Positions 1 to 64,000 of a DNA stretch of 64,000 nucleotides are shown here, piece by piece. The translations under genes and the position numbers were made by a program. The notes below the pieces were generated by a model. The model was not told the origin of the DNA. It did not search any database and saw only the letters and a list, made by a program, of their open reading frames with translations. The stretch covers positions 1,474,501-1,538,500 of the forward strand of contig NZ_CAKLBX010000001.1 of NCBI RefSeq assembly GCF_920987055.1. The letters are read 5' to 3'. Each line of letters starts with the position of its first letter. Position 1 is the first letter of the stretch. This stretch comes from Novosphingobium sp. CECT 9465 (lineage in GTDB: Bacteria > Pseudomonadota > Alphaproteobacteria > Sphingomonadales > Sphingomonadaceae).

Positions 1-1
1 C

Positions 2-46
2 GCTGCTAAGCGTAAGAAGTTTAAACAGAAATTTGCGCTCTACTAA
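2..46 (+). CDS. C-terminal end of an upstream gene (partial)
   Basis: An open frame enters from the left edge and ends at a TAA at 44-46, giving only the last 14 residues (AAKRKKFKQKFALY). The tail is very basic. It is followed within 13 bases by a strong hairpin, as expected for the end of a transcription unit. In related ICEs parA or replication genes often precede the DUF2840 gene, but 14 residues are too few to identify the family. The assignment as a real gene end rests on frame and hairpin position alone. Confidence 0.35.
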   Translation, partial: AAKRKKFKQKFALY

Positions 47-58
47 CCGTGCTAACAA

Positions 59-77
59 AAGAGTCCTTCGGACTCTT
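59..77 (+). terminator. Hairpin, likely terminator of the upstream gene
   Basis: AAGAGTCC and GGACTCTT form a perfect 8-bp stem around a TTC loop, 13 bases after the TAA of the truncated gene. There is no long T tract downstream (only CTTGCT), so termination may be weak. Confidence 0.5.
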
Positions 78-190
78 GCTAACGGGGTCTTCCAGCCTGC
101 CCGGCACAGCCGGCCAAGGCTACTTTTGCGGTGCATGGCTCAGACATTGGCTGCGCGGTCTGGCGCTCCAATTTGCTGCGGAGCGCATCC

Positions 191-703
191 ATGAACCACG
201 GGGACCACAACGCATCCGGCACTCAGCGGCTGCGCCCGGACCGGGCACTGACCGAGGTCGAACTGGTCTGGATTGAAAAGCGGATCGAACATTGGGTCCG
301 CTTCGGCCGCATCGCCAGCGAACGCATCCTCAGTCGGCGCAGCCGTGTCGTGGGGTTTCGTGAGGGGGCGTGCATTGGCTTCGTGCAATGGTCGGCGAGT
401 GACTATGGCACGGTCCGCTCACGCATCGACATCCTGCGCTGCGTCGGTCGCGCGGAGGCCTACACCACGGTGCCCTTTGTGCGACCGGGCGGTGAATTGC
501 TTCTCTCGATCAAGGGCTGGCCGCGGGTACAGCGCGTGCTTCAGGCGATCGATGCGGTGGAGGCCGCAGGCGTGGATGCGTGCGATGTCGCACCCGACCA
601 TTGGCGCCACGTCCACAACCGGTTGACCGCGGGCGACGCGCCGCGTGCCTACACGCCCGAACGCCACGAGGCATGGCTCAAGCGCAAGGCGGCCGGGCTA
701 TGA
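191..703 (+). CDS. DUF2840 domain-containing protein
   Basis: A 170-residue protein of the DUF2840 family, regularly found as the first gene of the mobilisation block of sphingomonad and Tn4371-like ICEs. Family landmarks visible are the N-terminal ELVWIEKRIEHWVRFGR stretch, the central DYGTVRSRIDILR, TVPFVRPGGELLL, and the C-terminal HWRHVHNRL and YTPERHEAWL blocks. Its biochemical role is unknown; no enzyme motif is evident. I chose ATG 191 (MNHGDH) because GGAG lies 8 bases upstream; a longer start at 131 adds 20 residues that do not resemble the family. The stop overlaps the next start (ATGA at 700-703), so it is translationally coupled to traF. Confidence 0.85.
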   Translation: MNHGDHNASGTQRLRPDRALTEVELVWIEKRIEHWVRFGRIASERILSRRSRVVGFREGACIGFVQWSASDYGTVRSRIDILRCVGRAEAYTTVPFVRPGGELLLSIKGWPRVQRVLQAIDAVEAAGVDACDVAPDHWRHVHNRLTAGDAPRAYTPERHEAWLKRKAAGL

Positions 704-1284
704 CACCGCGTTCGCGACGTCGAACGGCATGGATCGGCGGCCTTGCCTGCCTCTCGCTTGTCACGGGTCTGGCGTTGCCGCGGCCACGTCCATTGATCGT
801 GTGGAACGCCGGCGCAAGCGCACCTGTCGGAGCTTATCGGGTGCTGTACGATGGTCCAGTCACGGTTGGCGACTATGTCGCCATCGTACCGCCCGCACCG
901 CTGGCTGCATTCATGGCTGAGCGCCACTATCTGCCGCTCGGGCTCCCACTGATCAAGCGCGTGGCGGCGCAGAGTGGTGCGGTGATCTGCCGACATGAGG
1001 CTGCCGTGTCGATCAATGGCAAGCCCGTCGCCCAGGCCGCCGAGCGCGATCATTTGGGGCGGGCATTGCCCGTCTGGTCTGGGTGCCGCGCGCTGCGCCC
1101 TGGCGAGCTGTTCGTCATCAATGGGCCGCAGGACAGCTTCGACAGCCGCTATTTTGGGCCGCTTGGCGCCACGCAGCTGCTGGGCAAGGCCGTGCCACTC
1201 GTGACCCGCGATGCACCGACGGCGCCGCTTGCATGGCGCCGGTTTTCCACCCGCAGGTCTGCCCAACCGCTACCAGAAGGATGA
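700..1284 (+). CDS. traF: Conjugative transfer signal peptidase TraF (S26 family)
   Basis: A 194-residue membrane-anchored serine peptidase of the S26 (signal peptidase I/TraF) family. In RP4-like systems TraF matures and cyclises the TrbC pilin, so the likely substrate is the trbC product at 35843. One N-terminal membrane segment (WIGGLACLSLVTGLALP) precedes the Ser box (NAGASAPVGAYRV), the Lys box (LIKRVAAQSGAVI) and the C-terminal FVINGPQDSFDSRYFGPL block, where the final catalytic region folds. The start ATG 700 overlaps the DUF2840 stop. Longer in-frame starts upstream lie inside DUF2840 and are rejected. Peptidase and pilin are separated by about 35 kb of element. Confidence 0.92.
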   Translation: MTPRSRRRTAWIGGLACLSLVTGLALPRPRPLIVWNAGASAPVGAYRVLYDGPVTVGDYVAIVPPAPLAAFMAERHYLPLGLPLIKRVAAQSGAVICRHEAAVSINGKPVAQAAERDHLGRALPVWSGCRALRPGELFVINGPQDSFDSRYFGPLGATQLLGKAVPLVTRDAPTAPLAWRRFSTRRSAQPLPEG

Positions 1285-1289
1285 TTCTC

Positions 1290-1646
1290 ATGCAGATTGG
1301 ATGCTTTGTCAGGACAAAAACCGGCTTTGTTGGGCGGATCCGAACGATCAGCCTCGATGTGCAGGTGCGACTTGTTCCTACCGGTGCTGAGCCCGGAGGC
1401 ACCGCTCCGGACTGGCAGGTCTATGGCGTCGAACCCGCTGATGCTGACACCGCGCTCTGGAGCGTTGGCGCCGCCTGGACACACGCACGCAAGGACGGGG
1501 GATCCTACCTTGCCGTGGCGATCGACTGCCCGACCTTTGCGCGACCATTGCGCGCCCATCTCGTGCCGTCAGCAGACAAAGCAGATCAGCACCTGCTCTA
1601 CCGGGCACCCTCGCGCGCGCGCCGGACAGAGGGGCCGGAGCGTTGA
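1290..1646 (+). CDS. DUF736 domain-containing protein
   Basis: A 118-residue protein matching the DUF736 pattern: MQIGCFVRTKTGFVGRIRT, the W-Q-V-Y-G turn and a SYLAVAIDCPTFARPL strand. These proteins occur almost only in conjugative elements and plasmids of Proteobacteria; function is unknown. Two ATGs are available, at 1281 and 1290. The AGAAGGA at 1276-1282 overlaps the first and sits 7-8 bases before the second, so 1290 is preferred. The C terminus is basic (APSRARRTEGPER). The stop overlaps the next start (TTGA at 1643-1646). Confidence 0.85.
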   Translation: MQIGCFVRTKTGFVGRIRTISLDVQVRLVPTGAEPGGTAPDWQVYGVEPADADTALWSVGAAWTHARKDGGSYLAVAIDCPTFARPLRAHLVPSADKADQHLLYRAPSRARRTEGPER

Positions 1647-2413
1647 GCGGCGAACATGCAAGGCAGCAGGCAATCGCGCATCATGCTGTTGCCTGTCGTT
1701 CCCTCATCGTGCTTGTGGCCGTCCTGGGCGCGATCGGTGGTCCACCGTTGGGCATGTCGTTGGCGCTCGCACGCCCCGCAGCTGGTCTTTCAGCGGACAG
1801 TAATTTTGCGCCGCATGTGGAAACGGCAGCTCGCCGCTTCGGTATTCCCGAAGCGTGGATCTGGGGCGTGATGCGAACCGAGAGTGCCGGCAATTCGCGC
1901 GCTGTCTCGGTAAAGGGGGCAATGGGGCTCATGCAGCTCATGCCTGCCACCTGGAGCGGGCTGACGGCACGATATGGCCTTGGCAGCGATCCATTCGACA
2001 TTGCTGCCAACATCCATGCAGGCACCGCCTACCTTCGTGAAATGTTCGACCGCTACGGCGATCTGCCGACTGCGCTTGCGGCCTATAACGCTGGCCCCGG
2101 CCGGGTGGATCAATGGCGCTCTCAGGGTCGACCATTGCCGACCGAGACCGTCAACTATGTCGCACAGATTGTCCCCTCTGTGGGTAGCGGGGCGCCGTCG
2201 GTTGACCGCTTGCCATCACCTATTGCGCCGCAGAACCTGTTGTCGTGGCGCGGTGCACAGCTGTTTGTGTCTCGCGCCGCGACGGTGTCTGGCAATGAAT
2301 TGCGCAATTCTTCCGATCCACAAAATGACCGCCCAGAGGCGATCTCGGGCTCGGCAGGTCTCGCAGGGCCGCGCGGTGACAGTCTGTTCGTGGCCCGTGC
2401 CGGGCAGGACTGA
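1643..2413 (+). CDS. Lytic transglycosylase, conjugation-associated (SLT domain)
   Basis: A 256-residue periplasmic muramidase-like enzyme that probably opens peptidoglycan for assembly of the Trb mating channel. A hydrophobic export segment (residues about 20-42) precedes the SLT domain: IWGVMRTESAGNSRAVS carries the catalytic Glu (RTES), followed by KGAMGLMQLMPATW and ALAAYNAGPGRVDQW, the family signatures. The start is TTG 1643 with GGAG at 1637-1640 and a TTGA overlap with the DUF736 stop; an internal ATG at 1754 would remove most of the signal segment. The last 80 residues are low in motifs and probably linker. Confidence 0.88.
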   Translation: MSGEHARQQAIAHHAVACRSLIVLVAVLGAIGGPPLGMSLALARPAAGLSADSNFAPHVETAARRFGIPEAWIWGVMRTESAGNSRAVSVKGAMGLMQLMPATWSGLTARYGLGSDPFDIAANIHAGTAYLREMFDRYGDLPTALAAYNAGPGRVDQWRSQGRPLPTETVNYVAQIVPSVGSGAPSVDRLPSPIAPQNLLSWRGAQLFVSRAATVSGNELRNSSDPQNDRPEAISGSAGLAGPRGDSLFVARAGQD

Positions 2414-2661
2414 TCCTGGCGGTTCCCGGCTATGATGGCGCATCGCAGCGAAGCTCTGGCAATGATCACGGGTAATCCATGCACGCTTTCTGGAAGGGAG
2501 ATGGCTGCAGGGCGAGATAAAAGGGCTGCCACCTGGCTGCGCCTATGTGGTTGTGGTCGCTGGATTTTGTCGGGTGGCATTGCACAGGACGCGGTGGCAA
2601 TCTTCGTGGAATATCGCGGACTATCAGTCTGTTACGTGGTGGCGCTCTCCTGGATGGCCAG
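2414..2661 (+). other. Intergenic region upstream of the relaxase; possible oriT location
   Basis: About 250 bases without a convincing gene, directly before the relaxase. In many mobile elements oriT lies beside the relaxase gene, so this is the first place to look for it. I see only a short inverted pair (ATTGC/GCAAT around 2579-2602) and no nic consensus that I recognise. The oriT idea is positional inference only. Confidence 0.2.
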
Positions 2662-4407
2662 ATGAGCACAGACGACAATGATTTTAGCGTTCGCCCGGGA
2701 AAGGGGCGCGATGCGGGGCAGGGGAGTGGGCGTCGCTCGCAGAGCCTGGCCGCACAGGTCAGGCGTGCGGCAGCCCGAGCGGGCTATGCCCGGCGGGGGA
2801 ATGCAAGAGGCAAAGGGACAGGCACCCTTGGTCGCGGCCGGATCGCACAGTTGCGGTTGACGGCGGGCAGTCATCGCAGGCGCGTTGTGATCAAGGCACG
2901 GGTCGTCCGTCACAAAGGCGCAAGGTTTCGCGCAGCCCCCATGGCCCGTCATATAGCCTATCTCAAACGTGACGGGGTCACACGAGATGGACGCGAAGGC
3001 ATCCTGTTCGACGCATCGAACGATCAAGCCGATGGCGAAGCCTTCGCCGGGCGATGCGCTGACGACCGGCATCATTTCCGGTTCATCGTGTCACCGGAGG
3101 ATGCGGATCAGATGGCTGATCTCAAGGCATTCACGCGCGAACTGATGCGGGACATGAGTCAGGACCTGGAGACGCAGCTCGACTGGGTCGCGACCGACCA
3201 CTGGAACACCGACAATCCGCACGTGCATGTGCTTGTTCGCGGTGTCGCGCACGACGGCCGGGATCTCATTATCGACCGCGATTACATTCGTGCGGGACTA
3301 AGGGCGCGCGCAGAAGAGCGTGTTACGATCGAGCTTGGTCTACGCAGTGAACAGGACCTGCGGACCGCGCTGGAGCGCGAGGTCGAGGCCGATCGCTGGA
3401 CCAGCCTCGACAGGCGTCTGCAGCGTCTTGCCGAGGAGCTTTCCGGCATTGCGGATTTGCGCCCGTCGTCCGGCGACGATCCGGAAGTACGCCGCCTTTT
3501 GATCGGGCGGGCAGAGAAGCTCGAGCGGCTTGGTCTTGCCGGGCGCGAAGGGGCAGGACTGTGGACGATCAAACCTGATGCCGAAGCGACGCTGCGGGAC
3601 CTCTCGATCCGCACGGACATCATCAAGACCATGCACCGTGCCTTTGCCGGAAAGGGGCGAGATCCTGATGTTGCAGCATTTGTGCTCCATGATGGCCCAC
3701 CTGCAGCGCCGGTGATCGGCCGGCTTGCGGAACGCGGGCATTATGACGAACTCTCCGGAACAGCCTATGCCATCATCGAAGCGACTGACGGGCGCACCCA
3801 TCACTTGCGCTTCGACAATCTGGAACTGACAGGCGACGCAGCACCGGGCAGCATCGTCGAAGTCCGAAGCTGGGCCGATCGCAACGGAACACCGCGCATG
3901 TCGCTTGCCACGCGCAGCGACCTCTCGCTCGGTGAACAGATCACGGCGCGCGGCGCGACCTGGCTGGACCGGCAGCTGTTGGCTCGCGACCCGATTGCGA
4001 CCGGCACCGGGTTCGTCGATGAAGTTCAAGACGCCTTGGCGGCCCGCTCAGCCCACCTCGAGACGCAAGGCTTGGCGAAAGCGCAGCCAGGCGGGTTCGT
4101 CTTTGCACGGAACCTGATCGAGACCCTACAGGCGCGCGACGTCGCCCAAGCGGCAAATGAGATTGCGGTTGAAACAGGTCTCACGCACCAACCGTCGGCA
4201 TCCGGTGCCTATGTGAGCGGCACCTATCGCGCACGCGTCGATCTTTCGTCCGGGCGCTTTGCGATGATCGACGACGGGTTGAGCTTCCAACTGGTCCCCT
4301 GGCGTCCAGCGCTTGAGCCGCATTTGGGCAAGCATGTCACCGGAACGCTGACACCCACGGGGTCGGTCGACTGGGCGTTGGGCAAGGGCAGGGGGATCGG
4401 GCTATAG
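2662..4407 (+). CDS. virD2: Relaxase/mobilisation nuclease, VirD2-like with DUF3363 domain
   Basis: A 581-residue relaxase that should nick oriT and pilot the strand to the coupling protein. The N-terminal 70 residues are basic and disordered in look. The catalytic core follows: HFRFIVSPEDADQM, and the metal-binding His motif NPHVHVLVRG with H187 and H189, then DYIRAGLRARAEERVTIELG. The C-terminal two thirds carry the DUF3363 region typical of the ICE relaxases of this family. The start ATG 2662 (MSTDDND) is preferred over a frame-open ATG at 2545, whose extra 39 residues look non-coding. No strong ribosome site is visible. The gene order DUF736, transglycosylase, relaxase, VirD4 is the standard one, but here the reversed 4458-5659 cassette separates relaxase and VirD4. 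Confidence 0.9.
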   Translation: MSTDDNDFSVRPGKGRDAGQGSGRRSQSLAAQVRRAAARAGYARRGNARGKGTGTLGRGRIAQLRLTAGSHRRRVVIKARVVRHKGARFRAAPMARHIAYLKRDGVTRDGREGILFDASNDQADGEAFAGRCADDRHHFRFIVSPEDADQMADLKAFTRELMRDMSQDLETQLDWVATDHWNTDNPHVHVLVRGVAHDGRDLIIDRDYIRAGLRARAEERVTIELGLRSEQDLRTALEREVEADRWTSLDRRLQRLAEELSGIADLRPSSGDDPEVRRLLIGRAEKLERLGLAGREGAGLWTIKPDAEATLRDLSIRTDIIKTMHRAFAGKGRDPDVAAFVLHDGPPAAPVIGRLAERGHYDELSGTAYAIIEATDGRTHHLRFDNLELTGDAAPGSIVEVRSWADRNGTPRMSLATRSDLSLGEQITARGATWLDRQLLARDPIATGTGFVDEVQDALAARSAHLETQGLAKAQPGGFVFARNLIETLQARDVAQAANEIAVETGLTHQPSASGAYVSGTYRARVDLSSGRFAMIDDGLSFQLVPWRPALEPHLGKHVTGTLTPTGSVDWALGKGRGIGL

Positions 4408-4457
4408 CTTGCGCTTACGCGGGCAGAGTTGCACACGAACGCCGACGCAGGACGCGG

Positions 4458-5162
4458 TCAGAACGGAACATGTTCCATCTCGATGCCCCAGAAGTCAGCA
4501 GGGGCCGCATATTTGGAGATGGTGCTGCTCGAGCAAAATGCGACAAGACCGGAAGGAGGCTGCGCGGGGAGTTCATTAGCCCACCAGATGAACCACCAGT
4601 CCTGAGGCAATCTACATTCCGGAAACGCGCGCATTGTCATTTCGCGGCGAACGCCGAGAAGCTCCTTCAGCAGCGCCTTGTTGAAGGGCCTATGCTTGGC
4701 CTCGATCCCAAGCAGAAGTTCTTGCGGCAGCGGTCGGCCATCTGTGCCCGGGATGACGAGCACGATGTCGAGCTCGTGGCATTGCCCGAACAGGTGTCCC
4801 GTTGCATGTTTTGCGCTTGGGGGCGCACTGATTGCCACGAACTCGATGTCGACCCAGAGCTCGCCGACGGTGCGGTCCCCGTCACGAATGCGGATGTAAG
4901 GCCACTGGCCGCGATTGATCGGACCGCCCTTGGCGCGGAACACGAGCGAGGTTCCCGCTTCAAGGGTGAAGCTCAGGCCAGGGCGGAAGGCCTTGAGCTT
5001 TGCCATGAGCTCAATGAGCGCGGCCAGTTCATAGGCCTTGTCCTGTAGTGTCGCGCTCGCAAGCAACTGGCGCGCAGTGCGCGTGTTGATTCCCAAGTGG
5101 TTCTGGAAAGCGCGGTTGAGCTTGCGCTTCATCGCGCCGGTCGTCGGCGTACGGGTCGCCAT
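4458..5162 (-). CDS. PD-(D/E)XK-like nuclease domain protein, unknown family
   Basis: A 234-residue protein with no named family that I recognise. It contains an arrangement typical of PD-(D/E)XK nucleases: acidic residues in GELWVDIEFVA (E101, D105, E107), then HELDIVLVIPG (E130, D132), then a strand LLLGIEAKHR with E154-A-K156, which fits D-x(n)-ExK. A basic N terminus (RTPTTGAMKRKLNRAF) and a Trp-rich patch DWWFIWWANE (189-196) follow the core. The start ATG overlaps the stop of the upstream gene by one base (TGATG at 5160-5164), so the two are co-translated. It runs against the conjugation genes on both sides, which suggests an inserted cargo or defence-type cassette. Nuclease activity is inferred from motif spacing only. 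Confidence 0.7.
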   Translation of the reverse strand: MATRTPTTGAMKRKLNRAFQNHLGINTRTARQLLASATLQDKAYELAALIELMAKLKAFRPGLSFTLEAGTSLVFRAKGGPINRGQWPYIRIRDGDRTVGELWVDIEFVAISAPPSAKHATGHLFGQCHELDIVLVIPGTDGRPLPQELLLGIEAKHRPFNKALLKELLGVRREMTMRAFPECRLPQDWWFIWWANELPAQPPSGLVAFCSSSTISKYAAPADFWGIEMEHVPF

Positions 5163-5659
5163 CAGGCATCTCCCTCTAAGTCGCGACCACGGCCTTCTTC
5201 TTCGTCCTCGGCGGCCGCCGCGTCCCAGAAGGCAGTGCTCTCGCCGCTGATCTCGCTAAGGAACATCGCCAGTTCCTCGATCATCCCGTCAGGATCGTCG
5301 TCCCCTTCGAACAAGGGAAGATCGCGCCCCTCGAAATCAACCTGGATCTCGCGGACCGGTGCCCCACTTTCGGTTCGCAAAAACGCAGCCAGACGCTCCG
5401 CTTGCTTCTCGCGGATGGGGCGGGAGCGCAGCTTCAGGAAGCTGATGAAATTGCGTGTGTAGCGTTCGAGCTGTTCGTGCGGCGGAAGCATGCCGAGACG
5501 GTCGAAGGGGGCACGTTCGCCGTCCTCGAAATCGTCGCCCAGCGACTCGATGGTCGCCCGGTCCCATTCCCCGTAGCCCGCACGCTGGACCAGCAGGCGC
5601 AGTTCGTCGAAGATCTCCTGCCATTCCCCGTCGCTGAACTCGCTGATATCCACCTGCAT
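5162..5659 (-). CDS. Acidic protein coupled to the PD-(D/E)XK-like nuclease
   Basis: A 165-residue soluble, strongly acidic protein without a family that I recognise. It shows amphipathic helices (WQEIFDELRLLVQRAGYG; ERYTRNFISFLKLRSRP) and ends in an Asp/Glu-rich tail (AAAEDEEEGRGRDLEGDA). An acidic partner coupled to a basic DNA-acting protein could be an inhibitor, adaptor or sensor, but this is inference. Start choice: the ATG at 5659 has GGGAG directly abutting it, while a GTG two codons later (5653) has the same GGGAG at an ideal 6-base spacing. The true start may therefore be GTG 5653. Confidence 0.7.
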   Translation of the reverse strand: MQVDISEFSDGEWQEIFDELRLLVQRAGYGEWDRATIESLGDDFEDGERAPFDRLGMLPPHEQLERYTRNFISFLKLRSRPIREKQAERLAAFLRTESGAPVREIQVDFEGRDLPLFEGDDDPDGMIEELAMFLSEISGESTAFWDAAAAEDEEEGRGRDLEGDA

Positions 5660-5971
5660 CTCCCGCCAACAACCCGCGTGCCGACAGTCCTGGCTTAAAG
5701 GGGCTGGTGCACAAGAGATAGGGATCGCGAACTAAAATATTGGTGAGAAACTCGTCTTCCTGCGCGTCGATTTCAGGTTTGACCTTTGCGGATGGGATTG
5801 AGTGCTTTAGCCGCAGCCCGCGTCAAATTCTTGCCGAGGTTTCGACAAGATCAGGTCTACGCGCAGTTGTGTTGCGCTACGCCCTGTATTTCTGCGCTAG
5901 CCTACCCTCACAAACATCGCCGCTTGCTGATCCGTTCCTTCGCCGGCTCATTGACCGCTCAAGGAGCACAT
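5660..5971. other. Divergent intergenic region between nuclease cassette and virD4
   Basis: 312 bases between the leftward nuclease pair and the rightward coupling-protein gene, so promoters for both should lie here. The only clear element is the ribosome site AAGGAG at 5961-5966. A frame is open through the region in phase with virD4, but it has no start context and unlike composition. I found no convincing -35/-10 pair or repeat. Confidence 0.4.
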
Positions 5972-8038
5972 ATGTCTGCAACCAGGATATTGTGGGGTCA
6001 GATCTGCGCTGTGGTCACGATCGTCTTGTTGTCGGTCTGGTGGGCGACCCAGTGGACGGCGGCCGCCTTGGGCTTCCAGTCCGAACTTGGCGCGCCCTGG
6101 TTCAGCGTTGGCGTCTATCCTGTCTATATGCCGCTGTCCTTCTTCTGGTGGTGGTTCGCATTTGATGCCTATGCCCCGCACGTTTTCGAGACCGGTGGTC
6201 TGATCGCTGCCGCCGGCGGAATCCTTGCCGTCGTGGTGGCGATTGCCATGTCCGTCTGGCGCGCGCGGGAAGCGCGGCGCGCGGAAACTTACGGTTCGGC
6301 GCGCTGGGCGTCTCCCGAAGAAGTCGCCCGCGCCGGGCTGCTGCGCCAGGATGGTGTCGTGCTCGGCAGGTTCGGCAGGGACTATCTGCGCCATGACGGG
6401 CCCGAGCATGTGCTGTGCTTTGCCCCGACGCGTTCTGGCAAGGGCGTCGGCCTTGTCGTACCCACCCTGCTGACCTGGCCGGGATCCGTCATCGTTCACG
6501 ACATCAAAGGCGAGAACTGGCAACTCACCGCGGGTTTTCGCAAAGCACACGGACATGTGCTCCTGTTCGATCCCACCAATCCCGCCTCATCGCGCTACAA
6601 TCCACTCCTCGAGGTTCGGCGCGGAAAATGGGAGGTTCGCGACGTCCAGAATGTCGCCGACGTGCTCGTTGACCCGGAAGGCTCGCTTGAAAAGCGCAAT
6701 CACTGGGAGAAAACCAGCCACGCACTTCTCGTCGGGGCTATCCTCCACGTTCTCTACGCCGAACCCGACAAGACCCTTGCTGGCGTGGCGGCCTTCCTGT
6801 CCGACCCGTCGCGTCCAATCACCGCGGCTCTCAATCTCATGAAGTCGACGCCCCACCTCGGCAAGGACGGTGTCCATCCGGTGGTGGCATCCGCCGCCCA
6901 GGAGTTGCTCAACAAGAGCGACAATGAGCGCTCGGGCGTCCTGTCGACCGCCATGTCGTTCCTTGGCCTCTATCGTGATCCGGTCGTGGCGGAAGTGACG
7001 GGCGCGTCGGACTGGCGGATCGACGATCTTGTCGAGGGGAGGGTGCCAACATCGCTCTATCTCGTGGTTCCGCCCTCGGACATCAGCCGAACCAAGCCGC
7101 TCATCCGGTTGATCCTCAATCAGGTCGGCAGGCGTCTGACCGAGGAGCTTGATGCACGACGCGGGCGGCCTCGCCAGAATCTGCTCCTCATGCTTGACGA
7201 GTTTCCCGCACTTGGCCGTCTCGATTTCTTCGAATCCGCGCTGGCCTTCATGGCGGGCTACGGGATCAAGAGCTTCCTCATTGCCCAGTCACTGAACCAG
7301 ATCGAAAAGGCTTACGGGCCGAGCAATGCGATCCTCGACAATTGCCATGTTCGGGTTGCTTTTGCGACCAATGATGAGCGGACCGCCAAGCGCGTGTCTG
7401 AAGCCTTGGGCACCGCAACGGAAATGCGGGCCATGAAGAACTATGCGGGGCACCGCCTCTCACCATGGCTTGGTCATCTGATGGTCTCGCGCAGCGAAAC
7501 GGCTCGCCCGCTCCTGACACCCGGTGAAATCATGCAGCTGCCGCCAGAAGACGAGATCGTCATGGTGGCGGGCCTGGCGCCAATCCGCGGTCGCAAAGCG
7601 CGCTATTTTGAAGATCCTCGCCTGGCCCGGCGGGTCATGACGCCACCGGTTTTGGCAAAAAGCGAGGAACCGGCGGCGCCTCACGAATGGAGCTTAGTTC
7701 CGTCGGATCATAAGGCTGTGGCGCCGTCCAGCGAAGCGCCAGCTCGGGCGAGCCGGGAAGGGGAAGGATGGCAAGGTGATGGCGCATCCCCGCCTGCCTC
7801 CGGGAACGAGGAAACGGAGGCAGCTGCAGCTGCAGAGGATGGAGGGTTACGCCAGCAGCCTGAACTGCAAGCGCCTGACGAAATGGAACCGACGCCGCGG
7901 GTGCCGGTCAACGAGTTCGATTTTGTCGAAGACGACATGGAAGTGGACGCCGCGCGTCTGCGGCGCGCGAACGACCGGCTGATGTCTGGTACGGCACGGA
8001 CGGCGTCGCTGGACCCCGATGACGGGATCGATCTGTGA
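5972..8038 (+). CDS. virD4: Type IV secretion coupling protein VirD4/TraG
   Basis: A 688-residue ATPase that connects the relaxosome to the Trb channel at the inner membrane. Three hydrophobic segments at the N terminus (about residues 8-28, 45-65 and 78-100) anchor it. The nucleotide-binding domain follows: Walker A CFAPTRSGKGVGLV with K157, a Walker B-like NLLLMLDEFPALGRL, and the typical GYGIKSFLIAQSLNQ and NCHVRVAFATND blocks. The last 150 residues are acidic and low in complexity and may bind cargo. ATG 5972 is fixed by AAGGAG six bases upstream. Its stop overlaps the GTG of the CopG-like gene (GTGA at 8035-8038). Confidence 0.95.
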   Translation: MSATRILWGQICAVVTIVLLSVWWATQWTAAALGFQSELGAPWFSVGVYPVYMPLSFFWWWFAFDAYAPHVFETGGLIAAAGGILAVVVAIAMSVWRAREARRAETYGSARWASPEEVARAGLLRQDGVVLGRFGRDYLRHDGPEHVLCFAPTRSGKGVGLVVPTLLTWPGSVIVHDIKGENWQLTAGFRKAHGHVLLFDPTNPASSRYNPLLEVRRGKWEVRDVQNVADVLVDPEGSLEKRNHWEKTSHALLVGAILHVLYAEPDKTLAGVAAFLSDPSRPITAALNLMKSTPHLGKDGVHPVVASAAQELLNKSDNERSGVLSTAMSFLGLYRDPVVAEVTGASDWRIDDLVEGRVPTSLYLVVPPSDISRTKPLIRLILNQVGRRLTEELDARRGRPRQNLLLMLDEFPALGRLDFFESALAFMAGYGIKSFLIAQSLNQIEKAYGPSNAILDNCHVRVAFATNDERTAKRVSEALGTATEMRAMKNYAGHRLSPWLGHLMVSRSETARPLLTPGEIMQLPPEDEIVMVAGLAPIRGRKARYFEDPRLARRVMTPPVLAKSEEPAAPHEWSLVPSDHKAVAPSSEAPARASREGEGWQGDGASPPASGNEETEAAAAAEDGGLRQQPELQAPDEMEPTPRVPVNEFDFVEDDMEVDAARLRRANDRLMSGTARTASLDPDDGIDL

Positions 8039-8466
8039 AAAAGGCGCCCGTGAAGCGGAGCATTCGCTTGTCGGCGGACCTTGCTCGCCATCTCGCCGAT
8101 CATGCGTCAGCTCGCCGTGTATCGCAGGCTGCCGTCATCGAGGCCGCACTGTCCTCCCACCTCTCGCCAGATGGTCCTGAGCGACTCGAAGCCGCGTTTG
8201 CCCGGCGGCTGGATCGGCTCGGTCGTCAGCTGGACCGACTTCAATGGCATGTCGAACTCTCCAACGAGACGCTGGCGCTCTTCATTCGCTTCTGGTTGAC
8301 GACGACTCCGCCCTTGCCTGATGCCGCGCTCAAAGCGGCCCAGGCCAGTGGCAAAGAACGGTGGGAGCGATTTGTCGAGACGCTCAATCGTCGGATCGAG
8401 CTCGGGCCCCGCTTGCGCGACGATGTCGCGATGGATCGCGACCCGCCTTCATCGCGACCCGGCTAA
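8035..8466 (+). CDS. CopG/ribbon-helix-helix family protein
   Basis: A 143-residue protein starting at GTG 8035, overlapping the virD4 stop. The N terminus VKRSIRLSADLARHLADHASARRVSQAAVIEAAL has the short basic strand plus two-helix pattern of a ribbon-helix-helix DNA-binding domain. The rest is helical, with a hydrophobic stretch (LALFIRFWLTTTPPLP) that may pack or touch the membrane. This gene usually sits between traG and trbB in such ICEs and may regulate transfer or accessory relaxosome function. Here trbB is about 26 kb further on, so the cargo has been inserted directly after it. Confidence 0.8.
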   Translation: MKKAPVKRSIRLSADLARHLADHASARRVSQAAVIEAALSSHLSPDGPERLEAAFARRLDRLGRQLDRLQWHVELSNETLALFIRFWLTTTPPLPDAALKAAQASGKERWERFVETLNRRIELGPRLRDDVAMDRDPPSSRPG

Positions 8467-8760
8467 ACCGGCGGCTGCCCTGGGTACAAAACCGTTACGG
8501 CTCAGGCCATTTTGATCGATTGCTATGGTAAACCCCGCGTTGCCATTTTGAAACAGTCAGGGCATGAATTGGCAGGGGGTAACCAATATCAAGGTATTGG
8601 CTTTCCGGGATCTTTGCTCAGAACTAGACCTGATGCGCTCAGATTTGGTGTTCGTGCCGGGCTTCGCCCGCCTTACTTCGTTTCTTGGTGCGTGTCCGTT
8701 CGCGAGTAGCAGCTCTTTCGTCCCCCGCGTAAATGGCTGGCGGCAAGGGATGGGATTGCG
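8467..8760. other. Intergenic region at the left edge of the cargo
   Basis: 294 bases between the CopG-like gene and the kinase gene, marking where the cargo joins the conjugation backbone. It contains a 10-base direct repeat GCCATTTTGA at 8506-8515 and 8542-8551 (36 bases apart), and nearby GGTAAACCCC and GGGGGTAACC tracts. The repeat could be an operator upstream of the kinase gene; there is no direct support. No gene is credible here. Confidence 0.4.
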
Positions 8761-10944
8761 GTGGGGACGATCAATTCAGCAGTCTCTGAGGACACGAACT
8801 CCGTCAGGCTTGGGTTGCCGCGGCTGCAACCATGGATATTGGCACGTTCGGCAATCGCGCGGGCTGTTCTCGCGGTTGTGAGCCTGGTCGGAATGGCGAG
8901 CGGTGCACATGCCACCTGCTGGGCAGGTGGCGACCCGCTGGTGCAGCGCCTGCAGGCCAGCGTCGATACAAGCCCAAAGGCTGCCCTGCCAGCGATTGAT
9001 GCGGCGCTTGCGCGGCTTGGTAAAGCTGAGCCGGATGGGAAGGAGCAAAGAGCTTGGCTGCTGGCGGCGCGTACTGCAGCGCTTGTGGGCTTGCTGCGTT
9101 ATGAGCAGGGCGAAAAGGCCGCACGCGAGGGCTTGGCGGAAGCAGGACAAGATCCTGTCCTTCGGATTGAGCTGCTGGACCAGCTTGTCGCCATATCCTT
9201 CGGACGACCAGCGCCTGAACTGAAATCCATGCTCGATGAACTTGGCCGGTTGCGCACCAAGGTATCTAAAGGGAGTGCGGCTGCGGTCTGTGCTGGCAAT
9301 GGCATGACCCTCCTTCAACGCGCGCTTGGATTAACCGAAGATGCGATGCGAACCGGCGGCGAAGCCTATCGGACAGCCAAGGCGCACAGGCTTGAGGCGC
9401 AGGCCGCCTATATCGCAGTCAATCTCTCGGTTCTGACGCTCGCATCGGGCGATGTCGAGCAGGCCGGTGACCTTGCAAATGAGGCCGCTGACTGGGCGAG
9501 GAATAACGGCTTCACTTATCAGCAATTGCTGGCTGCGTTCATGCAGGCCCGCGTCGCGTCATCCGGCGATCCCGCGCTCGCGGCCGAACGGTTTCTCACA
9601 GCCGCACAATTGTCGCGCCAACTGGGAATCCCATCGGGTGCTGCCGACCAGGGGGCCTGCGGTGCATTGCTGGCGCTCGGAAAGCTTGATGCAGCAGAGG
9701 CTTCTTGCCGACAGGCAGAACGCCACCTTGACCCGTCTGACGAGGCCGCCAGGGTCTATACGGGCAATATCCTGGGTGAAATCGAACTCGCGCGTGGGAC
9801 CCCAGCCAAGGCGCTTGCGCGTTTCGATGACCTTCTCAGCCAGGCTGCCGGCCCAGCCTATCGCTTGGTTGCCGACAAGATCCGGCGCAACCGGGCAACG
9901 GCCCTTGCGCAGCTTGGCCGCCATCGAGAAGCCTATCAGGACCTCAAGACAGTCAATGAGCATATTGTGGCCCGCAGCGACGCCCAGCGCGCCCGCGCTC
10001 TTGCTGATGCGCGAGCACGCTTTGGGTGGGACCGTCAGCGGCTCGCCAACGCTGAACTTGAGCGCGATCTTGCGCGCGCTGCCGCGCGCGACCAGGCACG
10101 CCGGCTCTGGCTCTGGACGGCCGGAGGTTGGGCGGCGTTACTGGCGGCGCTGCTGACCTGGGTCATCGTGACCGGCAAGCGGCATCGGCGCAAGCTCGAG
10201 CGCCTGGCTGACGAGGCTCGGGACATCGCTCGCACAAAGGCCGAATTGCTCGCGAACATGAGCCATGAAATCCGCTCGCCGCTCGGCAGCCTGACGCTCG
10301 CCGCCACGCGCCTGTCGCAGTCGGCCGAAATCCCGGTCGATAGCCGACAGCGCGCCGAGCGGCTTGGCCGCGCGGGCGAACGGCTCATCGGGCTGCTCGA
10401 CGACCTGCTCCTCTTCTCACGGATCGATGCGGGCAGACTGCCGGTTGTGGCAGCGCCGTTCGATCCTCGGCAGCTCCTGCGTGAAACAGCACTTCTGGCT
10501 GAACCCAAGGTGACGGCAGTCGGTGCAAGTCTGCTGGTCGAGATCGATGAAGCGGCCCCGTTGCTCGTAAACGGTGATGCGAACCGCTTGGGTCAGATTC
10601 TGACCAACTTGCTTGACAATGCGGTCCGTCATTCCGGCGCGACGCAGATCATCCTGTCGCTGGTGCCAGCAGAAAACGGGCAATATCGTGTGACCGTTGC
10701 CGACAACGGCATTGGCATTCCCGCAGAACGCCGTGAGCTCATGTTCCAGCGCTTTGCGCAGATCGACGGCTCGGGTGCCTCAAGTGAAGGGTCGGGTCTT
10801 GGCCTTGCCATCTGCAAGGGGCTTGCTGAACTGATGGGCGGCGAAATCAGGGTCGAGGGCGCAGCCCGGGGCGTGCGGATCAGCGTCACCATGCCTCGTT
10901 CGATCGGAAGCCACGCGTCTGCCCCGCTCATGGTAGCCGCGTGA
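8761..10944 (+). CDS. Membrane sensor histidine kinase with TPR-like sensory region
   Basis: A 727-residue kinase. After an export segment (ending near GMASGAHATC) comes a roughly 400-residue periplasmic-type region of TPR-like helical repeats. A single membrane span (LWTAGGWAALLAALLTWVIV) and a short coiled linker lead to HisKA with the phospho-acceptor H502 in NMSHEIRSPLG. HATPase_c follows, with N box LTNLLDNAVRHS, G1 VADNGIGIP and G2 GSGLGLAICKGL. There is no fused receiver domain; the partner regulator is encoded just downstream. The GTG start has AAGGGA 10-15 bases upstream. It ends in a GTGA overlap with a 43-codon ORF. TPR-ectodomain kinases often sense peptides or envelope components; the signal here is unknown. 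Confidence 0.9.
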   Translation: MGTINSAVSEDTNSVRLGLPRLQPWILARSAIARAVLAVVSLVGMASGAHATCWAGGDPLVQRLQASVDTSPKAALPAIDAALARLGKAEPDGKEQRAWLLAARTAALVGLLRYEQGEKAAREGLAEAGQDPVLRIELLDQLVAISFGRPAPELKSMLDELGRLRTKVSKGSAAAVCAGNGMTLLQRALGLTEDAMRTGGEAYRTAKAHRLEAQAAYIAVNLSVLTLASGDVEQAGDLANEAADWARNNGFTYQQLLAAFMQARVASSGDPALAAERFLTAAQLSRQLGIPSGAADQGACGALLALGKLDAAEASCRQAERHLDPSDEAARVYTGNILGEIELARGTPAKALARFDDLLSQAAGPAYRLVADKIRRNRATALAQLGRHREAYQDLKTVNEHIVARSDAQRARALADARARFGWDRQRLANAELERDLARAAARDQARRLWLWTAGGWAALLAALLTWVIVTGKRHRRKLERLADEARDIARTKAELLANMSHEIRSPLGSLTLAATRLSQSAEIPVDSRQRAERLGRAGERLIGLLDDLLLFSRIDAGRLPVVAAPFDPRQLLRETALLAEPKVTAVGASLLVEIDEAAPLLVNGDANRLGQILTNLLDNAVRHSGATQIILSLVPAENGQYRVTVADNGIGIPAERRELMFQRFAQIDGSGASSEGSGLGLAICKGLAELMGGEIRVEGAARGVRISVTMPRSIGSHASAPLMVAA

Positions 10945-11072
10945 GCAGTCCCGCTTATTGGCAGCTGGTCCAGCAGGGACAGCGGGGAGCGACGCTGCAG
11001 GGGGACAAGCTGGCTTCCTTGCTGTCCGTGACCGGCATCGTTGTCCGAAGAGTTCGGGAATTGGGCTCATGA
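10941..11072 (+). CDS. Small 43-residue ORF bridging kinase and response regulator genes
   Basis: The 124-base gap between kinase and regulator is filled exactly by one open frame from GTG 10941 to TGA 11072. Its GTG overlaps the kinase stop (GTGA, 10941-10944) and its stop overlaps the regulator start (ATGA, 11069-11072). The product begins MSSPAYWQLVQQGQRGATL and ends VVRRVRELGS; it is basic and amphipathic, without a recognisable family. The two overlaps suggest translational coupling from kinase to regulator through this ORF. It could make a real small protein or act only as a coupling leader. Chance is possible because open frames of 43 codons are common in GC-rich DNA. Confidence 0.55.
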   Translation: MSSPAYWQLVQQGQRGATLQGDKLASLLSVTGIVVRRVRELGS

Positions 11073-11737
11073 ACAGAGGGATCACACCCAAGGGTGATGC
11101 GCAGACCGCGTCGCTGCAAGGGACCGCGCATCCGGTCATTCTCGTGGAGGATGACGAGCTGATGCGCGATGAAATTGTCGGCCTGCTCTCCGAGGTCGGC
11201 TATGCCGTGCGCGCTTTTGCGGGCGCAGATCAATTATTTGCGGCCGAACCCGAGCCTTCCGGTGTCATCATCCTGGACTTGCGTCTCAAGGGCCCAAGTG
11301 GCCTGCTGATGCAGCAGAAGCTTGGCCAGCGCGCGGACATCCAGATCATCTTCATTAGCGGTCGTGCCGATGTCGAGGATGCGGTCGCAGCGATGAAGGC
11401 CGGTGCGTTCGAGTTTCTGGTCAAGCCGTTTCGCTCACAGGCTCTAATCGATGCCGTTGGCGGCGCCTTCGACCGGCTTGGGGATGCCAGGGTTGAGATG
11501 AGCCACGTTGAGGCTGTTCGCGCCGCTTACGAAAGCCTCACCGAAACGGAACGCGAGATTGCGTTGCTGCTGGCGGGAGGCCTGCGCAACAAGCAGGTCG
11601 CTTTCATGTCAGGTAAGGCCGAGAACACCGTCAAGGTGCATCGCGCGCGCGTGATGCAAAAGATGGGTGTAAACTCGCTGATCGAGCTGTCGCGGCAATT
11701 GCAGCGGATCGGAATAACGGGCGATGGCTCCGCCTGA
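11069..11737 (+). CDS. FixJ/NarL-type response regulator (REC + LuxR HTH)
   Basis: A 222-residue regulator, the likely partner of the kinase at 8761. The receiver domain has the acidic pair in ILVEDDELMRDE, phospho-acceptor D70 in IILDLRLKG, and the conserved Lys in EFLVKPFRS. The C-terminal LuxR-type HTH is seen in LTETEREIALLLAGGLRNKQVA and ENTVKVHRARVMQKMGVNSL. ATG 11069 is chosen because it opens the receiver domain at the usual distance and overlaps the stop of the small ORF before it. All adhesin-cluster genes that follow lie on the same strand, so it may control them. Confidence 0.93.
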   Translation: MNRGITPKGDAQTASLQGTAHPVILVEDDELMRDEIVGLLSEVGYAVRAFAGADQLFAAEPEPSGVIILDLRLKGPSGLLMQQKLGQRADIQIIFISGRADVEDAVAAMKAGAFEFLVKPFRSQALIDAVGGAFDRLGDARVEMSHVEAVRAAYESLTETEREIALLLAGGLRNKQVAFMSGKAENTVKVHRARVMQKMGVNSLIELSRQLQRIGITGDGSA

Positions 11738-12151
11738 AGCCCAGATTAGCCGTTATGATAAGGGTGTGAATTGCAGGCCGCGCGGATTTCCGTAGCGGCG
11801 ACTCATTCCTGCAGCGTTGTCAGACTGAAACGCAGATGTTGCAATGCGTCATACGTAGCTTGATCTGGGCGGGGACATTCTTTCAATTGCAACCAACCGG
11901 GCAAATAGACGTTCGGAGTCTGGAGCGGTTGCGGGCCTGATCGCGCATGAGGCTGCGAACTGAATCGAAGGGAAATTATCCAATAGCGTCAAGCGCTTAT
12001 GCAACAAACACTGAAACAGAATAACTAGTTCTGTTGCGGCACGCAAGCATCATAGCCGATTTCTCCATTTTTTGCGTGCGTTTTCTTTCGTGCGCGGGGG
12101 TTACGCCTTGTGGATCGCGGAAGAGACCGGTTGATCGTCCCTATTTCCGGG
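11738..12151. other. Convergent intergenic region between regulator and recombinase genes
   Basis: 414 bases between the ends of two convergent genes, with no credible coding sequence. It contains the left recombination-site candidate (12015-12036). On the minus strand it also holds a TATGAT hexamer (plus coordinates 12049-12054) that resembles a -10 box but lacks a good -35. No strong terminator was seen for the regulator gene. Confidence 0.45.
12015..12036 (+). repeat. Left copy of inverted 17-bp site flanking the recombinase
   Basis: Positions 12019-12035 read GAATAACTAG-TT-CTGTT. The same sequence, with AA in place of TT, is present in opposite orientation at 12849-12865, so 15 of 17 bases match. 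This copy also contains a perfect internal inverted repeat, AACAGAA (12015-12021) and TTCTGTT (12029-12035) around a 7-base centre. That geometry resembles a tyrosine-recombinase core site. Its role as a crossover site is inference. Confidence 0.6.
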
Positions 12152-12775
12152 CTACTTGAGGGCTTCTCGCGAAATATCGGGTATTTTCAGCGCATTGATG
12201 CGCCACATGCGACGGGCAATGTTCCTCTCTTCGGGACCCATCGCTGCAGCATAGATGGCGGTTGTGCGCATATCAGCATGGCCAAGCCAGCGCTGGACCA
12301 TGTTCAGCGGAACCTGAGACTGTATGGCTGCCACGCCAAAGCAATGGCGCAGGCCTTTCGGCATGGCGTGTGAGCCATTGAGGTCAACCGATTCCATAAC
12401 CTTGCGGATGCGGCGATAGGCCGTAACGCGCGAGAAGGTCCAAAGTTTAACGGGCTCTTTGCCTTGGCCGATATGTCCGCCAAGGTCATGCACCTCCTGG
12501 AGCAGATCGATCAATTCAGCCGGTACGGGGACAGAGCGGTAGACCCCGCGCCGCCGCTTCTTCAGGCACTCAATGATGATCATGCGATCATGCCGGTCGA
12601 TACTGCTGGCAGTAAGTGAAAGCGCCTCGGAGATCCGACAACCCGTCGCCGAAATGACCCAGCACAAAGTCAAGGTTTCCGGTTCAAACCTTGCAGCAGC
12701 GGAAAGAAACGACCGCCTCTCCGAGTTCGTGAGATATTTGCGTTGGCCATTGGTGCCATAGATCATCTGTTGCAT
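12152..12775 (-). CDS. Minimal tyrosine recombinase (FimB/FimE-sized)
   Basis: A 207-residue tyrosine recombinase made up almost only of the catalytic domain. The complete active-site set is visible: R47 (ATGCRISEAL), a Lys in CLKKRRRG (K72/K73), H136 and R143 (HAMPKGLRHCFG), H166 (RWLGHADMRT) and nucleophile Y175 (TTAIYAAAM). The N-terminal core-binding domain of phage and ICE integrases is absent, and the protein starts directly at the KYLTNSERRSFL helix. This is how FimB and FimE, the fimbrial phase-variation invertases of about 200 residues, are built. It is read opposite to the adjacent adhesin operon and flanked by inverted near-identical 17-bp sites. It is not beside the element end, so it is unlikely to be the ICE integrase. 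Confidence 0.9.
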   Translation of the reverse strand: MQQMIYGTNGQRKYLTNSERRSFLSAAARFEPETLTLCWVISATGCRISEALSLTASSIDRHDRMIIIECLKKRRRGVYRSVPVPAELIDLLQEVHDLGGHIGQGKEPVKLWTFSRVTAYRRIRKVMESVDLNGSHAMPKGLRHCFGVAAIQSQVPLNMVQRWLGHADMRTTAIYAAAMGPEERNIARRMWRINALKIPDISREALK

Positions 12776-12847
12776 CGGAATGCGCCCTTGTTCTGGATGT
12801 CAGCTGATTGGCAGGCCCGCGGACTAAACCGCAATCGCCCAACCATG

Positions 12848-12865
12848 TAACAGTTCTAGTTATTC
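12848..12865 (-). repeat. Right copy of inverted 17-bp site, upstream of the EAL-gene operon
   Basis: On the minus strand this reads GAATAACTAG-AA-CTGTT-A, matching the left copy at 12019-12036 in 15 of 17 bases and in inverted orientation. It lies between the divergent recombinase and GGDEF-EAL genes, 48 bases before the ATG at 12913. Recombination between the two copies would invert an 846-bp segment carrying the recombinase gene. Confidence 0.6.
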
Positions 12866-12912
12866 CGTGTCGGCATGAGGGGGCGGACTCGCCCTCCAAG
12901 CCGGGGGCGTGA

Positions 12913-14274
12913 ATGCGTATCGAACGGGTCCCAACCGGGACGGATGACTGGAGCGGGGCGGCGAGCCGATCGGTTCGCGCTCCGCAAGCGAACGCCGCAG
13001 TGGGTGCCGACCCGGCTCCAGAGATTCTGCTGTTTGCGGTGCGGATCGATAATCTCGATGCCATTGGTGAAACCTACGGCGCGGCTGTCGCAGAGCGGGT
13101 CTCCCGCGAAGTGCAGGGCTTTTTTCGGCAACGCCTTGAGAGTGCGCGCGATCTGGTCGGTGGAGTCGTCGGGCGGAGCCTTGCGGAGTTCGATCTGATT
13201 GTGCGGGGTCGCGCTGTGCCAGCGTTGATGCCGAGGCAAGGGCCGTTCGAGCGTATTGAGGCCTGGATGGCCGCAGCGGCGCGGCTGCCCATTCCGGGGC
13301 CGGGCTGGACTGCGCATGTAAGCTTGTCCTGGTCCTATGTTGAAGCGGACGACTTCTGCGAAGATCGGGAGCTTTTCGATCTCTTGCTGGCGGAGGCGCG
13401 CGGTCGCCTGCCTGGGCTGGTTCGTTCACCTTTGGCTCTCGGGGCGGAGCGTGCGGTGCGCGATATGGCGGCGGCGGCAGCGCTTTATGCCGAGCTAAAC
13501 GCCGCAGGCCTGCAATTCGCCTGGCAGCCGGTCTGTGGGCTCGATGGCGATACGGTTCTGTATCTGCGTGCCTTCATCGCTGCGCCGGGGCGGGATGGTC
13601 AGATCGAGGACCGTCAGTCCGACTATCGCGCGATGGAGCGTCAGGGTCTTGCGCAGGCTTTCGATCAGGCGCTTGTCGCACAAGCGGTCGAGCATCTCGC
13701 GCGCTGCGACAACACGCACTCGGTCTGCATGGCGGTCTCGGCGTCGAGTTTCCGCTCGTCGGCCTGGTGGGATTCTATTCTGGCGCGGCTTGGGTGTGAC
13801 AGGGCGCTTGCGCGTCGATTGTTCATCGCGATCGACTGCGCACAGTGCTTCGTGTCAGCCGGCGAGGCGGTCGCGTTTGCTGACCGTCTGCGCCGTTGCG
13901 GTGCTCGCATTGTTCTGGAGGGGCTCGGCTCCGGCCAGATCGCGATCTCGACGCTGATCGCCTTGCGGCCCGACGTGGTGACGCTTGATGCGCTTTTCCT
14001 TCGGCTGGCAGCGCCGCGCGAGCCGGACGAGCAGCTCTTCCGCCGCATTGTGAGCCTTGCCAGTGCGCTTGCGCCTGCCGTTGTGGTCGAAGGTGTCGAG
14101 GACGCCGCACGTGCAGCTTGCGCGCTGGAGGCGGGGATCCATTGGGGCATCGGTTCCCATCTGGCCCAGCCAAGCTGGCGTGGCCCTTCACGCACCGGGT
14201 CCGGCGCGGCACAGGTCAGCGCTTTCGGCGCGCTCCCACAGTATTTTTCCAGCAGGCGGGAGGGTTCGCAATGA
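12913..14274 (+). CDS. Degenerate GGDEF-EAL protein (probable c-di-GMP effector)
   Basis: A 453-residue cytoplasmic protein. Residues about 35-130 resemble a GGDEF fold, but the signature is reduced to GRSLAEFDLIV. Residues about 185-420 resemble an EAL domain with the catalytic features lost: the EAL motif position reads LYLRAF, the metal-binding Asn strand reads VCMAVSASSF, and the DDFGTG loop reads EGLGSGQ. The late EGVEDA motif (near residue 392) is kept. It is probably a non-catalytic c-di-GMP-binding or protein-binding module. The start ATG 12913 follows GGGGGCG directly upstream. The stop overlaps the next gene (ATGA at 14271). As first gene of the adhesin run, it fits a role in adhesin output control. 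Confidence 0.8.
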   Translation: MRIERVPTGTDDWSGAASRSVRAPQANAAVGADPAPEILLFAVRIDNLDAIGETYGAAVAERVSREVQGFFRQRLESARDLVGGVVGRSLAEFDLIVRGRAVPALMPRQGPFERIEAWMAAAARLPIPGPGWTAHVSLSWSYVEADDFCEDRELFDLLLAEARGRLPGLVRSPLALGAERAVRDMAAAAALYAELNAAGLQFAWQPVCGLDGDTVLYLRAFIAAPGRDGQIEDRQSDYRAMERQGLAQAFDQALVAQAVEHLARCDNTHSVCMAVSASSFRSSAWWDSILARLGCDRALARRLFIAIDCAQCFVSAGEAVAFADRLRRCGARIVLEGLGSGQIAISTLIALRPDVVTLDALFLRLAAPREPDEQLFRRIVSLASALAPAVVVEGVEDAARAACALEAGIHWGIGSHLAQPSWRGPSRTGSGAAQVSAFGALPQYFSSRREGSQ

Positions 14275-14432
14275 GCCGTGACCCTGAATTCTCGTTCCAG
14301 TCCTTCGAGGAGGAGGACGCCTATTCCTGGCCGGACGAAGAGCCGTTCCGGTTTGCGCGCGGCATGATGCTCGCCCTGCCGCTCAGCGGCTTGCTGTGGA
14401 TCGGCGTCTACTGTGCCTGGAACGCGCTGTGA
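14271..14432 (+). CDS. Small membrane protein, 53 residues
   Basis: Starts at ATG 14271 overlapping the stop of the GGDEF-EAL gene. The first 30 residues are acidic (FEEEDAYSWPDEEPF), followed by one membrane helix (MMLALPLSGLLWIGVYCAW). No family is recognised. The tight coupling and single-span layout suggest a membrane partner of the GGDEF-EAL protein or of the adhesin assembly; this is inference. Confidence 0.65.
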   Translation: MSRDPEFSFQSFEEEDAYSWPDEEPFRFARGMMLALPLSGLLWIGVYCAWNAL

Positions 14433-14434
14433 CC

Positions 14435-14629
14435 ATGGCGTCCGGTCAACACATCTTCGGGTCGCAAACCGAAGCGCGGCCTTCGGGCCGCGGTGGCGGG
14501 GGAGGGGCCAAGCCCCACAACCCCAGTCCCTCCCCGTCACATATGGCGCGCTGCTTGCGCGCCTGCGGCCCTTTGTCCGGCGCGTTGGTGCCGGTCCATT
14601 TCAGTCCTGATTGGAGAGACCGCCTATGA
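14435..14629 (+). CDS. Possible 64-residue ORF linking the small membrane gene and the DUF4019 gene
   Basis: An open frame fills the 193-base gap. It can start at ATG 14435, or at GTG 14429, which overlaps the previous stop (GTGA). It ends with a TGA overlapping the next start (ATGA at 14626-14629). The product is Gly/Pro/Ser-rich (GRGGGGGAKPHNPSPSPS) with a CLRAC motif and matches no family that I recognise. The composition looks more like untranslated GC-rich spacer than a folded protein, so only the two overlaps argue for it. Confidence 0.3.
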   Translation: MASGQHIFGSQTEARPSGRGGGGGAKPHNPSPSPSHMARCLRACGPLSGALVPVHFSPDWRDRL

Positions 14630-15204
14630 GGCGTTTACCTTGGCGGCCGGCCTTGCTCGCGCTGCCTCTTGCTGCATTGTCGTCCCTGGCGTTGGGGCAG
14701 ACGGGTTCGGCAAACCAGTCCACGCCTAGTGTGGCTGCTAGCGTCGGCGGTTCGGCAGGCGGCAAATCCGCGCCCGCTGCCGCAGCGCCGGCGCGGTTGT
14801 CAGCCAACTACTTCATGGCACAGGCTTTGCAGATCTCCGAGGCGGCCGGGAACGGTCTGCTCGACGGAATCTACGCGGGTGCTTCGCCGATCATGAAGGC
14901 TGCCCAAGGGCGTGACGCCTTTGTAGCGCAGAGCAGGGACGTTCTGGCGCGCTCTGGGTCGGCAACCGGGCGGGACTGGGTCTCTGTGCGGCGTGAAGTC
15001 GTGCCCGGCGGGCAGCCGCAGGCATCCGGCGCGCCGCCGCCCGGTGACTATGTCGTGGTGTTGATCGGCGCAGAAACCGGCGTGGGCCGGGGGCGGCTCG
15101 AGACCATCACCTTCCATCGGGACAGCGACAACCAGTGGCGTCTGTGCGGCTTTGTCGCAGCGACCCTCGGTCAAACTGCACCTTCCACCAATCCGCAAAA
15201 GTAA
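14626..15204 (+). CDS. Exported DUF4019-like protein
   Basis: A 192-residue protein with a signal peptide (LLALPLAALSSLALGQ) and a C-terminal domain that resembles DUF4019: residues near NGLLDGIYAGASP, RDWVSVRREVVPGG, PPGDYVVVLIGAE and the final ETITFHRDSDNQWRLCGFVA. The DUF4019 role is unknown; it is usually periplasmic. GGAGAG at 14613-14618 supports ATG 14626 over the TTG five codons earlier. The gene lies 44 bases before the autotransporter, so the product may help its passage through the periplasm. The family call is from memory of the pattern and is moderately sure. Confidence 0.7.
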   Translation: MRRLPWRPALLALPLAALSSLALGQTGSANQSTPSVAASVGGSAGGKSAPAAAAPARLSANYFMAQALQISEAAGNGLLDGIYAGASPIMKAAQGRDAFVAQSRDVLARSGSATGRDWVSVRREVVPGGQPQASGAPPPGDYVVVLIGAETGVGRGRLETITFHRDSDNQWRLCGFVAATLGQTAPSTNPQK

Positions 15205-15248
15205 GCGCGCCCGCCCGGCAGATGGCGGCGCAGTTCAAGGGGTAACAA

Positions 15249-18200
15249 ATGAACTACAAGACATATGAGGAGCGCCGGCAGGCACGGCACGGCAATCACG
15301 CGCATTTCGGCAATGCGGTCGGCATCCGGTCGGCGGGCAAGGGTGTGCGGCGGCGGATCATGGCGATCCTGCGCATGTCGTCGATGTATGTGGTGTTTGG
15401 GAAGAAGGCGCGGGTTGGTGCGCTGGGCGTTGGGGCTGCCGTTGCTTCAATCGCTGGGGTCGGGCTTCCGAGCATAGTATATGCGCAGGTTTACAATCAG
15501 GCCACGCCGATCGGGGACGCAAACGCTTCCGCCTTGGACTCCTGCCTCTCCTACAACGAAATATCGGGCCCTACTCTAGCTGGGGTCAGTGGTCCTGCGT
15601 GCAATGCAACCACGACCAAGGCCACGCAAACGGGCTACTCCCTCTTTTTCACCAGTGTATCCGGGGCAAACGCCGACAGTCTTAGTCTGGGCGGGCAGCT
15701 TTATGTAAACACGGGCCAGATCGGGGCTACGGATGTAAGAGGCGGCACCTATTCGCTTCGGATGGGCAGCACTGCGACGCTGAATGCGGCGGCGGGCGTA
15801 AATTCTATCGCAATTGGGTCCGCACAAACTTCAATTTCGAATGGTGGTACATCTCAGGCGACGGTTGCTGGGGCTGAGGCAAGTATTGCCTTCGGAAGTG
15901 GTGCCACTGTGGCAAATGGTGTGGGCTCTTTTGGGGGCATTGCAATCGGTACTGCCGCTACGGTGTCAAACACAATCAACGGCATAGCGATCGGTACTAC
16001 GACGCTCGCTGGAGCCACTGGTGCCACGGCAATCGGTGCAAACAATACCGCCGGAGCCAGTGCCGGAGCAGTAGACAGTATTGCAGTCGGCGGGCAGGCG
16101 GCGGTGGCTGCCTCTGCAACGTCGGGCATCGGTATCGGGCGGGGGAGCGCGGTCAATGTAGCCAAGGGCGTCGCAATCGGTGACGGCGCAAGCGTGGGCG
16201 CCTCCGCGACGGCTGGTTCTCTTGCCATCGGCAGCGGCAGCAGCGTTGCTGCCGCGACCACAGGAACTGCCTACCTGACCGGTGTTGCCGCTCCGGCCAA
16301 TGGCGAAGCGAACTTCGGGACCCGTCGTCTGACCGGCATTGCTGATGGCAAGAACAACAGCGATGCAGCAACCGTTGGCCAGCTCTCGACCGGACTGAGC
16401 ACGGCGAGCAGCAGCTTGGCGGTGTTGTCGACCTCCACTTCGTCGGCGTTCGTGACGACGAACAGCAACGTGACCTCGCTGTCGACCAGCGTGGGCAACC
16501 TCGGCACGAGCCTGAGCACGACGAATGCGAACGTGAGCAACCTGTCGTCGAGCGTTTCGACGGCGACCACGGGCGTGGCCTCGCTGTCATCTGGTCTGTC
16601 TACGGCAAATAGCAATGTCACCTCGTTGTCGACGGGCCTATCGACGGCGAACAGCAAGGTGACCTCGCTTTCGACCGGTGTTGCGAACCTCGGCACGAGC
16701 TTGAGCACGACGAACTCGAACGTGAGCAACCTGTCGTCGAGCGTTTCGTCGGCGACCACGGGCGTGACCTCGCTGTCGACCAGCGTTGGCAATCTCGGCA
16801 CGAGCCTGAGTACGACGAACTCGAACGTGAGCAACCTGTCGTCGAGCGTTTCCTCGGCAACTGCTGGTGTGACGTCGCTGTCGACCAGCATCGGCAATCT
16901 TGGCACGAGCCTGAGCACCACGAATTCGAACGTCAGCAACCTTTCGTCAAGCGTCTCGACGGTAGCCACGGGCGTGACCTCGCTCTCGACCAGCGTCGGG
17001 AATCTGGGCACGAGCTTGAGTACGACCAACTCGAACGTGAGCAATCTGTCGTCGAGCGTTTCGTCGGCAACCGCTGGTGTGACGTCGCTTTCGACAGGGG
17101 TGAGCGGTCTCTCCACTGGGGTGACCTCGCTGTCGACCGCGACAGCGAACCTCGGCACGAGCCTGAGCACGACGAATGCGAACGTGAGCAACCTGTCGTC
17201 GAGCGTTTCGTCGGCGACTGCCGGTGTGACGTCGCTCTCGACGGGGGTGAGCGGGCTCTCCACGGGCGTGACCTCGCTGTCGACTGCGACGGCGAACCTC
17301 GGCACGAGCCTGAGCACGACGAACGCGAACGTGGGCAACCTGTCGTCGAGCGTTTCCTCGGCAACCGCTGGTGTAGCGTCGCTCTCGACGGGGGTGAGCG
17401 GGCTCTCCACGGGCGTGACCTCGCTGTCGACCGCGACGGCGAACCTCGGCACGAGCCTGAGCACGACGAACGCGAACGTGGGCAACCTGTCGTCGAGCGT
17501 CTCGTCAGCGACTGCCGGTGTGACGTCGCTTTCGACGGGGGTCAGCGGTCTCTCCACTGGGGTGACCTCTCTGTCGACCGCAACTGCCAATCTGGGCACG
17601 AGCCTGAGCACGACGAACGCGAACGTCGGCAACCTGTCGTCAAGCGTCTCGACGACTGCCAACAGCGTCAACTCGCTGTCGACAGGTCTTGCGGCGACTA
17701 ACAGCCAGATCACCTCGCTGTCGTCCACCGTTTCGTCGGTTGCCACTGCAGCTGCCGGTGATCGCATCGCGATTGGTGCAAATTCTGTGGCTCCTACTGC
17801 CGGTGGCAACAAGGCTGTAGCGGCAGGCGATGGAGCTTCGGCCGGCGGCAGCCAGGCGGTTGCACTTGGTTCGGGCGCTACAGCCTCGAATACGAAGGCG
17901 ATCGCGATCGGCGCTGGTGCCACGGCGAGCGGTCAGCAGTCGATCTCGATTGGCGACGGCTCGGTCACGGGCGACAACTCGGGCGCCATTGGCGACCCCA
18001 GCACAGTCTCCGGCGCCGGCAGCTATTCGGTCGGCAACAACAACAACATTGCTTCCGATAATGCAGGCATCTTCGGTAACGACGGTGTCATCGTGAGCGG
18101 CGCCAACGGCGCGCGGATTGTCGGTAACGGTAGCTCGATCAGCACGGGTGCCAGCGATGCGATGATCCTGGGCAACAATGCCCTGGTATCGGTCGCCGGC

Positions 18201-21200
18201 GGAGTCGCCATCGGCTCGGGCAGCGTTGCCAGCGTCGGCTCGGGTGCAGTGGGCTGGGATCCCGCAACCGGGGCCGGGTCGGCTTCCTCCAGCGCGGCTT
18301 GGAGGAGCACACTGGGTGCCGTTGCTATCGGCAATGGTTCCACGGCGACGCGGCAAATTACAGGCCTCGCGGCCGGTACGAATGCGACTGACGCAGTCAA
18401 CGTCGCACAGCTGAGCACGTTGTCGACGGCGACGGCTTCGCGCCTGATCTCGGTCTCGACGGCGGCATCGACCGCGACGGCCTCTGGGCTCACCTCGCTC
18501 TCGACCGTTGCATCGACGGGGCTAGCGTCGCTTTCAACCGCAACGGACAGTGGCCTGACGTCGGTCTCGACGGCAGCGTCGACCGCGACGGCCTCCGGCC
18601 TGACGTCGCTATCGACTGCGGGTGCAAGTGCGCTCGGGTCCCTCTCCACCGCGACCACCAACAGCGTGAACTCGCTGTCGACTGGTGTTGCCTCTGCGAA
18701 CAGCGGTGTCACGTCGCTCTCGACGGGCCTGGCCTCGGCGAACAGCAACCTGACCTCGCTTTCGACTTCAACGAACAGCGGCCTGACCTCGGTCTCGACA
18801 GCGGCATCGACCACGACCGCCTCCGGGCTCACGTCGCTCTCGACCGTTGCATCGACGGGCTTGGCGTCGCTCTCCACCGCAACGGATAGCGGCCTGACCT
18901 CGGTCTCGACTGCGGCATCGACCGCGACCGCCTCCGGGCTCACGTCGCTCTCGACTGCGGGCGCAAGTGCGCTTGGGTCCCTGTCCACCGCGACCACCAA
19001 CAGCGTGAACTCGCTGTCGACTGGTGTTGCCTCGGCGAACAGCGGCGTCACTTCGCTCTCGACGGCGACCGACAGCAGCGTGACTTCGCTGTCGACCGGC
19101 GTTGCCTCGGCGAACAGCGGTATCACTTCGCTCTCGACGGGCCTGGCGTCGACGAACAGCAACCTGACTTCGCTCTCGACAGCGACGGACAGCGGCCTGA
19201 CCTCGGTCTCGACGGCAGCGTCGACCGCCACGGCCTCCGGGCTCACGTCGCTCTCGACTGTGGCGTCTACTGGTCTGGCGTCGCTCTCCACCGCGACGGA
19301 CAGCGGGCTGACCTCGGTCTCGACGGCAGCGTCGACCGCGACGGCCTCCGGGCTCACGTCGCTCTCGACTGTGGCGTCTACTGGTCTGGCGTCGCTCTCC
19401 ACCGCGACGGACAGCGGGCTGAGTTCGGTGTCGACGGCGGCATCGACGGCCACCGCCTCCGGGCTCACGTCGCTCTCGACTGTCGCTTCGACCGGCCTGG
19501 CGTCGCTTTCGACGGCAACGGACAGCGGGCTGACCTCGGTCTCGACGGCGGCATCGACCGCCACGGCCTCCGGGCTCACGTCGCTCTCGACCGTTGCGTC
19601 CACTGGTCTTGCGTCGCTTTCGACCGCAACCGACAGCGGGCTGAGCTCGGTCTCGACGGCAGCGTCGACCGCGACCGCCTCCGGGCTCACGTCGCTCTCG
19701 ACTGTGGCATCGACGGGTCTGGCGTCGCTTTCGACGGCAACGGACAGCGGGCTGAGCTCGGTCTCGACGGCAGCGTCGACCGCGACGGCCTCCGGGCTCA
19801 CGTCGCTCTCGACTGTCGCTTCGACTGGCCTGGCGTCGCTCTCCACCGCAACGGACAGCGGTCTGAGTTCGGTGTCGACGGCGGCATCGACGGCCACGGC
19901 CTCCGGGCTCACGTCGCTCTCGACTGTCGCTTCGACTGGCCTGGCGTCGCTCTCCACCGCAACGGACAGCGGTCTGAGTTCGGTGTCGACGGCGGCATCG
20001 ACGGCCACGGCCTCCGGGCTCACGTCGCTCTCGACCGTTGCGTCCACTGGTCTTGCGTCGCTCTCCACCGCAACCGACAGCGGGCTGAGCTCGGTCTCGA
20101 CGGCAGCGTCGACCGCGACCGCCTCCGGGCTCACGTCGCTCTCGACTGTGGCATCGACGGGTCTGGCGTCGCTTTCGACGGCAACGGACAGCGGGCTGAC
20201 CTCGGTCTCGACGGCAGCGTCGACCGCGACCGCCTCCGGGCTCACGTCGCTCTCGACTGTGGCATCGACGGGTCTGGCGTCGCTTTCGACGGCAACGGAC
20301 AGCGGGCTGACCTCGGTCTCGACGGCAGCGTCGACCGCGACCGCCTCCGGGCTCACGTCGCTCTCGACTGTCGCTTCGACTGGCCTGACCTCACTGTCGA
20401 CTGCGACGGAGAGCGGATTGACCTCCGTTTCAACGGCGGCCTCGACAGGCGTTGCATCGCTGTCGACGGGTGTGAGCACGATTTCGACCGGCCTGACCTC
20501 GCTATCGACGGCGACGGAGAGCGGACTTACCTCCGTTTCGACGGCAGCATCGACGGGCGTGGCCTCGCTCTCGACGGGTGTGAGTACGATTTCGACCGGC
20601 CTGACCTCGCTGTCGACCGCGACGGAGAGCGGATTGACCTCTGTCTCGACGGCGGCCTCGACAGGCGTGGCCTCGCTGTCGACCGGTGTGACCTCTCTCT
20701 CGACTGGGGTGAGCTCTCTGTCGACCACCACCGCATCGGGACTGACGTCGGTTTCGACGGCAGCGTCGACCGGGCTGGCTTCGCTCTCGACGTCAACCGA
20801 GAGCGGTCTGACTTCGGTGTCGACGGCTACCTCGAGCGGCTTGTCCTCGCTTTCGACCACCACGGCAGCAAGCCTGAGCACGGTGGCAAGTGACGTTGCT
20901 TCCGTCTCGACGGCGACCTCGTCGGGCCTCGCGTCTCTCTCGACCACGACGGCGGCCAGCCTGAGCACGGTTGCGAGCGAAGTGGCTTCCGTATCGTCTG
21001 CAACCTCGACGGGGCTGGCGTCGCTCTCGACGACCACGGCATCGGGCCTGGCCTCGCTGTCTACTACGACCTCGTCGACGCTCAGCAGTGTCGCCAGTTC
21101 GATGAGCACGCTGTCCACGGCGGTTGCACCGATCGTGCAGCAGGCGGCGGCAGCAGCAGCGAACGGAGGCGGTGCGGTTGCCACCAACATCGGTGGCGCC

Positions 21201-22115
21201 AATGCGGACGGCACGTTGCAGACACTCGGTGGTATCGCTGGCGGCAGCACGCAGACGGCGGGTAACGTCTCCGGTTCCTGCACCACGGCTTCGGGAATCG
21301 ATGCTACGGCTACCGGCGTCTGTGCCCAGGCCAAGGCGACTGGCGCAACTGCCTACGGCTCCAATGCCTTTGCTTCGGACTCCAACGCTACGGCGGTCGG
21401 TTTCCGCTCGTCGGCAACCGGGGACTCGAGCACTTCGATCGGCTATGCCAATATCGCATCTGGCGGTAGCGCCGTCGCGATCGGCAACGCCAACCAGGTG
21501 TCGGGCACCCAGTCCATCGCGATCGGCTACAAGAACGTGGTCACTGGCTCGAACTCGGGTGCCTTCGGCGACCCGAACGTGGTCAGCGGCAATTCGAGCT
21601 ATGCCGTGGGTAACAACAACACCATCGCTTCGAACCGCGTGTTCGTGCTCGGCAACAACGTGAACGTTGGGGCCGGGAATGATGGGGCGGTTGTTCTGGG
21701 CGATGGCAGCACGGCAAGCGGCGCCAACACGGTGTCTGTGGGTTCTGCCAGCCAGACCCGCCGGATCACCAATGTGGGTGACGGCATTGCCGACACCGAT
21801 GCGGCGACCGTGGGGCAGGTGAACCGTGCGACGGCTACGCTCGGCAACCAGATCGTGGGTGTCCAGAATCAGGTCTACGATCTGGCGCGGTCCACCTCGT
21901 TCGGTATCGCCGGTGCCACTGCGATTGGCATGATCCCCGATATTGATCCTGACCAGCGCTTCTCGATAGGCGGCGCTGTCGGCGGGTTCGATGGCTACCA
22001 GGCCTTCGCGCTCGGCTTTACCGGCCGCGTCAGCGAGAACGTCAAGGTCCGGGCTGCTGCCTCGATCTCGGGCGGCAAGTCCACCTACGGCGCCGGCGTC
22101 TCGTTCGGTTGGTAA
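15249..22115 (+). CDS. Giant trimeric autotransporter adhesin (YadA/Hia-like)
   Basis: A 2288-residue surface adhesin of type Vc. The N terminus is a long basic extended signal peptide (MNYKTYEERRQARHG, hydrophobic core near ALGVGAAVASIAGVGL, cleavage near YAQ). A first YadA-like head with repeated (A/S)IAIG strands spans about 150-358. Neck 1 (RRLTGIADGKNNSDAATVGQ) leads to stalk 1 (about 379-836), built of 35- and 49-residue units in perfect heptads. A second head (837-1033, AIAIGAGATASGQQSISIG) and neck 2 follow. Stalk 2 (1058-1960) contains the 37-residue repeat array. A third head (2031-2167), neck 3 (RRITNVGDGIADTDAATVGQ) and the C-terminal membrane anchor (FSIGGAVGGFDGYQAFALG to SFGW) complete it. 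Both stalks are extremely rich in Ser, Thr and Ala. A strong terminator follows. Confidence 0.95.
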   Translation: MNYKTYEERRQARHGNHAHFGNAVGIRSAGKGVRRRIMAILRMSSMYVVFGKKARVGALGVGAAVASIAGVGLPSIVYAQVYNQATPIGDANASALDSCLSYNEISGPTLAGVSGPACNATTTKATQTGYSLFFTSVSGANADSLSLGGQLYVNTGQIGATDVRGGTYSLRMGSTATLNAAAGVNSIAIGSAQTSISNGGTSQATVAGAEASIAFGSGATVANGVGSFGGIAIGTAATVSNTINGIAIGTTTLAGATGATAIGANNTAGASAGAVDSIAVGGQAAVAASATSGIGIGRGSAVNVAKGVAIGDGASVGASATAGSLAIGSGSSVAAATTGTAYLTGVAAPANGEANFGTRRLTGIADGKNNSDAATVGQLSTGLSTASSSLAVLSTSTSSAFVTTNSNVTSLSTSVGNLGTSLSTTNANVSNLSSSVSTATTGVASLSSGLSTANSNVTSLSTGLSTANSKVTSLSTGVANLGTSLSTTNSNVSNLSSSVSSATTGVTSLSTSVGNLGTSLSTTNSNVSNLSSSVSSATAGVTSLSTSIGNLGTSLSTTNSNVSNLSSSVSTVATGVTSLSTSVGNLGTSLSTTNSNVSNLSSSVSSATAGVTSLSTGVSGLSTGVTSLSTATANLGTSLSTTNANVSNLSSSVSSATAGVTSLSTGVSGLSTGVTSLSTATANLGTSLSTTNANVGNLSSSVSSATAGVASLSTGVSGLSTGVTSLSTATANLGTSLSTTNANVGNLSSSVSSATAGVTSLSTGVSGLSTGVTSLSTATANLGTSLSTTNANVGNLSSSVSTTANSVNSLSTGLAATNSQITSLSSTVSSVATAAAGDRIAIGANSVAPTAGGNKAVAAGDGASAGGSQAVALGSGATASNTKAIAIGAGATASGQQSISIGDGSVTGDNSGAIGDPSTVSGAGSYSVGNNNNIASDNAGIFGNDGVIVSGANGARIVGNGSSISTGASDAMILGNNALVSVAGGVAIGSGSVASVGSGAVGWDPATGAGSASSSAAWRSTLGAVAIGNGSTATRQITGLAAGTNATDAVNVAQLSTLSTATASRLISVSTAASTATASGLTSLSTVASTGLASLSTATDSGLTSVSTAASTATASGLTSLSTAGASALGSLSTATTNSVNSLSTGVASANSGVTSLSTGLASANSNLTSLSTSTNSGLTSVSTAASTTTASGLTSLSTVASTGLASLSTATDSGLTSVSTAASTATASGLTSLSTAGASALGSLSTATTNSVNSLSTGVASANSGVTSLSTATDSSVTSLSTGVASANSGITSLSTGLASTNSNLTSLSTATDSGLTSVSTAASTATASGLTSLSTVASTGLASLSTATDSGLTSVSTAASTATASGLTSLSTVASTGLASLSTATDSGLSSVSTAASTATASGLTSLSTVASTGLASLSTATDSGLTSVSTAASTATASGLTSLSTVASTGLASLSTATDSGLSSVSTAASTATASGLTSLSTVASTGLASLSTATDSGLSSVSTAASTATASGLTSLSTVASTGLASLSTATDSGLSSVSTAASTATASGLTSLSTVASTGLASLSTATDSGLSSVSTAASTATASGLTSLSTVASTGLASLSTATDSGLSSVSTAASTATASGLTSLSTVASTGLASLSTATDSGLTSVSTAASTATASGLTSLSTVASTGLASLSTATDSGLTSVSTAASTATASGLTSLSTVASTGLTSLSTATESGLTSVSTAASTGVASLSTGVSTISTGLTSLSTATESGLTSVSTAASTGVASLSTGVSTISTGLTSLSTATESGLTSVSTAASTGVASLSTGVTSLSTGVSSLSTTTASGLTSVSTAASTGLASLSTSTESGLTSVSTATSSGLSSLSTTTAASLSTVASDVASVSTATSSGLASLSTTTAASLSTVASEVASVSSATSTGLASLSTTTASGLASLSTTTSSTLSSVASSMSTLSTAVAPIVQQAAAAAANGGGAVATNIGGANADGTLQTLGGIAGGSTQTAGNVSGSCTTASGIDATATGVCAQAKATGATAYGSNAFASDSNATAVGFRSSATGDSSTSIGYANIASGGSAVAIGNANQVSGTQSIAIGYKNVVTGSNSGAFGDPNVVSGNSSYAVGNNNTIASNRVFVLGNNVNVGAGNDGAVVLGDGSTASGANTVSVGSASQTRRITNVGDGIADTDAATVGQVNRATATLGNQIVGVQNQVYDLARSTSFGIAGATAIGMIPDIDPDQRFSIGGAVGGFDGYQAFALGFTGRVSENVKVRAAASISGGKSTYGAGVSFGW
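16384..17757 (+). repeat. Stalk 1 repeats, 105- and 147-bp units within the adhesin gene
   Basis: Imperfect direct repeats coding for 35-residue (5 heptads) and 49-residue (7 heptads) units. Four successive 147-bp copies begin at about 17077, 17224, 17371 and 17518. Hydrophobic residues (V/L) fall at heptad positions a and d throughout (V-x-x-L-x-x-x-V), indicating a left-handed coiled-coil stalk. Such repeats allow length change by slippage or recombination. Confidence 0.85.
19241..20461 (+). repeat. Stalk 2 array, eleven in-phase 111-bp (37-residue) units
   Basis: The unit start GCTCACGTCGCTCTCGAC recurs at 19241, 19352 and onward with an exact 111-bp step to 20351, which gives eleven in-phase unit starts; the last unit is divergent. 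Each unit codes for 37 residues that split as 11+11+15 (GLTSLSTVAST, GLASLSTATDS, GLTSVSTAASTATAS). The near-identity of codons between copies points to recent amplification or gene conversion. Confidence 0.88.
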
Positions 22116-22128
22116 TCGATGCCTCTGT

Positions 22129-22208
22129 CGATACGCCCGGACCCACCTAGCCGGGCGTATCGAAACCCGGGAGTTGCAGGTCTCCCACCCTGCAACTCCC
22201 ACCTTTTT
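22129..22208 (+). terminator. Tandem hairpins: rho-independent terminator after the adhesin
   Basis: Hairpin 1 pairs CGATACGCCCGG (22129-22140) with CCGGGCGTATCG (22151-22162), 12 perfect base pairs and a 10-base loop. Hairpin 2 pairs GGGAGTTGCAGG (22169-22180) with CCTGCAACTCCC (22189-22200), again 12 perfect pairs with an 8-base loop. It is followed by TTTTT at 22204-22208. The second is a textbook intrinsic terminator. It separates the adhesin from the DUF2827 genes. Confidence 0.92.
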
Positions 22209-22254
22209 CCCTTCCACAGCCGCCCTTTGGGCGCAGGCCAGTGAATAGCTTCAG

Positions 22255-23376
22255 ATGCGTATCGGCATTTCCATCATCACCCACGCCGGCCAGAACATCT
22301 GGAGCAATGGCATCGGTCAGCATGTCTATCACCTCGCGACGCTCTGCCGGCATCTGCCCTTCGTCGAGGCGGTCTATCTGCTCAACTGCGGCGATCAGGA
22401 CCAGGCGCCTTCGGGTGTCGGCGATTTCAGCCACAGTGTCCCGCTGATCCGTCTGAGCGAAGCCACCGACCTGGTCGATGTCGCGATCGAAATGTCAGGG
22501 GTGCTTGATCCCGAATGGATTGCCCGGTTTCGTGCTCGCGGCGGACGCGTTGCCTACCACAGCATAGGTCAGCCCTATGCCGCTCTGGTTGATCATACCA
22601 CGTTCGGCAAACCCGGTTGCTTCGTGGGGCCCGATCGCTGCGACGAGGTCTGGCTTCTCGAAAAGGATGCCGCTTTCGCACCCATGGTGCGCAGCATTCA
22701 CCGCTGCCCGCTGCACATCGTGCCGCTGATCTGGGCTTCCACTTTTCTCGATGAGACCGTCCGCCAGCCCGACGGGATCAACTTTGGCTACAAGGCCGGA
22801 ACCCTGTCTTCCGGGCCTGCGACTGCGGCCGTCTTCGAACCCAACATCTCGCCGATCAAGATGGGATTGATCCCGCTCTTCATCTGCGAGGAGGTGCAGC
22901 GCCGCAGCCCCGAGCATCTGGCGCATGCTCAGCTGTTCAACTTCGTGCAATTGCGGGAGCATCCGACCTTTTCTTTCATGCTCGACAACACCGACCTCCA
23001 GAAGGTCGGTAAAGTGTCCGTCCATCAGCGCGACTATTTCGCCCATGTCATGGCGCGCGGCGCGAATATCGTGGTCAGCCATCAGATCGATTGCGGGCAG
23101 AACTATCTCTATCTGGATGCCCTCGCGGGTGGCTATCCGCTCATCCACAATTCGCCCTTCTACCGCGACGTCGGCTACTACTATCCTGACTCCGATACCG
23201 AGGCTGGTGCTGCGCAATTCCTTCGCGCTTGCCGTGAACACGATCAGCAACTGGGCGCTTACAAGGCCGCTGCTGCCACTCTCATCCACCGTCTCGATCC
23301 CTGCAACCGGGACAATCTCTCGATCTTCGGACGCCGACTTCTCGACCTGGTCTCCGAACGGAAGCGCGCAGCATGA
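22255..23376 (+). CDS. DUF2827 family glycosyltransferase-like protein 1
   Basis: A 373-residue protein of the DUF2827 family. Landmarks are the N-terminal MRIGISIITHAGQNIWSNGIG, the middle VAIEMSGVLDPEW and FEPNISPIKMGLIPLFICEE, and the C-terminal VSHQIDCGQNYLYLDALAGG followed by YPLIHNSPFYRDVGYYYPDSD. The E-x-L-x-G-G-x-P-L-I-x-N-S pattern near the end resembles the donor-binding half of GT-B glycosyltransferases, so sugar transfer is plausible but unproven. From memory, DUF2827 genes in Burkholderia lie close to trimeric autotransporters, the same neighbourhood as here. The start ATG lies 47 bases after the terminator T tract. The stop overlaps the next paralogue (ATGA at 23373). Confidence 0.85.
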   Translation: MRIGISIITHAGQNIWSNGIGQHVYHLATLCRHLPFVEAVYLLNCGDQDQAPSGVGDFSHSVPLIRLSEATDLVDVAIEMSGVLDPEWIARFRARGGRVAYHSIGQPYAALVDHTTFGKPGCFVGPDRCDEVWLLEKDAAFAPMVRSIHRCPLHIVPLIWASTFLDETVRQPDGINFGYKAGTLSSGPATAAVFEPNISPIKMGLIPLFICEEVQRRSPEHLAHAQLFNFVQLREHPTFSFMLDNTDLQKVGKVSVHQRDYFAHVMARGANIVVSHQIDCGQNYLYLDALAGGYPLIHNSPFYRDVGYYYPDSDTEAGAAQFLRACREHDQQLGAYKAAAATLIHRLDPCNRDNLSIFGRRLLDLVSERKRAA

Positions 23377-24530
23377 GCAAGAAGATTCGCACCGCCAAGT
23401 CGTCGGGCCTCAAGGTCGGCGTCACGCTTTACGTTCGCGATGGCAATCAGTCACTCTGGGAGAACGGCATCTTCCAGAACTGTTATTTCCTGCTGATGCT
23501 GCTGGCCCGCTCCCCCGCCATCGAGAAGTGCTTCATCGTCAACGGCGGCCCTGGCAATCCGGCAGAGGCGGGCGATTTTCTCGCTTGTGCGCCGGCCCCG
23601 GTGCTGTCGCTTGATGAGGCCATGAACGAGCTCGACATCATCATCGAGCTGAGTGCCCAGCTTAATCCGGACTGGGGACGCCAGTTCGCCGACCGCGGAG
23701 GCCGCATCGTCGGCATGCGCGTTGCCAATGACTTCGTCATCGACGCCGAGCGTATGGCGTTCGGGCTGGATCACGCACTGTTGATGACCGCAGTACCTTA
23801 TGACGAGATCTGGACGCTGCCCGCCTTCGAGAAGACCTGTGGGCACTATTATCAGACTGGCTTTCGCGCCCCCGTGCGCGTCATGCAGCACCTGTGGAAC
23901 CCGACGCTGCTCGACCGCGCCATGGAGCGGCACGGTGTGACCGAGCCCTTTGCCTATCAGCCTGGACGCCAGCGCTGGCGGCTCGCCGTGCTCGAACCCA
24001 ACATCTGCACGGTTAAGACCTGCCACCTGCCGCTCCTGCTGTGCGACGTGGCGCATCGCCGCGATCCCCGCGCAATCGAGTATTTACGGGTCTACAATGC
24101 GATGACCATCAAGGAGAATCCGGACTTCATCGCTTACGCGCGCTCGATGGACCTTGTGCAGCAAGGCCTTGCGTCCTTCGAGGCCCGGTTCCCGATTTTT
24201 CACGTCATGGGTGCGAGCGCCGATGCAATCGTCTCGCACCATTGGGAAAATGCCCAGAACTACCTCTACTACGAGGCCCTGTACGGCGGCTTCCCGCTGA
24301 TCCACAACTCCGACCTGCTCGACGGCTGCGGCTATCGTTACCAGTCGTTCGACCCCGAGGATGGCGCGCTTGCGCTCCGCCAGGCGCACGCCGAACATGA
24401 CCGTAATCTCGCTTCCTATCGGGCAGATGCCAGCAGGCTGCTGCAGCGGCTCGACCCCGTGTCCCAGAGAAATATCGCCCTTTACACCCAAGTGCTCCAG
24501 GAACTGGTCGCCAGGCGGGCCGCCGCATGA
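23373..24530 (+). CDS. DUF2827 family glycosyltransferase-like protein 2
   Basis: A 385-residue paralogue of the neighbouring gene. The same landmarks appear: GVTLYVRDGNQSLWENGIFQN at the N terminus, IIIELSAQLNPDW, LEPNICTVKTCHLPLLLCD, and VSHHWENAQNYLYYEALYGG then FPLIHNSDLLDGCGYRY. A basic leader (MSKKIRTAKSSGLK) precedes the first strand. It overlaps its neighbours on both sides by ATGA, so it is the middle gene of a translationally coupled set. No signal peptide is visible, which fits a cytoplasmic modifying enzyme acting before export. Confidence 0.85.
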   Translation: MSKKIRTAKSSGLKVGVTLYVRDGNQSLWENGIFQNCYFLLMLLARSPAIEKCFIVNGGPGNPAEAGDFLACAPAPVLSLDEAMNELDIIIELSAQLNPDWGRQFADRGGRIVGMRVANDFVIDAERMAFGLDHALLMTAVPYDEIWTLPAFEKTCGHYYQTGFRAPVRVMQHLWNPTLLDRAMERHGVTEPFAYQPGRQRWRLAVLEPNICTVKTCHLPLLLCDVAHRRDPRAIEYLRVYNAMTIKENPDFIAYARSMDLVQQGLASFEARFPIFHVMGASADAIVSHHWENAQNYLYYEALYGGFPLIHNSDLLDGCGYRYQSFDPEDGALALRQAHAEHDRNLASYRADASRLLQRLDPVSQRNIALYTQVLQELVARRAAA

Positions 24531-25084
24531 GGAAACAGGGCGCTTGGAGGCGTCGTGCGCTGGTGACCTTGCCACTTGTTGTGGCGGGGTTTCTGTGCGG
24601 TCACCTGTCGGCGGCGGGGCAGGGGGTTCGTCCCGCCAAACCCGAACCGCTCGTCGTCTCGGCCGCCCGGACGCTCGGGGTGAAGCGCTGCTTGCCCATG
24701 ATCTCCGGAATCGCTCAGCGCGCGACAAGCGGGGCTACGATGCAAGATATTATCGTTGATTGGGATCGCGCGGCGCCCGACGCGGCTCCTTTTTTCTCGC
24801 TGACCGGCCTTGGCAATGGCAGCCAGCGCGCCGCGTTGACGATCGCCGCGATCCCGACCCAGGCCGGCTGCGCGGTCCTGGTCGAGCGCGCTTCGTTCTC
24901 CCAGCAGACCTGCACGGCCGTCGCCGCCAGCGAGCTGCAAGGCTTCCCCTCGGCGCGGTTGATCGACGGCATCATGGTCTACCAAAACCCGGCACAGCCC
25001 GGTGAAACCTACACCCTCATCACCAACACCGGCGGCTGCCTGATCCTGCGCCGCCAGGCTTCACTCAAATGGCAGGGCAAATAA
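24527..25084 (+). CDS. Exported protein of unknown function embedded between DUF2827 genes
   Basis: A 185-residue protein with an N-terminal signal peptide (RRRALVTLPLVVAGFLCGHLSAAGQG) and five cysteines in the mature part or signal region (including KRCLPM, AGCAVL, QTCTAV and GGCLIL), which could form disulphides in the periplasm. No family is recognised. It overlaps both flanking DUF2827 genes (ATGA at 24527, TAATG at 25082-25086), so it belongs to the same operon and probably the same process. A periplasmic partner of the adhesin or of its modification is possible. Confidence 0.7.
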   Translation: MRKQGAWRRRALVTLPLVVAGFLCGHLSAAGQGVRPAKPEPLVVSAARTLGVKRCLPMISGIAQRATSGATMQDIIVDWDRAAPDAAPFFSLTGLGNGSQRAALTIAAIPTQAGCAVLVERASFSQQTCTAVAASELQGFPSARLIDGIMVYQNPAQPGETYTLITNTGGCLILRRQASLKWQGK

Positions 25085-26244
25085 TGGAACGCCGCGGATT
25101 GCGCATCGGCATCACCATCGGGCTACACGCGCCCGACGAAAGCCTGTGGATCAATGGGATCAAGCAGAACGCGATCTTCCTCGCCAAGCTGCTGCAGAAC
25201 TCGCCTCTCGGCCACGAGGTGGTCCTGCTTAACACCACCAGTGTCCCGATCACCGACCGCCTGCCCTGGGACGTGGCGCTGCTGCCGACCGCGCGCTTTG
25301 ATGACCGCTGTGACGGCCTCGACATATTGATCGAGCTCGGCGGACAGATCGGTCCTGATCAATCGGCCCGGATCAAGGCACAGGGCACCAAACTCGTCAG
25401 CTACAGCTGTGGCTCGGAATATGTGCAGAACATGGAGGCGATGATCTTTCGCCGACCTCTGTGGGACGGTCTGTTCATCAACCCGGACTACGACGAGATC
25501 TGGGTCATCCCGCAAAATGCCCCTACAACGCTGCCATTCCTGCAGACCTTCCGGCGCTGCCCGGCACGTGCCGTGCCGTTCATCTGGGACCCATTGGCCA
25601 TCGAGGCAGTCTCGAAGGACTTGCCCGAAGGCGGTGAATATCGGCCGCGGGAGGGGGCGCGCCGCGTCTCGGTCATCGAGCCCAATGTCGATGTCCTCAA
25701 ATTCTGCATGTACCCGATCCTGGCGACCGAGCAGGCCTTTCGGCAGGCTCCCGATCAGTTCGAAATCCTGCAGGTCGCGAACAGCGACCACATGGTCCAC
25801 GACGATCGCGAATTCGCTGGGCTCATGCGCCATCTCGACATCGTCAAGGCGGGCAAGGCGTTCTTCCATGGCCGCGTCCGCACACCCGATTTCCTGAGCG
25901 CGCAAACCGACCTCGTCGTCTCGCACCAATGGGGCGTGCCGCTCAACTACTTCTACCTCGAATGCTGCTGGCAGGGGTTCCCGTTTGTTCACAACGCCGA
26001 GTTGATCAAGGACCTGGGCTATTATTACCCGGAGAACGAGATCGACGTTGCTGCCCGCCATATACTTGCGATCTGCGCGGACCATGATGAGAACTGGCTG
26101 GAATATCGCGAACGGCAGCGGGGCCTGATCCAGCGCTTTCTCGCCAGCGATCCGGATCTCATCGCCACCTACGACGACCTCCTGTTTGGCCTCTTTGGCG
26201 ACGCCAAGTGTGCGGGGTCACGTGCGGAGCATGTGTGTGCGTGA
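25084..26244 (+). CDS. DUF2827 family glycosyltransferase-like protein 3
   Basis: A 386-residue third paralogue: RIGITIGLHAPDESLWINGIKQN, ILIELGGQIGPDQ, IEPNVDVLKFCMYPILATEQ, and VSHQWGVPLNYFYLECCWQG then FPFVHNAELIKDLGYYYPENE. The conserved LYLDAL/GGYP block is altered to FYLECC/QGFP, so this copy is the most divergent and may have another donor or acceptor. The start is ATG 25084, overlapping the previous TAA. A methionine five codons earlier lies inside the previous gene and lacks a better ribosome site. Confidence 0.85.
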   Translation: MERRGLRIGITIGLHAPDESLWINGIKQNAIFLAKLLQNSPLGHEVVLLNTTSVPITDRLPWDVALLPTARFDDRCDGLDILIELGGQIGPDQSARIKAQGTKLVSYSCGSEYVQNMEAMIFRRPLWDGLFINPDYDEIWVIPQNAPTTLPFLQTFRRCPARAVPFIWDPLAIEAVSKDLPEGGEYRPREGARRVSVIEPNVDVLKFCMYPILATEQAFRQAPDQFEILQVANSDHMVHDDREFAGLMRHLDIVKAGKAFFHGRVRTPDFLSAQTDLVVSHQWGVPLNYFYLECCWQGFPFVHNAELIKDLGYYYPENEIDVAARHILAICADHDENWLEYRERQRGLIQRFLASDPDLIATYDDLLFGLFGDAKCAGSRAEHVCA

Positions 26245-26339
26245 GCAGCATTTGCCGGTCGGCGTGCACCGCGCCCGCCTTGGATCGCCAGGCTGCGTGA
26301 ATGGCGCAGTGACCGGCCCTTCACGAAAGACCCAGAGCT

Positions 26340-26552
26340 ATGTTCAATCCATTGTCGCTCGACTTGCGCACCTTGCTATGGGTGGGCGCAGGCTTTTGCA
26401 TTCTTCTCGCCATCGTCGGACCCTCATGGCTGGAGCGTCGGCGGCGCCGTCGGCCGTTCCAGCGCAGTGTCTGGGCACCGCGCTCCGAAACCTTGATGTT
26501 CGCAGGCATGTTCGGCGCATTTGCGTTGGCGTTTCTCGCGATGCGGGCCTGA
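26340..26552 (+). CDS. Small two-span membrane protein, 70 residues
   Basis: Two hydrophobic helices (LLWVGAGFCILLAIVGPSW and LMFAGMFGAFALAFLAM) flank a very basic loop (ERRRRRRPF). No family is recognised. It is the first of three small membrane or exported genes behind the DUF2827 set on the same strand, with gaps of 67-95 bases. Ribosome site support is weak (AGAGCT), so it may be poorly translated or have a different start. Confidence 0.55.
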   Translation: MFNPLSLDLRTLLWVGAGFCILLAIVGPSWLERRRRRRPFQRSVWAPRSETLMFAGMFGAFALAFLAMRA

Positions 26553-26619
26553 TCGGCGAAGTCGCCCTTCCGGATAGGCAAACGCACACCGTCCAGATGT
26601 TCATGACCAGGAAAAATCT

Positions 26620-26949
26620 ATGCTGACGCTCGCGCTCCTGTTTGCGCAGACTTTGCCCTATCTGCCCGTCGCTTCCAGTTCGCCCGAGGTCACTGCACAG
26701 GTCACCTTTGGTTGCGATGCAGGCCCCGGTCATAGCTGCGGCTTTGCCATATTCTCGGCAAACCAGGCGCGCTTTGCGCTCAGGCTCGATGGCGGTCAGC
26801 GGGCGGTGGTGCGGGTTTCGCCAAATGTCGATCGCTACGTCGTCGTCATCGACGAGCCGACGCCGCTGCGTGCAGACGCTTGTCCGGCCCTCGTTGCAAA
26901 GGGCAAGTTCTGCAAGGTGGCCGTCGTTAGCGCCGGCTACAACAATTAA
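26620..26949 (+). CDS. Small exported protein with four cysteines
   Basis: A 109-residue product with a short signal peptide (MLTLALLFAQTLPYLPVASS). The mature part is beta-rich and contains four cysteines (FGCDAGPGHSCGF, ADACPAL, GKFCKV), consistent with two disulphides. GGAAAAA lies before the ATG. No family is recognised. The stop is seven bases before the next gene start. Confidence 0.6.
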   Translation: MLTLALLFAQTLPYLPVASSSPEVTAQVTFGCDAGPGHSCGFAIFSANQARFALRLDGGQRAVVRVSPNVDRYVVVIDEPTPLRADACPALVAKGKFCKVAVVSAGYNN

Positions 26950-26956
26950 GCGTCTT

Positions 26957-27598
26957 ATGGTCCGCGGCTCGCAACCGTTCGTGCAAACGCCCCCCGTGAT
27001 CGACTATCGTCGGCTTGCCAGTCTCCTGACGAACCTGGGGATTTCGCCAGACCGTCTGGAGCTGGCGGTGGAGCGGGCCGTCCTCGAAGACGATGCTCAA
27101 GGTCTTGCGCGGCTGAGCGCGGCCGAGAAGCGGCTGGTCTATTATGCGCTTGGCGAAGGGCTCGCATCGCTTCGCCATGACCAGGACGCAGCATTGCGCG
27201 CCACAGGGCTCACCGTGTCCACCTTTCGCAGCGAAGCGCGCCTGTATCAGGGCGCGTTCCTCTGTGCTTCCCGTCGGACCAACTGGCTGCTTGCAGCCCT
27301 GATCGTCCTCACTCTGGCAATCTTGCTCCTCCAATGGGCCGGGATGGGGGCAGTGGAGCGGGGCACCGCCTTGTTCTGTCGTCAGACGGTCGCCGCCGGT
27401 TTGCCGGTCGTGCGCGATAGATTGGTGGTCCCAAGTCTGGCTCTGGGCTTTGGTGAGCTGGCGGTGCGCACGTCTGCGCCTGCGCGCGTGGCCCGCAGGC
27501 TCGCGACCAATTCCGGGCAGAGCCGCAGGATTGCGGTGCGTGGTCCAGGCGGCGTGGTTGCGCGCCGCTTCAGGGTCGCAGGAGCCGGGCGTGCATAA
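26957..27598 (+). CDS. Single-span membrane protein of unknown function
   Basis: A 213-residue protein. The N-terminal half (RLASLLTNLGISPDRLELAVERAV onward) is helical and soluble and includes an HTH-like stretch (RATGLTVSTFRSEARLY). One membrane helix (WLLAALIVLTLAILLLQWAGM) follows at about residues 113-133, with a basic C-terminal tail. Cytoplasmic DNA-binding-like plus transmembrane layout is seen in some membrane regulators, but no family can be named. The frame is open upstream; ATG 26957 is chosen because it lies just after the previous stop. Its end overlaps the LysR gene start. Confidence 0.55.
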   Translation: MVRGSQPFVQTPPVIDYRRLASLLTNLGISPDRLELAVERAVLEDDAQGLARLSAAEKRLVYYALGEGLASLRHDQDAALRATGLTVSTFRSEARLYQGAFLCASRRTNWLLAALIVLTLAILLLQWAGMGAVERGTALFCRQTVAAGLPVVRDRLVVPSLALGFGELAVRTSAPARVARRLATNSGQSRRIAVRGPGGVVARRFRVAGAGRA

Positions 27599-28574
27599 GC
27601 TGCTGCGCGGTTTCGAGGAATCGAACGTTGACACTCCGCCCGTCGATCCAGCCCGCATCCGGAGCGCCATTGATCGGATCCATGTGGAGACAGCGCTTGC
27701 ACTCAATCTCCACGGCAGCTTTCGCAAGGCCGCCGAAGCGCTGAACATGAAGCCGGCGACGGTCAACCGCCGGATCCGTGATCTCGAGTTCCTGGTCGGG
27801 GTGCCGCTGTTCGAACGGCGGCATCGCCGCGCCGTGCCAACGCGCCTTGGCAAGATATTCCTGCGCCAGAGCGGGCGCATGTTCGTGGACTTCCACACGA
27901 TGGTCGACGGCATGCGCCGCATCTCAAACGGGCAGGCGGGCGAAGTCTCGGTCGGCTATTATGGGCCGCTTGGCGCCGGCCCCCTGCATGACCTGCTTCT
28001 TCGCCAGGACGCGGAACTGGGCGACATCCGCCCGGTGCCCATTGAATTTGCCAGCGGCTGTCTTTTCGATGCGCTGATCGCCGAGACCATCGATCTGGCG
28101 GTCGTCCATGGCCGGACGAGCGAGTTCAAAGGGCAAAGCCAGATCCTCTGGCACGAGCGCGTGTTCGCCGTCATGCCGCAGGGGCATCGCCTGACGAGAT
28201 TTGCCTCTCTCAGCTGGGCCGATCTCGTCGGTGAAACTTTTCTCCTCTCGCACAGCGAGCCATCGGAGGATGTCCGCACGTTCCTTGCCGACCGCATCCG
28301 ACCTCAAGGTGGCGCGCCGGTCGTGATCGAGCATAATGTGAGCCTGCCGACCATCTTCCGGATGGTCCGTGCGGACCACGGCCTGTGTCTCTGCCTCGAA
28401 TCTGCGCTGGCAAGCGCTGGAGACGGCTTGGAATGCCGCGAGGTCATCGGATCCCAAGGGCCCGAACTCGTGCCGACCAGCGCGTGCTGGCTCGCCGAAC
28501 ACCAGAACCCAGCACTCGGGCGGCTCCTGAGTCTACTGCGCCGCAGACACGGCACGCCTGGGGGCCGGGGTTAA
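27591..28574 (+). CDS. LysR-family transcriptional regulator
   Basis: A 327-residue regulator. The winged HTH reads ETALALNLHGSFRKAAEALNMKPATVNRRIRDLEFLVGVPLFERR, the LysR signature, followed by a substrate-binding domain (GEVSVGYYGPLGAGPLHDLL, IDLAVVHG, MVRADHGLCLCLES). The proposed start is GTG 27591, with GGAG at 27581-27584 and an overlap with the previous stop. LysR genes near the Trb genes are common in these ICEs, but this one sits in the cargo. Effector and targets are unknown. Confidence 0.88.
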   Translation: MHKLLRGFEESNVDTPPVDPARIRSAIDRIHVETALALNLHGSFRKAAEALNMKPATVNRRIRDLEFLVGVPLFERRHRRAVPTRLGKIFLRQSGRMFVDFHTMVDGMRRISNGQAGEVSVGYYGPLGAGPLHDLLLRQDAELGDIRPVPIEFASGCLFDALIAETIDLAVVHGRTSEFKGQSQILWHERVFAVMPQGHRLTRFASLSWADLVGETFLLSHSEPSEDVRTFLADRIRPQGGAPVVIEHNVSLPTIFRMVRADHGLCLCLESALASAGDGLECREVIGSQGPELVPTSACWLAEHQNPALGRLLSLLRRRHGTPGGRG

Positions 28575-28647
28575 TCCCGGTCCGCCAGACAATGCCTTCC
28601 GCTCCCGTTGACGGGACGCATTCGACCGACCGGAACTGAACTGCGCC

Positions 28648-29262
28648 ATGAACCCATCATCTCCCATTTTTGGGCTCGATGCTCGCCGTTATCGAAGCGG
28701 CTTGCAGGGGCAGAGCATCATCTACCGTCACATCGCGCGCACTGGTCTCACTCTGGCCGGGACCGCCGTTTGGACGTCCGACGAGATTGCGATCCTCCGT
28801 CGTCACCATGTCAATCGGGAGGCTTTGCCAGCGCTGCTCCCCCGGCGAACAGTCAAAGCGATCGGCAACAAGCTGCGCCGACTGGGGTTGGTGTGCGCGC
28901 GACGTATCTGGAATGCTCAGGAAACTGCGGCTTTGCGCTCGCCCTACCGGACAGGCGTCCCCATCGACGATCTCCTGACGATGTTTCCCGGCAAGTCTAA
29001 GCGGCAGATCTGGGGCAAGGCCTTTGCCATTGGCGTTCGGCGGCCGCGGCGGGCACCCAAGCCGACCGGTCTTGCCCTCGTCGATGACGTGCGCGCGCGT
29101 GCCTTTGCTTATCGCCTCTCGATGACAGATCTCGACAGCTTCCTGGGCACGCATGGCTATTTCGTGCGGCCACGGCATCTGAACTGGTCCGCTCTTCACA
29201 AAGCGATCGAGCTGTTGGGTGGCATGCCGGAGCTGGTCTGGCGGGATGTGCTCGTGTCGTGA
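28648..29262 (+). CDS. SANT/Myb-like DNA-binding protein 1
   Basis: A 204-residue basic protein with two helical units of Myb/SANT type, each opening with a Trp-x-x-x-E: VWTSDEIAILRRHH up to AIGNKLRRLGL, and IWNAQETAALRSPY up to WGKAFAIGVRRPRR. The third helices are Arg/Lys-rich as in DNA recognition helices. A less conserved C-terminal part follows. The neighbour at 29259 has the same layout, so the pair arose by duplication. Function in the element is unknown; regulation or nucleoid-type binding is plausible. Confidence 0.65.
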   Translation: MNPSSPIFGLDARRYRSGLQGQSIIYRHIARTGLTLAGTAVWTSDEIAILRRHHVNREALPALLPRRTVKAIGNKLRRLGLVCARRIWNAQETAALRSPYRTGVPIDDLLTMFPGKSKRQIWGKAFAIGVRRPRRAPKPTGLALVDDVRARAFAYRLSMTDLDSFLGTHGYFVRPRHLNWSALHKAIELLGGMPELVWRDVLVS

Positions 29263-29777
29263 CCTCTCCCCGATCGGCATCGTCTTGGACGGCCGAAGAA
29301 GATCAACTCATCCGCGCGCTCTATCCCGATTATGACCGCCTGCAACGGCAACTGAAGCTTCGCACGCGCTCCGCGCTCAAGCACCGCGCCCGACGCATCG
29401 GGGTCACTGTCGTCCGCCATGTCTGGACCAACATCGAAGTTGCCTCGCTGCGCGCACTCTTCGCGCAGGGCATTGCGGATCGGGATTTGGTAGGGAAGTT
29501 TCCCCATCTTCAACTGGGGCAGATCCGGGCCAAGGCGCAGCATCTTGGGCTGACGCGGCCAAGGCGTGCACCTGTCTTGCTGGGTGTGCCCTTGCTCGAT
29601 GGCATCCGCCAGCGCGCGGCGCTGGCCGGATTGAGCCTGGTCGAGCTTGACCGGCGCGCAAGTACCGGGCGTTACTTTCAGAGTTGCAGGCGCAATCTGG
29701 ACCTGCGCTGCATCTGGAGAGCCGCGCAGATCCTCTCAGGCGAAATCCGGGTGAACTGGCAGGATCCAGATGACTGA
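29259..29777 (+). CDS. SANT/Myb-like DNA-binding protein 2
   Basis: A 172-residue paralogue of the preceding gene, starting at GTG 29259 that overlaps its stop (GTGA). The two repeats are SWTAEEDQLIRALYPDYDRL to KHRARRIGV, and VWTNIEVASLRALFAQGIADRD to KAQHLGLTRPRRAP. Both copies share the RRPRRAP/TRPRRAP end of repeat two and a similar C-terminal region. The coupled arrangement suggests that they act together, perhaps as a heterodimer. Confidence 0.65.
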   Translation: MTSPRSASSWTAEEDQLIRALYPDYDRLQRQLKLRTRSALKHRARRIGVTVVRHVWTNIEVASLRALFAQGIADRDLVGKFPHLQLGQIRAKAQHLGLTRPRRAPVLLGVPLLDGIRQRAALAGLSLVELDRRASTGRYFQSCRRNLDLRCIWRAAQILSGEIRVNWQDPDD

Positions 29778-29800
29778 ACAGGCAGTGCCCTCTTGGCCTG

Positions 29801-31249
29801 TCAACTGCCGTTCACCACTGCGCGGGCTTCGGGCGGCGGACGCCGGTAAAGTCGGACGGCTCGTGCCGGGTTCGCCCCATCGGGGCTGTTCGCACGCAGG
29901 ACATCCAGAGCGCGCAGGATCTGAAAATCGGCGGCGATGTCCGCATCGTCCGGCAGGGGCTTTGCGAACAATGGTTTGTCGGGCTGCGGACCCTCGTCAA
30001 CCGGACCCTCCACGGTGTCAGGCTCGTCGCGCTTGAGCTGCATTTCGTTGTCCGGTGCGTTGAACACCGATGCTTCGGTGAACATCTGTCCACCCTTGAC
30101 GGCGGCCTCAGCTTCGCGCGCGGTACGTGCAACGACAAGATCCGGCGTCACGCCGATGCGCTGGATGGAGCGCCCGGACGGCGTGTAGTAACGCATCGTT
30201 GTTACGCTGAGCGCACCTTGTGCACCCTGCGCCAGGGGGAAGATGTTCTGCACCAGACCCTTGCCGAAGGTGACGAGCCCAATCAGGCTGGCGCGATGAT
30301 TGTCCTGAAGTGCGGCCGCCACGATTTCGGATGCACTCGCACTGCCGCCGTTGATCAGCACAACCACTGGGAGTCGGCGGAGTGCCTCGCCCTGGTCCGA
30401 AGCAACGATTGCAGTCGTCGCGCTTGCGGATTTTCCGGTTCTCACGACGACCGCGCCAGGCTGCAGAAACCGGGATGCGACATGCACGGCCGCATCAATG
30501 AATCCTCCGGTGTTGTTGCGCAGGTCGAGAATCAGCCCTGTCATTGGGCCTGCCTTAAGCAAGTCGGCCTGGGCCTCGCCAAGTTCGCGGTCGGTCACCT
30601 GGGCAAAACCGGTAATGTGGACATAGCCGATCGAACCGATGCGACGCTGGTAGACGCTGTGGAGGTGGATGGTCTCTCGCGTCAGGACGAGCGGCACTTC
30701 ATGCCCACTGCCATCGATAAAGGTGATCGCGACCGTCGTGCCCGCTGTACCGCGTAGCCGCCGTGTCGCTTCGATGAGCGTGGTTCGCTCGACGGTCTGG
30801 CCATCGATCGAACGGATGAACCATCCAGCCCCGACGCCAGCGCGGGCGGCAGGACCAGCGTCGGTTGGCGCGATGACGCGCAGCTTGCCATCGGCGACCT
30901 CGATCACCGTGCCGATCCCTGCAAACTCTCCGGTCGCACCGGCCTGAAAGTCCTTGAACTCCTGCGGTGTCATGTAGACCGAGTGCCCGTCGAGCGATCC
31001 GGCCATAGCCTTGAGCGCCGTGCTGGTCAGGCCGTCGGGATCGACCGGGCCATTGTAGTTCTGGCGGATGATGTCGAGCGCCTGGCCAAACAGTGCGGCT
31101 TGCGCGTGGCCGTCGGTTGCGGAGGCCGCCGGGCGTGAGTCTTGTGCGCCGACCGGGGACGATGGCGTGGCATTCTGCGCGGCGGCGGGATTGGGCGATG
31201 TCGCCAGCAGTGCGAAGGCAATCAAAGCCGCACCTCGAAAAACGGGCAT
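29801..31249 (-). CDS. S41 family carboxy-terminal processing peptidase
   Basis: A 482-residue periplasmic protease of the CtpA/Prc family. A signal peptide (AALIAFALLATSPNPAAAQ) is followed by the N-terminal helical region, a PDZ domain (about residues 110-195, EFAGIGTVIEVADGKLRV, VGAGWFIRSIDGQ), and the catalytic domain. The Ser lies in NGGSASASEIVAAALQ and the Lys in TFGKGLVQNIFPL. Usual targets are C-terminal tails of exported proteins. It is convergent with the preceding SANT genes. Chromosomal sphingomonad genomes usually hold their own ctp gene, so this is probably an extra copy brought by the element. Confidence 0.9.
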   Translation of the reverse strand: MPVFRGAALIAFALLATSPNPAAAQNATPSSPVGAQDSRPAASATDGHAQAALFGQALDIIRQNYNGPVDPDGLTSTALKAMAGSLDGHSVYMTPQEFKDFQAGATGEFAGIGTVIEVADGKLRVIAPTDAGPAARAGVGAGWFIRSIDGQTVERTTLIEATRRLRGTAGTTVAITFIDGSGHEVPLVLTRETIHLHSVYQRRIGSIGYVHITGFAQVTDRELGEAQADLLKAGPMTGLILDLRNNTGGFIDAAVHVASRFLQPGAVVVRTGKSASATTAIVASDQGEALRRLPVVVLINGGSASASEIVAAALQDNHRASLIGLVTFGKGLVQNIFPLAQGAQGALSVTTMRYYTPSGRSIQRIGVTPDLVVARTAREAEAAVKGGQMFTEASVFNAPDNEMQLKRDEPDTVEGPVDEGPQPDKPLFAKPLPDDADIAADFQILRALDVLRANSPDGANPARAVRLYRRPPPEARAVVNGS

Positions 31250-31560
31250 GGAAGTTCAGCATCTCCGAGAAGGGTGGGTGAGGGTGCGCGGTTCCTGGAG
31301 GCAATACGAGTGCCCCTCGGCGCGCAGCAGGCTCGTCGAGAGAGGCTTGCATGAATGCTGCACCGCCTTCTTGGCCGTTCACCAGTGGATCGCGAAGCCT
31401 GCTCCCGACATCCGAAGATCGAACATGCGTCTAAGACTTTGTGTTCGATCCTGAAGATATAAGTCTTGTATCCGGGCAGTGCTTGGCACAGGATGATGAG
31501 TATTCACTCGATGGAATATTGTTGCCATGCTGGAACGCTAATTTCACGGCGGGGGCCTCC
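31250..31560. other. Divergent intergenic region, S41 peptidase and trypsin-nuclease genes
   Basis: 311 bases between divergent genes, so both promoters should lie here. It contains an inverted repeat AAGACTT (31433-31439) and AAGTCTT (31461-31467), 21 bases apart, about 95 bases before the nuclease-fusion start. This is a candidate operator. The region is more AT-rich than its surroundings. A frame in phase with the downstream gene is open from 31441, but it lacks a ribosome site. Confidence 0.45.
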
Positions 31561-33645
31561 ATGAAACTGAGCGACATCGACCTTGAGCGATTTTCTGAGG
31601 CGGCAGGACTTGCTCCGGCCGCAGCGCCTTCCGCCAATCTGGTTGCCAGGCGCTTCAAGTTTCTTACGGCAGACGGGCAGTCAGCCACGCCGCTCGAGCA
31701 GGAAGCCCTGCTCGGCACCAACGATCTGCTCGATGTCAACTTTCTGGACCGCTGCAGCCTCGCGCGTCGCTGCGTTGGACGCATCCGCGTACAAGGTGGT
31801 GGTCGGCAGGGGTGGGCAACCGGCTTCCTGATCGCGCCAGGTCTCATTCTTACAAATAACCACGTTTTCCCCGATGCAGCTTCAGTTGCGAGCTCCCGCA
31901 TCGGCTTTGACTATTGGTTTGATGTTTCGGGTCAGCGCCCTGCCGATCCTGACGAGTTCGACCTGCGGCCGGATCAATTCTTCGCTTTCAATGCCGACCT
32001 CGACTACAGCGTGATCGCTGTGGCACCGCGGTCTTCTGCGGGCATATCCATCCTCGAGCGCAAATATTTGCGGCTTTTTGCCGAGAGTGGAAAAGCGAAG
32101 CAGGGCGACTTTGTCACCATCATTCAGCACCCGGACGGCGTCCCCATGCAGATCGCGCTGCGCGAAAACGAAGTCGTGCGCGCTGCTGAAGACGAACCCT
32201 ATATCTGGTATCAGGCCGATACCGCGCATGGCTCCTCGGGTTCGCCTGTGTTCAACGACAGCCTGCAGGTGGTGGCGCTCCATTCCAGTGGGCGGATCAA
32301 GCGCGAAGGCAGACGCTATGTTCTGGCCGCCGGTGGCACTACGGACAGTCTGGACGGTCTCACGGAAAGTGATGTCGCGTGGGAGGCCAATGTGGGCTTC
32401 CGCATCAGCCGGATCATCCAGGATTTGCTCGAAGCGGTAAAGTCGAACTGGCCCGTGCGTCTGCCCGAGATCGAGGCTGCAACCCGCGGTGGCGACATCA
32501 TGTCCTCAGCGATCCAGTCGCTGGCTTCAAATCCACCGCCCAAGTCAGGGGTTGCGTCTCTGCGCGAGATGGAACCCGAGATTTTAACCGAGGAGGCCGA
32601 GCCCATGACCGTGTCATCCAGTGCGACCAGCGTCGTCATTCCGTTGCAACTGCGCGTCAGCCTTGAAGTGAGGCAAGTTGCAGGGGCCGCGGCTCCACTG
32701 GTCGTCCAGACTGTGCCGATCGAGACTGAAGCCTTCGAGATGCGCACGCCCGTGATCTACGACGGCCTTGATGAACGCGCTGGCTTCGATCCACGCTTCC
32801 TCGACGAAACGGCACCCGTTCCGGAACCCGTCGTCACGCCGGCCGGCAAGAAAGTGTTGGCGCCTCTGCTCGAAGGCAATGATTCCGAACTGCGCTACAG
32901 GCACTTCTCGGTATGGATGCACAAGGAGCGACGGCTTACGCTCTACACCGCCTCCAATGTCGACTGGCGCAAGCGGGCGAAGATGGTCGATGGCAAGTCG
33001 ACCTCACGCGACGGTCTTGCCGGATGGCCGCAAGGGGCGACATACGCAGAACTCTGGGTCGAAGATCCTCGCATCGCCTCTCGATACCAGCTCCCCGACG
33101 TCTTCTACAGCGAAGACCGCGGCGCATTCGACAAGGGCCATATCGTTCGCCGCGACGATGTGTGCTGGGGCGAGCATTTCGAAGAAATCCAGATGGCGAA
33201 TGGCGACACGTTCCATGTCACCAACTGCTCGCCCCAGACCAAAGTGTTTAACCAGGGCGCTGCGGGCCAGGACAATTGGGGAGATCTGGAATCGGCAATC
33301 GCCGCCGTGACGAAAAAGGATGCCCAGGCGGCCTGCATTTTTGCTGGCCCGATCTTCGCCCCGGACGACCGCTGGTTCTACGGGAAGGATGTCTCAGGCA
33401 AGGCCCGCATTCAGATCCCGAGCCGGTTCTGGAAGATCGTGGTGGTGAAGGAAGGGAATGCGTTCGAGGCTTACGGCTTCATCCTCGAACAGGACGTCAG
33501 GGCCGTGACCGAGCAGGAATTCTATGTCACCGACAACTGGCTGGCGGCGTGGAAGCCAATCAGGGAGATCGAGAGCCAGCTGCGGGGATGGCTTGATCTT
33601 GCTGAGCTGATTGCTATCGATCGGCATCTAGCGGCTGCAGGCTGA
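31561..33645 (+). CDS. Trypsin-like protease fused to DNA/RNA non-specific endonuclease
   Basis: A 694-residue two-enzyme protein. The N-terminal half is a V8/trypsin-type serine protease with the complete triad: H101 in TNNHVFPD, D148 in DLDYSVIAV and S226 in HGSSGSPVF. A linker (about 270-400) leads to an EndoG/NUC-type nuclease domain: RGAFDKGHIVRRDD with the general-base H527, and FHVTNCSPQTKVFNQ with the metal-binding Asn. No signal peptide is present, so it acts in the cytoplasm. The start ATG 31561 follows GGGGGCC. Protease-nuclease fusions fit a self-activating, DNA-destroying effector as in abortive-infection systems; the immunity role is inference. Confidence 0.88.
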   Translation: MKLSDIDLERFSEAAGLAPAAAPSANLVARRFKFLTADGQSATPLEQEALLGTNDLLDVNFLDRCSLARRCVGRIRVQGGGRQGWATGFLIAPGLILTNNHVFPDAASVASSRIGFDYWFDVSGQRPADPDEFDLRPDQFFAFNADLDYSVIAVAPRSSAGISILERKYLRLFAESGKAKQGDFVTIIQHPDGVPMQIALRENEVVRAAEDEPYIWYQADTAHGSSGSPVFNDSLQVVALHSSGRIKREGRRYVLAAGGTTDSLDGLTESDVAWEANVGFRISRIIQDLLEAVKSNWPVRLPEIEAATRGGDIMSSAIQSLASNPPPKSGVASLREMEPEILTEEAEPMTVSSSATSVVIPLQLRVSLEVRQVAGAAAPLVVQTVPIETEAFEMRTPVIYDGLDERAGFDPRFLDETAPVPEPVVTPAGKKVLAPLLEGNDSELRYRHFSVWMHKERRLTLYTASNVDWRKRAKMVDGKSTSRDGLAGWPQGATYAELWVEDPRIASRYQLPDVFYSEDRGAFDKGHIVRRDDVCWGEHFEEIQMANGDTFHVTNCSPQTKVFNQGAAGQDNWGDLESAIAAVTKKDAQAACIFAGPIFAPDDRWFYGKDVSGKARIQIPSRFWKIVVVKEGNAFEAYGFILEQDVRAVTEQEFYVTDNWLAAWKPIREIESQLRGWLDLAELIAIDRHLAAAG

Positions 33646-33752
33646 CACAAGCTGCAACTTTTGCCGTCACGGGCCACAACGCCTCATGAGCCATGGCGAC
33701 GCTCTGCAGTCCGGCCTGAGCCTGTTCCAACCGACTTTCTGGAGGCCGAGCC

Positions 33753-34247
33753 CTAGTCTGACTCGGCAGGTGCAGCCGAACCGAGCCGCTCCATCGCCGA
33801 AGGTTCAGAAGCTGCCTTGAGCAGCGCAGGCCAATCGTCGGGCGGATTGCCGTCATCCAGCATCCCCTTGAAAACATGATAGGCGTCGGATTTGGCACCA
33901 TAGGTGCGTAGTGTCGTCTCGTCGTTGACCCACGCAAAAATGATCACTTTGGCAACCGAGTCATAACGGAAGAACAGGCGAAAGCGACCGTTGCCAAATT
34001 TCGCGCGGAACCAGTGCTTGTAACTGTCGCCGAGCGTCGAGCCCTGTCGGTAGATCGTTGCCGTCGGATCGTTCGGAATGGCCTCGAAGACAAGTTTGTT
34101 CAGCATCGCCAAGAGCTTCGTATTGGCGTGCCTTTGATAGTCGTCGGGCTTCTTGGTTTTTAGCGCTTCGACCGCAGTTATTAGCCTGTCCAGCTGATCA
34201 AGAAAGAGCGGATGCGCGAGGATGGTCCAGCCATTGATCGTGAGCAT
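33753..34247 (-). CDS. yhaV: Type II toxin YhaV
   Basis: A 164-residue toxin of the YhaV family, ribonucleases of RelE-like fold that act on translating mRNA. Landmarks are NGWTILAHPLFLDQLDRLI at the N terminus, YRQGSTLGDSYKHWFRAKFG, RFRLFFRYDS, IFAWVNDETTLRTYGAKSDA and GNPPDDWPALL. It starts two bases after the antitoxin stop, so the two are co-translated. The C-terminal 20 residues vary between homologues. Likely function is maintenance of the element. Confidence 0.92.
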   Translation of the reverse strand: MLTINGWTILAHPLFLDQLDRLITAVEALKTKKPDDYQRHANTKLLAMLNKLVFEAIPNDPTATIYRQGSTLGDSYKHWFRAKFGNGRFRLFFRYDSVAKVIIFAWVNDETTLRTYGAKSDAYHVFKGMLDDGNPPDDWPALLKAASEPSAMERLGSAAPAESD

Positions 34248-34249
34248 GG

Positions 34250-34582
34250 CTAGAGCGCGACATCCCCGTCAATCTCAGTGTCGAGGCCAATGTCCATGCC
34301 TTCAACCAGCGCGGCCATGCGATCGCGCATGGCCGTCGGCAAGGGCACGATGGATGTGTCCGGGCGACCAGCCATATCGCGTGCAAGAAACTCCAGAAAG
34401 CGATCGACAACCGGATCGCTGAGCTCCTCGACTGTCTTTTCGACATAAACCCGGCGCGCGTCGTCCACGACAAAGGTGATGCGTCCACCATAGTCTACGC
34501 CCAAGGCCTGCCTGACGGACTTGGGGACCGTCGTCTGCCCCTTGGCAGTAATTGTGCTTTCTTCCTTGAGTAGCGCGGACAT
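34250..34582 (-). CDS. prlF: Antitoxin PrlF (AbrB-type), partner of YhaV
   Basis: A 110-residue antitoxin. The N-terminal ESTITAKGQTTVPKSVRQALG is the swapped-hairpin AbrB/SpoVT DNA-binding fold; the C-terminal half should wrap the toxin. AGGAG lies 8 bases before the ATG. The promoter upstream contains a hyphenated inverted repeat, so autorepression by the PrlF-YhaV complex is likely. The order antitoxin then toxin is the usual one for this family. Confidence 0.92.
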   Translation of the reverse strand: MSALLKEESTITAKGQTTVPKSVRQALGVDYGGRITFVVDDARRVYVEKTVEELSDPVVDRFLEFLARDMAGRPDTSIVPLPTAMRDRMAALVEGMDIGLDTEIDGDVAL

Positions 34583-34607
34583 GATCTGCTCCTGGATGAT
34601 GAGGGTT

Positions 34608-34636
34608 GAGGTAAGGAATTTTCATTACCTTGTCAA
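34608..34636 (-). promoter_or_regulatory. Probable prlF-yhaV promoter with operator
   Basis: On the minus strand a consensus -35 TTGACA lies at plus positions 34631-34636. It is followed after 17 bases by a weak -10 (TACCTC). The space between is bracketed by an inverted repeat, AGGTAA and TTACCT (plus 34609-34614 and 34625-34630). The position fits an operator for autorepression. Confidence 0.6.
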
Positions 34637-34862
34637 GTCGAGCTGTGCCGCGGGTAAGCAGAAACGGTCGGAAGAGACGGATGCAAGGCAGTGCGCTTTC
34701 GTTTGAAAGCGGTCATCTCGACACGCGCACTACGCTTCTCCCTGTCGTTCTGCGCCAGGCTACGACGATGCCTCATCTGTGTTGAAATCGCGCGATTTCT
34801 GCGTCTCTTAATCATCCCCAGCGCGCTGTGAGCTTCTTTTGCGGCGCTTTCGGGGAGTGCGA

Positions 34863-35846
34863 ATGAGCCCGCTATCTGTCCAGTCCGAAGCCAGTGTACG
34901 CGGCGCGCGCATGTTGCGTACCGCGATGGGCGCGGACATTGCCGGATGGCTCGCGGACCTCGCAGTCATCGAGGTCATGCTCAACCCGGATGGACGCCTG
35001 TGGGTCGACCGGCTCGGGGCAGGCATAGCTGATAGCGGCGTCCTTCTCTCGTCGGCCGAGGGGGAGCGCATCATCCGCCTCGTCGCCCACCATGCCGGCA
35101 CCGAAGCCCATTCGCGAAATCCGCGCGTCTCGGCCGAATTGCCCGAAGGCGGTGAGCGCTTCGAAGGACTGCTTCCGCCTGTCGTCACCGCACCAACCTT
35201 CGCGATCCGAAAGCCAGCAATCGCCGTATTCAGTCTGGAAGACTATGTGGCGGTCGGCATCATGGGGGAAGGGGAGGCGGCTTTTCTTCGGCGCGCTGTC
35301 GCTGAACGGAAGAATATTCTGGTCGCGGGCGGCACTGGGACCGGCAAGACCACGCTTGCCAACGCGCTGCTGGCCGAGGTGGCTGGCAGCAACGACCGTG
35401 TCGTCCTCATCGAGGACACCCGCGAACTGCAATGTGCGGCCCCGAACCTGGTTTCGTTGCGCACAAAGGACGGCGTTGCATCGCTGAGCGATCTTGTGCG
35501 CTCGTCGCTGCGCCTGCGTCCAGACCGCATTCCCATCGGCGAGGTCCGCGGGCCTGAAGCCCTCGATCTGCTCAAGGCATGGGGGACAGGGCATCCCGGC
35601 GGCATCGGAACAATCCACGCCGGGACGGCCCTGGGTGCGCTTCGGCGTCTTGAGCAGCTGATTCAGGAAGCCGTGGTCACCGTGCCACGCGCAGCAATTG
35701 CAGAGACCATAGGCGTCATCGCCGTGCTGGTCCGCGACGCAGGGAGCCGTCGCCTTTCGGAACTTGCCTGCGTCGACGGGCTCGACCCCGGTACCGGCGA
35801 CTATCGCCTTTCCTCTCCATCCTTACCCCTTGGAGTTTTTGCATGA
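34863..35846 (+). CDS. trbB: Conjugal transfer ATPase TrbB (VirB11-like)
   Basis: A 327-residue secretion ATPase that powers pilus assembly at the cytoplasmic side. The Walker A is [16 protein letters not shown] with K162. It is followed by the [12 protein letters not shown]sp box, the [16 protein letters not shown]alker B region and the [16 protein letters not shown]is box, all typical. ATG 34863 is supported by GGGGAG at 34853-34858. It is the first gene of the trb operon and lies directly right of the cargo, where virD4 and the CopG-like gene would normally stand. Confidence 0.95.
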
Positions 35847-36181
35847 CGCCATTTTATCATCGCGCGCCCGTCGCCCGCCGCGCTCTTCATTCGGTTGCGC
35901 TTCTGAGCGCTGCGCTGCTCGTTCATTCGCCGGCCCTTGCCTCTGGTTCGTCCATGCCGTGGGAAGCGCCGCTCCAGTCGATCCTGCAGTCGATCGAGGG
36001 GCCTGTCGCCAAGATCGTCGCTGTGATCATCATCATCGCGACCGGGCTTGGGCTGGCCTTCGGGGACACGTCCGGCGGCTTCCGGCGCCTGATCCAGATC
36101 GTCTTTGGTCTGTCGATCGCCTTTGCTGCTTCGAGTTTCTTCCTCTCCTTCTTCTCGTTCGGCGGCGGGGCGCTCGTCTGA
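35843..36181 (+). CDS. trbC: Pilin precursor TrbC (VirB2-like)
   Basis: A 112-residue precursor with a long signal (ALHSVALLSAALLVHSPALASG), then the mature pilin core of two membrane helices (AKIVAVIIIIATGLGLAFG and LIQIVFGLSIAFAASSFFLSFF) joined by a short polar loop (DTSGGFRR). The start overlaps the trbB stop. Processing by the TraF-type peptidase encoded at 700 is expected. Confidence 0.93.
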   Translation: MTPFYHRAPVARRALHSVALLSAALLVHSPALASGSSMPWEAPLQSILQSIEGPVAKIVAVIIIIATGLGLAFGDTSGGFRRLIQIVFGLSIAFAASSFFLSFFSFGGGALV

Positions 36182-36447
36182 TGTCCGGCGAAGAGGTCGC
36201 AGGTTATTTCGCGCCGGTGCATCGCTCGCTCAGCGAGCCCATCCTGCTGGGCGGCGCACCCCGGTCCATGGCCATCGTCAATGGCACCCTTGCCGGCGCA
36301 ATCGGTCTTGGCCTTCGCCTGTGGCTCGCGGGACTCGCCCTCTGGGCGATCGGCCATGCCCTCTCGGTCTGGGCCGCCCGCCACGATGCGCAGTTCCTCG
36401 AAGTGGCCCGGCGCCACCTGCGCTACCCGGTCTGGATGCGGCCATGA
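36181..36447 (+). CDS. trbD: Conjugal transfer protein TrbD (VirB3-like)
   Basis: An 88-residue inner-membrane protein. HRSLSEPILLGGAPRSMAIVNG is the TrbD signature, followed by a hydrophobic pair (AIGLGLRLWLAGLALWAIGHA). ATG 36181 overlaps the last base of the trbC stop. The end overlaps trbE. Confidence 0.92.
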   Translation: MSGEEVAGYFAPVHRSLSEPILLGGAPRSMAIVNGTLAGAIGLGLRLWLAGLALWAIGHALSVWAARHDAQFLEVARRHLRYPVWMRP

Positions 36448-38870
36448 TGTCGCTTCGCGAATATCGCTCGCGCGCCGCAACCCTGCCGGACTTCCTGCCC
36501 TGGGCGGCTCTGGTCGCGCCCGGCGTCGTCCTCAACAAGGATGGCGCATTGCAGCGGACGCTGCGTTTTCGTGGTCCCGACCTCGACAGCGCGACGCCCG
36601 CAGAACTCGTCGCGGTGACCGCCCGGCTCAACAATGTCCTGCGCCGCCTGGGTTCGGGATGGGCGCTTTTCGTCGAGGCGCAGCGCTTTCCGGCGCTGGC
36701 CTATCCGGAATCCCGGTTTCCCGATCCGGTTTCTGCCTTGGTCGACCGTGAACGCGCGGAGCAGTTCCGGGAAGAGGCAGCGCATTTTGAAAGCGGCTAT
36801 TTCCTGACCCTCCTTTGGCTGCCGCCCGCCGAGGCGGCGACGCGTGCCGAGAGTTGGTTGTTCGAAGGCCAGGCCAAGCTGCAGGCCGGGGCAGGGGAGT
36901 GGCTGCGGACCTTCATCGACCGCACCGATCGCTTGCTCGGCCTGATCGAGGGTTTCATGCCCGAGGCGGCCTGGCTCGATGATGGCGAGACGCTCACCTA
37001 TCTCCACTCCTGCATCTCGACCCGGCGGCATCGCGTCCGCGTGCCCGAAGTGCCGGCCTATCTCGATGCGATCCTGCCCGACGAAAGCCTCACCGGTGGC
37101 CTCGAGCCGCGGCTTGGCGAGCATCATCTGCGCACGCTGACGATCAACGGTTTTCCCAGCGCCACCTTCCCGGGCCTCCTCGACGAACTCAATCGCCAGT
37201 CCTTCGCCTATCGCTGGTGCTGCCGCGCTATCATGCTCGACAAGACCGATGCTACGCGCGTGCTGTCGCGGATCCGCCGCCAATGGTTCGCCAAGCGCAA
37301 GTCGGTCGCGGCCATCGTCAAGGAGGTCATGACCAACGAAGCCTCAGTGCTTATGGACAGCGATGCGGCTAACAAGGCGGCCGATGCCGACCTCGCCCTG
37401 CAGGAACTCGGCGCCGACCATGCCGGGCTGGCTTACGTAACGACCAGCGTCACCGTCTGGGACCGGGATCCCGGCCTTGCCGCCGAGCGGCTGCGTCAGG
37501 TCGAAAAGGTCATCCAGGGCCGCGACTTCGCCTGCACGAGCGAGCGCATGAACGCACTCGAGGCCTGGCTCGGCAGTCTCCCGGGACATGTTTACGCCAA
37601 CGTCCGCCAGCCTCCGGTCTCGACGCAAAACCTGGCCCATATGCTGCCCCTGTCCGCCGTCTGGGCTGGACCGCCCGACGATGCCCATTTTGGGGATGCC
37701 CCGCTCTTCCTTGCCAAGACCGAGGGCTCCACGCCGTTCCGCTTTGCCCTGCACATCGGCGACGTCGGTCACACCTTGGTGGTCGGACCCACCGGCGCAG
37801 GCAAATCAGTCTTGCTCGCGCTGATGGCGCTGCAGTTCCGGCGCTATCGGAACAACCAGATCTTCGCATTCGACTTTGGCGGATCGATCCGCGCTGCGGC
37901 GCTCGCCATGGGCGGGGACTGGCAGGACCTTGGCGGTGCGCTGCATGCTGATGACGCCGGGGTCGCGTTGCAACCGCTCTCTGGCATTGACGATCCCGCG
38001 GAGCGCGCATGGGCTGCGGAATGGCTAGCGGCCGTCCTTGGTGGCGAGGGCGTGGTTCTTGATCCATCAGCGAAGGACCATCTCTGGTCCGCGCTCACCT
38101 CGCTCGCTTCCGCACCGGTCGCCGAGCGCACCTTGACCGGCCTTGCGGTCCTGCTCCAGTCGCAGCAGCTCAAGCAGGCGCTTTTGCCCTTTTGCGTGGG
38201 TGGCCCCTGGGGCCGCCTGCTCGACGCTGAGGCCGAGCAATTGGGCCACGCAAGCGTCCAGGCCTTCGAAACCGAGGGCCTTGTCGGCGCGGGCGCTGCC
38301 GCCGCCGTTCTCTCTTACCTTTTCCACCGGATCGAGCGACGCCTCGACGGGCGACCGACCCTCATCATCATCGACGAGGGCTGGCTCGTGCTCGACCATC
38401 CCGCGTTCGCGGCGCAGTTGCGCGAGTGGCTGAAGACGCTGCGCAAGAAGAATGCGAGCGTCGTCTTCGCGACCCAGAGCCTCGCCGACATTGAGCGCTC
38501 CTCGATCGCGCCTGCCATCATCGAAAGCTGCCCGACACGCATCTTCCTGCCGAACGAGCGCGCCGCCGAGCCGCAGATCCAGGCGGTCTACGAGCGCTTC
38601 GGGCTCAATGCCAGGCAGATCGAGATCCTCAGCCGCGCCACGCCCAAGCGCGACTATTTCTGCCAGTCCCGGCGCGGCAACCGCCTGTTCGAGCTGGGCC
38701 TGGGAGAGGTCGCTCTCGCCTTCACGGCCGCCTCGTCGAAAACGGATCAGGCGAAGATCAGCCAGATGATCGCCGGACACGGGCGCGAGCGCTTCGCCGC
38801 CGTCTGGCTTGCCGCGCGCGGCCTTGGTTGGGCTGCCGAGCTTCTTCCCACCATGTCCTTGGAGGTCTGA
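36444..38870 (+). CDS. trbE: Conjugal transfer ATPase TrbE (VirB4-like)
   Basis: An 808-residue VirB4-type ATPase. The N-terminal DUF87-preceding domain covers residues 1-420. The Walker A (VVGPTGAGKSVLLAL) has K454, and Walker B is LIIIDEGWLVLDHP, followed by FATQSLADIERS and CPTRIFLPNERA. The start is ATG 36444, overlapping trbD; a longer open frame upstream lies inside trbC/trbD and is rejected. A second ATG follows directly at 36447. Confidence 0.95.
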   Translation: MMSLREYRSRAATLPDFLPWAALVAPGVVLNKDGALQRTLRFRGPDLDSATPAELVAVTARLNNVLRRLGSGWALFVEAQRFPALAYPESRFPDPVSALVDRERAEQFREEAAHFESGYFLTLLWLPPAEAATRAESWLFEGQAKLQAGAGEWLRTFIDRTDRLLGLIEGFMPEAAWLDDGETLTYLHSCISTRRHRVRVPEVPAYLDAILPDESLTGGLEPRLGEHHLRTLTINGFPSATFPGLLDELNRQSFAYRWCCRAIMLDKTDATRVLSRIRRQWFAKRKSVAAIVKEVMTNEASVLMDSDAANKAADADLALQELGADHAGLAYVTTSVTVWDRDPGLAAERLRQVEKVIQGRDFACTSERMNALEAWLGSLPGHVYANVRQPPVSTQNLAHMLPLSAVWAGPPDDAHFGDAPLFLAKTEGSTPFRFALHIGDVGHTLVVGPTGAGKSVLLALMALQFRRYRNNQIFAFDFGGSIRAAALAMGGDWQDLGGALHADDAGVALQPLSGIDDPAERAWAAEWLAAVLGGEGVVLDPSAKDHLWSALTSLASAPVAERTLTGLAVLLQSQQLKQALLPFCVGGPWGRLLDAEAEQLGHASVQAFETEGLVGAGAAAAVLSYLFHRIERRLDGRPTLIIIDEGWLVLDHPAFAAQLREWLKTLRKKNASVVFATQSLADIERSSIAPAIIESCPTRIFLPNERAAEPQIQAVYERFGLNARQIEILSRATPKRDYFCQSRRGNRLFELGLGEVALAFTAASSKTDQAKISQMIAGHGRERFAAVWLAARGLGWAAELLPTMSLEV

Positions 38871-38872
38871 GC

Positions 38873-39598
38873 ATGTCCATTTCCCGTTCGCGTTTCGCGC
38901 GTTGGTCCGTCGCTGCTGGCCTGGCTATTGCGCCGGTGCTCCTGCTGGCGAGCCCAGCCCGGGCTCAGTTCGGCTTTGGCGGCATCGTCTATGACCCGAC
39001 GAACTACGCCCAGAATGTGCTGACGGCCGCGCGATCGCTGCAGCAGATCAACAATCAGATCCAGCAGATCCAGAATCAGGCGCAGAGCCTGATTAACGAG
39101 GCGAAGAACTTGGCCAGTTTGCCGGTCTCCACGCTCTCAACCCTCGAGGCGCAAGTCCAGCAGACCCGCCAGCTCATCGGCCAGGCACAGCGCATCGCCT
39201 ATAGCGTCAAGGATATCGAGAGCGCCTTCGGCAACCGCTATTCGGGATCAGCGCTGACCGGTTCGGCCCGCGACATGGTCGCCAATGCCAATGCGCGCTG
39301 GCAGGACAGCGTCGCCGCCTTCGAGGATGCGCTGAAAGTGCAGGCGGGCGTGGTCGGCAACATCGATGGCGCGAGATCGTCGCTGTCGGCTCTCGTCACG
39401 GCCAGCCAAAGTGCGAGCGGCGCCTTGCAGGCGGCACAGGCGGGCAATCAGCTTCTGGCGCTCCAGAGCCAGCAGCTCGCCGACATGACCGCAGCCCTAG
39501 CGGCGCAGGGGCGGGCGCAGGCGCTGGAATCGGCGCGCAATGCCGCCGCCGAAGCCGAAGGGCGCGCTCGCTTTGCCCGGTTCCGGGGGCGCAACTGA
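38873..39598 (+). CDS. trbJ: Conjugal transfer protein TrbJ (VirB5-like)
   Basis: A 241-residue periplasmic protein with a signal peptide (VAAGLAIAPVLLLASPARAQ) and a long coiled-coil region (QQINNQIQQIQNQAQSLINEAKN, ~60-110). VYDPTNYAQNVLTAARSLQQ is the TrbJ signature. ATG 38873 lies three bases after the trbE stop. It is probably a minor pilus-tip component. Confidence 0.92.
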   Translation: MSISRSRFARWSVAAGLAIAPVLLLASPARAQFGFGGIVYDPTNYAQNVLTAARSLQQINNQIQQIQNQAQSLINEAKNLASLPVSTLSTLEAQVQQTRQLIGQAQRIAYSVKDIESAFGNRYSGSALTGSARDMVANANARWQDSVAAFEDALKVQAGVVGNIDGARSSLSALVTASQSASGALQAAQAGNQLLALQSQQLADMTAALAAQGRAQALESARNAAAEAEGRARFARFRGRN

Positions 39599-39620
39599 GA
39601 TGGGACCGGGAAGGAAAGGG

Positions 39621-39848
39621 ATGCGTGTGGCGGGCGTGGCGGCAGGCGCTGCGCTGGTCATCACGCTTGGCGTTGTTGCACTCCGGGCGCCTCAGCGCCC
39701 GTTGGTTGCCTCGCCGGCGCTTTCCAGTCCTGCAGGTCCCGAGCCAGCACCGCCTTCGTGCCGGACAGCCACCGCGCCAGACCCGGTCTGCGGTGCCTAT
39801 TGGGCGGGACGCCGCCAGCGCTTCTTCGCGAGGCCTTCACAGCCATGA
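39621..39848 (+). CDS. trbK: Putative entry exclusion protein TrbK-alt
   Basis: A 75-residue protein with one N-terminal hydrophobic segment (VAGVAAGAALVITLGVVAL). The C-terminal CRTATAPDPVCGAYWAGRRQRFF is like the conserved Cys-x-x-Trp-RRRFF end of the TrbK-alt family. ATG 39621 has AGGA at proper spacing; ATG 39600 would add seven residues. It lies between trbJ and trbL, the usual place. It would block entry of a second copy of the same element. Confidence 0.8.
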   Translation: MRVAGVAAGAALVITLGVVALRAPQRPLVASPALSSPAGPEPAPPSCRTATAPDPVCGAYWAGRRQRFFARPSQP

Positions 39849-41125
39849 ACGACACCGGCATCATCGACACCTTCCTCGGCGTCTTCACCCGCTATATCGA
39901 ATCCGGCTTCGGCCTGCTCGGCGGCGAGGTCGGCTTTCTCTCGTCGACGCTGATCGTGATCGATGTGACGCTGGCCGCCCTGTTCTGGGCCTGGGGCGCC
40001 GACGAAGACGTGTTGCAGCGTCTTGTCCGCAAGACGCTGTATATCGGAACCTTTGCCTTCATCATCGGCAATTTCGGGCATCTGGCGACCGTCCTGTTCG
40101 AGAGCTTCGCGGGCCTGGGCCTCAAGGCTTCGGGAAGCGGAATGGCGATCGGCGATTTCATGCGGCCGGGCGCTGTCGCCGCGACCGGTCTCGATGCCGG
40201 CGCCCCTTTGCTCGATGCAACTGCCGACCTGTTGGGACCGGTCGGGCTCTTCACCAATTTTGTCCAGATTGCGATCCTGCTGATCGCCTGGCTGATTGTC
40301 GTGCTCGCCTTTTTCGTGCTCGCGATCCAGGTCTTCGTGACCATCATCGAGTTCAAGCTGGTCACGCTGGCAGGCTTTGTCCTGCTGCCGTTCGCCTTCT
40401 TCGGCCGCACCGCCTTCATGGCCGAGCGTGTGCTCGGGCACATCATTTCTTCGGGGATCAAGATCCTCGTGCTAGCCGTCATCACCGGGATCGGTACGAC
40501 GCTCTTCAGCCAGTTTACCGCCGCCGGCCTGGGCGAAGATCCGACCGTCGAACAGGTGATGGCGATCGCGCTTGCCGCCCTCACGATGCTGGGGCTCGGC
40601 ATCTTCGGACCCGGCATCGCCAATGGCATCGTCTCGGGTGGCCCGCAGCTTGGTGCTGGTGCTGCCGCTGGTGCGACGGTCGCTGCCGGCGCCACGCTTG
40701 CGGGCGGAGCGGCTGCCGCACGGATGGCCGGTGGCGCTGCGATCGGCGCTGCCAGTTCCGCCGCCTCTGGCACGGCGCGTGCTCTCGGCGGGGCGAGCCA
40801 GGCTTATGCAGCCGGAGCAGCCGACAAGATCGGCGTGAGCGCCGTTGCTGCAGGTCTCGCCAATGTCGCGCAGGCCGCAGCCTCACCGGCCGCGTCACCC
40901 CTTCGCCGTGCCGCCGACACCCTCAAAAGTGAATTCTCAAAAGGGCAGGGCGGCGCTTCAACCGACGTGCCCACCGATGCCGCATCCGATGAACCGCCCG
41001 CATGGGTGAGCGCGATGAAGCGGCGGCAGGCGCTGGGGCAGGGGGCAACCCTCACCAGCCACACGCTCAAGGGCGGCGATAGCCATGGCGGCGGCGCCGG
41101 TCCCGATCTCAGTGAAAAGGAATGA
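39845..41125 (+). CDS. trbL: Conjugal transfer protein TrbL (VirB6-like)
   Basis: A 426-residue polytopic inner-membrane channel component. Six or so membrane segments occur before residue 260, among them FLSSTLIVIDVTLAALFWAW and ILLIAWLIVVLAFFVLAIQV. The C-terminal third is Ala/Gly-rich and soluble (ATLAGGAAAARMAGGAAIGA). ATG 39845 overlaps the trbK stop. Confidence 0.94.
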   Translation: MNDTGIIDTFLGVFTRYIESGFGLLGGEVGFLSSTLIVIDVTLAALFWAWGADEDVLQRLVRKTLYIGTFAFIIGNFGHLATVLFESFAGLGLKASGSGMAIGDFMRPGAVAATGLDAGAPLLDATADLLGPVGLFTNFVQIAILLIAWLIVVLAFFVLAIQVFVTIIEFKLVTLAGFVLLPFAFFGRTAFMAERVLGHIISSGIKILVLAVITGIGTTLFSQFTAAGLGEDPTVEQVMAIALAALTMLGLGIFGPGIANGIVSGGPQLGAGAAAGATVAAGATLAGGAAAARMAGGAAIGAASSAASGTARALGGASQAYAAGAADKIGVSAVAAGLANVAQAAASPAASPLRRAADTLKSEFSKGQGGASTDVPTDAASDEPPAWVSAMKRRQALGQGATLTSHTLKGGDSHGGGAGPDLSEKE

Positions 41126-41817
41126 GCGCTATGCTGTTTCGACGCCCATCGGTCCGCTATGGCGACACGCCAAGACCGGAAACACCCTACCAACGCGCAG
41201 CACAGGTCTGGGACGACCGCATCGGCTCCGCTCGTGTTCAGGCGCGCAACTGGCGTCTGGCCTTCTTCGGAAGTCTGTCTCTTTCTACGCTGCTGACGGG
41301 CGGTCTCGTCTGGCAATCCGCACGGGGGACGATCGTCCCCTGGGTGGTCCAGGTCGACCGGCTTGGCGCCGCCGAGGCGGTTGCACCCGCAAGCCCCGAC
41401 TACCGCCCGACCGATCCCCAGGTGGCGTTCCATCTTGCCCGGTTCGTCGAACAGGTCCGCAGCATTCCGGCCGACCCGGTAGTACTGCGACAGAACTGGC
41501 TGCGTGCCTACGACTTCGTGACCGAGCGAGGGGCCACTTCGCTCAGCGATTACGCCCGCACCAACGATCCATTCGCCGAGATCGGCAAGACCCAGGTCGC
41601 GGTCGATGTCTCGAGCGTCATCCGGGCCTCCCCGGACAGCTTCCGCATCGCCTGGACCGAACGGCGCTATACCGATGGCGCTCTTGCGGAAACGTCGCGC
41701 TGGTCGGCGATCGCGACGGTCCTGACCCAGACCCCCAGGACGCCCGACGCCCTGCGGAAGAACCCGCTCGGCATCTACGTCAACGCGCTCAACTGGTCGA
41801 AGGAGCTCAGCCAATGA
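41122..41817 (+). CDS. trbF: Conjugal transfer protein TrbF (VirB8-like)
   Basis: A 231-residue bitopic protein: an N-terminal cytoplasmic part (TPYQRAAQVWDDRIGSARVQ), one span (LAFFGSLSLSTLLTGGLVW) and a periplasmic VirB8 domain (VPWVVQVDRLGAAEAVAPAS, NPLGIYVNALNWSKEL). Start and stop overlap both neighbours by ATGA. Confidence 0.94.
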   Translation: MSAMLFRRPSVRYGDTPRPETPYQRAAQVWDDRIGSARVQARNWRLAFFGSLSLSTLLTGGLVWQSARGTIVPWVVQVDRLGAAEAVAPASPDYRPTDPQVAFHLARFVEQVRSIPADPVVLRQNWLRAYDFVTERGATSLSDYARTNDPFAEIGKTQVAVDVSSVIRASPDSFRIAWTERRYTDGALAETSRWSAIATVLTQTPRTPDALRKNPLGIYVNALNWSKELSQ

Positions 41818-42803
41818 CCAAGTCACCCTTTGGCCTCTGGCCGCTTACAGCCGCAGCCCTGCTGGGCTCGTCCATCGCCACAGAGGCGCTGGCGCAGCCG
41901 GCTCCTTCACAGGCAGCCGGGAAAGCGCCGCAAGCGCAATTGGCGCCCAGCCTTTCCAAGGCAACACCTGCGCACACCGTGGGTACACGGCCCGGTAAGC
42001 GGGCGAGGGCAACACGGAAGACCAGTCTTTCGGACCCGCAGCGCCAGGTCGGAGCGGCCAATGCCGCCGCCCGCATTCAGCCGAGCAAAGGCGGCTACTT
42101 CAATGCGATCCAACAATATGCCTATGCCGACGGCGCGCTCTACCAGGTCTATTCGGCACCCGGCCAGATCACCGATATAGCGCTCCAGGAGGGCGAGGAG
42201 CTGGTGGGCTCGGGGCCAGTAGCGGCCGGGGATACGGCGCGCTGGATTATCGGCGATACTGTGAGCGGGGCAGGTGCAGCCAAACGGGTCCACATTCTGG
42301 TCAAGCCGACCCGCGGCGATATCGCGACCAACCTCATCATCAACACCGACCGGCGAACCTACCATCTCGAACTCAAGGCGACGCTCTCGACCTACATGGC
42401 GTCGGTCTCCTGGACCTATCCGCAGGATGCGCTCATCGCGCTGCGCCTGGCCGATGCGGAACGCGCCCGCACAGCGCCGGCCGCCACGGGACTTCAGCTC
42501 GACGGCCTCAACTTCCGCTATCGCATCACCGGCGACCGCGCTGACTGGCGCCCCCTTCGGGTCTTCGACGATGGCCGGCAGGTCATGATCGAGTTTCCCG
42601 AAGCGATCGGTACGACGGCCATGCCGCCCCTGTTCGTCATCGGGGATGGCGGCACCGCCGAACTCGTGAACTACCGCGTGTCCGGCCGCTACATGGTCGT
42701 CGATCGCCTCTTTGGGGTCGCAGAGCTGCGCCTTGCATCGCGTAAAGCCGAGCAGCGGGTGCGGATCGAGCGCGAAAAAGCCAAGCCGCGGAGGGCGTCA
42801 TGA
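41814..42803 (+). CDS. trbG: Conjugal transfer protein TrbG (VirB9-like)
   Basis: A 329-residue protein with a signal peptide (LWPLTAAALLGSSIATEALAQ), a Pro/Ala-rich linker of about 90 residues, and the VirB9/TrbG beta domain (ITDIALQEGEELVGSGPVAAG, RWIIGDT, LIINTDRRTYHLELKAT, YRVSGRYMVVDRLF). It forms the outer-membrane core complex with TrbI. Confidence 0.94.
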   Translation: MTKSPFGLWPLTAAALLGSSIATEALAQPAPSQAAGKAPQAQLAPSLSKATPAHTVGTRPGKRARATRKTSLSDPQRQVGAANAAARIQPSKGGYFNAIQQYAYADGALYQVYSAPGQITDIALQEGEELVGSGPVAAGDTARWIIGDTVSGAGAAKRVHILVKPTRGDIATNLIINTDRRTYHLELKATLSTYMASVSWTYPQDALIALRLADAERARTAPAATGLQLDGLNFRYRITGDRADWRPLRVFDDGRQVMIEFPEAIGTTAMPPLFVIGDGGTAELVNYRVSGRYMVVDRLFGVAELRLASRKAEQRVRIEREKAKPRRAS

Positions 42804-44044
42804 GCGAGCGCGATCTCTCGGGGGACGGTGGTATCCCTTCCGGGTCGGCGGCAGAGGGTTCGCACTCCGGGCGGCCGGCGGTTCTCGCGCCATTCCGCCT
42901 TGGCGGCGAGCCGCCGCAAGTCATGCGTCTGTCGCGCAAGGCGTTAGCGCTCGGCGGCGGGGTTGCCGCCTGCGCCATAGCGGGCGCCCTGTTCTACGCC
43001 TTGCAGCCGCGCGGGTCCTTGCCGCCCGCCAACCTCTACGAGCCGCAGGCAAACGCAAAACCGGATGCTCTTGCCGGAGCACCGGCGAGCTATGACAAAG
43101 TCCCGAGGCTCGGACCGCCGCTCCCGGGCGATCTCGGCCGGCCGATCCTCGCGGCCCAACAGGACGGGACACCCGTTCCGGTGCCACCGATGGGCACTCC
43201 GACTGCACCACCGGTGTCTGCCGCGGCTGAAGCCGACAGGCGACAAGCCGAAGCGCGCCAGGCTGCGATCGTGAGCAAACTGTTCCTGGCATCGGGGAGC
43301 ACCACCGGCTCTGAGCAGCGCGTAGCTGCGCCCGCGGCTGCGTCGCCAGATCCCGCGCAGCCCGGTGCCTCAACCGGGCGCGAAGCAGATGGGCAAGCGG
43401 CACGCCGCGCCTTTCTCTCGCCGGACACGCGCCGGGTCACTGCGAGCGTGCAGCGCATCGCCGTTCCGGTTTCGTCCTACTCGCTGCAGGCAGGCAGCAT
43501 CATTCCCGCCGCACTCATCACCGGCATCCGCTCCGATCTTCCGGGCCAGATCACAGCGCAGGTCACTGAGAATGTCTACGACAGCGCCACCGGCAGGCTC
43601 CTGCTGATCCCGCAGGGCAGCCGGCTCATCGGTGAGTATGACAGTGCTGTTGCTGCGGGCCAGACCCGCGTGCTGCTTGCGTGGGATCGGCTCATTCTGC
43701 CCGGTGGGCGCTCGATCTTGCTCGACCGCCAACCCGGCGCCGATGCAGCCGGCAATGCCGGGCTTCAGGACAGCACCAATTATCATTGGGGCAACATGCT
43801 CAAGGCGGCGTTCGTCTCGACCATGCTTGGCGCCGGCACGCAGTTGGTCGCGCAAGGCGACGATGAATTGACCCGCGCGATACGCTATGGCGTTCAGGAC
43901 ACGATCAACCAGACCGGCCGTCAGCTCGTGCAGCGCGAGATTGCCGTGCCGCCATCCCTGACGGTCCGGCCGGGCTTTGCTCTGCGCGTCCTTGTCACCC
44001 GCGACATCGTTTTCGATCCCGCGGATGGGGAGAGCGGACAATGA
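42800..44044 (+). CDS. trbI: Conjugal transfer protein TrbI (VirB10-like)
   Basis: A 414-residue core-complex protein that spans the envelope. A cytoplasmic N terminus, one span (ALALGGGVAACAIAGALFYAL), a Pro-rich periplasmic spacer and the VirB10 domain are visible. The domain has YSLQAGSIIPAALITGIRSD, YDSATGRLLLIPQGSRLIGE and MLKAAFVSTMLGAGTQ. Start and end overlap trbG and the DUF2274 gene by ATGA. Confidence 0.95.
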   Translation: MSERDLSGDGGIPSGSAAEGSHSGRPAVLAPFRLGGEPPQVMRLSRKALALGGGVAACAIAGALFYALQPRGSLPPANLYEPQANAKPDALAGAPASYDKVPRLGPPLPGDLGRPILAAQQDGTPVPVPPMGTPTAPPVSAAAEADRRQAEARQAAIVSKLFLASGSTTGSEQRVAAPAAASPDPAQPGASTGREADGQAARRAFLSPDTRRVTASVQRIAVPVSSYSLQAGSIIPAALITGIRSDLPGQITAQVTENVYDSATGRLLLIPQGSRLIGEYDSAVAAGQTRVLLAWDRLILPGGRSILLDRQPGADAAGNAGLQDSTNYHWGNMLKAAFVSTMLGAGTQLVAQGDDELTRAIRYGVQDTINQTGRQLVQREIAVPPSLTVRPGFALRVLVTRDIVFDPADGESGQ

Positions 44045-44259
44045 GAAAACTTCGTCTCGGACCGATCCTTGAGGACAAGCCGGTGAAGGTCTCCGTCGAA
44101 TTGTCCGCAGAGCTTGCGCGAACCCTTGCTGCCTATGCCGAAGCCCATGCCCGGGAAAGCGGTCTGTCCGGGCCGTTGCCCCCGGAACGGCTGATCCCGG
44201 CCATGCTCGAGCGCTTCATGGCGACAGATCGAGGCTTCAGGCGCGCCGGGGGAAGCTGA
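44041..44259 (+). CDS. DUF2274 domain-containing protein
   Basis: A 72-residue protein typical of the end of trb operons in this ICE type. KLRLGPILEDKPVKVSVELSA is the family pattern. The N-terminal strand followed by helices (LARTLAAYAEAHARESG) resembles a ribbon-helix-helix DNA-binding fold. It overlaps the trbI stop and closes the operon. A regulatory role is plausible. Confidence 0.88.
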   Translation: MRKLRLGPILEDKPVKVSVELSAELARTLAAYAEAHARESGLSGPLPPERLIPAMLERFMATDRGFRRAGGS

Positions 44260-44411
44260 GCCTGCAGTTACCCTGCGGTGGGGTCTGTATGCCCTGTCAA
44301 GTTCCCCCTGACGAGCGATCTGCGCTCCATGGGTGACTAGACCGGCTCTGCAATGTCTGAGCACCAGACTAGGACATGCATTGCGATCAATGCCGATGAG
44401 GGGGGGGCTTC

Positions 44412-44780
44412 ATGCCTGAACACGCAGCGCCCATGTGGGAACGCCATCAGCGGTTCGCCGCATTCTTTCAGTCGCAGCTGAACGCCGTCCAGCAGGGTGC
44501 TATCGCGGCGCAAGCGGGTATCCCGATCATCTTCCTCGTCCTCGACCGCGCTTGCGTTGCAGCAGCGCAGCCACAGACATGGGCGATAGTGTGGATCGGC
44601 TTGCTGGCCTGGCTACTTCTTGGACTGCAAGTGTTTCGCGCTTTCCAGACAGATGCCCATCGCGTGCTGGCGACCTATGAGGCGGAATGGGAGCTCGAGT
44701 TTCCTGAAATTCCGGCGCAGCGGCTCGCGAGCTTCCTTCTCAATGCGACCTACCGGCGACGGGAGCGCAAGCGCAGATGA
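44412..44780 (+). CDS. Small membrane protein of unknown function
   Basis: A 122-residue protein with two hydrophobic stretches (IAAQAGIPIIFLVLDRACVA and WAIVWIGLLAWLLLGLQVF) and a basic C terminus (RRRERKRR). GAGGGGGGGG precedes the ATG. No family is recognised. It stands alone right of the trb operon. Confidence 0.6.
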   Translation: MPEHAAPMWERHQRFAAFFQSQLNAVQQGAIAAQAGIPIIFLVLDRACVAAAQPQTWAIVWIGLLAWLLLGLQVFRAFQTDAHRVLATYEAEWELEFPEIPAQRLASFLLNATYRRRERKRR

Positions 44781-44868
44781 TCGGCGGAATTTTGCGTGGC
44801 GGTGCAATGCCGGAACCGTCCAACCAAACCGAATGGGCATGGCCGCTCGTGTTTCCTCGACTTTATGT

Positions 44869-45849
44869 CTAGCTGGCCAGTGTCTTCCGAAGGGTGGCCG
44901 CTTTGCGCTTGACGCCCACCGCAGGATCATTTCGCAGGGCGTCTTCGTAGTCGCGAAGCGCCTCTGCCAGCTGCCCCTCGGCCTCAAAAACTTCTCCGCG
45001 TAGTCGCAGAGCCCTGGCCCGACTGCGATGGTCATGGGCCTTCGAGACGGCTGCCTCCAGACCGGTCATCAGCACATCGCGGGTGACGGCGGAATGTCCT
45101 TGTGCGATCTGCTTGATTGCACTTTCGATCACCCAGAGATTTCCGGATGAAATTCGCTCGCTGCTCCACTCGTCCCGATTGAGGAATTCCCCTGTCAGCG
45201 AATAGCGGGCGCAGCAGCCGTCCCGATAGACCAACTCGATGCTTCGGCCATCGGGAGCAAAGCGATAGCTATCGGCCCATCCAGACGGAGCCTGCCAGGA
45301 CGCAAGTTCCCGAGCCCCGACAAGATCGAACACCACCAGAATGGCGTTGTCTGGCCCCTCGGCATGGCACGTCTGGCAGACCGCGAGGCTGCCGTCCTCG
45401 CTCAAGCCGTTGTTCAATAAGTTCGCGTTGAATTCGCGCGTCAGGATCACTTCCCCGGTTTCAGCGTAAGCAAGGAAGCGGCCTTTCAGACCCTCCCCAA
45501 ACCGCCAATCGTTGATGATGAAGGTGCCGTTGTTGGCGACCTTGCCATCGTTAGGGCGTTCCGCCCGCCCGTCAACGATCGGGACACCACTCTCGAGGAG
45601 CAGGTAGCGGCCATAACCTGACTCCCGATGCCCGCCAAGAGTGCCGCCCTGATCGCGATCGGACCACGCAAGGACGTAGCGCTGATCCGGCGATCGTGAT
45701 GCGCTCCCGAAAAAGTCCAGCTCGCGGATCGAAATGAATGAGTCGTCGCCGCCGAAAGGTTCCATCTCGATCGCAGATGACTGCGCGGATAGGCTTTCTG
45801 ATCTCGGGGCACTGGAATTGCCGAAAATCCGCCGAAGCCAGCCTATCAT
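44869..45849 (-). CDS. Protein of unknown function with beta-propeller-like and TPR-like parts
   Basis: A 326-residue soluble protein. Residues about 45-220 contain repeated strand blocks ending in aromatic/Asp turns (SPDQRYVLAWSDRD, FIINDWRFG, RFAPDGRSIELVYRDGCC) like a WD/beta-propeller. The C terminus (RARALRLRGEVFEAEGQLAEA, LRDYEDALRNDPAVG) is a TPR. Cys motif CQTCHAEG occurs near residue 158 but no haem site is supported (no CxxCH pairing in an exported protein). No family named. Confidence 0.6.
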   Translation of the reverse strand: MIGWLRRIFGNSSAPRSESLSAQSSAIEMEPFGGDDSFISIRELDFFGSASRSPDQRYVLAWSDRDQGGTLGGHRESGYGRYLLLESGVPIVDGRAERPNDGKVANNGTFIINDWRFGEGLKGRFLAYAETGEVILTREFNANLLNNGLSEDGSLAVCQTCHAEGPDNAILVVFDLVGARELASWQAPSGWADSYRFAPDGRSIELVYRDGCCARYSLTGEFLNRDEWSSERISSGNLWVIESAIKQIAQGHSAVTRDVLMTGLEAAVSKAHDHRSRARALRLRGEVFEAEGQLAEALRDYEDALRNDPAVGVKRKAATLRKTLAS

Positions 45850-45929
45850 GTATCACTCCTGCCAATGCACGCCGATCGTCTCATACATACGGGTTTGGCC
45901 AGCTCATCGAAACGGCGCTGTGCCGCCGA

Positions 45930-46196
45930 TCAATCTTGTGTCAGATCTTCGATGTCGAGGGCGATGTACGCTTCCGAGCCCACCGGCCGGACCGGGCGAC
46001 CAAGGGCCTTGAGAAAAGCTGCCTGGACGATGCGGTCGTGATGCTCGTCCATCCAACCCACGAAATCCGAGCGATCGCGTAAAGGGCGACCGATGATCGC
46101 CTCGACCGTCGTTCGATAGACCCGACCGTGGACAGCTGGGATCAAGGCATCGGGCTCGCCTTCGATCTCCAGATAGTCGGGGCAGGGGTAATGCAA
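45930..46196 (-). CDS. Small protein of unknown function, 88 residues
   Basis: The proposed start is TTG 46196, with GGAG eight bases upstream, giving MHYPCPDYLEIEGEP. A longer frame to 46280 has no ribosome site. The product is acidic (IALDIEDLTQD at the end) and includes RDRSDFVGWMDEHHDRIVQAA. No family recognised. It is read opposite to the hfa operon and separated from it by 218 bases that must hold the hfa promoter. Confidence 0.5.
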   Translation of the reverse strand: MHYPCPDYLEIEGEPDALIPAVHGRVYRTTVEAIIGRPLRDRSDFVGWMDEHHDRIVQAAFLKALGRPVRPVGSEAYIALDIEDLTQD

Positions 46197-46414
46197 GGAA
46201 CTCGCTCCGTTATTCGCGATATGCTCGCAGTGATTCGAGTTGGTCCTGCTGAGCCTGACGCAACATCCTCGCGCTAACAACCGCTTACGCCATTGCCTGT
46301 CTTGTTACGCCAGACTTGGCTTGGCGCCGAAGTCTGTTGCGCGGCGCCGGACTATGCGTCTCTTGAGTGTCCTCGAAGCCCCGACACCTTCGTCGCGGGC
46401 CAAGGGGAGCATCC

Positions 46415-46936
46415 ATGCGCAAGCAATTAGTCTGTGCTGGCCTGACTGTCGGTCTGGCCGTCGGCACTTTACCCGCCCGGGCAAACAACCTTGGCGAAAA
46501 TGGTGCCTGGCAATTCCGGTCACCAACAGACCTCGCCAATCTGTCCCTCGTCCTCGAGGCGATCGAGAAGAAACGGGCAGGCGGCTACGCGGCGCCTGCC
46601 TACACCACAAACATCGAGCGGCAGTTCAACTGTGGCATTACCGCGAGTGCACTTGGCAACTCGTCCGGCCAATCGGCGGTCGTAAACTCTCCTACCGCCA
46701 CAGCCGCCTCATCATCTGCGCAGGGCAATTCTGGTGACAGCTGGAGCGGGCGCGGCGGAACAATTTCGACCAGTCAGCAAAATTCTGGCTCCGTTGGTGC
46801 CTCGGCCACGGGCGATGCAACGGCCCTTGTAAACGGCAGCCCCACGTCGGTCTTCAATTCAACGCAGACCAATAGCGGGGTGCAGTCGGCAACAGTCACC
46901 GGGTCTACCGGATGCGCCTTCGGGGTGCTCAACTGA
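46415..46936 (+). CDS. hfaA: HfaA-like holdfast anchor/curlin-like protein
   Basis: A 173-residue exported protein: signal peptide (VCAGLTVGLAVGTLPARAN), then Asn/Gln/Gly/Ser-rich repeats (ASALGNSSGQSAVVNS, ASSSAQGNSGDSW, SQQNSGSVGASATGD, NSTQTNSGVQSATV) of curlin character. The mature N terminus NNLGENGAWQFRSPTD resembles HfaA of Caulobacter, an amyloid-like protein that anchors the holdfast. GGGGAG precedes ATG 46415. It overlaps the hfaB start by one base (TGATG). The gene symbol is given because the order curlin-like, CsgG-like lipoprotein and large exported protein repeats hfaABD. Confidence 0.75.
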   Translation: MRKQLVCAGLTVGLAVGTLPARANNLGENGAWQFRSPTDLANLSLVLEAIEKKRAGGYAAPAYTTNIERQFNCGITASALGNSSGQSAVVNSPTATAASSSAQGNSGDSWSGRGGTISTSQQNSGSVGASATGDATALVNGSPTSVFNSTQTNSGVQSATVTGSTGCAFGVLN

Positions 46937-48246
46937 TGCGCGCTAGTGAGGCATCTGCCGCTCTGCCTATAACTGGTGCGGCCGTGCTTGTGCTTGCGAG
47001 CACCATGCTCGCCGGATGCACCGGTATGCACGGTATATCTCTTGCGCCACATGAAGCCAAAGTCCTGGTCGGTCCGCCTGTGCGGGCAAACCGGACGCCT
47101 ATGGATCCGGTATTGGCGTGCCTCGCCGGGCAGCTTTCGACCGGGCGGGGCAAGCCTTTGGTGATCGCCGTGGGTGATGTCCGCGACTACACCGGCAAAT
47201 ACTCCGTCAGTGAGGGCAACGCCGTCACCCAGGGCGGAGCGCTCATGGTCGCCTCTGCGCTCGGTAAACTCGAAGGCCGCGTCCACATTGCCGAGCGGTT
47301 CGATCCCACGATCGCGGAGCGGGAACTTGGCTACACGGATCGGCGCCAGCTCGGTGACGGTACAGTGCATGATCTGGCAGGGCCGTCGGGGAAGCAGACC
47401 GTGCCCTGGCTGCCTTACTATGGCGGCAGCATCGCCGCCTCCGACTATTACATCGTCGGCGGCATCACCGAACTGAACTACGATATTCGATCCGGCGGCC
47501 TTCAGACCGGCGTGGGATCGATCGGCCCCAAGCACCGGACCTACACACAGTCGGTCGCCGTGGACCTCCGGATCGTCGATACGCGATCATTGCTGGTGGT
47601 CCGTACCGTGAGCCTCACCAAGCAATTCACCGGCTACGAGACGGGCTTCGGCATCTTCCGGTTCTTCGGCTCCGACCTCTTCGACATCAACATCGGGGCC
47701 AAAGGCCAAGAGCCGCTCCAGCTCGGTATCCGCACGGCTCTGGAAGAGGCGACCGTCCGGCTCCTCGGCGCGGTTGCCCGGATCGACGTGGCGCCGTGCC
47801 TCGCCAAGTCGGGCTGGGCTGAGACCGCTGTCACATCGCCGTCGGACACGGGACTGCCGGTGGCGTCGAGATTGCCTGCAGTCGGCGATCCGTTCAACGG
47901 ATTGCCACACGCAGCCGCGCCAGTCGGGGCCGATGTCCGCATCGTCTTCGAGGTTGGATCTGACGCGCTGAGCGGCGCAGCTTCTGCACTCGTCGAGCGG
48001 ATCGCGGCAGACGCAGCGCGGGGACCAGTGTCCGTGACGCTTTTGGCGCGGGACACCGAGACGATCGAGCCTGCGAAACGAACAGCCCTGACGGACAGAC
48101 GGCTCACCGCACTGACCGCGGCGTTCGCAAGTCGGGGCATCGATCCCGCGACCCTCACGATCACCTGGCGTCCTGCACCTGCCGACACATCGCTTCCGTC
48201 TGACGGCGCCGGGCTGCTGCGCCTTGCCCAGCTGCGCATCGGCTGA
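46936..48246 (+). CDS. hfaB: HfaB/CsgG family outer-membrane lipoprotein
   Basis: A 436-residue lipoprotein with lipobox LAGC (residues about 24-27). The CsgG/HfaB domain follows: KPLVIAVGDVRDYTGKYSVSEGN, GGALMVASALGKLEGRVHIAERFD, SDYYIVGGITELNYDIRSGG, VAVDLRIVDTRSLLVVRTVS and GYETGFGIFRFFGSDLFDIN. CsgG forms a nonameric secretion pore for curli. The last 110 residues (ADVRIVFEVGSDALSGAASA onward) resemble an OmpA-like peptidoglycan-binding region, which is an extension over CsgG. It would export HfaA and HfaD. Confidence 0.88.
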   Translation: MRASEASAALPITGAAVLVLASTMLAGCTGMHGISLAPHEAKVLVGPPVRANRTPMDPVLACLAGQLSTGRGKPLVIAVGDVRDYTGKYSVSEGNAVTQGGALMVASALGKLEGRVHIAERFDPTIAERELGYTDRRQLGDGTVHDLAGPSGKQTVPWLPYYGGSIAASDYYIVGGITELNYDIRSGGLQTGVGSIGPKHRTYTQSVAVDLRIVDTRSLLVVRTVSLTKQFTGYETGFGIFRFFGSDLFDINIGAKGQEPLQLGIRTALEEATVRLLGAVARIDVAPCLAKSGWAETAVTSPSDTGLPVASRLPAVGDPFNGLPHAAAPVGADVRIVFEVGSDALSGAASALVERIAADAARGPVSVTLLARDTETIEPAKRTALTDRRLTALTAAFASRGIDPATLTITWRPAPADTSLPSDGAGLLRLAQLRIG

Positions 48247-48306
48247 ACCCCGGCGCGCCCGCAATTTTACTCCCACCAAGTTCCCCAACCTGAAAGGACC
48301 ACTGCC

Positions 48307-51300
48307 ATGACTTCCCGAATTCACGCCAGGCGCATCCGCCGCCATCAGCTTCTGCTTGGTGCCGCAGCAACGGCGCTGAACATCTGCACCGCCGCGACCG
48401 TCGCGGCCCAGCCTGCGCCGCCTGTGGTACAGGCTGATGGCAACACGATCCTCGCAAGCGACCAGCACCAGTCCGATGCATCGGTCAAATCGATCGTCGC
48501 CGGCCCTCAGGCTGAGCTTCAGGGAGCAGCGGACGGTAGCACGCTGCATGTCTCCGACAATGTCCTGCGCGCAAATGCGCGTGTCAACGTCGCGGCTGCG
48601 ACATGGGAGCTGGATACCACGGGCTCACTCGAGTCGGAGGCAGCCACTCTTTCGACCGGATGGTCGGGCACCAGTGCCAGTGGCGGGATCGTCATCGCGT
48701 CCCGCCAGCAGGCTCAAGGAACTGCCGTCGTCGGCAAGATTGGCGGTGCCGGTTCGTCGACCCGCCTTGGCGCGGCCTTGACCAATGTCTCGGGCAGTTC
48801 GGTCCATGTGGATGCCAACATTCTGGAGGCTGGCGGCACCGGCAACGAAGCGTCGTCCGCGCTCTCGCTCAACAATCTGTCCTCTGGCCTCAGCGCCGGG
48901 ATCGTCAACGACCAGTCGATCACCGATGCGTCGACGGTGAAAGCTGTGCGGTATGGTGACCTTCGCCTCTCTGCGAATGCGCTTACGGACTCCAGCGTCG
49001 AGGTTTCCGGCAACAGCACTCGAGCGCTTGCTCATGGCAACAATGCCGCGAACGCCTTGTCGGTGAATGCTGTCGCTTTGCGGGGTGTCGGCGCAGGCGG
49101 TACGCCTTCGACGGTCGATACTGGTTCGAATGAAGGGGAAGTGCACGCGCAGTTCGGCGTCCTCTCGAACCAGCGGTTGGACGGAAACGTTGCGGCGAAG
49201 AATGCCGGAAGCGCCTTGGTGGAGATCGGCGGCGCTGCGAGTGGCTCGTCGATCGTGAATGACGCGAACCAGCTGGCTGCCGGCGGCTATGGCAACCGTG
49301 TTGACAACAGCCTCTCCCTCAATGCCCCGACGATCGCGACGGACGACACCGGGGGAGGGACCGCCAATGTCACCAACATGCAATTGGTGAATGCCGTTGC
49401 GGTCAGCGCGCGGGCCGGCCAGGGACCGCGCACGGTGGTCCAATCCGATCTCGCCGGATCGACGGCCTCGCTGTCCGGAAACTCGGTCACCGCTGCAGCC
49501 ACGGGCAATCAGGCAGATGGCAATCGGCTGACCGTGACCGCCGCATCCCTGATGCCTGGCCAGGGCAGCGGCGGGGAAGGGGGCGGCCATGGCCCCGGAA
49601 TTCCGCCGGTGATCGGCACAGCGGCAGTCACTGAGGTCGGTGACATGACCGTCTCGGCGCCTCTCAGCGTTCAGAACGTGCAGATCAATCAGGGCCTGAT
49701 TGCCGCGTCGCAGGAGCAGTCGCTGAACAGCCTCTCGGTTGGCGGCGCGCTTTCAGGATCGGCGCTCGATCTCTCGCGCAATGCGGTCACCGTCAGTGCG
49801 AGCGGAAGCCGCGCATCGAATGATCTCGCCATCTCGGGTTCGACCGTCGGCTCGTCGGCAGACCTCAACAACCTGCAGCTTGGGCTTGGATCCATCTCGG
49901 CCACGATCGGATCGACGACAAACCGCAGCGGCTTTACCGCTTGGACGAGAGGGGCGATCGACGACAGCACGGTCGCAGTCCTGGGCAATGAGCTCACGGC
50001 GAGCGCGAACCAGAACAGTGCGACGAACGCGCTCAGCGTCGAGGGCGCGCGCCTGGTCAGCACCAGTGGCCATTCGAACGCAGAGGCCGGCAGCCTTGCC
50101 GAGGGGCTGGGCGCCGCCGGCGACTTCGCGCTTGCAAACACCCAGGAAATCCTGGGAGGCTATCAGTTGCCGGCTGTCATCAGCGTTGAGGTTCATGGCG
50201 CATTCGGAGCAACCTCCGATGGGCCGAATACCGGTTCTTCGTTCGCGGTGCGTGACAACGGCCAGACTGCATCGGCTACCGGCAATACCGTGTCGAACGA
50301 GCTTGCGCTCAAGTCGGCATGGCTCGGCGCTCCGGGCGAGGGCGCGACGGGTTCTGCTCTCGCTTCGACGCAGAGCGCGCGGGCCGAAATCATGGCCGCC
50401 TCGGACATGGTTCTTTCGGTGCCGGCCGGACTAACCAGCTCCTCGGCAGAAATCGCTGGCAACAGCAGCATCGCCTTCGCGCGCATGAACAGCGCATCGA
50501 ACGCGCTTTCCATCGATGCTGCGCTCATCGGACCGCTCAGCAATCTCCCGGCGTTCGTCGAGAACAGTGCAGGCGCGCCGCCCCAGGCCATGGGTGACCA
50601 TGTTCTCGCCAACACCCAATCGGCTACTGGCAGTGTCTCGGCTTCGTCGTCCATCGGCGCTATTGGCACCAACGGACAGCTCGACGGCGCATCGCTGGTG
50701 CTCAACGGAAACACCGCACAGGCCTCGGCTGCCGCCAATTCGGCATCGAGCTCGCTGGCAATGGTCAGTGGTGTTGCACCGGCCGCTTCCGTGGCCCTTG
50801 TGAACTCCCAGTCGAGCATGGCCGCTGTTGGGGCGACCGCACGGCTCGACGCGGGTGGCACGGGCGCGCTTTCGAGCTCGCAGAGCGGCATTTCGGCAAA
50901 CTCGGCGATCGCACAGGCGACGGGCAATGGTTCGTCCAACGCCATGACGCTCTCCGGCGCCCTTGGCTACGATTGCGTGCCTGACCTGGCGTCCGTCACC
51001 ACCGGACCACTGAACAGCGGCGTGGGGCCAGCTATTCTTTCGAATGCGCAAATGAACGCTGGCACCGTGTCTTCATCGGCCCTGATCCGCAATGCCTCGC
51101 TCACTACGCCGACCGGCAATCTCACGCATAGCGCGGCCGACGTGACCGGCAACATCGCCACGGCGACTGCCTACGGCAACTCGGCTGCCAACAACATCAC
51201 GCTTACGTCCGCAACGGCGTTCCCAGCGGCCGGGATCGTCAACAATCAGGTCAACACGGCGTCCGTAACCGCCATTACCGGCGCAGCTCTGAGGCTCACT

Positions 51301-51402
51301 CCCGCCGCCATGACCGGCTCGCGCGCCACGTTCGCGGGCAACGCCGTGACCGCTCAGGCGGTGGGCAACTATGCAAGCAGCACGATCAGCTTTGGGCGCT
51401 GA
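48307..51402 (+). CDS. hfaD: Large HfaD-like surface anchor protein
   Basis: A 1031-residue protein with a signal peptide (LLGAAATALNICTAATVAAQ). The body contains many imperfect units of about 40-55 residues of the type A-S-x-V-x-x-x-N-x-x-x-A-x-A-x-G-N-x-A-x-N-A-L-S (examples NNVSGSSVHVDANILEAGGTG, DSSVEVSGNSTRALAHGN, GSTASLSGNSVTAAATGN), which suggest a solenoid surface fibre. HfaD proteins known to me are a few hundred residues, so this one is unusually long. AAGGA precedes ATG. It is the third gene of the hfaABD-like operon and is followed by a strong terminator. Confidence 0.78.
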   Translation: MTSRIHARRIRRHQLLLGAAATALNICTAATVAAQPAPPVVQADGNTILASDQHQSDASVKSIVAGPQAELQGAADGSTLHVSDNVLRANARVNVAAATWELDTTGSLESEAATLSTGWSGTSASGGIVIASRQQAQGTAVVGKIGGAGSSTRLGAALTNVSGSSVHVDANILEAGGTGNEASSALSLNNLSSGLSAGIVNDQSITDASTVKAVRYGDLRLSANALTDSSVEVSGNSTRALAHGNNAANALSVNAVALRGVGAGGTPSTVDTGSNEGEVHAQFGVLSNQRLDGNVAAKNAGSALVEIGGAASGSSIVNDANQLAAGGYGNRVDNSLSLNAPTIATDDTGGGTANVTNMQLVNAVAVSARAGQGPRTVVQSDLAGSTASLSGNSVTAAATGNQADGNRLTVTAASLMPGQGSGGEGGGHGPGIPPVIGTAAVTEVGDMTVSAPLSVQNVQINQGLIAASQEQSLNSLSVGGALSGSALDLSRNAVTVSASGSRASNDLAISGSTVGSSADLNNLQLGLGSISATIGSTTNRSGFTAWTRGAIDDSTVAVLGNELTASANQNSATNALSVEGARLVSTSGHSNAEAGSLAEGLGAAGDFALANTQEILGGYQLPAVISVEVHGAFGATSDGPNTGSSFAVRDNGQTASATGNTVSNELALKSAWLGAPGEGATGSALASTQSARAEIMAASDMVLSVPAGLTSSSAEIAGNSSIAFARMNSASNALSIDAALIGPLSNLPAFVENSAGAPPQAMGDHVLANTQSATGSVSASSSIGAIGTNGQLDGASLVLNGNTAQASAAANSASSSLAMVSGVAPAASVALVNSQSSMAAVGATARLDAGGTGALSSSQSGISANSAIAQATGNGSSNAMTLSGALGYDCVPDLASVTTGPLNSGVGPAILSNAQMNAGTVSSSALIRNASLTTPTGNLTHSAADVTGNIATATAYGNSAANNITLTSATAFPAAGIVNNQVNTASVTAITGAALRLTPAAMTGSRATFAGNAVTAQAVGNYASSTISFGR

Positions 51403-51440
51403 ATAGCGGGGGTCTGCCTAGCCCCCGGTCAGGCCCCTGC

Positions 51441-51481
51441 GGGCCGCCGCGTGTCCCCTGGCGCGGCGGCCCATTCCTTTT
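51441..51481 (+). terminator. Terminator after hfaD
   Basis: GGGCCGCCGCG (51441-51451) pairs with CGCGGCGGCCC (51462-51472), 11 perfect pairs with a 10-base loop, followed by ATTCCTTTT. It lies between convergent hfaD and SRAP genes. Confidence 0.88.
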
Positions 51482-51485
51482 AATG

Positions 51486-52139
51486 TCAGAGGGCTAAACC
51501 CCCGTCTCGCCCTTTCTCGCGAAGTTCGTCCAATGTTCGGCCTGATGACCAATCCTCGTCTGACGGTTCGAGATAGTAGGCCTGCTCCTCGAAGTGCGCT
51601 GGCATCGCCTGCCCGGGGTCGCCCGCGAGCCAGCTGGCCCAACTCGCCCGGGGCAGGAAATAGGGCATGTTCGCGGCGGCTTGCGCGACCAGCCCGGTGG
51701 CCGGAACGAGAAGGCCTGCGCAATGGAGCTTACTTGCCGAAGGCGCGCAAACCCCTGCCCAAGCGAGATAAGGTTCATCCCAGGCGCCAACCCAGGTTCG
51801 CGTCACAGCATCCCGGTCTCTGGTAGGATAGGCGACATCTTCCACGATGATCAGGCAGCGGACGAAGCTGTCCGCGTCAAGCAGGCGACCGGCCCCTGGC
51901 ACGAGATCGCGCGCGAACAGATTGCTTCGTCGATCAGCAGGCTCAGCGCTGATGAAGCATGACGCCGGGAGCCACCATCGAGCCAGTTTGATCTGCGGGC
52001 TGCCCGGCGCATTGGTCGCAACGAGGACATCCTCGCCCGGCCAGATGGTCGGCGTCCATCTGAGCGCACCAGACGGGGTCGCAGAGAAGTGATTGGCGAT
52101 CTCTGACAGCGCGCCCCGGCACCGAATCAGTTTGGTCAT
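51486..52139 (-). CDS. Degenerate SOS response-associated peptidase (SRAP/HMCES-like)
   Basis: A 217-residue SRAP-like protein. Family SRAP proteins start Met-Cys and use Cys2 to trap abasic sites; this one starts MTKLIRCRG, so Cys2 is lost. Other family regions can be followed in altered form: IKLARWWLPASC (ARWGL..), RRSNLFARDLV (NARAET..), VRCLIIVEDVAYP (RCL-P-x-x-GFYEW) and LLVPATGLVAQAAANMPYFL (MPVIL). The Glu of GFYEW is also gone. A catalytic role is unlikely, so it may bind DNA or be decaying. Confidence 0.7.
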   Translation of the reverse strand: MTKLIRCRGALSEIANHFSATPSGALRWTPTIWPGEDVLVATNAPGSPQIKLARWWLPASCFISAEPADRRSNLFARDLVPGAGRLLDADSFVRCLIIVEDVAYPTRDRDAVTRTWVGAWDEPYLAWAGVCAPSASKLHCAGLLVPATGLVAQAAANMPYFLPRASWASWLAGDPGQAMPAHFEEQAYYLEPSDEDWSSGRTLDELREKGRDGGLAL

Positions 52140-52218
52140 GCGCCTTGCCTAGCAGCGCCGCGGATCAGGTGCCGATACCCTCGCTGCAAGCCATTGAGGC
52201 CGCCAAAGCGACCTCAGT

Positions 52219-52437
52219 GATTACGTGGCGATTACGCGGAGCGATTACGCAGCGATTACGCGGGGCATTTTGAGGGCATTTCGGCAGCCAAGACGCCTCA
52301 TCGACAGCCGTGCGGAAAAAATTTCCCGAGGATATTTTTCTGCGCCAGAGCACGCGAGGATACGCCAGCGCACCCCGAAAACCGATTACGTGGCGATTAC
52401 GTGGGCCGAATTCGCTTTGGGCGAAAACGGCGTAATC
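52219..52437. repeat. GATTACG heptamer repeats beside the tRNA
   Basis: GATTACG occurs at 52219, 52230, 52243, 52254, 52384 and 52395 (plus strand), with a reverse copy CGTAATC at 52431. Four are tandem with 11-13-11 base spacing and two share the TGG spacer found in the first pair. The 319-base region 52140-52458 holds no credible gene. A minus-strand frame over it translates the repeats as RNRHVI and is rejected. Role unknown; binding sites or end-specific repeats of the element are possible. Confidence 0.6.
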
Positions 52438-52458
52438 GGTGCTAAGTGATTGAAAATA

Positions 52459-52534
<76 letters not shown>

Positions 52535-52612
52535 GTTGCCATTCGGCAATCCCGTTCGGGAGCGGCTCCAATAGCGTTTTTCTGGAGCCTGCCAAGCCCT
52601 AATTTCACTTTT

Positions 52613-53728
52613 TTACGACAGGCCTCTGGAGGTGGACCTGCTCCAGCGTTCCACCGCCATGATCGTGCCGATGCAGATCATGTTGGTCATCATCGAAGAG
52701 CCGCCGTGGCTCATCCACGGCAGCGGGATTCCTACCACGGGTGCCAAGCCCATGACCATCATCAGGTTGATGCACATGTAGAAGAAGATCGTCATGGTCA
52801 TACCCGCAGCCAGCAGACGCGAAAAGCGGTCTGGCGCTCCGGTCGCCACCTTCAGGCCCCAGCGGAAGATCAGTCCGAACACGCCGAGGACGAACAATCC
52901 GCCAAGCATGCCCCATTCTTCCGCCATCGTCGAAAAAACGAAGTCGGTGTGCGATTCTGGCAGGTAATTCAGGTGGCTTTGCGATCCATCGCCGAAGCCC
53001 TTGCCGAAGAATCCGCCCGAACCGATCGCGATCTTCGACTGGGTGATATGATACCCTGACCCAAGCGGGTCGCTTTCGGGATCGAGGAACACCAGCACAC
53101 GCCGTCGCTGATAATCATGGAGCAGCGTGAAGAAGGCGAGCGGTGCGACGACCAGCATTGCGGCGCCGGCGCCAAGAAACCAGCGCAGCGGAAGGCCCGC
53201 GAGGAACATCACCACGACCGCCCCGAACGTGATTGCAAGGCCGGTGCCGAGATCGGGCTGGAGCATGACCAGTCCTGCCGGAATGCCCAGCAGGATCGCC
53301 GCCGGACCAAGCGCACGCCAGCTTTGCGTTTCGCCAACCGGAAGCAAGGCATAGAACCATGCCAACACCAGGACGATGCCTGGCTTCATCAGTTCGGACG
53401 GCTGCAGGGTCATGAAGCCAAGGTTCAGCCAGCGCTGGCTGCCACCGCCGATCCCCCCGATCAGTTCGACCAGAACCAGCAGCAGGCACAGCCCGACATA
53501 GACCGGGATTGCCATCTTGCGGAACAGTTCCTGCGGCAGGCGAGCGATGACCATCGCCATCACCAGAAACACCCCGAAACGGATGAGGTGCGACATCGAC
53601 CATGTTTCGAACCGGCCGCCAGCCGCGGAATAGAGCACCGCCGACCCAAACCCGACCAGTGCCATCAGCGGGAGCAGTACGCCCCACGGCTGGCGGGCGA
53701 TAGCGGCGGGGACATAGGCGCGGGGCAT
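52613..53728 (-). CDS. rodA: Rod shape-determining protein RodA (SEDS peptidoglycan polymerase)
   Basis: A 371-residue polytopic membrane glycosyltransferase that polymerises lipid II with PBP2. The SEDS signatures are visible: GGGSQRWLNLGFMTLQPSELMKPG, LQPDLGTGLAITFGAVVV and GSGGFFGKGFGDGSQSHLNYLPESHTDF. It overlaps the PBP2 stop by one base (TAATG). Confidence 0.95.
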   Translation of the reverse strand: MPRAYVPAAIARQPWGVLLPLMALVGFGSAVLYSAAGGRFETWSMSHLIRFGVFLVMAMVIARLPQELFRKMAIPVYVGLCLLLVLVELIGGIGGGSQRWLNLGFMTLQPSELMKPGIVLVLAWFYALLPVGETQSWRALGPAAILLGIPAGLVMLQPDLGTGLAITFGAVVVMFLAGLPLRWFLGAGAAMLVVAPLAFFTLLHDYQRRRVLVFLDPESDPLGSGYHITQSKIAIGSGGFFGKGFGDGSQSHLNYLPESHTDFVFSTMAEEWGMLGGLFVLGVFGLIFRWGLKVATGAPDRFSRLLAAGMTMTIFFYMCINLMMVMGLAPVVGIPLPWMSHGGSSMMTNMICIGTIMAVERWSRSTSRGLS

Positions 53729-55821
53729 TACGGCGTACCCTGCAGTGGCGGGCTGGCAGCAGACACATCGGGCGCTGCTGCGGGCGGCGGTGGCCGCAGC
53801 ACGACCGGCTCAGGCTCTGGACGGGGCGATGCAGCATCGGTCTGCGCATCGGCCGGCTCGGCATCGGGTTTGCGGGCCTGTTCGACCTGTTCGGTCAGCG
53901 CTTCGTCGTCCGGGGCCGGCTTGGGTGCACTGCCGCCGTACTTGGCCGCAAACGAATCATACCGTGCGACCATACGCTGCTGCACGTTGCCGCCCCACTG
54001 CTTTTCGAATTCGTCCAGCACGGCCATCGCTTTGTCCGGGGCGAAAATGTAGGTCATCACGTCGCGCGCTATGGGATAGGCGGCGCCCGATCCGCCGCCA
54101 TGCTCGATGGCCACCGCGCAGGCATACTTCGGCTTGTCGAACGGGGCGAACGCGATGAAATGGCCGTGGTCGCGATACTTCCATGCGCCGCTCTTGCCAT
54201 TGGCGACGTTGAGGCCGACGACTTGCGCGGTGCCCGTCTTGCCCGCCATCAGCACGTTTTCGACCGGCAATTTTGCCCGGCCCGCCGTGCCGCGTCCATT
54301 TACGACTTCGCTCATTGCGGCGTGAATGTAATCGAGATGATCCTGCCGGAAGCCCATCGATCTGGGTAGCGGCGCTTTGCGATCAAGCAGCAGGCGCGGC
54401 ATCACTTCGCGGCCCGAAGCAATGCGCGAGGCCATGACCGCCTGTTGCAGTGGATTCACCAGCATATAGCCCTGGCCGATGGTGGCGTTCACGGTATCGT
54501 AAAGCGCCCATTCCTTCTGGTACTTGCGCATCTTCCACGCCGGATCGGGCACCGTGCCATAGGACTGCCCGGCATAGGGCATCGGGAATTCCTGCCCCAG
54601 TCCCAGCCTGCGCGCCATCGTGGCAATGACGTCCATCCCCAGTTGTTGCGCGAAGTGATAGAAATAGACGTCGCACGACTGGTAGATGCCCTTGGCCATG
54701 TCGACCGTGCCGTGGCCGCGCCGTTGCCAGCAGTGGAATACGCGATTGCCCACGCGCAGGCCGCCGCTGCAACTGACGGTGGCGTTCGGATCAAGCCCCG
54801 CTTCGAGAAACGCCATCGCCACCATCGGCTTGACCGTGGAACCGGGGGGATAGAGTCCGCGCAGCACCTTGTTGCGCAAGGGAACGTGATCGTCCTCGGA
54901 CAGCATCTTCCATTCGATGCGACCAATGCCATCTGAAAAACTGTTGGGATCGAAGCTGGGCATCGAAGCCATGGCAAGCACGTCGCCGGTCTCGCAGTCC
55001 ATCACCACGACCGAGCCTGATTCCAGGCCGATCCGCCGGGCGGCGTAATCCTGAAGGCCGGCATTGATCGTCAACTGGATCGGCTTGCCGGGCACGTCCT
55101 CGCGCGTTCCCAGATCGCGCACGATGCGGCCCGATGCCGTCGCCTCGACCCGTCGTGCACCCGGAACGCCGCGCAGGCGCGTTTCGAAGTGCTTTTCCAG
55201 CCCGTCCTTGCCGATCTTGAATCCCGGCGTGATCAGCAGCGGATTGCGCTCCTTTTCGTAATCCTCAGCCGATGCCGCGCCTACATATCCGACAAGGTGG
55301 CCAACGGCGGCGCCAGTGGGATAGAACCGGGAATAGCCACGCTGCGGGATGACACCGGGTAATTCGGGCAGGCGGACCGAAACCGCTGCGAACTTGTCCC
55401 AATCAAGGCTGGAAGCCACTTCCACCGGCTGGAATCCACGCGCCTTGTCAAGCTTGTCGCGAATGTCGCGCACACGGTCTTGCGGAAGATCCAGCAGCGC
55501 TGCGAGCGTGGTCATCGTGCGATCGGGATCGCCCACGCGATCAGGAATCAGATCGACGCGGAAATCGGCTCGGTTGGCGGCCAGCGCGTTGCCGAACCGG
55601 TCCAGCACCCAGCCGCGACGGGGCGGGATCAGCGTCAGGTTGACGCGGTTGCTTTCCGACGCCGCCTTGTACTTTTCGTTCTGCGTAACCGCGAGGTAGC
55701 CGAGCCGGGTCGCCAGCAATACGCCGACTCCGGCCTGTAGCGCCCCCATCACGAACGTGCGCCGCTCAAAGCGGTTGGTCAGGATCGCCGAGGTCATCGG
55801 CAGGCGGGAGTTGAGCGTCAT
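53728..55821 (-). CDS. mrdA: Penicillin-binding protein 2 (MrdA)
   Basis: A 697-residue class B transpeptidase. An N-terminal membrane helix (VMGALQAGVGVLLATRLGYL) and PBP dimerisation domain precede the catalytic domain with S328-x-x-K331 (YPPGSTVKPMVAMAF) and the late KTGTAQV. The C-terminal 70 residues are acidic and Pro/Ala-rich. ATG 55821 overlaps the mreD stop; a longer frame upstream lies inside mreD. Confidence 0.95.
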   Translation of the reverse strand: MTLNSRLPMTSAILTNRFERRTFVMGALQAGVGVLLATRLGYLAVTQNEKYKAASESNRVNLTLIPPRRGWVLDRFGNALAANRADFRVDLIPDRVGDPDRTMTTLAALLDLPQDRVRDIRDKLDKARGFQPVEVASSLDWDKFAAVSVRLPELPGVIPQRGYSRFYPTGAAVGHLVGYVGAASAEDYEKERNPLLITPGFKIGKDGLEKHFETRLRGVPGARRVEATASGRIVRDLGTREDVPGKPIQLTINAGLQDYAARRIGLESGSVVVMDCETGDVLAMASMPSFDPNSFSDGIGRIEWKMLSEDDHVPLRNKVLRGLYPPGSTVKPMVAMAFLEAGLDPNATVSCSGGLRVGNRVFHCWQRRGHGTVDMAKGIYQSCDVYFYHFAQQLGMDVIATMARRLGLGQEFPMPYAGQSYGTVPDPAWKMRKYQKEWALYDTVNATIGQGYMLVNPLQQAVMASRIASGREVMPRLLLDRKAPLPRSMGFRQDHLDYIHAAMSEVVNGRGTAGRAKLPVENVLMAGKTGTAQVVGLNVANGKSGAWKYRDHGHFIAFAPFDKPKYACAVAIEHGGGSGAAYPIARDVMTYIFAPDKAMAVLDEFEKQWGGNVQQRMVARYDSFAAKYGGSAPKPAPDDEALTEQVEQARKPDAEPADAQTDAASPRPEPEPVVLRPPPPAAAPDVSAASPPLQGTP

Positions 55822-56372
55822 AGCCGCTTGAGGGGCAGCAGGCGCACCCGGTCCAGCAAGGCGACAATGCCCGTGATGACCGGGTAAAGCATGATCGATA
55901 TCAACACTTGCGGCACGATCACGATGGGCAGCGGGTAACCCGTGGCAATCCCGGCCAACGATGCGCAAAGCGCGAGGTAGATTGTGGTCAGCACACTGGC
56001 GACCATCCAGTCCTGGCCGAATCCGCGCCACAGGAAGCGCTCGTCAATCACTTCCATCGCCAGCATGGTGATCGACCAGAGCAGGATACCGGAGCCGAAC
56101 GTCTGGCCGGAATAGAGATCGTCTACAAAGCCGAGCGGCAACCCCGCCCAGACGGGCAACATGCCCGGTCGCATCATGCGCCAGCCGAGCAACATCATGT
56201 AGGCGACGGGCGGCAGGACCGGAGCGGAAGCGATGATCGGAGAGAAGCTGGCCATCGATGCAAGGATGATGCTGGCCCACGGCAGGCCGACGGCAAGAAC
56301 CGGGAGCGGTTCGCGATTGATCCGCTTGCGCACGACCTCGTCACTTGCTGTGCCGATCCCGGTCCAGGTCAC
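55818..56372 (-). CDS. mreD: Rod shape-determining protein MreD
   Basis: A 184-residue membrane protein with five or so helices, including the LGFVDDLYSGQTFGSG turn typical of MreD. It overlaps mreC by ATGA and mrdA by ATGA. Confidence 0.9.
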   Translation of the reverse strand: MTWTGIGTASDEVVRKRINREPLPVLAVGLPWASIILASMASFSPIIASAPVLPPVAYMMLLGWRMMRPGMLPVWAGLPLGFVDDLYSGQTFGSGILLWSITMLAMEVIDERFLWRGFGQDWMVASVLTTIYLALCASLAGIATGYPLPIVIVPQVLISIMLYPVITGIVALLDRVRLLPLKRL

Positions 56373-57274
56373 GGCGCTTCGGCGGGGGTGGCCGCGCCGT
56401 CCTTTGTGATCTGTTGCAACTGTGCGCTGGCCTGCGCCTGGTAGCTTGGTTCGACGATGACGAATTCGTGATCGGCAGGGTCAGCGGCAAGGTGCCCGGT
56501 GGCACCATCGCGGTGCGGGTCGGTCGCCACCGCCACGGGAATGCCTGGCGGATACAACCCGCCAGAGCCGGATGTAACGAAGACATCGCCCTTCCTGACC
56601 GGGTTCACGCCCATATTGATCAGGCGGATATCGATGCGTCCGTTCGAAGCCCCTTGCACGAACGCGGCAAGACCATCGCGTGAGCGCCGGACCGGCACGA
56701 CGTTTTCGGGATCGGTTACCAGGAGAACACGCGCCGTATCTGGACCCGCCTCGATCACGCGCCCGATCAGGCCGGACGCCGCACGCACGGGGAAGCCCGG
56801 CTTCACGCCTTGCCGCAACCCCGCATCGATCACCGCGAAGCGACGGGTGCTCGATGCCGTTGATCCGATGAGATGCACTGTCGCCACAGGCTTGCGCGCC
56901 GGATCGACAATCCCCAGCAGGGCCTTCAGTCGGCGGTTTTCATCCTGCAGTGATTGCATGGATATGGCGCTGGCACGGGCGGCATCGACTTCGCGCCGAA
57001 GATCCGCGTTTTGCTGTCCTGCCTTGAAGTAGGCGCCGATCGCGCCGAAAACGCCCTGACCGCTTGCCCGACCCGCGGCACCGGCCTTACCGAGCGGACG
57101 CGCGACTTCCGCCGCAGAACTGCGCGCGAAGGAGAAAGCCTCCGGGTTGATCAGCGACGTGACGAGCACGACCACACCGGCCATGACGCCCAGGATGGCG
57201 ATCACGTAGCCAGTGAATATCCCGTACTGCGCCCTGCGCGAATAGCCCGGGCGCCGGTCCCGCGACCGCGCCAT
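56369..57274 (-). CDS. mreC: Rod shape-determining protein MreC
   Basis: A 301-residue bitopic protein. One N-terminal span (GYVIAILGVMAGVVVLVTSL), a coiled coil (AGQQNADLRREVDAARASA), and beta domains (GLIGRVIEAGPDTARVLLVTD, GDVFVTSGSGGLYPPGIPVA) are seen. A Pro/Ala-rich end follows. It connects MreB inside with PBP2 outside. Confidence 0.94.
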   Translation of the reverse strand: MARSRDRRPGYSRRAQYGIFTGYVIAILGVMAGVVVLVTSLINPEAFSFARSSAAEVARPLGKAGAAGRASGQGVFGAIGAYFKAGQQNADLRREVDAARASAISMQSLQDENRRLKALLGIVDPARKPVATVHLIGSTASSTRRFAVIDAGLRQGVKPGFPVRAASGLIGRVIEAGPDTARVLLVTDPENVVPVRRSRDGLAAFVQGASNGRIDIRLINMGVNPVRKGDVFVTSGSGGLYPPGIPVAVATDPHRDGATGHLAADPADHEFVIVEPSYQAQASAQLQQITKDGAATPAEAP

Positions 57275-57333
57275 CCGTTCACCCTTTCAAGCCGACCCCT
57301 TTCGGGAGCCGCATTGCAACCCGTTGCTTGCGA

Positions 57334-58518
<1,185 letters not shown>

Positions 58519-58569
58519 TCACCGCTTGTCTCGAAATAACGCGGGTTCGGCGCTAGGCTGGGTCGGACC

Positions 58570-60357
58570 ATGCCCATGATCCGCCGCCTTCCTGAAACTT
58601 TGATCAACCGCATCGCCGCTGGCGAGGTGGTGGAACGGCCTGCCAGTGCGCTGAAGGAACTGGTTGAAAACGCCGTCGATGCGGGCGCAACGCACATCCA
58701 TGTGCGCCTTTCCGAAGGCGGTCTGGCGATGATCGAGGTGTCTGACGATGGGTGCGGCATGCGGCCGGACGAGATCGAACTGGCGCTGGAGCGCCATGCC
58801 ACATCGAAACTGCCTGACGAGGCGATCGAAGAGGTCGAAACGCTCGGCTTCCGCGGAGAGGCCCTGCCGTCGATTGCATCGGTCGCGCGGGTAACCATCG
58901 AGAGTCGCCCCCAGGGAATCGCTGATGGATGGAAGCGCGTCGTCGACAATGGCGCATTGCTGTCCGAAGGCCCTGCCGCCTTGCCGCCGGGCACCCGCGT
59001 CCGCGTTGAGCAGCTCTTCGAGAAGATACCCGCCCGCCGCAAGTTCCTGAGAAGCCCTCGCTCCGAATGGGCGGCGGCGCTGGACGTGGTGCGCCGTCTT
59101 GCCATGGCACGGCCCGATCTGGGTTTCACGCTGGAGCATGATGGCCGCCGCGCTTTGCACGTCCAGCCCGACGAGACACTGGAGGCGCGCGTGGCGCAAC
59201 TGGTGGCGCGTGAACTGGCGGGCAATTCGGTCAAGGTCGATCTGGTGCGCGGCGATTATCACCTGACCGGTGTGGCAGGCCTGCCCACGTTCAATCGCGG
59301 CGTGGCCGATCACCAGTACCTGTTCGTCAATGGCCGGCCGGTGAAGGACCGCCTGCTGATCGGCGCGGTGCGCGGTGCCTATGCCGATATGCTGGCGCGC
59401 GATCGTCATGCGGTGCTGGCGCTGTTTCTGCAGGTTCCGGGCAGCGAAGTGGACGTCAATGTCCATCCGGCCAAGACCGAAGTGCGCTTTCGCGATCCGC
59501 AACTGGTGCGCGGCATGGTTGTTTCCGGCCTGCGCCATGCCTTGTCGAGCGGCGACCGGCGTTCAGCGCAAGCCCCATCCGCCAGCGCCATGGCAGCGTG
59601 GCAGGCAGAACCGATCGCGCCACCGCAGCAGGCGTCAATCTTTGCGCAACCGTGGAGGCCCGAAGCGCGCGTTGCCGATGCCGGGCAGGCATGGCGCGGT
59701 TATGAGCAATCGGTGATGGCACCGATGGCGGCGCGGGCGGAGGAGGCTTCGGAGCCGGTCGTGGCAGCGGCGCAGCATCCGTTGGGCGTGGCGCGCGGGC
59801 AGGTGGCCAACACCTATATCGTGGCAGAGGCCGAGGACGGGCTGGTGATCGTCGATCAGCACGCCGCGCACGAACGGCTGGTGCTGGAACGGTTGCGCGC
59901 GGGCGGGGCGGGGCAGGGGACTGCACCCAGCCAGGCACTGCTGATCGGCGAAGTCGTCGAACTTGAGGAAGTCGCCTGCGACCGGCTTGAGGAAGCGGCG
60001 GGCAAGCTGGCGGAATTCGGGCTGGTGCTGGAGCGCTTCGGCCCCGGCGCCATGCTGGTCCGCGCTATTCCCGCAGCGCTGACCAAGGGCGATCCGGCCA
60101 AACTGGTCGCCGATGTGGCAGACGATCTTGCGTTGCACGGCGATGCGCTGTTGCTGGGCGAGAAGCTCGATCTGATCCTGGCCACGATGGCCTGCCATGG
60201 GTCTGTGCGGGCAGGGCGGGTGCTGTCGGTGGCCGAGATGAACGCCCTGCTACGCGAAATGGAAGTGACGCCACGCTCCGGCCAGTGCAATCACGGACGC
60301 CCGACGTGGATCAAGCTGGCCCACGGCGATATCGAGAAACTGTTCGGGAGGAAGTGA
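58570..60357 (+). CDS. mutL: DNA mismatch repair protein MutL
   Basis: A 595-residue GHKL ATPase. The N-terminal LINRIAAGEVVERPASALKE, ENAVDAGATHIHV, DDGCGM and LGFRGEALPSIASV motifs are all present. The C-terminal dimerisation domain includes DQHAAHERLVLERL and CNHGRPTWIKL. It is divergent from the mre operon. Confidence 0.96.
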   Translation: MPMIRRLPETLINRIAAGEVVERPASALKELVENAVDAGATHIHVRLSEGGLAMIEVSDDGCGMRPDEIELALERHATSKLPDEAIEEVETLGFRGEALPSIASVARVTIESRPQGIADGWKRVVDNGALLSEGPAALPPGTRVRVEQLFEKIPARRKFLRSPRSEWAAALDVVRRLAMARPDLGFTLEHDGRRALHVQPDETLEARVAQLVARELAGNSVKVDLVRGDYHLTGVAGLPTFNRGVADHQYLFVNGRPVKDRLLIGAVRGAYADMLARDRHAVLALFLQVPGSEVDVNVHPAKTEVRFRDPQLVRGMVVSGLRHALSSGDRRSAQAPSASAMAAWQAEPIAPPQQASIFAQPWRPEARVADAGQAWRGYEQSVMAPMAARAEEASEPVVAAAQHPLGVARGQVANTYIVAEAEDGLVIVDQHAAHERLVLERLRAGGAGQGTAPSQALLIGEVVELEEVACDRLEEAAGKLAEFGLVLERFGPGAMLVRAIPAALTKGDPAKLVADVADDLALHGDALLLGEKLDLILATMACHGSVRAGRVLSVAEMNALLREMEVTPRSGQCNHGRPTWIKLAHGDIEKLFGRK

Positions 60358-60845
60358 TGAAGGCTTTTGTTCGCAGTGCTTTGATCTGCCTCTGTCTTGC
60401 CGGGTGCGAGGAGAAGGCGCCGACCGACGCAGAGGCGATTGCGGCAGTGGAAGCCGCGCAGGACATCAAGCCGCCGGTCCAGCCGATGGCTCCGCAGCCG
60501 ATCCTCTATCCCGATATCACCCAACACAAGCTGCACGGCACCGGCTGCGCATTTGTGGCGGATGGCGGCGGGATTGGCGCGGTGCTGCTGGCGCAGGACA
60601 AGCGCGGGGTGATCAAGGTTGAGGACGCGGTGATCGTCCTTGCCCCCGATACCGGCAGCGCCCGCATGCCGCTGGGCAGTTGGTCGCGCTATACCGGCAA
60701 GGAGAATGCGCTGACCCTTACTGCCTCCGGTCCGATTACACCGCTCGGCACCGGACAGCAGTTCAAGGGCAAGCTGGTGATCACCGACGCGTTCGAGAGG
60801 CCCGTCTATGAAGCATCCGGCGATGTGCAGTGCCGTTCCATCTGA
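60357..60845 (+). CDS. Small lipoprotein of unknown function
   Basis: A 162-residue product with a signal peptide and lipobox (LICLCLAGC). The mature part (HKLHGTGCAFVADGGGIGAV) is beta-rich with two more cysteines. ATG 60357 overlaps the mutL stop by one base. No family recognised. It ends seven bases from a convergent gene. Confidence 0.75.
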   Translation: MKAFVRSALICLCLAGCEEKAPTDAEAIAAVEAAQDIKPPVQPMAPQPILYPDITQHKLHGTGCAFVADGGGIGAVLLAQDKRGVIKVEDAVIVLAPDTGSARMPLGSWSRYTGKENALTLTASGPITPLGTGQQFKGKLVITDAFERPVYEASGDVQCRSI

Positions 60846-60851
60846 TGCCGA

Positions 60852-61643
60852 TCACCTGAACGACCTGTCTGGCGATGGATCGGGGATCGTCCGATAGCGC
60901 GCAAGAATGATGCTGAACACGCCGAACAGCAATAGCCCTGCCGCTACCAGCGTGAACGTCCAGCCGGTGCCGCGCAAATCGTTGATCGCACCGCCCAGAG
61001 ACAGCACTTCGCTGCTGCGTTCGAACCATGCTGAGCGGAGCAGCGACCAGCCGATCACCGCGAATACCACAGATCTTGCGGCATGTCCGGCGCGGCCGAT
61101 CCAGCATGTTGCCTGCGGTGCGCGCGATGACACGTGCTTCATGAAATCGGCAGTGACAGCGTTCCTCGCCTGAAGCGCGGCTGCAATTATCAGCGCGATT
61201 CCGACAATGCCCAACGCCGTTGAGCCAAGGGAATATCCGAGGGCACTTTCGGCCCACCGTGCCGATTGGTCCTCGCCCGCGTGTCTGGCGCCACCGGCGA
61301 ATTTTGCCGCTGTCCATGCCATACCCGTGTGGACCACGGCGCTAGCGAAGTAGCCAGCCCGGTGTGCCAAACCCTTCGCGCCGGTTCCCTTGCGTTCAAT
61401 GTCGAACAGGGCCGCGGAAAAGCGGTAAAGCGCATAGCCCAGAAGCCCTGCCGCAGCGATGTAGAGCACGGCCCAGCCGACGGGCACTTCAGCCATCATC
61501 GCAAAAGCATCACCTGCCCCGTCATCAACCGTTTGATACTTTGCGGTGGTAAGAGCAAGGTATCCCAGCAGGACATAGACAACCCCGCGCGTGGCAAACC
61601 CTATACGCGCCAGCCACACGACTTTTTCCGACTTGTCGACCAT
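60852..61643 (-). CDS. DUF1206 family membrane protein
   Basis: A 263-residue polytopic protein with repeated pairs of helices of the DUF1206 type, each opening with a WLARIGFATRGVVYVLLGYLA-like (residues 10-30), LAHRAGYFASAVVHTGMAW and IGRAGHAARSVVFAVIGWSL segment: three related units. Function unknown. Confidence 0.88.
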   Translation of the reverse strand: MVDKSEKVVWLARIGFATRGVVYVLLGYLALTTAKYQTVDDGAGDAFAMMAEVPVGWAVLYIAAAGLLGYALYRFSAALFDIERKGTGAKGLAHRAGYFASAVVHTGMAWTAAKFAGGARHAGEDQSARWAESALGYSLGSTALGIVGIALIIAAALQARNAVTADFMKHVSSRAPQATCWIGRAGHAARSVVFAVIGWSLLRSAWFERSSEVLSLGGAINDLRGTGWTFTLVAAGLLLFGVFSIILARYRTIPDPSPDRSFR

Positions 61644-61726
61644 GACCGTTCAGCGCCCCTCATAGCTGGTTGAGCCACGGGAACGTGCCGCGTCGAAAAT
61701 CGTGCCCGGCTATTGCGGCCCGCAGA

Positions 61727-62827
61727 TCAGACGTTGAACTTGAAGTGCAGGACGTCGCCATCCCGGATGACGTATTCCTTGCCTTCCTGGCGCAGCTTGC
61801 CCGCATCGCGCGCGGCTGATTCTCCGCCGAGTGAGACGAAATCGTCATAGGCGATGGTTTCGGCGCGGATGAAACCGCGCTGCATGTCGGAATGGATTTC
61901 GCCAGCAGCTTCAGGAGCCTTCGCGCCCTGATGCGTGGTCCACGCGCGCGCTTCCTTGGGACCTACGGTGAAGAACGTGATCAGGTGCAGCAGTTCGTAG
62001 CCTGAGCGGATCACGCGGGCGAGGCCCGTTTCGTGGAGGCCCATTTCTTCAAGGAACACGGTGCGTTCTTCGGGGTCCATGCCGACCAGTTCGGATTCGA
62101 TGGCTGCTGAAACGATGACCGCGTTCGCGCCCTCTGCCTTGGCCTTTTCGAACACGCGGGCGGAGAAGGCGTTGCCGTTTGCTGCGCTTTCCTCATCGAC
62201 ATTGCAGACATACAGGACCGGCTTGGCGGTGAGCAATTGCGCCTGCTTGAACACGCGCTCCTCTTCCTCGTCCCTGGGCTTGGTCAGCCGAGCAGGCTTG
62301 CCTTCCCGCAGCAGGTCGAGTGCCTGACCGAGCACCGAGGCGATCAGCTTGTTTTCCTTGTCGCCCTGGGCAGCCTTTTTCTGCGCTGCCGGGACCCGCT
62401 TTTCGAGGCTTTCGAGATCGGAGAGCATCAGTTCGGTTTCGACCGTATCGGCATCGGATACCGGATCGACCTTGTTGTCGACATGCTGGATATCGTCATT
62501 CTCGAAACAGCGCAGGACGTGAACGATGGCATCCACTTCGCGGATATTGCCAAGGAACTGGTTGCCAAGGCCCTCTCCCTTGGAGGCGCCGCGCACCAGT
62601 CCGGCAATGTCGACAAAACCCAACTGCGTGGGGATGATCTTCTGGCTGCCGGCGATGCGCGCCAGTTCGTCAAGGCGCGGGTCGGGCACGCCGACATTGC
62701 CGACGTTGGGTTCGATCGTGCAGAACGGGTAGTTCGCCGCCTGTGCCGCCTGTGTTTCGGTCAGTGCGTTGAACAGCGTCGACTTGCCGACATTGGGAAG
62801 ACCGACGATCCCGCAACGAAAACCCAT
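61727..62827 (-). CDS. ychF: Redox-regulated ATPase YchF (Obg-like)
   Basis: A 366-residue P-loop protein: [17 protein letters not shown] (Walker A), [17 protein letters not shown] (switch II) and NVDEE in place of NKxD, which gives ATP preference. The C-terminal TGS domain ends [14 protein letters not shown] 62827 (MGFRCGIVG) is preferred to a start three codons earlier. Confidence 0.95.
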
Positions 62828-62943
62828 TATCCACACTCCTTGTCTGGCTCGCGCCCTTAGCGATGGTTGGAGGTTTTGGAAACCTTCACGGAAGATTCAA
62901 CACTTCACGGCAGAAAGCTCCGCAATGGAGGAGTGTTGCCGCA

Positions 62944-64000
62944 ATGCTTAAGTACGCCGCGATTGTCGCCGCATTGACCCTGCTGGGGTGCAGCGAAAGC
63001 CCGCAGGAGCGTGTCGAGCGCGCGCGCAAGGCTTTCGGTGAGCATGATTATCGGGCAGCGCAAGTTGATCTGGCGGCGGCCTTGGCGACCAGTCCCGACG
63101 ATCCCGCCCTGCTGGAACTCCATGCGCGCAATGCGCTGGCAATGGGCGATGGCATTGCCGCAGATGCTTCCCTGAACAGGATTGCCGCCGCGCGCCGACC
63201 GGCGGATTTCGGGCTGCTGCTGGCCGAAGCGGCGCTGCTGCGCAACCGCGCGGATGAGGCGCTGGCCGCGCTGGGATCGGATGCATCCTCGGCGGCACAG
63301 CGGTTGCGGGCTTTGGCCCTGCTGGCCAATGATGATCGCGAAGGGGCGGGGCAAGCCTTTGCCAAGGGCGCCCAAGGCGGTGTCAAAGGCAGGGCCGACG
63401 CACGGCAGCTGGCGGACTTTGCACGCTTCAGCCTGATGAACGGCAATACCGCGCAGGCGCGCGATCTGGTCAACCGGGCCAAAGCCGCCGATCGCGGCCT
63501 GATTGATACGCGGCTGGCCGATGCCGAAGTTTTCATAGCCGAAGGTCGCCTTGCCGAAGCGCTTGATGCTTATGATGGGGCCACCAGCGCCTATCCGGGC
63601 AATCTTGCGGCGCTTGCCGGAAAGGCGGCAGTGCTGGGCGATCTTGGGCGTATAAAGGAGATGGATGCAGTTCTGGCGAGCCTTGCCGATGTGCGCGGCG
63701 GTGCCAAGGTTGCCTATCTTCAGGCGCAAAGCGCTGCCGGGCGCAAGGACTGGAAGACCGTACGCAGCATCCTTCAGGCAAATGAGAAGGCGCTGGAAGG
63801 CAATGACCAGTCGAGTGTGCTTTATGCTCAGTCCCTTGTCGCCCTTGGACAGCCGGAGCAGGCCCGCGCAAGGCTCCAGCCGTTGCTGACCCGCAACCCG
63901 CAAAGTGCGCTGGTCCGCCGGGAACTCGGAAAGGCGCAACTGGCAGCAGGCGATGCCGCCGGAGCGCTTGAGACGCTGCGCCCATTCGGTAGTGCGCTGA
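62944..64000 (+). CDS. TPR lipoprotein, cut by the window end
   Basis: The frame is open from ATG 62944 to the last base (352 codons, no stop). MLKYAAIVAALTLLGC is a lipoprotein signal with lipobox LLGC. The rest is a run of TPR helices (AFGEHDYRAAQVDLAAALATS; LADAEVFIAEGRLAEALDAYD; LLTRNPQSALVRRELGKAQL). GGAGGAG lies at 62927-62933. It is similar in layout to tetratricopeptide lipoproteins of envelope or exopolysaccharide systems, but the family is not sure. Confidence 0.8.
   Translation, partial: MLKYAAIVAALTLLGCSESPQERVERARKAFGEHDYRAAQVDLAAALATSPDDPALLELHARNALAMGDGIAADASLNRIAAARRPADFGLLLAEAALLRNRADEALAALGSDASSAAQRLRALALLANDDREGAGQAFAKGAQGGVKGRADARQLADFARFSLMNGNTAQARDLVNRAKAADRGLIDTRLADAEVFIAEGRLAEALDAYDGATSAYPGNLAALAGKAAVLGDLGRIKEMDAVLASLADVRGGAKVAYLQAQSAAGRKDWKTVRSILQANEKALEGNDQSSVLYAQSLVALGQPEQARARLQPLLTRNPQSALVRRELGKAQLAAGDAAGALETLRPFGSAL

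Follow-up and report, generated by a model that had tools for sequence, protein, structure and literature searches.

The DNA analysed here is a 64-kb stretch (64,000 nucleotides, hereafter the window) of the genome of Novosphingobium sp. CECT 9465. It contains a small element flanked by inverted sites, which lies between a two-component regulatory gene pair and a run of genes leading to a giant adhesin. The main features are as follows (L numbers denote related loci).

8761..10944, plus strand: sensor histidine kinase beside the element; kept in L023, L024 and L073
10958..11737, plus strand: response regulator of the FixJ/LuxR type, at the element end away from the EAL gene; kept in L023, L024 and L073
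12013..12037, minus strand: D site, on the side of the recombinase 3' end; inside to outside GCAACAGAA [CTAGTTA] TTCTGTTTC, spacer at 12022-12028
12022..12862, no strand: predicted invertible segment of 841 bp, from outer spacer edge to outer spacer edge; its inversion is predicted from relatives
12043..12046, minus strand: TTGC in a constant position, 9 to 6 bases in from the D site; could be the -35 box of a promoter with its -10 starting in the spacer
12049..12054, minus strand: TATGAT, candidate -10 box, which would face the EAL gene after inversion
12152..12775, minus strand: tyrosine recombinase, 207 aa, catalytic domain only, entirely within the segment
12847..12871, plus strand: U site, on the side of the recombinase 5' end and facing the EAL gene; inside to outside GTAACAGTT [CTAGTTA] TTCCGTGTC, spacer at 12856-12862
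12913..14274, plus strand: EAL-domain protein, 453 aa, first gene of the putative target operon; EAL and DDFG motifs degenerate
14611..15204, plus strand: DUF4019 protein
15249..22115, plus strand: trimeric autotransporter adhesin, 2288 aa, C-terminal YadA anchor

An earlier reading made from the sequence only had placed a run of genes ending in a giant adhesin behind the element. Indeed, the run from 12913 starts with an EAL-domain gene and reaches a YadA-anchored protein of 2288 aa, in whose last 371 aa a domain search found the YadA anchor and YadA head repeats. We call the arrangement sequenced in the window, with the recombinase gene pointing away from the EAL-adhesin operon, orientation A, and the reverse orientation B. 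The assembly of the window genome contains one copy of the element, in orientation A only.

Upstream of the kinase, the region 2545-8466 encodes a relaxase-like DUF3363 protein, a TraG/VirD4-type coupling protein and a small RHH protein. Therefore, the element seems to ride on a conjugative element. Coupling-protein and RHH homologues also adjoin the related element at L062. A comparison of the window DNA with plasmids gave no near match except for 102 bases of a response regulator. Three DUF2827 genes (22255-26244) lie behind the adhesin, and at L070 DUF2827 genes directly adjoin a related element. Between the response regulator and the left site, a block at 11840-11920 is conserved in the window, L023 and L024 and is absent from L073.

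Crossover sites and recombinase

The sequence-only reading had reported 17-bp inverted sites at both ends of the element. The pattern GAATAACTAGWWCTGTT, with up to three mismatches, had exactly two matches in the 64-kb window, at 12019-12035 (plus) and 12849-12865 (minus), where 0.05 were expected, and two matches occurred in none of 100 shuffles; the sites are thus exactly where they had been placed and are unlikely to have arisen by chance. In the whole 4.39-Mb genome, a 19-letter pattern with at most two mismatches found only these two sites. The best 25-bp inverted pair around the recombinase matched at 20 of 25 positions, a score reached by 0 of 100 dinucleotide shuffles of the flanks. 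As in an inverton, inverted sites flank the segment at a level above chance.

The full site is 25 bp long and consists of a 9-bp arm, a 7-bp spacer and a second 9-bp arm. Read from inside to outside, it comprises a 6-bp arm like GTTACA, three bases, the spacer, three bases and an arm like TGTAAC. The window spacer is CTAGTTA at both ends, and the TT/AA mismatch between the two sites falls in the three arm bases beside it. Identical spacers with differing bases in these three positions were found in the window and in relatives alike. The possibility that the 15/17 match reflects a defect in the crossover core was ruled out, since the mismatch sits in an arm. Both sites of L023 and L024 are perfect 17-bp inverted copies. 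In the window, the arms of the U site are no longer as symmetric: TT replaces AA, and 4 of 9 arm pairs are left, versus 6 in L023 and L024. This loss could slow inversion.

The spacer varies between elements (TTGGTTA, TTGGCTA, TTGTCTA, TTGGATA, CTAGCTA and others) and is the same within an element. In a scan based on the arms only, spacers were alike at 7/7 positions in 18 of 19 elements, a partly circular figure as this first set had been picked for inverted matches; none of 30 other recombinases exceeded 4/7. Therefore, 18 later loci, found independently by protein search alone, were scanned by the same method. Eight had 7/7 identical spacers and six had no site pair; in L120 and L133 the contig ended where the D site would lie, and L117 and L123 had a D site with the U site not resolved. 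The pairs of L025/L098, L055, L059 and L069 rest on the arms model, their raw 25-bp inverted scores being reached by 6 to 38 of 100 shuffles and thus not above them.

The recombinase gene (12152-12775) lies inside the segment (12022-12862), as had been claimed. Its reading frame is intact, and Pfam Phage_integrase matched residues 14-178 (7.3e-20), which bears out the description of a 207-residue tyrosine recombinase with the catalytic domain only. The further claim that all active-site residues are present held for R47, K72, R143, H166 and Y175; the HxxR histidine, however, is Lys140, and this position is Lys or Arg in 25 of 25 aligned family members. The positions were assigned by alignment to XerD, and R47, K72, K140/R143, H166 and Y175, which we take to be the catalytic residues, make up the set of a tyrosine recombinase. 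No serine resolvase domain of the Hin/Gin type was detected in the window recombinase, Phage_integrase being the only domain found.

The proposed likeness to FimB/FimE concerns layout and size only. The NCBIfam invertase models PRK09870 and PRK09871, presumably of the Fim type, scored 36.3 and 33.8 bits, where 221 and 222 are required. Membership in the FimB/FimE family was rejected on these scores and on the position of the recombinase gene inside, not outside, the invertible segment. The XerA and XerD models outscored the invertase models. The XerC and XerD cut-offs of 330 and 335 bits were far above the scores obtained (59 and 55), and the two-domain structure is missing. Among solved structures, XerD and archaeal Xer were nearest.

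A quick tree of 54 recombinases (midpoint root, SH-aLRT support only, one short row omitted) placed all 22 site-paired recombinases (the window and 21 others) in one group of 27 with an SH-aLRT value of 90. This group also contains four second recombinases and a single-site one. At L056, L058, L059, L025 and L055, a second related recombinase without a site pair of its own lies outside the element, 0.5-10 kb away. Matches to the family are sparse: 19 of 397 genomes of the bacterial family (E 1e-35), 8 of 195 in the genus and 17 of 94 in the genus of genome G771. Viral contigs gave only two remote matches (24-25% identity).

Among the 30 unflagged recombinases, 18 have one upstream site scoring at least 15 and one has such a site downstream, a score reached by 37 of 2000 random stretches. 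Partition or replication genes lie near the recombinase in seven of the eight plasmid regions viewed, which represent the nearest outgroup. These observations suggest that the switch recombinases may derive from a plasmid resolution module, and the single-site outgroup suggests a route from such a module to an inversion switch. XerC/XerD and single-site plasmid resolution modules share with the window element two arms around a short spacer, in addition to the structural resemblance to XerD and archaeal Xer. The outgroup relatives, however, have one site beside the gene, whereas the window element has two inverted sites and its recombinase has no N-terminal DNA-binding domain. From the plasmid neighbourhoods and the strong single sites, one might regard the window element itself as a module by which the conjugative element resolves dimers or integrates, with no switch at all. 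For resolution, however, a dimer must carry sites of like direction, while here inverted sites flank the gene and inverted arrangements were observed in relatives; we consider this explanation extremely improbable.

Orientation of the element in related genomes

In L023 (Novosphingobium pokkalii) and L024 (Novosphingobium sp. SG919), the two closest relatives, gene order and orientation are those of the window: the histidine kinase and response regulator genes come first, then the element, and after it the EAL gene, the DUF4019 gene and the beginning of the adhesin gene. The site pair is conserved beside the recombinase in both of them. The sequence-only reading had proposed aligning related elements for the two orientations. 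Both orientations do occur, with breakpoints at the sites; together with the conserved site pair, this passes, in relatives, the refutation test that the sequence-only reading had set. In one genus, L057 and the loci L063, L064, L066 and L067 have collinear flanks of 84-89% identity around an element of about 900 bp that is inverted between them, and the matches overlap by 25-28 bp at the sites. The inner arms move with the inverted element and the outer arms remain with the flanks. The element is also inverted between L062 and L150, within flanks that are 93-94% identical over 13 kb, with overlaps of 17 and 19 bp. Between L149 and L155 it is again inverted, the alignment stopping short of the sites, and L150 and L151 match in one flank and, in the reverse sense, in the element (70%).

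Both orientations were also found in the draft assembly G975, on contigs C85 and C89. Contig C85 starts with the complement of the spacer, crosses U and continues into the EAL flank. Contig C89 comes in from the far flank, also crosses U and stops in the D spacer, at the very base where C85 begins. The two contigs have 908 bp in common with two mismatches and diverge right after the U spacer. Genome G967 carries the same locus intact in orientation B, the C85 flank being 98.8% and C89 99.98% identical. A mixed culture is the simplest reading of the contig pair; two loci or an assembly fault are also possible.

The two orientations thus occur in relatives, and the assembly of the window strain contains one. 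Since the family of the element is found in both orientations, the window element probably flips to switch surface structures. We conclude that it is most likely a self-contained invertible switch, with a probability of about 0.8 judged from sequence comparison.

The element of L073 is reversed relative to the window, with the response regulator and EAL neighbours kept. Its recombinase (9971-10542) is split over three frames, and the element is possibly locked in orientation B. Downstream of its EAL gene, L073 shows a 152-aa frame and a dehydratase gene on the opposite strand, and no adhesin gene was detected there. Such decay of a family member, together with the two-base change in the inner arm of the window U site, not seen in L023 and L024, and the single orientation of the window assembly, would fit a former switch whose decayed copy is now fixed in orientation A while its relatives flip. 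However, the recombinase frame and the aligned catalytic residues of the window element are intact and its spacers are identical. Moreover, L057 and L063, which carry the element in opposite orientations, tolerate differences between U and D at the same arm places as in the window. A locked window element is therefore rather unlikely, and a working switch remains our preferred reading.

Related cassettes lie ahead of unlike operons, and the L062 and L150 elements are only 78% identical inside their more similar flanks, as if the cassette had been exchanged or were evolving faster. If the inverted sites were the ends of a small mobile element, the recombinase would move it between places, and both observations would fit. 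However, homology to L023 and L024 continues through the sites into both flanks, the window genome contains a single copy, and identical asymmetric spacers in inverted sites favour inversion over insertion. Mobility of this kind appears very improbable.

Sequences at the element ends and predicted mode of action

The TATGAT box described by the sequence-only reading is present on the minus strand at 12049-12054. Its place is conserved in kin, 17 to 12 bases inside the D site (TATGAT in the window, L023 and L024, TATAAT in L100 and TAGAAT in L073); it has, however, no good -35 partner in the window, and a standard sigma-70 scan of 11700-13000 found no promoter-like site (0.9 expected). All 15 elements profiled have a TTG at 9-7 bases inside the D site. 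At the U end, TTG reaches 2 of 15 at most, whatever the offset, and no triplet of any kind exceeds 4 of 15. The later set included 10 loci whose D site could be recognised; all 10 had the TTG, and the other eight lacked it. The TTG at the D end precedes the terminal TA of the spacer by 17 bases. A distance of 17 bases is the spacing of sigma-70 promoters. The crossover site itself may therefore form part of a promoter through the fixed TTG, although its fixed place could serve the recombinase instead.

According to the mechanism we propose, the recombinase encoded inside the 841-bp segment would bind the two inverted 25-bp sites, cut and exchange strands across the identical 7-bp spacers, and turn the segment around. 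In orientation A, the recombinase gene is directed away from the EAL-adhesin operon, and the operon, with nothing like a promoter facing it, would presumably be OFF. In orientation B, the segment end with TATGAT and TTGC would face the operon start, 42 bases beyond the site, and the operon would presumably be ON. That the window recombinase performs the inversion and that the window copy still flips, as well as the ON state and the transcription start, we infer in each case from sequence.

Inversion can also change the reading frame of the recombinase. Of 24 loci, 11 would give the recombinase an in-frame upstream ATG in arrangement B, exactly 31 bases beyond the end of the element and often preceded by an SD-like ggtaag, and 12 are without it; the 11 include two natural B loci, and five of them come from one genus. 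The later set has an ATG at -31 in 5 of 18 loci. In arrangement A, an in-frame TGA occurs at -10 in 9 of 24 loci. The recombinase frame runs out through the D site in 9 of 19 loci, so that its tail would be altered by the flip too. In the window the frame is closed inside the element, and a flip leaves the enzyme unchanged.

The same switch could be wired differently, with a fixed promoter in the far flank. In orientation B, the recombinase, the EAL gene and the adhesin would then form one translated unit, and in orientation A an untranslated antisense RNA would be cut short. The outside start codons point in this direction, and a Rho-dependent switch is reported for Clostridioides difficile (PMC7446863). 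However, half of the 24 loci have no outside start and the 11 with it are weighted towards one genus. This wiring is inapplicable to the window, L023, L024, L073 and L100, because their recombinases have an upstream stop inside the element. We regard it as doubtful, and retain for the window a putative promoter carried by the segment end.

Known switches and the operons behind the elements

Invertible switches are known mainly from enteric bacteria, Bacteroidetes and clostridia. We found no paper on an invertible switch in sphingomonads in full-text searches of the open-licence literature, and a prior description elsewhere is possible. A genome-wide survey reports none in its four Alphaproteobacteria (PMC5903667).

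The Hin segment of Salmonella has short inverted end sites and a surface structure downstream, like the window element. In both, the recombinase gene lies within the inverted segment, as described for Hin in the survey (PMC5903667). Hin is, however, a serine recombinase, whereas the window encodes an Xer-like tyrosine recombinase with 9+7+9 sites and a target headed by an EAL gene. The best reading is a Hin-like layout with an Xer-like recombinase. FimB/FimE with fimS, and ipuS, share with the window a small tyrosine recombinase with the catalytic domain only and inversion before surface genes. Inversion of ipuS, which in uropathogenic E. coli drives an autotransporter and a LuxR-type regulator, shortens IpuA by 11 residues (PMC6083910). 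The recombinases of fimS and ipuS are encoded beside the switch, which measures 260 bp for ipuS, whereas the window segment contains the whole gene. In C. difficile, RecV-dependent inversions are reported ahead of genes for c-di-GMP enzymes and flagella (PMC9286219, PMC7446863). One distant RecV recombinase works many switches in trans, while every cassette of the present family has its own recombinase.

An EAL gene starts at the element and is transcribed away from it in all 30 distinct loci where it was detected, 21 in orientation A and 9 in B. This count combines 21 loci searched within 3 kb and 9 loci with 1.5-kb flanks, takes L025/L098, which is one contig, once, and includes L117 and L120, whose second site could not be placed or is cut off. 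The searches detected no EAL gene within 3 kb at L059, L068, L070, L004, L006 and L007, nor in the 1.5-kb flanks of L121, L123 and L133. The greater frequency of A had suggested a resting state, but this reading was given up, as the genus searched later had five B and four A loci.

The operons behind the elements are diverse. Spore-coat-U, usher and chaperone genes follow the elements of L054, L059 and L100, and the Sphingomonas parapaucimobilis plasmid NZ_CP155750.1 carries a kinase, a regulator, the recombinase and an EAL gene followed by spore-coat-U chaperone-usher pili. The L062 element is followed by CsgG (curli-type) and those of L057 and L063 by a two-partner secretion domain. DUF4402 lies behind L068 and an RND pump near L069, in addition to the DUF2827 genes at L070. 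At L056, O-antigen ligase and chain-length genes lie some kilobases downstream.

Taken together, and only tentatively, a plasmid-type recombinase with its single site may have evolved, in a sphingomonad clade of recombinases, into a portable switch cassette with two sites that rewires unlike EAL-headed surface operons. In about half of the loci examined, the flip would also rewrite the recombinase, with an outside start codon 31 bases beyond the segment in B and a stop in the outer arm of the site in A, so that the form or amount of the enzyme would be set by the state. The window would then belong to a simpler branch, whose enzyme is unchanged by the flip. Such a family would allow sphingomonads to switch adhesin, pilus, curli-type and exopolysaccharide genes on and off stochastically. 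The predicted control is tied to a c-di-GMP-type protein and lies, in one case, on an apparent conjugative element. Small self-inverting cassettes of this kind would also be useful genetic tools.

The acidic residues of the EAL and DDFG motifs, whose meaning we assume from other EAL-domain proteins, are present in the EAL proteins of L054, L056, L057, L060, L062, L063 and L100. They are gone from the window EAL protein, which may therefore sense c-di-GMP rather than cut it.
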